From a virus: a stretch of 22,430 nt of DNA. Where the stretch lies: positions 1-22,430 of IMG/VR virus record IMGVR_UViG_3300009086_000878. One strand, written 5' to 3'. This document shows, piece after piece, positions 1 through 22,430 of the stretch. The position numbers and the translations under genes are program-made. The notes beneath the pieces are model-generated. The model did no database searches. It had not been told where the DNA came from and was given only the letters and a program-made list of their open reading frames with translations. Position 1 is the stretch's first letter; the number at the start of each line of letters is the position of its first letter.

Positions 1-742
1 TATCTCCTTTTTGTAAATTCTCCCATGACCAAAGTGGTTGCAAGTTTGTATAATGCATCGCTATCTTTTGTTCTTCTAACTTAGAAAAATCAAATGAACT
101 TAATAGTATTATATGGTCTATGTGCCACCCATCTTGTGACCAATTATCCCATGTCATACCTTCCTTGAATTGACCTTTAAGATACTCCATTAGAAAGTCT
201 ATTTCACAACCCACTAATTCTACTGAACTAATAGTTTTTCCTGTTAGAGATTTTTTTAACATTTTACCTAATCTAGTTCTTAAATTACATTTTATTTTGA
301 AATTTATATCATTATGATATCTTTTCATTGTTCTAGCGTTTGTTTTATCTCTATTGATATCTCTATATTTTTTATCCCATTTTGCTTTTAGTTTTTTATA
401 ATGTTCTGTTTTTGACATTGGGATTTTCCATGTTTCATAAGCACATTTTTTGCAATAAGATTTTTTATTGTAAAAAACTTTAGGACTTGAATAAGAAGGA
501 AATTCGTCAAGAACTTTTACTTCACTACATAGTCTACATCTTCTCTTCCCTTTTTTTTGAAGTAAATGGAGTTCTTCTCTATACGATTGTTCTTTTTGAT
601 ACTCTTCCCAAGTTCCTTTACTTCTTTGCGTGTGTTCAATTTGACAGGGTTTACATTTACCTCTTCTATGTCCTTGTTTAGTTGCAAGTGCAAAATTCTC
701 TACGGGTAAAGTTTTTTTACACATGGTGCATTTTCTATTCAT
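1..742 (-). CDS. HNH endonuclease with two zinc-ribbon motifs (3' end outside the window)
   Basis: The frame is open from an ATG at 742 to the window edge, giving 247 residues with no stop. The N-terminal half has two CxxC pairs typical of treble-clef or zinc-ribbon units (C5/C8 with C30/C33, and C69/C72 with C97/C100). A lysine-rich linker follows. The C-terminal part carries the HNH core: GWHIDHIILLSSFD around residues 205-218 and HYTNLQPLWSWENL around 230-243. Such proteins are usually free-standing or intron-borne homing endonucleases that nick or cut phage DNA. The start lies 2 bp after the desaturase stop, so it is probably co-transcribed. The gene looks clearly more A/T-rich than its neighbours, which fits recent acquisition. 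A restriction-type or packaging HNH protein is possible but less likely given the paired zinc motifs. Confidence 0.8.
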   Translation of the reverse strand, partial: MNRKCTMCKKTLPVENFALATKQGHRRGKCKPCQIEHTQRSKGTWEEYQKEQSYREELHLLQKKGKRRCRLCSEVKVLDEFPSYSSPKVFYNKKSYCKKCAYETWKIPMSKTEHYKKLKAKWDKKYRDINRDKTNARTMKRYHNDINFKIKCNLRTRLGKMLKKSLTGKTISSVELVGCEIDFLMEYLKGQFKEGMTWDNWSQDGWHIDHIILLSSFDFSKLEEQKIAMHYTNLQPLWSWENLQKGD

Positions 743-744
743 AA

Positions 745-1461
745 TCATTTACCTCTAGTATCTAAGTGTTTAATAAAAAAGTGGTATGTTGCGTCAAATA
801 AACCAAACTGCGATAGACTAGGTTTGTCATGGTGGTTCTTATGATATAACTCACCTCCCCACATTATCGCACCTATAGTATTATTCACTGGATTCCTATT
901 CAGATGACCGATCATATTCAAAGTGACTTGGAAGATATAACAGAATGCAATGAATGACACCCATGCGGTTCCTAATCCTACCAAGAACATCAATGCACCT
1001 ACCACAATACCCGTCTCCCAGTAGTACTTTGCTTGGAGTTGATAGACAGGATGTCTAAGCATCCATCTAGGAATCAGAGTCATCTTGGGTGGGTAATTGA
1101 ATACTAAGAAGTTACGTAGAATACTATGAGCATTCCCATGTGGGTCTTTATCGGTATCAGTGTGTTTATGATGAGTCCTATGAGTAGATGCCCACCCCAT
1201 AGATGGTGTCAATAAGAATGCGGCACAAAGAAACGCACTAATAGATTCAACTCTAAGACTTGGTTGCCAAGACTTATGTGAACAATACCTATGTTGGAAT
1301 CCTGAGATTAAATATGCCGCGAGTAAATAGAAAGGCACAAACCAGACTGACAACTCTATAATAGAGTATGATGGCAACCATACAATAGCAAGAAGTACAC
1401 ACAACATATAGAATGTCGTATGCACGTATCCAGTTCTTTTACCTATCCAATTTGTTATCAT
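745..1461 (-). CDS. Fatty acid desaturase, acyl delta-9 type, membrane-bound
   Basis: A 238-residue integral membrane di-iron desaturase that would put a cis double bond into a saturated acyl chain. All three histidine boxes are present: HRYCSH (57-62), HRTHH (94-98), which continues into the family signature KHTDTDKDPH, and HKNHH (207-211). Hydrophobic stretches at about 14-30, 35-54, 72-86 and 150-184 fit the four-helix topology. It is shorter than most bacterial acyl-CoA or acyl-lipid delta-9 desaturases (about 270-320 aa), mainly at the N-terminus. Its ATG overlaps the stop of the ketoacyl synthase gene (GGAATGATA) behind a strong GGAGGTGG ribosome site, so the two are translationally coupled. 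Lipid desaturases are known in some cyanophages. The acyl carrier (CoA, ACP or lipid) cannot be told from sequence. Confidence 0.93.
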   Translation of the reverse strand: MITNWIGKRTGYVHTTFYMLCVLLAIVWLPSYSIIELSVWFVPFYLLAAYLISGFQHRYCSHKSWQPSLRVESISAFLCAAFLLTPSMGWASTHRTHHKHTDTDKDPHGNAHSILRNFLVFNYPPKMTLIPRWMLRHPVYQLQAKYYWETGIVVGALMFLVGLGTAWVSFIAFCYIFQVTLNMIGHLNRNPVNNTIGAIMWGGELYHKNHHDKPSLSQFGLFDATYHFFIKHLDTRGK

Positions 1462-2621
1462 TCCACCTCCAATATCAATGAAGAAGACCTGCCTCCAAAG
1501 GCAAATGAATTCTTCATCGCAAACTTATCTTTAACCTGTTTCTTGTATTTATAGACAAATTCGTGATCACAGTCATCTATATTGAAGTTCTTCGGTACCA
1601 CTCCGTTGTAAAGACACATCAAACTATAGATTGTTTCGTTGATACCACTTGCCGCGAGAGAGTGTCCCACCTTTGACTTGAAACTAATCACGGGTACACT
1701 AGGCACAACTTGTTGAATTGCATTATACTCTAGGTCATCTCCCAATGGAGTTGATGTGCCATGAGCATTTACAAAGGCAATTTCTCCCGCAGAATCATTT
1801 GTTACGGATCGCATTGCCGCAAGTGATCCTGTACAGTTAGGGTCTGGTGCAGTAGGTTTACCAAGTGCTCCATCCGTATGATGAGATACGGTGTTGATGT
1901 ATCCAATGATGTTGGCACCTCGTGCTCGTGCATCAGACTCTTTCTCTAATAACATGGCACCTGCACCCTCACCCATAATGAACCCATCACGTTTCTTATC
2001 AAAGGGTCTTGACTCGGTACCAAGTGCACCCAACTGACTGAAGATAAACATGTTGTCATCTACTGCGGGATTATCAGTACCACCCACAACAACAAACTTA
2101 TGGGTATCTAGTAAATGCATCCCGTAGTCAATAGAATACAGACCAGTCGCACAGGCGGCATCCATACTGACACACGCACCACGGAAATCAAACACTTGAC
2201 TGAGCATTCCTACAGTAAAGTCTTTTAGGTACTGCACTCCACTGCGGGGGGACAAACGTCTGCCACCTATCATCTTATCAAGGAAAGGTTTTGCCATAGT
2301 CTCTTGTTTAATAGCAACCGAACTAAAGACAACCGCAACATCAGTACTGTCAATGTCACCTATTGCCTGTTGCACAACATGAATAGCATTCTTAGATGCG
2401 GTAGATAGTGAAGCATGGGTAGGTTTACGAATCCCATCTGGAATCACATAGTTTACTTCACGTGCTCTAAAACACTTATTCCCTTTAAGGGATTCTACGT
2501 CAGTCTCAAAGTCAATAGGTGGTTCATAATGATCATCAATCATATTCTCAAAACACTCCATCGGATATGTTCCAAGGGTGTCCACCAAACCTACACCAGT
2601 AACAACTACTCTATCTTTCAT
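1458..2621 (-). CDS. Beta-ketoacyl-ACP synthase (KAS I/II, FabF/FabB-like)
   Basis: A 387-residue thiolase-fold condensing enzyme that elongates an acyl chain by two carbons from malonyl-ACP. The catalytic triad is visible: nucleophile C157 in MDAACATGLYSIDYG, H287 in VNAHGTSTPLGD, and H320 in SFKSKVGHSLAASG, with the conserved lysine K315 five residues before it. The N-terminal RVVVTGVGLVDTLG and the GFIMGEGAGAMLLE segment also match KAS II. The C-terminal glycine loop reads NSFAFGGRSSS where FabF normally has GFGGTN. It is slightly shorter than FabF (about 410 aa). It sits 2 bp after the DUF3310-like gene and overlaps the desaturase, so the pair would be made together. No ACP gene is in the window, so host ACP would be needed. 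Secondary-metabolite KAS alpha subunits are an alternative relative. Confidence 0.92.
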   Translation of the reverse strand: MKDRVVVTGVGLVDTLGTYPMECFENMIDDHYEPPIDFETDVESLKGNKCFRAREVNYVIPDGIRKPTHASLSTASKNAIHVVQQAIGDIDSTDVAVVFSSVAIKQETMAKPFLDKMIGGRRLSPRSGVQYLKDFTVGMLSQVFDFRGACVSMDAACATGLYSIDYGMHLLDTHKFVVVGGTDNPAVDDNMFIFSQLGALGTESRPFDKKRDGFIMGEGAGAMLLEKESDARARGANIIGYINTVSHHTDGALGKPTAPDPNCTGSLAAMRSVTNDSAGEIAFVNAHGTSTPLGDDLEYNAIQQVVPSVPVISFKSKVGHSLAASGINETIYSLMCLYNGVVPKNFNIDDCDHEFVYKYKKQVKDKFAMKNSFAFGGRSSSLILEVE

Positions 2622-2623
2622 AA

Positions 2624-2914
2624 TTACCTACCATTCACATCATGTACATGAAGTTGGATGATTGCGTAGTGTAACACCTTCATCAAGTCAGCACGATTGT
2701 AACCATTCTTGTTACCATACCGTTGTGCGTACTTCATTATGTTACCGATACAGAAACCATCACCATGACCACCATCAATAATAAACTCAGTTGCTTGAAA
2801 CTTATTCTTGGAGTAGTGTTCTCCATAGGTTCCATCAATATAATCCATTAGTTCGGTCATTGCCTTGTCTTCGGCATACTTGTATTCAATATTATGTTGC
2901 ATTGATCCTTTCAC
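2624..2914 (-). CDS. DUF3310 (SaV-like) small protein
   Basis: A 96-residue protein starting at GTG 2914 behind GAGGG with 6-nt spacing. An ATG at 2902 (MQHNIEYK) behind AAAGGA is an alternative. The segment FCIGNIMKYAQRYG followed by NRADLMKVLHYAIIQL matches the DUF3310/SaV-like pattern, a small helical family common in phages and sometimes labelled nucleotide kinase without biochemical proof. I give no enzymatic function. It is the first gene after a good promoter (2947-2975) and sits 2 bp before the ketoacyl synthase gene, so it probably leads the lipid-gene transcript. Confidence 0.75.
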   Translation of the reverse strand: MKGSMQHNIEYKYAEDKAMTELMDYIDGTYGEHYSKNKFQATEFIIDGGHGDGFCIGNIMKYAQRYGNKNGYNRADLMKVLHYAIIQLHVHDVNGR

Positions 2915-2946
2915 GATTTTCCCTCAATTAAGTTATATAAGTGTAC

Positions 2947-2975
2947 AGTATATCACCATTATGGCGAAAAGTCAA
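2947..2975 (-). promoter_or_regulatory. Sigma70-like promoter before the DUF3310-KAS-desaturase operon
   Basis: On the minus strand, TTGACT (2970-2975), a 17-bp spacer, then TATACT (2947-2952), with TGA directly upstream of the -10 giving an extended -10. The TGA stop of the upstream oxygenase gene lies inside the -35 box. The predicted start is about 25 nt before the GTG. Confidence 0.75.
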
Positions 2976-3643
2976 GTACTTGTTTCCATTTCACAAATCA
3001 GGTCTTGGATTGCTTCAAGTGCTTGGTCTTCTCTCTCACCATATTCCCCATAAGGGAATTTGAACGCAAGGGTAAACCTCGGACAGTTAGTCCAAGCAGT
3101 GTGCCAACAATGATGTTCTGGTTCGTCTACACGACCAAAACGATACCACCTTGCTTGCCACCCCTTAACATCTTTCTCTGTGATAATCTCATCTTTCTCT
3201 TTATCATAATAAGAGAAGTGACCATCACCGTCTTCTGACCAAGTGATAATCATCTGGTAACCATGTGCGTTCCAGTTCGTATGCCAACCCACATACCCAT
3301 TGGGAGGATAGTAGGATGTCAGAGAGTTACCCTTAGCACCAAACATATGAACCAGTTCACTCTTAGTCAACATCTTCAATGGTTCAAATATCTCAGGATG
3401 AGACTTGGCACCGTGGGACACTTGAAACCCATATGCGTGTTCGGGAAACCCGATATGGTCAGCACCCTTCCGAATCATCTCTTGAAGGTGTTGTGGTTCG
3501 CAATAGTACCTACCTCGTCCGATAGCAACTCCACCCTCGTTTGCCGACAACTCGGTCATCAGTTCACGATGAGGCAGAAACCTCTCAACAGTATCGTCAA
3601 GAAGTTTCAGAAAGTCCTCATTGCGAATCGTTATCTCACTCAT
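2972..3643 (-). CDS. Putative 2OG-Fe(II) oxygenase-like protein
   Basis: A 223-residue protein from ATG 3643 (a TTG one codon earlier is possible), with GAAGG upstream. The central part reads SYYPPNGYVGWHTNWNAHGYQMIITWSE (split here: SYYPPNGYVGWHTNW, then NAHGYQMIITWSE), ending about residue 136. This is the beta-strand pattern of a 2OG-Fe(II) dioxygenase, where H121 would be the first iron ligand and N123 stands where Asp is usual. Residues 177-195 (HHCWHTAWTNCPRF, then TLAFKF) would supply the distal His and the 2OG-binding Arg (R189). Substrate is unknown. It overlaps the thyX stop by 8 nt. The His-x-Asn variant makes the catalytic assignment tentative; a non-catalytic double-stranded beta-helix protein is possible. 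Confidence 0.6.
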   Translation of the reverse strand: MSEITIRNEDFLKLLDDTVERFLPHRELMTELSANEGGVAIGRGRYYCEPQHLQEMIRKGADHIGFPEHAYGFQVSHGAKSHPEIFEPLKMLTKSELVHMFGAKGNSLTSYYPPNGYVGWHTNWNAHGYQMIITWSEDGDGHFSYYDKEKDEIITEKDVKGWQARWYRFGRVDEPEHHCWHTAWTNCPRFTLAFKFPYGEYGEREDQALEAIQDLICEMETST

Positions 3644-4292
3644 CAAGTGCCTTCACTATGTCAGGGAAGTGTTGACCAATAATATCCCAACACTGGTCTG
3701 CCACGATCATATGCTCCTTCTGTGTACCATTTGCTCGTCTCAGGTCACAGTAGTGAATCCAACTGCGTAGACTACCTGCCATATACAAGGTTGTCTCGGT
3801 CAGACCTTCGGGTAACAATGCTCGTGCCTGTTCCTTTGCGATGCCTAACTTCAACGCACCTTCGTATTCCTTCTTGGCAAAGTTACGAACCCTTGCTTGA
3901 GATCGGAACCACTCATCTTTGAGATGTTTGTCATCAGTCACAATAGAGTTCTGTCGGTTCTTTTCATCTTGGGTTCGGGTCTCACGAACCACATCAATGT
4001 TCTCACTCACCGCATACCGTTGGGAGAACTCTTGGAATGAAAACGAACGGTGACGGAGAATCTGCCGTGCGATATCACGAGTATTCTTGATCTCCATTGT
4101 CATATGAACCATCTCAAATGGTGACCAGTGATTCTCACGCATCAGGTAACGCAACAGTTTTGGTGCGGTCTCCTTGTTTGACTGATTAGTAGGATTACTA
4201 ACTCGTGCGGTATAGGCAATCAGTTCTGCCGCAGTATGGCAGTCCGTTGTTGCGTTTGGTTTGCTCAATGCAATTAGTTGTACACTACTCAT
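3636..4292 (-). CDS. thyX: Flavin-dependent thymidylate synthase
   Basis: A 218-residue ThyX, which makes dTMP from dUMP with methylene-tetrahydrofolate, FAD and NADPH. The signature is at residues 80-93: RHRSFSFQEFSQRY, matching RHRxxSxxExSxRY with Gln in place of the common Asn. HWSPFEMVHM (55-64) and the C-terminal SLRSWIHYCDLRR with ARALLPEGL upstream are further ThyX hallmarks. Length is normal for phage ThyX. The ATG overlaps the end of the small membrane protein gene (GATGAGTAG), with GAGG 9 nt upstream. T4 itself uses the unrelated ThyA-type enzyme (td). Together with the dCMP deaminase at 16934-17392 it would raise dTTP for phage replication. Confidence 0.95.
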   Translation of the reverse strand: MSSVQLIALSKPNATTDCHTAAELIAYTARVSNPTNQSNKETAPKLLRYLMRENHWSPFEMVHMTMEIKNTRDIARQILRHRSFSFQEFSQRYAVSENIDVVRETRTQDEKNRQNSIVTDDKHLKDEWFRSQARVRNFAKKEYEGALKLGIAKEQARALLPEGLTETTLYMAGSLRSWIHYCDLRRANGTQKEHMIVADQCWDIIGQHFPDIVKALDE

Positions 4293-4548
4293 CTTCTATT
4301 TCCTCATATTCATGGTGCGTTATATTTATCCCATCAACAACTTCTTCAATTTCAACATCACTCATCGTCAACTCGTACTTCTCCCTCATATACTGCATTA
4401 CTACTCTCGCAGTTGCCTTACTTCCAAGATCAATTCCTTCGTCTCGTCCCTCTTCCTCACCATCCACAAATCCCTGTATCTTTCCATACCAGAAAGAACA
4501 AAACATTAGTACAGTAGTGACAATCGGCCATCCCCAGTGCAATTCCAT
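4285..4548 (-). CDS. Small membrane-anchored protein of unknown function
   Basis: An 87-residue protein. Residues about 6-21 (GWPIVTTVLMFCSFWYG) form one likely transmembrane helix, followed by a strongly acidic cytoplasmic part (GEEEGRDEG, then EIEEVV and EYEEIEDE at the end). I recognise no family. It starts 2 nt after the gp41 stop and its stop overlaps the thyX start, so it is in the same transcript. Its place between helicase and thymidylate synthase may only reflect packing; a role in attaching replication to the membrane would be a guess. Confidence 0.7.
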   Translation of the reverse strand: MELHWGWPIVTTVLMFCSFWYGKIQGFVDGEEEGRDEGIDLGSKATARVVMQYMREKYELTMSDVEIEEVVDGINITHHEYEEIEDE

Positions 4549-4549
4549 A

Positions 4550-5962
4550 TTACATCCTAAAGTTTTTAAAGTTTTCTGCTTTCATTCTCTGACCAGACGA
4601 ACTGTTATCAAAGACTGGTTTATCGTCCCATCCCTTGTCAGGGTCAGCACTAGGTATCATCTCCTCGTCATCATCATCGGTCAGTCGCATCTTACTACGA
4701 TCAACTTTGATGGTGAACTTCTGGTTTGCTCCAGTCGCATCATTATAACGATTCTTCAACTGCTTAACCATGATCTTACCAAGGTTATTTAGTTCATCAT
4801 TAGTGATCAACGCAAACATCAGGTCAGCAGTAGCAGGTAGACCGAACGACTCAGAAGTATCCTCCAGACCAACATCATCATTACCATAACCAGATCGGGT
4901 AGTCTGTGTCGCAGACATAATCGGCACATTGAACTCAACCGCAAGTCCACGCAGTTCCTCGGCAATACTCTTGATGTAAGAGTAAGAGTTGATAGCACCA
5001 CCCATACCCTTCATTCTGGCAGACGCACAGATGTTCAGATAATCAACAAAGATAATCTCAGGGATAAAGTTCTTCTTCAACTTCATCTCATTCAACAGTG
5101 CTCGGAAGTGTGAGGTGTTTGCTTGACCAGTAGGATACTCCTTGATGATCAGTTTACCTTGGGTCTTTGCGGCAATCTGCGATACCTTGTCGGTGAACAT
5201 ATCCTTAGATAGATGTTCCAACTGACTGATATCAACATTAAGTAAGTTCGCATCAATCCGTTCTGCGATTCTCTCTTCTGCCATTTCCATAGTAATGTAC
5301 AGTGCGTTCCTACCCTGCGATAGAGCAGATGCCGCCATATGACACATGAACAGAGACTTACCAACACCAGTACCCGCAAGGGCAATGTTCAGTGATTTGT
5401 TGGTGAGACCACCCTTGGTGATCTGGTTGAACATATCAAGGTCAAATGAGATGCGTTCTTCTTGCTCGTGATAGAATTCATAACGACCCTCCACATTCTC
5501 CAGATAGTCGTGACCGATGTTTGTATCAAAGGTAACACCCAATGCCTTAGATAAGACATCGGGTATCGCATTCTTGTGTAGGGTTGCGTGTTTGCCATCA
5601 ATGATAGAGATAGACTCCATCACCGCATTGAACACTGCACGGTCTTGACACCACTTCTCGGTGCGTTCAATTAACCACTCAAGATTCTCAGGTTCTGGTG
5701 TGAACAAATCATGGAGCAGTTCGTTTGCTCCACGATAGTTCTCATCACCCATCTCAGATGCACTCTCGTCCATCTCAATCTTGAATGCTTCTAGGGAAGG
5801 TAGTTTGTTATACTTGGCAACAAACTTTGTTACTTCTTTAAACAGTCCTTTGTAGACACCTTGGAAATAGTCGGGCGTAAGAAACGCACCGACCTTTCGC
5901 ATGTAGGGGTCATTGGTTAACAGATTCCTCAGTATCGTCTGTTCCAGATTGATGTTCTTCAT
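4550..5962 (-). CDS. 41: Replicative DNA helicase, gp41 / DnaB-like
   Basis: A 470-residue hexameric 5'-3' helicase that unwinds DNA ahead of the leading-strand polymerase and works with the primase. The N-terminal helical domain begins NINLEQTILRNLL, as in DnaB-type proteins. The RecA-like core has Walker A in ALAGTGVGKSLF (about residues 194-205), the MEMAEERIAERID segment, and Walker B in EIIFVDYLNI. SATQTTRSG and the EDTSESFGLPATAD region match DnaB motifs H3/H4. Length equals T4 gp41 (475 aa). I chose ATG 5962 over an in-frame start at 5986 because AAAAGGAG lies 7 nt upstream. It overlaps the preceding acidic protein by 53 nt. A promoter inside that gene (6079-6107) probably drives it. 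Confidence 0.95.
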   Translation of the reverse strand: MKNINLEQTILRNLLTNDPYMRKVGAFLTPDYFQGVYKGLFKEVTKFVAKYNKLPSLEAFKIEMDESASEMGDENYRGANELLHDLFTPEPENLEWLIERTEKWCQDRAVFNAVMESISIIDGKHATLHKNAIPDVLSKALGVTFDTNIGHDYLENVEGRYEFYHEQEERISFDLDMFNQITKGGLTNKSLNIALAGTGVGKSLFMCHMAASALSQGRNALYITMEMAEERIAERIDANLLNVDISQLEHLSKDMFTDKVSQIAAKTQGKLIIKEYPTGQANTSHFRALLNEMKLKKNFIPEIIFVDYLNICASARMKGMGGAINSYSYIKSIAEELRGLAVEFNVPIMSATQTTRSGYGNDDVGLEDTSESFGLPATADLMFALITNDELNNLGKIMVKQLKNRYNDATGANQKFTIKVDRSKMRLTDDDDEEMIPSADPDKGWDDKPVFDNSSSGQRMKAENFKNFRM

Positions 5963-6323
5963 TATATAACTCCTTTTGCTCTTCATGCATTTCTTCTGTT
6001 GCCATCACCTCACCAGACTTTAGGTCTTGTGCAACTAACGTCCCATTATTAACGGCAACTTCCAGTAAACTAGTAAGTATTCTACCACAGTACTGTTGTA
6101 AAGTCAAGTCCTCTACTGTTAAATCTGGGTCTGGAGTAGAAATAATCTGAAAATTAAAACTGATCTGTTCTTCATTCTCTACAAGTTCAATCACATCAAA
6201 AGCAATCTTGGTCTCAGGAAACTCTTCCATAATCCGAATGTCCCACCCGTGAGGGTTATCGGATGGGACAATCTCATAATGAATGTCTTCACTCAACTTG
6301 GTTTCTATCTCATTCAATCTCAT
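5910..6323 (-). CDS. Acidic hypothetical protein between uvsX and 41
   Basis: A 137-residue protein from ATG 6323 (GTG one codon earlier is also possible). It is rich in Glu and Asp, especially in the tail (EEMHEEQKELYNEEH, then TDDTEESVNQ). The N-terminal two thirds look like a small alpha/beta domain. No family is recognised. It occupies the position of T4 gene 40 between uvsX and 41, but I see no similarity that would support calling it gp40. Its start overlaps the uvsX stop by 14 nt and its 3' end overlaps gene 41. A sigma70-like promoter is embedded in its coding sequence. Confidence 0.75.
   Translation of the reverse strand: MRLNEIETKLSEDIHYEIVPSDNPHGWDIRIMEEFPETKIAFDVIELVENEEQISFNFQIISTPDPDLTVEDLTLQQYCGRILTSLLEVAVNNGTLVAQDLKSGEVMATEEMHEEQKELYNEEHQSGTDDTEESVNQ
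6079..6107 (-). promoter_or_regulatory. Sigma70-like promoter inside the 137-aa gene, for helicase 41
   Basis: TTGACT (6102-6107), 17-bp spacer, TAGAAT (6079-6084), with TGTGG before the -10. The spacer holds the palindrome CAGTACTG. The predicted start is about 110 nt upstream of gene 41. Confidence 0.65.
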
Positions 6324-7371
6324 CACCGTCTACAATATCGTCCATTGATACTAGTGACTTTTTAGTCATAGAGTATTGACTATTTAAGAAGGTAGCAAAG
6401 TCAGTATCTTTCCAGATAGGTTCCCAGAACTCATCCTTCAGAGTGTCCTTCTCTCGCACCTTACCTTCTACCATCTCTCCAGTCGTTCTATCCACTCGGC
6501 AATACCACCCATTAGAAGGTTTAGCGACATAACCGCCAGCAAGAGCAACATCCAACAAACCACTATTGCGCTCAACACCACCTTCCCAAGAAACACTGAT
6601 AGGGATTTTAGATTTCTCTTTAACATATCGCGACTTCTCAACATTAATGACAAAATCATATCCTGTGACCTCTGTACCAGTTTTCTTCTGTCTACGACCC
6701 AGAATCCAGATGTTATCGGAACTGTAGTAAATACCAGTACCACCACCTACGATGTCTTTGGGGAATAGACCAATCTCTTTATATGTGTGGTTGACGGCAA
6801 GCATTGGTATATTCTTCATGGTCAGATATGGAGTACACATCCTAAAGAGACCCTTCAATGCTTTAGCACGGGACATATCTGCCACCGACTTCTCGTTAAT
6901 TGCATCCTCTAACTCTTTCTTGGATGCGAGATTACCAATTGAATCAATGACGATTATTACGTCATCTTTTCTGTCAATGTTCTCAAGTTGACCAATTAAG
7001 TCAAACTTCAGTTCCTCAACATTGGCGATGGGTGTATGCAACACCCGCGAGGTGTCAATACCGAACTGCTCAAAGTAAGATTGGGGACTACCAAACTCAC
7101 TATCATAAAAGAGCAGTACTGCGTCCTTCTTTGCTCGTAGATACGCACCTGCCATAAGCAGTGCGAACGAGGTCTTGAAGTGCTTACTCGGTCCTGCTAG
7201 GACTGTTAATCCTGGCGTGACACCACCGTCAATACTTCCTGCCAACGCGACATTCACCATTGGAACATCGGTTGGTACCATATCTTTCTCTGTAAAAAAC
7301 TTGCTGTTAGACAGTACTTCCGCTGTCTTGATCTTGCTGTTCTTCTTTAGTTTGTCCATCATACTTGACAT
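6310..7371 (-). CDS. uvsX: RecA-like recombinase UvsX
   Basis: A 353-residue strand-exchange recombinase that forms filaments on ssDNA and starts recombination-dependent replication. SKFFTEKDMVPTDVPMVNVA at the N-terminus matches T4 UvsX closely. Walker A is in LAGPSKHFKTSFAL (about 58-71), LLFYDSEFGSPQSYF follows, Walker B is in VIIVIDSIGNLASKKE, and NHTYKE and GGGTGIYYSSDNIWIL are further conserved blocks. Length is a little below T4 UvsX (about 390 aa) because the C-terminal acidic tail is shorter, though it ends DDIVDGDEIE. I prefer ATG 7371 to ATG 7390-7392 since GAGG lies 9 nt upstream and the N-terminus then aligns with T4. The start overlaps the sugar dehydrogenase 3' end by 65 nt. 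A promoter lies at 7425-7453. Confidence 0.96.
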   Translation of the reverse strand: MSSMMDKLKKNSKIKTAEVLSNSKFFTEKDMVPTDVPMVNVALAGSIDGGVTPGLTVLAGPSKHFKTSFALLMAGAYLRAKKDAVLLFYDSEFGSPQSYFEQFGIDTSRVLHTPIANVEELKFDLIGQLENIDRKDDVIIVIDSIGNLASKKELEDAINEKSVADMSRAKALKGLFRMCTPYLTMKNIPMLAVNHTYKEIGLFPKDIVGGGTGIYYSSDNIWILGRRQKKTGTEVTGYDFVINVEKSRYVKEKSKIPISVSWEGGVERNSGLLDVALAGGYVAKPSNGWYCRVDRTTGEMVEGKVREKDTLKDEFWEPIWKDTDFATFLNSQYSMTKKSLVSMDDIVDGDEIE

Positions 7372-8242
7372 TATTTGATTCCTCACGTTCATCTAGTTCA
7401 TATTGTTTTCTGTAACTGTTGTTAATATTAACACACTTCTCAATTAAAGTCAAGTCATTATCAAACAAAGTAAATGCTTTTGTGTCTTTGGGGAAACACG
7501 CACCACCAAATCCACGTTTACCATCATAGCCAGGGACCCTTGTGTGACCTAATCCAATACGAGGGTCTTTGCCAATCGCATTAACGATTGTAGGGAAGTT
7601 ACAACCAAACTTCTCAATTGAATCAAACAACTGATTAAAGAATGTAACCTTGGTAGCAAGGTAAGAGTTTACTCCATACTTAATGAATGCCGCTTCAGCA
7701 CCACTACAGAACAGATACTCGTCCGCAGTACATAGACTATACACGTCATACAACTGTGCAAGACCTTGACATGCATCAGGGTGACCACCAATCACATGAT
7801 ACTTTGCCATCACAAATGCTTCTTTATTGGCAGACTCTGTCAGGAACTCAGGGTTGATAGTCAATCGTTTAATATCATCCTCAAAGATAGAACAATACAT
7901 TCGGTCAACAATTTCTGGTGTGATTGTTGATTTGACAACAACTCCACCAGTAGTATGCTCTAACAACTTTAGTACCGCATCCTCTACAATAGACGCATCA
8001 ATAAATCCACTATCTGCCATCGGAGTTGGAGCACACACAAATGTTAGGTTTGGTTGCCAATCCAATAGATCATCAATAGTAGTACCATGTTTTGGGTCTA
8101 CATAAAACTTCTCTACTTCTCTGTGGGTAAAGGCATAGTCCACTGCCTGTCCTACAAATCCGTGTCCGACAATACCAATTCTCAACTTAGGGTATTCACC
8201 GTTCTCGTCTAGTTCTGGCATAACATCTTCTTCTTCACTCAT
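7307..8242 (-). CDS. UDP-glucose 6-dehydrogenase-like protein, short form
   Basis: A 311-residue UDP-sugar dehydrogenase-like protein. The NAD-binding motif is IGIVGHGFVG (22-31). FVCAPTP (68-74), KSTITP (104-109) and INPEFLTESAN (129-139) are family blocks. The catalytic cysteine is C249 in GFGGACFPKDT, and K188/N192 match conserved active-site positions. Full-length enzymes have about 390-450 residues with a C-terminal UDP-binding domain; here the protein stops shortly after the central helix and has a polar tail (TKEEQQDQDSGS), so that domain is missing. The last 65 nt overlap uvsX, and the tail may be a product of that overlap. It follows the epimerase by 3 nt. The two would make UDP-GlcA and then UDP-GalA, if the short form is active. 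Confidence 0.88.
   Translation of the reverse strand: MSEEEDVMPELDENGEYPKLRIGIVGHGFVGQAVDYAFTHREVEKFYVDPKHGTTIDDLLDWQPNLTFVCAPTPMADSGFIDASIVEDAVLKLLEHTTGGVVVKSTITPEIVDRMYCSIFEDDIKRLTINPEFLTESANKEAFVMAKYHVIGGHPDACQGLAQLYDVYSLCTADEYLFCSGAEAAFIKYGVNSYLATKVTFFNQLFDSIEKFGCNFPTIVNAIGKDPRIGLGHTRVPGYDGKRGFGGACFPKDTKAFTLFDNDLTLIEKCVNINNSYRKQYELDEREESNNVKYDGQTKEEQQDQDSGSTV
7425..7453 (-). promoter_or_regulatory. Sigma70-like promoter for uvsX
   Basis: TTGACT (7448-7453), 17-bp spacer ending TGTGT, TAATAT (7425-7430). It lies inside the 3' part of the sugar dehydrogenase gene. The predicted transcript starts about 47 nt before the uvsX ATG. Confidence 0.7.
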
Positions 8243-8245
8243 ATC

Positions 8246-9187
8246 TTATCCTTTGTATCCGTAATATTCTTTAAACCACCGAACAAATGCTTGTACACCT
8301 TGTTCAATATTCACTTTGGGTTTGTAACCCAGTTCTCTTAGTTTCGTGGTATCACTCCAAGTTTCTAGAGTGTCCGCAGGGTGTCGGGGAGCGAGAATGA
8401 TCTCCGGTTCCTTACCCACTTCTTTTCCGATATTTTCAATAAAGTGCATCAGTTCTACTTGCTTACCTCTACCGATATTGAATATTTCTCCAGACTCCAG
8501 ATCAGCAAACAATGCAATCTTGATACCTTCAATGATGTCACCGATGTAGGTGAAGTCTCGTTTCATCTTACCATAGTTAAATGCTTTGATGGGTTGATCG
8601 TGGCACATCTTGTCAGTGAACTGATATAGTGCCATGTCAGGTCTGCCCCAAGGACCATAGACAGTAAAGAATCGTAGACCAACATTGTTGAGTCCACTGA
8701 TCTTAAACTGACATTCGTTACAGTACTTAGTATAGGCATATGGGTTCAACTGGTGACCAGTAACCTCGTCCTCAGTCCATCCAGTCTCAGGGATAGGGGT
8801 ACCACCATAGACTGAACTGGTAGATGCATAGACAACCTTCAACACATTATACATCTTACACACTTGAATAAGATTCTGTGTAGCAATGATGTTGTCTTGA
8901 TGATACAACTGTTCATTACCGACAGAATCACGTACACCCGCACGTGCGGCAAGATGGATTACAATGTCAGGTTGAATCTTGTTGAAGGCAATATCCAAGG
9001 CATCAAAGTCTTTAAGATCGCATCTCATAACTTCGTGACCAAAATATTCTACCCGATCATACTTCAGTGATTGGTCATAATAGTCATTGAAGTTGTCTAG
9101 TCCAAACACTTCAAAACCATCGTCCAATAGACTGTCTGCAAGATGCGAACCGATAAACCCTGCCGCACCAGTAATTAAAATTCTCAT
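8246..9187 (-). CDS. UDP-glucuronate 4-epimerase (NAD-dependent SDR epimerase)
   Basis: A 313-residue extended SDR enzyme that interconverts UDP-glucuronate and UDP-galacturonate. The Rossmann motif is ITGAAGFIGSH (5-15). The catalytic Ser lies in YASTSSVYGG (120-129) and YxxxK is Y150/K154 in NPYAYTKY. The run RFFTVYGPWGRPDMALYQF followed by YGKMKRDFTYIGDI is the hallmark of the CapI/LspL glucuronate epimerase group rather than GalE. Length is slightly below the usual 330-340. It lies 3 nt before the dehydrogenase that would supply UDP-GlcA. The sugar could end up on a phage structural protein, the host surface or DNA; the sequence does not say which. Confidence 0.92.
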   Translation of the reverse strand: MRILITGAAGFIGSHLADSLLDDGFEVFGLDNFNDYYDQSLKYDRVEYFGHEVMRCDLKDFDALDIAFNKIQPDIVIHLAARAGVRDSVGNEQLYHQDNIIATQNLIQVCKMYNVLKVVYASTSSVYGGTPIPETGWTEDEVTGHQLNPYAYTKYCNECQFKISGLNNVGLRFFTVYGPWGRPDMALYQFTDKMCHDQPIKAFNYGKMKRDFTYIGDIIEGIKIALFADLESGEIFNIGRGKQVELMHFIENIGKEVGKEPEIILAPRHPADTLETWSDTTKLRELGYKPKVNIEQGVQAFVRWFKEYYGYKG

Positions 9188-9221
9188 ACTTACTCCGTTG
9201 TTAGTACCTTATATAGTCTTC

Positions 9222-9914
9222 TCATACCGTCCTCCAATTCTTAGGATTAGATAATACTCTCTCGTATTGTGTCACACCAATCTTCCTTGTATATAGCAAA
9301 TCACCTGCTACACAAAATCTACTATTCCGCAAAGACTCCTTGTCCTTAAACGGTTGTACCACACTCTGACTATCTCCCTCTCTCATTTCTATATTGTGTA
9401 ATAAATTTGAGGGAAATATGTACAACACCCCCTCTGATATAGGAAAAGAATCTACTTTGGAGTTGCGGTTACCGTGACATTCAAAGAAATGTTCATGCGG
9501 TTCGTTAGGTCGTGCCTTATGTGGGTATTGAAAATTGATGTTTCTTTCTTTACCATCAGCAATGTGAGGGTAGTATGTAAACGATATATGATTCTCTATG
9601 TGATCGTGTAAGTTGATCCCGTTCTGGTCAGTAACATTGAAGAAACATTTGGTCAACTGAATATCTAGTTTGTCTTGACGTATTCTAAGATGACGGAGAT
9701 ACTCATCAACACCACTCTTCAATCTGTCCATAAAAAGATCACGAAACAACTCATCGGTATGTACGGTTTCAAAACCAACAAAGTCGTGAGACTGACCATC
9801 ACTATTAGAATGTTTTAAATACAAGTCAAACCATTGATCTTTCTCTTGTTCCGAGACCATAAGTTTTGTACGAGAAATGACCGTAGGAAATGCCAGATAG
9901 TTATTTGCTTCCAC
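9222..9914 (-). CDS. Putative 2OG-Fe(II) oxygenase (TIGR02466-like)
   Basis: A 230-residue protein starting at GTG 9914, which shares its G with the TAG stop of the primase-like gene; AGGA lies 7 nt upstream. The core reads NLHDHIENHISFTYYP (101-116) and SEGVLYIFPSNLLHNIEM (160-177), followed by R199 in RNSRFCVAGDLLYT. This is the layout of the TIGR02466-type double-stranded beta-helix oxygenases, with H103/H105 as proximal ligand candidates, H173 as the distal His and R199 for 2-oxoglutarate. Substrate is unknown. It sits between the primase-like gene and the sugar nucleotide pair. These proteins recur in marine T4-like phages. Confidence 0.65.
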   Translation of the reverse strand: MEANNYLAFPTVISRTKLMVSEQEKDQWFDLYLKHSNSDGQSHDFVGFETVHTDELFRDLFMDRLKSGVDEYLRHLRIRQDKLDIQLTKCFFNVTDQNGINLHDHIENHISFTYYPHIADGKERNINFQYPHKARPNEPHEHFFECHGNRNSKVDSFPISEGVLYIFPSNLLHNIEMREGDSQSVVQPFKDKESLRNSRFCVAGDLLYTRKIGVTQYERVLSNPKNWRTV

Positions 9915-10870
9915 TATCCATTCCTATAGATGTATTCTAGGGCACGGTCTGCTTCCTTATCCAAGGGACGATTCTTATACCAGTTACCAGTCTCAATATC
10001 CAACTCCGAACACATCTGTGCGATCTGTATAGCAGAGATAGGATAACCTCTCTTGTACGCATTACCCGCAGTCGCAATCATTATGGAATACATCTTACTG
10101 TACCAACCAGTCTCACTGATTGTCTGATACTCCACTGCCATTCGTTTGGGGAAGAACGGACAGTCCCGATAACCACTCCACGTGATGTCGGTTGCCTCTA
10201 GTGCGTCCTTACGATGTTGGATGACTGCCTGTTGTAACTCAGGTGGCAGTCTCTCCATGAATGTCTTACCAGTGGGTTCTACATACGAATGTTTATCCAT
10301 CAACATATCAGGGTCAAGATGTACACCCTGATTGGTAAAGATGAAACTGTATGCGTCTGGATACTGTGCGGGGACATAGTACATCCGTGAAATGTCCTTG
10401 GTCTGCTTGTCACCCAGTCCATCAAACTGCTTGTTCATAGAGAACCAGAAGTGCGGAAGGTCTTTGCTGTCCACCTGTCGGGTCAAAGGAAAGACCAGTC
10501 TGAACTTAGGTTTGTCTGCTTTAGACGATGCGGTGTTGTAGCACACATAGTGAAAACTACCGAATGCTTCGTGTAACTGTTCCTTTAGGCAGTCCACAGG
10601 ACTGCGATTGGGATCAGTACATACATCATAATCATCAACATCAAGGCAAGACCAACCACCCCATAGATCAACATTCTTATTACTCCTCGTAGTATCGGGA
10701 AAATAACGAGCAGGACTAATAAGCACAGAAGAATTTCTACCACCTTTCTTACCCTCCATATCATACATATGATATAATAGTTCTTCAAACTTCTCCCACG
10801 ATTCAACCTCCATTCCCCGATGGGTCTGGTTGTCAAATGTGTTCTTGAATATTGTAAGTGAATATTTCAT
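9914..10870 (-). CDS. Probable archaeo-eukaryotic-type primase (AEP/PrimPol-like)
   Basis: A 318-residue protein. The N-terminal part resembles AEP-fold primases of phages and plasmids: SLTIFKN (4-10), a metal-binding DxD-like motif in CLDVDDYD (75-82), YNTASSKADKPKFRLVFPLT (111-130) at the second motif, and KDISRMYYVP (158-167) where the third acidic residue would be. The classic sxH of motif II is not obvious. The C-terminal half (about 235-318) is helical and resembles the PriCT-type domain that follows such primases. T4 uses a DnaG-type primase (gp61), not seen in this window. The start at 10870 has no ribosome site: the promoter's -10 ends 6 nt before the ATG. M20, behind CGGGGA, is an alternative start. 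I am moderately sure of the fold and less sure of activity. Confidence 0.55.
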   Translation of the reverse strand: MKYSLTIFKNTFDNQTHRGMEVESWEKFEELLYHMYDMEGKKGGRNSSVLISPARYFPDTTRSNKNVDLWGGWSCLDVDDYDVCTDPNRSPVDCLKEQLHEAFGSFHYVCYNTASSKADKPKFRLVFPLTRQVDSKDLPHFWFSMNKQFDGLGDKQTKDISRMYYVPAQYPDAYSFIFTNQGVHLDPDMLMDKHSYVEPTGKTFMERLPPELQQAVIQHRKDALEATDITWSGYRDCPFFPKRMAVEYQTISETGWYSKMYSIMIATAGNAYKRGYPISAIQIAQMCSELDIETGNWYKNRPLDKEADRALEYIYRNG

Positions 10871-10876
10871 GTTGTA

Positions 10877-10905
10877 ATAATACCACAGTGGTCAATTAAT
10901 GTCAA
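10877..10905 (-). promoter_or_regulatory. Sigma70-like promoter for the primase-like gene (leaderless)
   Basis: TTGACA (10900-10905), 17-bp spacer ending TGTGG, TATTAT (10877-10882). The spacer contains the palindrome ACCACTGTGGT, a possible operator. The GIY-YIG gene's TGA stop lies in the -35 box. The expected start falls on or next to the A of the ATG at 10870. Confidence 0.75.
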
Positions 10906-11678
10906 GTTAAAAAGTTATCCAGTGTTGATTTTCCGATTTTCTCTGCTTTCTTTCTAGCATAATTCTTTCGTTGTTGCTCTCGTAACTTCTCACGATTCTT
11001 TTCACGATACTCTCTATCCTTCTCTCGTAACTTCTCACGATTCTTTTCACGATACTCTCGTTGGTACTCTGTATCCCTTTCACGTATCTTCTCACGATTC
11101 TTTTCACGATACTCTCGTTGGTACTCTGCATCCTTTTCACGATTCTTTTCACGATACTTTCGTTTTCTCTCTCGTATCTTCTCACGATTCTCTTTATGAT
11201 ACTTTCGTTCTTTCTCTAGTAACTCCTCACGATTCTCTTTATAATACTCTCGTTGTCGCTCTCGTATCTTCTCACGATTCTCTTTATAATTCTCTCGTTG
11301 TCGCTCTCGTATCTCCTCACGATTCTTTTCACGATACTCTTTATAATACTCTGGTGTCCCACCCCTTCCATGAACATACAAATGATTATCTTTCCCAGAC
11401 TTTGTAGGTGGTGGAAAACAAACAACAACATTATAATACTTGTCCCAACACTTCTCCTTTCTATTATTGAGAAGGTCAATCTCCAACTGCTTCATATCAG
11501 GTACAGTACCATATGCGAGAATTCGTCTACTAAATCCTTCTGGTATACTATGTGCTTTGAACTGCTCCATGACTTTTGACGAATGAGTATAACCATCATC
11601 TGGTGTGCCTTGGTGATAACCGATATAGTACATACTATTCTTGGAATCGTGCCACATATACACGAATGCTTCACTCAT
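10902..11678 (-). CDS. GIY-YIG endonuclease with a long charged repeat arm
   Basis: A 258-residue protein. Residues 1-105 form the nuclease: FVYMWHDSKNSMYYIGYHQG (5-24) is the GIY-YIG motif, followed by RRILAYGT (51-58) and the LEIDLL helix. Residues 109-245 are about eight copies of a 15-residue unit close to YREKNREKIRERQRE, almost all Arg, Lys, Glu and Asn, likely a long single helix or DNA-contacting arm. The C-terminus STLDNFLT resembles a sliding-clamp-binding tail. Its ATG overlaps the PD-(D/E)XK stop (ATGA). By family it would be a free-standing homing endonuclease of the Seg kind, cutting near its own insertion site beside gene 43. Active-site residues beyond the motif cannot be checked by eye. 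Confidence 0.8.
   Translation of the reverse strand: MSEAFVYMWHDSKNSMYYIGYHQGTPDDGYTHSSKVMEQFKAHSIPEGFSRRILAYGTVPDMKQLEIDLLNNRKEKCWDKYYNVVVCFPPPTKSGKDNHLYVHGRGGTPEYYKEYREKNREEIRERQRENYKENREKIRERQREYYKENREELLEKERKYHKENREKIRERKRKYREKNREKDAEYQREYREKNREKIRERDTEYQREYREKNREKLREKDREYREKNREKLREQQRKNYARKKAEKIGKSTLDNFLT
10944..11351 (-). repeat. 45-bp tandem repeats coding the charged arm of the GIY-YIG protein
   Basis: About eight imperfect copies of a 45-bp unit. On the plus strand the common core is TCTCACGATTCTTTTCACG followed by ATACTCTCGT. Spacing is 15 codons in most intervals; one interval of 19 codons carries an extra DTEYQREY-like piece. Frame is kept throughout. Confidence 0.85.
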
Positions 11679-11690
11679 CCGAAGAAGTCC
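11675..11690. repeat. Direct repeat, copy 2, at the end of the PD-(D/E)XK gene
   Basis: TCATCCGAAGAAGTCC on the plus strand. It matches the copy at 12076-12091 in 15 of 16 positions. It encodes DFFG-stop and the ATGA overlap with the next gene. Confidence 0.8.
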
Positions 11691-12079
11691 CAGTTATTTT
11701 TATAACAAGTATACTTACCTTCCCTCTTCAATGCAATGCGAATACTCATTGCATCACCAGTTACCTCTCTTGGTATAATATACCAATCATCTTGTTGGAT
11801 ATTATGCACAGCAAAGAAGTCTACTGATCCTGTCGGATAAGGATACTTACCCTGTTTGCCGGACTTGACCGCATTAGTTCCCTTACATATATTGACATTA
11901 CCGTCACCTTTGATAGATGACTTAACTTGTATTTTGAGTAGTCTACCATTAACATCTACAACTAAGTCATAGTCTGCGGTTCCGTTTGGTTGACTCACCA
12001 TATAAGAATGTTCCACGAAACACTTAGTAGCAAATATTTGTTCAGATACTTCACCTTGCCTAACCGTATTCTTTTTCAT
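11675..12079 (-). CDS. PD-(D/E)XK homing-type endonuclease
   Basis: A 134-residue protein starting at ATG 12079, which overlaps the gene 43 stop (ATGA); a start 42 nt upstream inside gene 43 is open but unlikely. The fold is indicated by the helix [20 protein letters not shown] (9-28), then [10 protein letters not shown] (33-42) and LLKIQVKSS (47-55), giving D38 and Q51/K53 as the PD-(D/E)XK site with Gln in place of the acidic residue. This resembles the group I intron endonuclease type (I-Ssp6803I, PF11645-like), but no intron is present. The C-terminus NNWDFFG copies the polymerase tail LEDFFG, and the gene is bounded by a 16-bp direct repeat. It probably inserted behind gene 43 as a mobile gene. 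Confidence 0.78.
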
Positions 12080-12091
12080 CCGAAGAAATCC
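12076..12091. repeat. Direct repeat, copy 1, at the end of gene 43
   Basis: TCATCCGAAGAAATCC on the plus strand, the reverse complement of the last codons of gene 43 (DFFG-stop). The second copy lies 401 bp away at 11675-11690. Confidence 0.8.
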
Positions 12092-14538
12092 TCCAATGAT
12101 GCCTGTGGTTCGGCAGTCCAACCAACCGCATCTAGTATGGGTTCAAGTGGGGAAAGGAATGCCTTAGAGAACATCTTGTCATAGTCAATGTACTTCTCCA
12201 GTTGTAACTCACGAGGCAAGTTCTGTGGGTACGAGATCACATTCTCCTTGATAGGATTAGGTGTCTTGAGATAAACGAACTTGATCTTCTCACCATTCTT
12301 AATGACCTCGTGACGCATACCCTTGGTGTACTTGTTATACAACAGAGCACCCCGAACATGGATGGGACATGCCTTCTTGTAGATAGTCTTGCGGTCACTC
12401 CACTTCTTGATGTCACTCACACCACGAGGGAATGATACATCTTCGGCAGGTAGACTGGTAAACTCGTTGCGGAACTTACGAATATAATCCTGCGTCTCAT
12501 CCTCGGTACCATTGATGATAACACCAAAGATTTCCTTGAACTTGTCACGCACCACCTGTGGGGTAGATGACTTGACTGCCTCAATACCCATCATCTTGAG
12601 TTTGGGTTCTGCGTACTGGACACCCTCGTTGTTGTGTACATTGAGGATGTATCGTTTCTTCGCAACCCAGATAGCACGGTCAGCAATAACCTCACGACCC
12701 ATCTCCATACGGTTGACATACGCATTGGTATAGTCAGCAAGGTCAGCATATGCCTTGGTCAGTACAGGTTCAAAGTGTTCGGAACAAATCTTGTCCAGAA
12801 ACTTGACAGGGTCTTTGGGGGAAAACTTATCAACCAGATCACTCATACGCATGTAGACCGAGTCAGTATCAATCGCAACCACATAGTCCTCGTCCGTATT
12901 GAGTAGAGTATTCATCTCACGGTTGACTGCTCGTTCTGCCCACTTGATAGACAACTGTCCTGCCAGAGTAATAGACTCTGCGACTCGTTGGTCAAAGTAT
13001 CGGAACCATCGGTTACCCAGTGCCCCATAGAGACTGTTCATCAGAATCTTGATAGACATCTGTTGATTGTCAAGTGTGGCAATCTTGTTTGACAACTCTT
13101 TGGTGGGAGCAATCTCATACTCGGACTTTGCGTCCAACATCTGCTTCTTGATCTCTCTGCGTTCGGCATAGTACTGACGAATCACACTAGGGATGATACC
13201 CTCTTTCTCTTTGGTGAACCGAACACCAGATGGGGCAACCGCATAGTTACCAGTGGTATTGGTTACTCCTGCAAGCATCCGTTCTACATCAGTATCAACC
13301 AGACCATCTACCACAGTCTCAGGTGACATATTGTATTGTACAATGATCATCGGATACAGGGAGTTCAAGTCAAAGGATGTCACCCACTCGTGAGAACCGA
13401 CTTGGGGTTCCTTCACATAACCACCCGCAAAATCACCCTTGGGTTTTTCGGTCTTGGCAGGAACCGCAATCTTCTGCTTGTTCAACAGACGATAGATGAT
13501 AGTGTCCCAGATAGTAGTCGTACCAAACACATCTTCATAGTTCACACCACCACGGTATGCCATAGTCATTGCCAGAGTGATCAGACCGAGTTTCTCTTCC
13601 AGTAGGTCAACCAGTTCAACATCTCGGATGTTGTAGTCAATGAACTTCTGGTGATCTTCCTTGTACAGTGTGTGTAGGTTGCCGTGCTCCTCATACGAGA
13701 GTTTGCGTTCACCCAGTACGACATGGGCAATGTGATCCAGACGATAGGACTCTTGCTGTCCCAGAGTATTGAGAGTAAACTTGCGGAACAGATCATAGTA
13801 ATCCAACTGAGCAATACCCATCAGATCATAGGTGTCCACATCTTTCATACCCATCTTACCACGAATGGTGCGAGACGAGACAGTACCCCAAGGTGAGAAT
13901 CGTTTGGTGGATTCTTCTCCGATGACCTTTCTTGTTCTGTTAACAAGGTAGGGGATATCAAACTGCTTAGAGTTCCAACCAGTCACGATGTCAGGTGAAC
14001 CATGATTCTGCCAGTAGTCAAGGAACTGATCTAGTAGTTGCAACTCTGAGTTGCACTGAGTATAGATGCAGTTCTCTTTGGCAGTGTACTCACCCAGACC
14101 CCAGACACGAAAGAAGTCTTCCTTACTAGACTTGGTACAGATTGCGGTGACTGGATAGTTTGCTTGATCTGGTTCGGGGAAACCTTCGTCCGACTGAACC
14201 TCAATATCAATGGTAGTGATTACAGGGAGTTCACGATCAAACTTGATGTCGTTGGGAAACTCCTCTGCGATATACTGTGAGATGAAGTTGTTCTGTCCAT
14301 AGACCTTGAAGTTGTCTACATGTTGGTATCGTTTGCTAAACTCGGTTGCTTCTCGCATGGTCTCAAACTGAATGGGTTCAACAGGTCTGCCATCTAGTGT
14401 AGACCATCCAACATTCTTACGACCACTGACATACATGGTAGGTTTGAAGGGGATGCGTTTCTTGACACGTTGACCATCTTTGTACCCACGATAGAGCAGG
14501 GTAGAACCGTATCTGTCAATGCTTGTGTAAAAGTCCAT
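12076..14538 (-). CDS. 43: DNA polymerase, family B, gp43
   Basis: An 820-residue replicative polymerase with 3'-5' proofreading; T4 gp43 has 898. Exonuclease motifs: Exo [10 protein letters not shown] (D111/E113), Exo [16 protein letters not shown] (D194), Exo [13 protein letters not shown] (Y302/D306). Polymerase motifs: A in [12 protein letters not shown] (D390), B in [18 protein letters not shown] (K497, N501), C in [11 protein letters not shown] (D557/D559). The C-terminal ASLEDFFG is the expected tail for binding the sliding clamp gp45. The ATG has GAGGAATC upstream. All motifs are present and the frame is uninterrupted, so no intron or intein splits it. Its stop overlaps the PD-(D/E)XK start. 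Transcription likely begins at the consensus promoter 14564-14592. Confidence 0.98.
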
Positions 14539-14563
14539 ATAGATTCCTCATAATTAAGTACCC

Positions 14564-14592
14564 ATTATACACGAACAAACAGGCAATGTCAA
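14564..14592 (-). promoter_or_regulatory. Consensus sigma70-like promoter for gene 43
   Basis: TTGACA (14587-14592), 17-bp spacer, TATAAT (14564-14569): a perfect match to the bacterial housekeeping consensus. The TGA stop of the glycosyltransferase-like gene lies in the -35 box. The predicted leader is about 19 nt and contains GAGGAATC. Confidence 0.85.
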
Positions 14593-15338
14593 TCAATAAT
14601 TTTAAAAGTATTTCCCCAGTGTCTTTCCCAAGGTTTCTGTTCCATACCTTCATGGGTTTGAGTGATACCAAATGATTTAGATATCACTTGGGTTGATGCT
14701 CTCGTGAACTTAGTGGGTCGTTCAAACCTAGAGTTATATACTTTATGCAGTTCTTTTGCTGTGGTACCGTGACCAATCTTGTCGGTGTCAGCATAATGGC
14801 ACATAAAGGTGTACTCACTATTGATTGGATTATGAGATAGGTAGGTCTTGACAAGTCTCTCCATACAACCATAAGGACCACCATTGAGAGGGAATTCTTT
14901 GTTCAATAATAAGTCATTCATGTATATTGCACATCTACGAGAGAGGGAGTAGCAAGACATAAACAGTCCATGATTTGCCCAGTCAAGTCCGTGCTCCATA
15001 GAGAAGTCGTGTTGTTTTTTGAACTCGTCTGCGTCCTCAAGATAGGAATCGTGTTCCATTACATAGAATCGTTCTTTACTCTCGGCACGTTTCTTTATCA
15101 ACTGCCAATGAGATATATCACCCGCTCGTTCACTTGGGGAACTGCTCAAACCCCTCTGCATCTTATGTTGCAAAGGTTGCCAGTTATAGAGGGGTTCTAG
15201 TTCTGAGATGGTATCGGGGGTGTAACACTGAATGACTTCAATGTCAAGGATGTCTTGTTTCTGCCATGATTCTAACGCAATCTCTGTATACTTCACAGAG
15301 GTCGGATTGTTCAAATCTGCAATCATATATGCTTTCAT
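14589..15338 (-). CDS. Putative glycosyltransferase (GT25-like)
   Basis: A 249-residue protein. The N-terminus AYMIADLNNPTSVKY has the look of a nucleotide-sugar transferase beginning. The central SPSERAGDISHWQLIKK (67-83) followed by RFYVMEHDSYLED (90-102) matches the layout of GT25-type enzymes, where a hydrophobic strand leads into an acidic metal-binding EDD or DxD motif; here it reads EHDS, so the metal site is altered or different. GLFMSCYSLSRRCAIYM follows. Not a confident family match. It lies just after a terminator with no clear promoter of its own, so it may depend on read-through. With the UDP-GlcA/UDP-GalA genes 6 kb downstream it could use those sugars. Confidence 0.5.
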   Translation of the reverse strand: MKAYMIADLNNPTSVKYTEIALESWQKQDILDIEVIQCYTPDTISELEPLYNWQPLQHKMQRGLSSSPSERAGDISHWQLIKKRAESKERFYVMEHDSYLEDADEFKKQHDFSMEHGLDWANHGLFMSCYSLSRRCAIYMNDLLLNKEFPLNGGPYGCMERLVKTYLSHNPINSEYTFMCHYADTDKIGHGTTAKELHKVYNSRFERPTKFTRASTQVISKSFGITQTHEGMEQKPWERHWGNTFKIID

Positions 15339-15347
15339 AATATACCT

Positions 15348-15377
15348 AAAAATGTCGGGTGACCTATTAAGTCACCC
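15348..15377 (-). terminator. Rho-independent terminator after the 33-aa gene
   Basis: Read on the minus strand: GGGTGAC, 7-nt loop TTAATAG, GTCACCC, then GACATTTTT. Seven paired bases with a T run. It separates the 33-aa gene from the glycosyltransferase-like gene, whose ATG lies 9 nt beyond it. Confidence 0.65.
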
Positions 15378-15390
15378 TAGTTCTGTCTAT

Positions 15391-15492
15391 CTATACAAGT
15401 GGTAGGATAGCAACAATTGATGTAACTAAAACTATCAAACTTAGTAGCGCATCTCCGAGTCTCTCTACTCGTCCAAATGTGCGGGTCTTCAT
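15391..15492 (-). CDS. 33-residue single-pass membrane peptide
   Basis: A small open frame from ATG 15492 to TAG 15391. It has a basic N-terminus (MKTRTFGRVERLGD) followed by one hydrophobic helix (ALLSLIVLVTSIVAILPLV), a classic positive-inside membrane peptide. GGAG lies 10 nt before the ATG, and a small hairpin (GGAAG-GATAAT-CTTCC) lies a little further upstream. It fills an otherwise empty 255-bp gap between two genes and is followed at once by a terminator, which supports it as a real gene end. Function is unknown; small membrane peptides in phages often act on the host envelope, but nothing here shows that. Confidence 0.6.
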   Translation of the reverse strand: MKTRTFGRVERLGDALLSLIVLVTSIVAILPLV

Positions 15493-15593
15493 AACTTTTT
15501 TGCTCCAGATTGGTGGGAAGATTATCCTTCCGCTATTATATATAATGGTAATGTTCTATGATAGAGGTCATAACCAAATGTCATGTCACTTTT

Positions 15594-16163
15594 TTAAACA
15601 AAAAAGGAGGGATCAGTATCAGGGTCACTCTCAAAACCAAATGAGAAGGTAACTCTAGATACTGTTGGTTCCAGTTGATGCCATGTTCCTCTCGGAATCC
15701 ATACACAATCGCCTGGTTTCATAACAACAGTTTCGTCTGCATTCGTTGGTTCCTCCGTGTATCCAATAGTGATCTTACACTCATTGATTACTTGGAGTAG
15801 GAATACATCCATACTGTCCTTATGTCTTGGGTACGAACCAGAGAACTGACCAAACCCACAAAACGCAATGTTCGTGATTTGAGGTGCTCCCTTCTCGTAC
15901 TCAAATTTCTTAGGGGCAGGGTCTACAAAGAACTCTTCCATCTCCGCAACAATATCTTTTGCGATTTGAGGTGCAGACCCTCGTTCGTGAAACGAGTTCA
16001 TACCCAGTCGTTGCTTATCACGATTCCAGTCGTAAAGTTTATCTGGATGAGTATCAACCATTGGCATGACATCGTTCCACTGGTAAGATGTAATCTCTTC
16101 TATCCTACCCCACCAATGTTTCTTATCACGAATAGATTGTATGTTATCGTCAAAACGACTCAT
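15594..16163 (-). CDS. JmjC/cupin-type 2OG-Fe(II) oxygenase
   Basis: A 189-residue protein with the cupin pattern of the ribosomal oxygenase (ROX/Cupin_4, JmjC-like) group. The iron site is H114-x-D116 in SYPRHKDSMDVFLLQV (110-125), the downstream strand is CKITIGY, and the distal ligand is H162 in GDCVWIPRGTWHQLEP (151-166). In cellular relatives this fold hydroxylates protein side chains such as ribosomal protein arginine or histidine. It is shorter than cellular ROX enzymes and lacks their C-terminal winged helix, as expected for a minimal phage version. The ATG overlaps the regA stop (ATGA). Substrate is unknown; a host or phage protein is a reasonable guess. Confidence 0.7.
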   Translation of the reverse strand: MSRFDDNIQSIRDKKHWWGRIEEITSYQWNDVMPMVDTHPDKLYDWNRDKQRLGMNSFHERGSAPQIAKDIVAEMEEFFVDPAPKKFEYEKGAPQITNIAFCGFGQFSGSYPRHKDSMDVFLLQVINECKITIGYTEEPTNADETVVMKPGDCVWIPRGTWHQLEPTVSRVTFSFGFESDPDTDPSFFV

Positions 16164-16531
16164 TTGTTTCCTATATTATATTTGGGGCAGAGTTCCCATT
16201 CATCTTTCTCCTTAAATCCGATGATTTTAATCTGTCGTAATGGTGCACATTCCGTTGCAACTTCTTTGTTCTGTATCTCAACAAGACCCCAGTCTGACAG
16301 TAGTGTCGCGATAGTGTTGCGTCTCTCTACGTCTGATTGTTCTAGGTTTGCTTTCTTACCATCCAAGATAAACAGTTCTTTGAAGTGTACGATATAGTAC
16401 CTTCCCTGCTTATGTAGAATGTGACACGACTGAAACAGTTTCTGTTCTTTGCGTGAGGCAACTCCGATTCTTGTTAGAGTTTCACGCACTTTGAGGAAAT
16501 CATCGGGTTCTGCCAGAGTGATCTCTAGCAT
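16160..16531 (-). CDS. regA: RegA translational repressor
   Basis: A 123-residue RNA-binding protein that in T4 blocks the ribosome sites of many early mRNAs, including 44, 45 and its own. The match is strong along the whole length: MLEITLAEPDDFLKVRETLT (1-20), LFQSCHILHKQGRYYIVHFK (32-51), DWGLVEI and the C-terminal KDEWELCPKYNIGNK, against a T4 protein of 122 residues. I chose ATG 16531 because it aligns with the T4 start; the frame is open upstream to a GTG at 16570 that overlaps gene 62. Spacing to gene 62 is 25 nt. Gene order 62-regA-(insert)-43 follows T4. Confidence 0.95.
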   Translation of the reverse strand: MLEITLAEPDDFLKVRETLTRIGVASRKEQKLFQSCHILHKQGRYYIVHFKELFILDGKKANLEQSDVERRNTIATLLSDWGLVEIQNKEVATECAPLRQIKIIGFKEKDEWELCPKYNIGNK

Positions 16532-16556
16532 ACTCACAGGACTCCATGATACTAAG

Positions 16557-16934
16557 TTACTTTCTTCCACCTTTATTCACCTTTTCTTTTATTTGTTTAA
16601 TTTGAGAAGGTGATAAGAGGGATAGTATTTGTCGTGCCTTTTCATTACTATATCCATAATATTCTTTCACCGACTCAAGGTCATTTTCTAATTCAGGTTT
16701 TACCCATTTAGAGAAACGTTTCCGTTTCCTAATGATATTTATAAGAAAAGAAAATTGTAGACGTGAGTCTAGGTGGTGGTACTTGTTCATCTCATTTGCG
16801 ATAACAACAGTGTCAGAGAAGTAAGACAGTGAACGGTTTACCATAAAACCATTGTATGCCTTCTCGTCATCACGAGTTACCATGATGTCTTTCTTGGAAT
16901 AGTTAATCGCATTTACATAATCAAAGGGATTCAT
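16557..16934 (-). CDS. 62: Clamp loader small subunit gp62
   Basis: A 125-residue protein, shorter than T4 gp62 (187). The middle block (FMVNRSLSYFSDTVVIANEM, then FLINIIRKRKRFSKWVK at about 69-85) corresponds to the T4 segment with NALSQFP and PRGKRYGKWAK. It joins four gp44 subunits to load gp45 on DNA. ATG 16934 overlaps the dCMP deaminase stop (TAATG); an in-frame TTG at 16958 is less likely. In T4 it lies directly after 44; here about 1.9 kb of other genes come between. A promoter at 16998-17026 inside the deaminase gene can restore its expression. Confidence 0.88.
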   Translation of the reverse strand: MNPFDYVNAINYSKKDIMVTRDDEKAYNGFMVNRSLSYFSDTVVIANEMNKYHHLDSRLQFSFLINIIRKRKRFSKWVKPELENDLESVKEYYGYSNEKARQILSLLSPSQIKQIKEKVNKGGRK

Positions 16935-17392
16935 TAGGGGTATAAACTCCGTTGCCAAGGCAAATTATTAGGGTCTGGTTCGTCAGTAGTTTCAACAAGT
17001 ATACCACACTTCTGAAGGAAAGTCAATCCTTCTTGCGATTTATAGTTGTGTCCATAGACAACTCTGGTGATTCCAGATTGATGGATGAGTTTGGCACAAT
17101 CAATGCAGGGGGCACAGGTAGAATAGAGAACTGCACCCTCCGTCTGTTCCGTTGACTTTGCAACCTTTGTGATAGCATTCGCTTCCGCATGTAAAACTTC
17201 ATCCTTAGTTTTTAGTTCGTGATTGAGTTCGTATTCGCAGTTGTTGTCCCATCCACTTGGCATACCATTGTATCCGATAGAGATGATACGATTATCTCTT
17301 ACGATAACACAACCGACTTTCATTCTTCGTGCATGTGACAACTCGGCATAGACCTTCGCTGTCTGTAGATGTGCTTGATCCCACTTATCCAA
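16934..17392 (-). CDS. dCMP deaminase
   Basis: A 152-residue zinc enzyme turning dCMP into dUMP, the substrate of ThyX. Zinc and catalytic residues: H68/E70 in VLHAEANAI and C93/C96 in STCAPCIDCAK. MKVGCVIVRDNRIISIGYNG (24-43) is the usual N-terminal strand pair of the family. I chose a TTG start at 17392, giving MDKWDQAHLQTAK, because GGAG lies 7 nt upstream and related enzymes begin this way; ATG starts at 17434 and 17428 would add 14 or 12 residues overlapping the upstream gene. The TTG overlaps the end of the 65-aa gene. T4 also encodes a dCMP deaminase (cd), at a different place. Confidence 0.92.
   Translation of the reverse strand: MDKWDQAHLQTAKVYAELSHARRMKVGCVIVRDNRIISIGYNGMPSGWDNNCEYELNHELKTKDEVLHAEANAITKVAKSTEQTEGAVLYSTCAPCIDCAKLIHQSGITRVVYGHNYKSQEGLTFLQKCGILVETTDEPDPNNLPWQRSLYP
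16998..17026 (-). promoter_or_regulatory. Sigma70-like promoter inside the deaminase gene, for gene 62
   Basis: TTGACT (17021-17026), 17-bp spacer ending TGTGG, TATACT (16998-17003). The spacer carries CTTCAGAAG, a small inverted repeat. The predicted start lies about 57 nt before the gene 62 ATG. Confidence 0.65.
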
Positions 17393-17582
17393 AATCAAAC
17401 TCCATCTGAGAAGGAATCCACTCACCATTAACATTGGTCAATGATATGGGTATGTACCTGCCCTTTACCGCATTTTCAACAATTATAACATAGTCACCAG
17501 ATGCCGTGTGAATTTTGTTACCATAAACATCAGTAGTTAGACAGTTGTTAATAGTCTCACTGTGTTTGATATATTTAATCAT
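17385..17582 (-). CDS. Small hypothetical protein (65 aa)
   Basis: A 65-residue, beta-rich protein (TASGDYVIIVENAVKGRYIP) with no recognised family. Its ATG overlaps the MazG-like stop (ATGA), and its end overlaps the TTG start of the dCMP deaminase, so it is coupled on both sides. It ends QMEFDFG, an acidic-aromatic tail similar in kind to the polymerase end EDFFG. Whether that is meaningful is unknown. Confidence 0.7.
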   Translation of the reverse strand: MIKYIKHSETINNCLTTDVYGNKIHTASGDYVIIVENAVKGRYIPISLTNVNGEWIPSQMEFDFG

Positions 17583-17944
17583 TCCATCAACTGCTTTATG
17601 TTAGGACGGAAGTATCCTTCTGGTTTCATAATCTTTCCGTTCTCGTCCTTGATTGCTTTGCCGTCAACGAACTTAGACATATTGGATGCCCTCACTTCGT
17701 TCCAGACCTTATCAAAGGGAATATCCAAAGTAGATGCCATGCCCATAATGACCCATACCATATCTACAAGTCCATCTGCGACTTCTACAATGTCTTTGTC
17801 TTTGAATGCTTGGAGTGTCTCGTTGTACTCCTCACTGATTAAATCCATATACAACTTTGCTTGTTTTGATTCCAGTCCACCAAAATCTGGTACATCTTGG
17901 TCTCCTGCTATCATAAATTCTTCTACTTCATCTTGATAAAACAT
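17579..17944 (-). CDS. MazG-like NTP pyrophosphohydrolase
   Basis: A 121-residue all-alpha NTP-PPase. The metal-binding pattern is EEYNE (38-42) followed by EVADGLVD (54-61), fitting ExxE...ExxD of MazG/HisE-type proteins. The C-terminal half (SKFVDGKAIKDENGKIMKPEG, of which KFVDG and the KDENGK turn are typical, then YFRPNI) matches phosphoribosyl-ATP pyrophosphohydrolase-like phage proteins. It would hydrolyse a (d)NTP or alarmone-type nucleotide to the monophosphate. AGGA lies 7 nt before the ATG. Next to dCMP deaminase it fits nucleotide pool control. MazG-like proteins are frequent in marine T4-like phages. Confidence 0.8.
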   Translation of the reverse strand: MFYQDEVEEFMIAGDQDVPDFGGLESKQAKLYMDLISEEYNETLQAFKDKDIVEVADGLVDMVWVIMGMASTLDIPFDKVWNEVRASNMSKFVDGKAIKDENGKIMKPEGYFRPNIKQLME

Positions 17945-17945
17945 A

Positions 17946-18125
17946 CTATAATCCTATTAGGTGCCAACCGTGATTGGCAATTGCATTTAATATAATGAAC
18001 CAACAAGTTGCCATGTGGGTTACCCACCACACAGTACGAATGACCGCAACTGTGTTTGCTTGCTTGTCGGTTTCTCCGACTTTCTCACCTAGACTCTTTG
18101 CCCAGATTCTCCACCACTTACTCAT
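17946..18125 (-). CDS. Small membrane protein (59 aa)
   Basis: Starting at ATG 18125, 8 nt inside the end of the preceding gene: an amphipathic Trp/Lys-rich N-terminus (SKWWRIWAKSLGEKVGE) and one hydrophobic helix at about 26-50 with several Trp residues (VIRTVWWVTHMATCWFIILN). A longer frame from 18194 is open but would lie inside the upstream gene. Function not recognised. Confidence 0.65.
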   Translation of the reverse strand: MSKWWRIWAKSLGEKVGETDKQANTVAVIRTVWWVTHMATCWFIILNAIANHGWHLIGL

Positions 18126-18288
18126 CCAGATTCTTCTTACCTTCTTTTCGGAATCTCTTATTATACTTTCTTTTGATTCTCTTGGCAACCCCACTTCGTG
18201 CTAGGTAACAATACATTTGTCTACCATAACCAAATGCATCGTATTCATCACCATCGTTCGTTGGTATTTTTGGGTTCTTTTTAGTCAT
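18118..18288 (-). CDS. Small basic protein (56 aa)
   Basis: From ATG 18288, overlapping the preceding stop by 8 nt. The first part is polar (DGDEYDAFGYGRQMY), the second strongly basic (AKRIKRKYNKRFRKEGKKN), suggesting nucleic-acid or ribosome contact, but no family is recognised. The frame is open to 18390 upstream; the shorter start fits the overlap pattern of this operon. Confidence 0.65.
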   Translation of the reverse strand: MTKKNPKIPTNDGDEYDAFGYGRQMYCYLARSGVAKRIKRKYNKRFRKEGKKNLDE

Positions 18289-18484
18289 CCCATTCCCCGA
18301 AGATTTGTGGAGAAGTCTCTGCGGCACGTTCCATATCATACTCTCGTGGGAAATGCCTGAGACAACTGTATGCTCGTTGACGAACCTCACTAGGGATTCT
18401 TGGAGTCACCTTGGGGTTCAACAAGTCAATCAGAAACTTCTCGGTGCGTTCTATTGATTCTCTTCGTTCATTTGGCATAGTCAT
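18281..18484 (-). CDS. BPSL0761-like small protein (67 aa)
   Basis: A 67-residue protein. The pattern MPNERRESIERTEKFLIDLL followed by TPRIPSEVRQRAYSCLRHFP (split around residue 24-47) resembles the BPSL0761-like family of small helical proteins found in Proteobacteria and phages, for which no function is established. ATGs at 18484 and 18478 are both possible. It overlaps the 127-aa gene by 17 nt. Confidence 0.7.
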   Translation of the reverse strand: MTMPNERRESIERTEKFLIDLLNPKVTPRIPSEVRQRAYSCLRHFPREYDMERAAETSPQIFGEWDD

Positions 18485-18851
18485 TTTCTGTTCTATACCT
18501 CAGTTCTTTTTTCATACATTCTTTAATTACTGGGTTAATGTTTTGAGAATTAAGAACATTGCCAATATGAGCAGTATCCATTTCAGCAACAGATACATAT
18601 TTAAGAGGTTGATCGCCATTAATACCATACGTTCCCCATTTAACTATATGCCGTTGAGCAGTATGGGGTTCATTAGAGTATTTAAATAGGTCAATCTGAT
18701 CAGAATGAACCGAACATCTTATGTAGTCCAGTCCACCATCTACCATGTAAATTTTACCATTCTTATCGGTATGTTTCTGGTAGTCGTGACGATGACGAGA
18801 CTCTAGGACAGTTCCGTCAGGGGTTTGTATAGCATTTCTAATTAATTGCAT
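18468..18851 (-). CDS. Hypothetical protein (127 aa) under a late-type promoter
   Basis: From ATG 18851 with a strong GGAGG 6 nt upstream. The protein begins MQLIRNAIQTPDGTVLESRH and has a mixed alpha/beta composition (KIYMVDGGLDYIR, then VKWGTYGINGDQPLKYV). I do not recognise a family with known function. The frame extends to 18902 into gene 44, but the ribosome site decides for 18851. A TATAAATA late-promoter sequence sits 21 nt upstream, overlapping the end of gene 44, so this gene may be transcribed late, unlike its neighbours. Confidence 0.75.
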   Translation of the reverse strand: MQLIRNAIQTPDGTVLESRHRHDYQKHTDKNGKIYMVDGGLDYIRCSVHSDQIDLFKYSNEPHTAQRHIVKWGTYGINGDQPLKYVSVAEMDTAHIGNVLNSQNINPVIKECMKKELRYRTENDYAK

Positions 18852-18871
18852 ATTTCCTCCGAATCCGAAAG

Positions 18872-18879
18872 TATTTATA
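18872..18879 (-). promoter_or_regulatory. T4-type late promoter (TATAAATA)
   Basis: TATAAATACTTT on the minus strand across the end of gene 44. T4 late promoters are recognised by gp55/gp33 with gp45 through TATAAATA alone. The expected start is about 14 nt before ATG 18851, leaving just room for its GGAGG site. Confidence 0.6.
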
Positions 18880-19813
18880 CGAACTCTACATTTGCCATGC
18901 ATTCAGTCAGACATGCGACAAGGTTTAATTCATGGTCTGCAACAAAAGCATTCTTGTATTGATAATCAGCAAGGATCAGTACCAGTTGCGGAATGGATTG
19001 AGGTTGTACCTTTCCTTCCATAGAGTCATAGATGCCACGGAAGATTGCGGCAGGTTCGGTGTCCATATTGTTGACCACCCATGACCGCATCTTCTTGAAG
19101 TCCTTACTCTTTAGTGATTGGAAAAGACCACTATAGTTGCCATTACTATCATTAATGAGTACCGAAGTTTCCAACTTACCAGAGATAGAATAACGTTGTG
19201 ACTCGTTGAGTACACGTCTCCAGTCGGGGGCATACTTACCAATCAGTCCCGCAATCACATCGTTGTTATACTTGACACCCTCACCATCTAAGATGATTTG
19301 TAGACGAGTCATAAACTCACCACAGAGGTGTGCCATAGACTTCTTGGAGGTATTGAACTCATAGACTGCACATCGGGAGTGTAGTGGTTCAATCACCTTG
19401 TTCTTGAAGTTGCAAGTTAGGATAAATCGGCAGTTCTGAGAGAACTCTTCAATAAATCCACGCAGTGCGGGTTGGGTTGATTGTGCATTAAGGTAGTCTG
19501 CCTCATCTAAGATTACGACTTTGTAACCACCAGAGAGAGAAACTGATGAGGCAAACTGTTTGATCTTCCCACGTAGGGTATCAATGTTACCCTCTTCCGA
19601 ACCATTGATGACGATATAGTCAAGACTAAGTTCGTCACATATCGCACGGGCAATAGTAGTCTTACCAGTACCCGCAGTACCAGTAAATAACATATTAGGG
19701 ATTTCACCTGAGTCTACAATCGCTTGGAATGTATCTTTCAGGTCTTGGGGTAGGACAGTAGTACCGATCAGTCGGGGACGATACTTCTCAACCCATAGGA
19801 ATTCTTTAGACAT
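18875..19813 (-). CDS. 44: Clamp loader large subunit gp44 (AAA+ ATPase)
   Basis: A 312-residue AAA+ protein; T4 gp44 has 319. VEKYRPRLI (8-16) is the RFC-type N-terminal box. Walker A: FTGTAGTGKTT (43-53). Walker B: KVVILDEADYL (98-108). Sensor 1: FILTCNF (130-136). The arginine-finger SRC motif is at 146-148. Four copies with one gp62 open the gp45 ring and place it on primer junctions. The ATG has GGAG 5 nt upstream. A terminator and then a promoter lie just upstream, so it begins its own transcript rather than continuing from gene 45. Confidence 0.96.
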   Translation of the reverse strand: MSKEFLWVEKYRPRLIGTTVLPQDLKDTFQAIVDSGEIPNMLFTGTAGTGKTTIARAICDELSLDYIVINGSEEGNIDTLRGKIKQFASSVSLSGGYKVVILDEADYLNAQSTQPALRGFIEEFSQNCRFILTCNFKNKVIEPLHSRCAVYEFNTSKKSMAHLCGEFMTRLQIILDGEGVKYNNDVIAGLIGKYAPDWRRVLNESQRYSISGKLETSVLINDSNGNYSGLFQSLKSKDFKKMRSWVVNNMDTEPAAIFRGIYDSMEGKVQPQSIPQLVLILADYQYKNAFVADHELNLVACLTECMANVEFV

Positions 19814-19855
19814 TGTGTCTCCATAATAAAAGTAAAAGTGTTTCTAATAGTGTAC

Positions 19856-19884
19856 ATTGTACAACATATGAAACAAAAAGTCAA
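19856..19884 (-). promoter_or_regulatory. Sigma70-like promoter for gene 44
   Basis: TTGACT (19879-19884), 17-bp spacer, TACAAT (19856-19861), directly after the T run of a terminator. Predicted leader about 36 nt. Confidence 0.7.
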
Positions 19885-19885
19885 G

Positions 19886-19913
19886 AAAAAAAGGGGGTGA
19901 ATTAACACCCCCC
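19886..19913 (-). terminator. Strong rho-independent terminator between the 70-aa gene and gene 44
   Basis: On the minus strand: GGGGGTG, loop TTAATT, CACCCCC, then TTTTTTT. Seven G/C-rich pairs with a seven-T run, 6 nt after the 70-aa gene's stop. It ends the gene 45 transcript. Confidence 0.9.
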
Positions 19914-19919
19914 AAAGTC

Positions 19920-20132
19920 TTAATCAACAGACTGTTCAGACTGGTACTCTTCACAGAGTTGGATGATCTGGACTGCTTGGTCTCTCAACTGACCAATGGT
20001 GGTGAGTTCTTCACCCTTGAAACCACCTCGTTGTACAACAGTATCAACTACTGCGACTGTAGAACGAGCAACTCGGTTACCCAGTTCGTAGATGTTTGAG
20101 TGATCTCGTTCTGCTTTTTTTGCTTCTGCCAT
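19920..20132 (-). CDS. Small hypothetical protein (70 aa) after the sliding clamp
   Basis: A 70-residue, probably all-helical protein (MAEAKKAERDHSNIYELGNR, then TTIGQLRDQAVQIIQLCEEY). It lies 4 nt after gene 45 with GGAG 9 nt before its ATG and is followed by a strong terminator, so it is the last gene of the gene 45 transcript. In T4 the RNA polymerase-binding protein gene rpbA lies on the other side of 45; I see no similarity to it. Function unknown. Confidence 0.75.
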   Translation of the reverse strand: MAEAKKAERDHSNIYELGNRVARSTVAVVDTVVQRGGFKGEELTTIGQLRDQAVQIIQLCEEYQSEQSVD

Positions 20133-20136
20133 CTTA

Positions 20137-20814
20137 TTATGCTCCGTAAGTAGATGATTTTTCTAGTGCAATAAAGTATTCTATTGCGGATTGTTTGCTA
20201 GTGAACTGAGAAATTAGTTTAGAACTAATACCCACCTCAAAGTCTTCGTTGACAACCTTTAGGTTGCTAACATTCATAATGAAGTTGAAATCAACTCCTT
20301 CTGGATATGTACCCTCTACGTCAATAGAGAATGCGTTACTCGTTGCGTCCTTACTGTCAATGACAGATAGACGAATGGCACCAGTGGTAGGTGAGATAGA
20401 AATCTCATCGTGACCAAGTGCGGCAGCGGCACGTTTGACTTTACCTAGAGTGTCTGTATCTAGGGAAAACTTAACTTCAGCATCAGGCATATTGATGTCT
20501 TTTCCTGGCGAGGTCAGCATCTCTGGATCAGAGAAGAAGTACTTCACAGACGAACGTCCGGTAGAATCACCTACAGTCACATAGTCTTTTTCAAACTTGA
20601 GTCGTGGTTGGTCAACCAATGACAGAACATTCAAAAACTCTGACAGGTCATAGATGCCAAAGGATGCAGGAAACGGTTCTGCAAGTTCTGCGGTTGATAG
20701 AACATTCCGTGCTACCGAGATAGTCTTTACAGTACTGCCTTCGGTGATAACGATGTTCGGGTTAATGGTCGCATAGTTCTTGAGAACCTGCATGGTAGTA
20801 TCGGATAGTTCCAT
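20137..20814 (-). CDS. 45: Sliding clamp gp45
   Basis: A 225-residue processivity factor (T4 gp45 has 228) that forms a trimeric ring, tethers gp43 and, in T4, activates late transcription. The N-terminus MELSDTTMQVLKNYATINPN and the FPASFGIYDLSEFLNVLSLV block match T4-like clamps. Place between 46 and 44 agrees with T4 order. The ATG follows GAGGAAATATATT, which resembles the T4 RegA target sequence type (GAGGAAAUUAUG), so RegA may repress it. The promoter at 20844-20872 starts about 23 nt upstream. Confidence 0.95.
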   Translation of the reverse strand: MELSDTTMQVLKNYATINPNIVITEGSTVKTISVARNVLSTAELAEPFPASFGIYDLSEFLNVLSLVDQPRLKFEKDYVTVGDSTGRSSVKYFFSDPEMLTSPGKDINMPDAEVKFSLDTDTLGKVKRAAAALGHDEISISPTTGAIRLSVIDSKDATSNAFSIDVEGTYPEGVDFNFIMNVSNLKVVNEDFEVGISSKLISQFTSKQSAIEYFIALEKSSTYGA

Positions 20815-20843
20815 AATATATTTCCTCAGTTAATTTATAGTGT

Positions 20844-20872
20844 ATAATAGCACATGGATCATTTAAAGTCAA
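20844..20872 (-). promoter_or_regulatory. Sigma70-like promoter for gene 45
   Basis: TTGACT (20867-20872), 17-bp spacer ending TGTGC, TATTAT (20844-20849). The stop TGA of gene 46 lies in the -35 box. A TATAAATT at 20832-20839, one base from the late consensus, lies just downstream. Confidence 0.75.
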
Positions 20873-22430
20873 GACTTAATTTTACTAAAGTTCTTTTCTT
20901 TCACAAACTCAATCTTACGGTGGAATGCCGCATCCTCAAGTTCACTCTTGTGAGAGATAACAAACACATTGGTATCCTCACCCAGTGTAGAGATAATCTT
21001 CATCAGATTCTCAATACCATCCTCGTCCAGAGAAGAGTCAAATGTCTCATCAAGGATCAGTAGATTGGTTGCCACACTGTTCTTCATCTTTGCGATCTGT
21101 CTCCAAGTAAATAGTAGGGACAGGTCAATCCGTTGCTTCTCACCCTCAGAGAATGAGTCATACGAAAAGGCATCGCGATGTCTAGATCGGATAGTCTCTT
21201 GGAAAGACTCGTCCAGATCAAAGTGTACAAAGAAGTCTAGGATGTTCAAGTACTTGTTGGTCAACTGATTGATGACTGGCAAGTACTGTTTGATAATCTT
21301 GGTCTTGATACCAGTATCTTTGAGCAACTCAGCATACACCTGATTGTACGAGAACTGTTCGTTCAGTCGGTACTTTGATTCCTGTAGTTCTTCTTTGTCA
21401 GTACGCAGTGTCTCTAACTCAGTATTTGCTTCTGACAGATCACCAGTACCTTCGTCAATACTAGAGACCTCACCATTCAGTGTATCAATGTTTCGGTTGA
21501 TACTCATAATCTCTTGGGTGTTTGCGTCAATCTTAGACTGCCAGTTGCGAATGTGATCTTGCATACGATTGAGTTCTTCCATCTTCGCATCCAAGTCTGC
21601 CTTACGGAGATCGTGCATTTGTAACGCACCGTCAATAGTACCCGCACGAGTCTTACATTTGTTCAGATGATACTCTTTCAACCTACGATCAATATCCTGA
21701 TCACAGGTAGGACATTTGTCATTATTCTCAAAGAACTTTGCCTGTTTGACTACATCCTTCTGTTGTGCCTTAAACCCTGCCGCATACTCACCAAGAGATT
21801 GTAGTTCCTTACCAACATTGACAATCTCGGTAGTGACTTCTTTGGATGCGGTGACCTCTTCGGTGACCTTGGCATTTGCCTCATTGAGTACACGAATGTC
21901 TTCCTGCAACTTCTTGATACTATCCAACTTCTGCTTCTTCTGGTGACTGGATATCGCACTTAGGTCACGCAGATATTTCTTCTGAGCATTGATCTTGGTA
22001 TCACACAGATTCAGTTGATGGGTATTGTTGGCAATCTGATCCTTGAGTACAGACATCTTCTCCTTCAACAGAGAGTTCATCTTGGAGAACATATTGATAT
22101 CCAAGAGGTCTTCAATTACCTCTCGTCTAGAACCTCCGGTCAACTGCATGAACGGCACAAACGAACTAGAACCCAGTACCACAATCTGGTGGAATGATTT
22201 GTGGTTCAACTTGATGATGTTCTTCTCAAGCATAGACTGGTATTCCTTGGCATGGGAATCTTGGTTCACCATATTACCATTGACCCATATCTCAAACTTA
22301 TTAGGTTTGATGCCACGGATAACCTTGTACTGCTGTTTACCAATATCAAACTCAACCTCCACCAATGTACCTTTGCCATTGATAGTGTTGATCAGTTGGT
22401 TCTTAGATATCTTGCGATGGGGTTTGCCGA
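20869..22430 (-). CDS. 46: Recombination nuclease subunit gp46 (SbcC/Rad50-like), 5' end outside the window
   Basis: About 520 residues are present, running open to the window edge; by comparison with T4 gp46 some 50 N-terminal residues with Walker A are missing. The first visible residues GKPHRKISKNQLIN correspond to T4 FGKPFRDVKKGQLIN. Then come HQIVVLGSSSFVPFMQL, two long coiled-coil arms, the zinc hook NDKCPTCDQD near 21703-21714, the ABC signature SFSEGEKQRIDLSLLFTW, Walker B NLLILDETFDSSLDEDG, and VISHKSE at the end. With gp47 (expected upstream, outside the window) it resects DNA ends for UvsX-driven recombination. The stop TGA overlaps the gene 45 promoter. Confidence 0.96.
   Translation of the reverse strand, partial: GKPHRKISKNQLINTINGKGTLVEVEFDIGKQQYKVIRGIKPNKFEIWVNGNMVNQDSHAKEYQSMLEKNIIKLNHKSFHQIVVLGSSSFVPFMQLTGGSRREVIEDLLDINMFSKMNSLLKEKMSVLKDQIANNTHQLNLCDTKINAQKKYLRDLSAISSHQKKQKLDSIKKLQEDIRVLNEANAKVTEEVTASKEVTTEIVNVGKELQSLGEYAAGFKAQQKDVVKQAKFFENNDKCPTCDQDIDRRLKEYHLNKCKTRAGTIDGALQMHDLRKADLDAKMEELNRMQDHIRNWQSKIDANTQEIMSINRNIDTLNGEVSSIDEGTGDLSEANTELETLRTDKEELQESKYRLNEQFSYNQVYAELLKDTGIKTKIIKQYLPVINQLTNKYLNILDFFVHFDLDESFQETIRSRHRDAFSYDSFSEGEKQRIDLSLLFTWRQIAKMKNSVATNLLILDETFDSSLDEDGIENLMKIISTLGEDTNVFVISHKSELEDAAFHRKIEFVKEKNFSKIKS

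Follow-up and report, generated by a model that had tools for sequence, protein, structure and literature searches.

The stretch analysed here, hereafter the window, is a virus record of 22,430 bp (IMGVR_UViG_3300009086_000878) taken at its full length. It carries ThyX and the T4-like genes gp41, UvsX, gp43, gp44, gp45 and gp46, the latter confirming the description of this DNA as a phage genome in an earlier note. Two overlapping minus-strand reading frames, here called KAS and DES, were found exactly where that note had placed them (1458–2621 and 745–1461). They lie among the following features.

2..748, minus strand: downstream open reading frame, HNH-endonuclease-like by eye, with a weak Stc1 match only; it runs off the contig
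745..1461, minus strand: DES, a membrane fatty-acid desaturase of 238 amino acids (PF00487, 3.2e-10)
1458..2621, minus strand: KAS, a FabF-type 3-oxoacyl-ACP synthase of 387 amino acids (PF00109 and PF02801)
2624..2914, minus strand: DUF3310 gene (PF11753, 2.1e-10; phrog_480, 2.6e-30), separated by a 2-nt gap from KAS, of which it lies upstream
2975-2947, minus strand: sigma-70-like promoter TTGACT-N17-TATACT with a TG extension, just upstream of the DUF3310 gene
2972..3646, minus strand: conserved upstream gene of 224 amino acids without a Pfam match, 2OG-Fe(II) oxygenase-like by eye

As expected of an AMG module, the pair sits among phage genes of a genuine phage genome, and TerL is present in a 138-kb relative (G001). 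By its gp43 the window groups with C48C1, apart from cyanophages; a cyanophage origin was dropped on this placement and on the absence of psbA (PF00124) from six records. C48C1, which is the closest relative among the sequenced phages of the collection, has no host listed and no match for KAS or DES. Directly before uvsX the window has UDP-glucose dehydrogenase-like and nucleotide-sugar epimerase genes (7307-9187, minus strand), and C48C1 has the same genes ahead of its uvsX-like gene. A 258-residue reading frame of the window (10902-11678, minus strand), without a Pfam match, ends in a long low-complexity tail of KNREK/RERQREY-like repeat units.

KAS is matched by PF00109 (1.5e-21) and PF02801 (1.9e-21), and its top NCBIfam model is TIGR03150 fabF (2.5e-61), with a score of 207.6 bits that falls far below the equivalog cut-off of 493.75 bits; other viral KAS score between 158 and 231 bits against the same model. 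Residues C157, H287, H320, K315 and F375 align to C163, H303, H340, K335 and F400 of Escherichia coli FabF, as required of a FabF-type active site, and are invariant in a nine-member alignment (A4). The predicted model, for which confidence is modest (pLDDT 72), finds its best PDB match in E. coli FabF (1kas; TM 0.81). KAS thus shares with this enzyme the fold, the catalytic Cys-His-His with Lys and Phe, the gating Asp and the best profile; it differs in being only about 30% identical and below the cut-off, in its divergent N-terminal half, in its position outside the cellular tree and in lacking a loop of about eight residues, NDxPxxAS (ND-P-AS), that is present in most of the FabF and FabB sequences compared but absent from KAS proteins of the pair. 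By its sequence, KAS resembles the fatty-acid family FabF and not PKS. Profile and fold alike make it FabF-type rather than a member of a non-lipid family, the outcome that the earlier note had named as speaking against its reading.

A first tree separates the KAS proteins of the pair, together with three viral KAS that are more distant, from 33 cellular sequences of FabF/FabB type (support 100/100), and KAS is therefore termed FabF-like here rather than filed as FabF. With further solo and jumbo-phage KAS in the tree, the pair KAS remained one group (94/92), whereas the single clade of all viral KAS seen in the first tree was lost. The viral KAS from outside the pair fall in several places of the enlarged tree, one of them inside the FabB group, which indicates that phages acquired KAS more than once. 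Both KAS and DES lie outside the sampled cellular families, at about 30% identity or less; searches of 289 Alphaproteobacteria and 229 Gammaproteobacteria gave no close cellular KAS, with none above about 225 bits in the former and none at E 1e-66 in the latter.

Because KAS lies far under the FabF cut-off and lacks the loop, its substrate or carrier may differ from those of FabF. KAS could then act on another carrier or substrate, in a polyketide-like or decarboxylating manner, with DES tailoring that product. The separate clade, the low family score and the missing loop would fit such an enzyme, as would the loss of several residues that we take to be ACP contacts of FabF (K65, R68, K69 and R206 are not conserved), although the N-terminal alignment is uncertain; with the same uncertainty, R127/K128 of KAS align to FabF R121/R122, which we also assume to contact ACP. 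However, FabF models rank first among the profiles, with modular polyketide and PfaA models far lower, the Cys-His-His-Lys-Phe set is complete and a carrier protein was not found in six records, and we regard this alternative as decidedly unlikely.

The second protein, DES, is matched by none of the NCBIfam models. It contains the three His boxes HxxxxH (57-62), HxxHH (94-98) and HxxHH (207-211), which are invariant in a ten-member alignment, and all the ligand positions sought are found (H57, H62, H94, H97, H98, H186, H207, H210, H211 and N182), N182 and H186 being presumably further ligands by their SCD1-like spacing. The active sites are therefore complete as the earlier note had claimed, with C157, H287 and H320 of KAS identified by alignment and all three His boxes of DES present. 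The AlphaFold2 model (pLDDT 92) matches human SCD1 best in the PDB (4zyo; TM 0.73, E 8e-7), and SCD1 enzymes are its sole solid matches, as expected of a desaturase fold. The putative 'delta-9' label given to DES derives only from this resemblance to SCD-type enzymes. Like SCD1 and bacterial DesC-like proteins, DES has the di-iron His boxes and this fold; unlike them, it has just 238 residues and belongs to a viral clade of its own. This virus-only clade (100/99) also holds solo DES, so that a separate clade of pair DES, obtained in the first DES tree, was lost once the solo viral sequences were added. Among GTDB contigs, even the best bacterial relative of DES does not exceed about 30% identity across the full domain.

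The stop of KAS and the start of DES overlap by 4 nt (ATGA; 1458..1461, minus strand: 'GGAATGATA'), as the earlier note had claimed and the sequence itself bears out, and the overlap suggests translational coupling of the two genes. The downstream reading frame in turn overlaps the DES stop by 4 nt, which we give as context. The earlier note also had KAS and DES share a promoter with the DUF3310 gene. A promoter scan returned 11 sites against 10.2 in shuffled sequence, a count no better than chance; the TTGACT-17-TATACT site is nevertheless retained in two relatives (c9507 and c21185), and a third (c27752) has a perfect TTGACA-N17-TATAAT at the equivalent place. The shared promoter is thus plausible, though unproven. 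Transcription probably starts at this predicted, conserved site, and the DUF3310 gene is the probable first gene of the KAS-DES transcript.

The pair is not peculiar to this genome, another outcome that would have spoken against the proposed module. IMG/VR was scanned for KAS and DES with single proteins and with alignments; as such a scan detects a contig only if it has the peptide patterns chosen, the number found is a lower bound. In all 17 contigs of the KAS clade (the window and 16 from IMG/VR) the genes adjoin, KAS then DES, and they overlap by 1-11 nt in 16 of the 16 other contigs; about ten distinct types remain after near-identical contigs are collapsed. The most distant KAS of the clade is 53% identical to that of the window. 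At least three genomic settings are seen. In the first, as in the window, the order is ThyX, the 224-residue gene, DUF3310, KAS and DES; the 224-residue gene is found in the contigs with this order, as context outside the pair, and DUF3310 there adjoins KAS. In the second, other genes intervene between DUF3310 and KAS: the pair lies between a CobS-like AAA gene with DUF3310 on one side and gp45 on the other, in a lineage whose gp43 is 42.5% identical to that of the window. In the third, it lies in an island with 2OG oxygenases (L036 and L037), to which L036 adds PhyH, a methyltransferase and a glycosyltransferase. All of the pair-bearing sequences are metagenomic; among cultured phages in the collection there was no DES match and none carried the pair, and their KAS matches (about 30% identical) were set aside, the records resembling host DNA or prophage. 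Origin from a bacterial KAS-DES pair was also dropped, since any KAS lies within 6 kb at only one of 80 bacterial DES loci.

Comparison of related contigs reveals that the pair has a history separate from its neighbours. Between c6622 and c21185, dS is 0.73 for gp41 and 1.03 for ThyX but 0.15 for KAS and 0.13 for DES (identities 75% and 73%, but 95% and 94%). Between c6622 and c35322 the relation is reversed, with dS of 0.23 for gp41 and 0.21 for ThyX but 0.96 for KAS and 0.71 for DES (98% and 98%, but 76% and 69%). As dS agrees with the protein identities, selection at the protein level does not account for the pattern. Across two phage lineages in which gp43 is 42.5% identical, KAS is 68% and DES 57% identical, and KAS is the better conserved of the two in nearly all contig comparisons. 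Read from these sequences, the KAS-DES pair is transferred between phages as one block. In two informative close pairs dN/dS is 0.07-0.21, indicating purifying selection; together with the 17 contigs, this gives the recurrence and selection expected of an AMG module. The earlier note's proposal that KAS and DES form a linked unit is thus upheld by their recurrence, co-transfer and selection. If the pair were a mere passenger, host genes recently captured and kept by chance, as the general variability of T4-like phage cargo regions might allow, neither purifying selection, nor deep clades made up of viruses only, for which the genomes searched gave no close cellular source, nor transfer as a unit would be expected; we consider this explanation highly improbable.

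Relatives of each gene also occur singly. Distant solo KAS (about 33% identical, mostly 369 amino acids) are present in about 33 contigs (L209-L241) with no DES nearby, one of which (L211) starts with a gp41-like fragment, and solo DES of the viral clade occur in 17 contigs (L263-L270 and L275-L283) where KAS is not nearby; that of L275 adjoins gp44-like and gp43-like genes. With more than 30 such KAS and 17 such DES, neither gene strictly needs an adjoining partner. In G538 (128,766 bp), a large record with a KAS of the distant family, and in G546 (82,265 bp) both genes are present tens of kilobases apart, so linkage is one arrangement and phages combine the two functions in other ways too. 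An apparent mini fatty-acid-synthesis set is seen in a record of jumbo-phage size with a terminase (L249, IMGVR_UViG_3300042350_002797, 364,554 bp; positions 680-8424). It comprises AcpS, a Rieske protein, FabA/Z, ACP, KAS and a desaturase, one of six desaturase matches in the record, and its KAS is not close to that of the window; similar KAS are found in L246, L248, L251, L253 and L254, some with a similar layout. A contig of 228 kb with a viral classification (L024) has five tandem desaturase-like genes (5409-9549); by eye the genes around them appear bacterial, and this may therefore be host DNA.

The pair as a module is well supported, and its putative enzymatic roles are predicted from sequence. 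We consider it moderately probable that it is a two-gene phage lipid module in which KAS elongates host acyl-ACP and DES desaturates, the two being coupled and on one transcript. In the following scheme we infer the activity, substrates, double-bond position and host effect of KAS and DES. During infection the phage would make both proteins from one transcript, with coupled translation. KAS, as a FabF-type enzyme, would extend host acyl-ACP by two carbons taken from malonyl-ACP, and host FabG, FabZ/A and FabI would finish each elongation cycle. DES, as a minimal di-iron membrane desaturase, would then act in the membrane on the elongated chain, be it acyl-ACP, acyl-CoA or lipid, and give it a double bond. 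The host membrane would receive acyl chains that are longer, more unsaturated or both, and a plausible benefit during infection is an inner membrane kept fluid for growth, lysis or the insertion of proteins. In E. coli it is FabF that elongates 16:1 to 18:1 and tunes fluidity, so that an elongase combined with a desaturase is naturally suited to acyl-chain tailoring. The earlier statement that the two enzymes are enough to change chain length was too strong. KAS catalyses condensation only, so the host has to supply ACP as well as the reduction and dehydration steps; no PP-binding domain (ACP) was found in six related records, the longest of 138,660 bp, and host ACP is therefore presumably used, together with host malonyl-ACP and acyl-ACP.

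The product may instead be a special acyl group for lipid A, a surface glycolipid or phage-protein acylation, and not bulk phospholipid. Several neighbours point in this direction: 2OG-oxygenase genes beside the pair in L036 and L037, with PhyH, an FkbM methyltransferase, a weak sulfotransferase match and a glycosyltransferase also beside it in L036; a glycosyltransferase and an APS-kinase/nucleotidyltransferase-like gene just upstream of the pair in L034; and the nucleotide-sugar epimerase and UDP-glucose dehydrogenase genes of the window. Such neighbours are, however, not common to the different contexts, the sugar genes are also present where the pair is missing (for example in C48C1), the scanned neighbours include no recognisable acyltransferase and no ACP was found in the six records; we hold this explanation to be unlikely. 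A bolder and rather doubtful version of the lipid module would have the viral KAS form a distinct condensing class without the FabF/FabB loop, which partners its own mini-desaturase to make a fatty acid absent from uninfected hosts. If true, elongated acyl-ACP would be channelled into a phage-specific lipid, rather than host lipid synthesis being boosted.

Cyanophage lipid desaturases were reportedly described by Roitman and colleagues in 2018. That phage desaturases are known, as the earlier note stated, agrees with the Arctic brine phage desaturase vFAD (PMC7300359), and cyanophage desaturase work is cited in two papers (PMC7300359; PMC11480375). As far as these sources go, the cyanophage, vFAD and Pelagibacter phage Mosig enzymes are, like DES, phage-borne membrane proteins presumed to alter host lipid unsaturation. 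Unlike DES, the Mosig fatty-acid desaturase has no adjoining KAS in the region examined, and it falls outside the DES clade of the pair; a KAS partner is not mentioned for vFAD or the cyanophage enzymes in the parts of the papers accessible. FabF appears in AMG lists (PMC10653327), and three Rhodobacteraceae prophages carry fabG-acpP-fabF (PMC8224337), a phage-associated FabF as here, though in a host-like fab order with ACP and FabG and no desaturase named there. The pairing itself, of which the earlier note was aware of no characterised phage example, was preceded in part: fabF and stearoyl-CoA desaturase are listed in one clause for two genomes of the freshwater pelagimyophages PMP-D (PMC7029224). 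These T4-like phages, assigned to SAR11, have the same two functions listed and probably the same kind of module; adjacency, phylogeny, unit transfer and occurrence elsewhere, all described here for this pair, are not given in that paper. No records recognisable as PMP-D genomes were among our sequence-search matches, and a literature search, with most subscription papers outside its reach, found no paper analysing a KAS-DES pair.

A relative of the window (L031; gp41, UvsX and ThyX 91-98% identical) contains CsgF, CsgG, a FecR-domain gene and a CHASE2-cyclase gene (12778-17556), in a layout like that of Pelagibacter phage HTVC008M. This pelagimyophage-like operon suggests a SAR11 host, but the UvsX of the window is 31% identical to that of HTVC008M, so such a host is no more than possible.

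KAS-DES belongs to a known class, that of phage lipid auxiliary genes. The phage desaturases in the literature found, as far as accessible, are single genes, whereas KAS-DES is a fixed elongase-desaturase pair; the trading of such a pair as a unit speaks for selection on acyl-chain tailoring in these viruses, and suggests that infecting phages remodel the membrane fats of their hosts. The pair provides a compact two-gene system for asking whether and why a phage remodels membrane acyl chains and, if the hosts are SAR11-like, the answer would bear on very abundant ocean bacteria.
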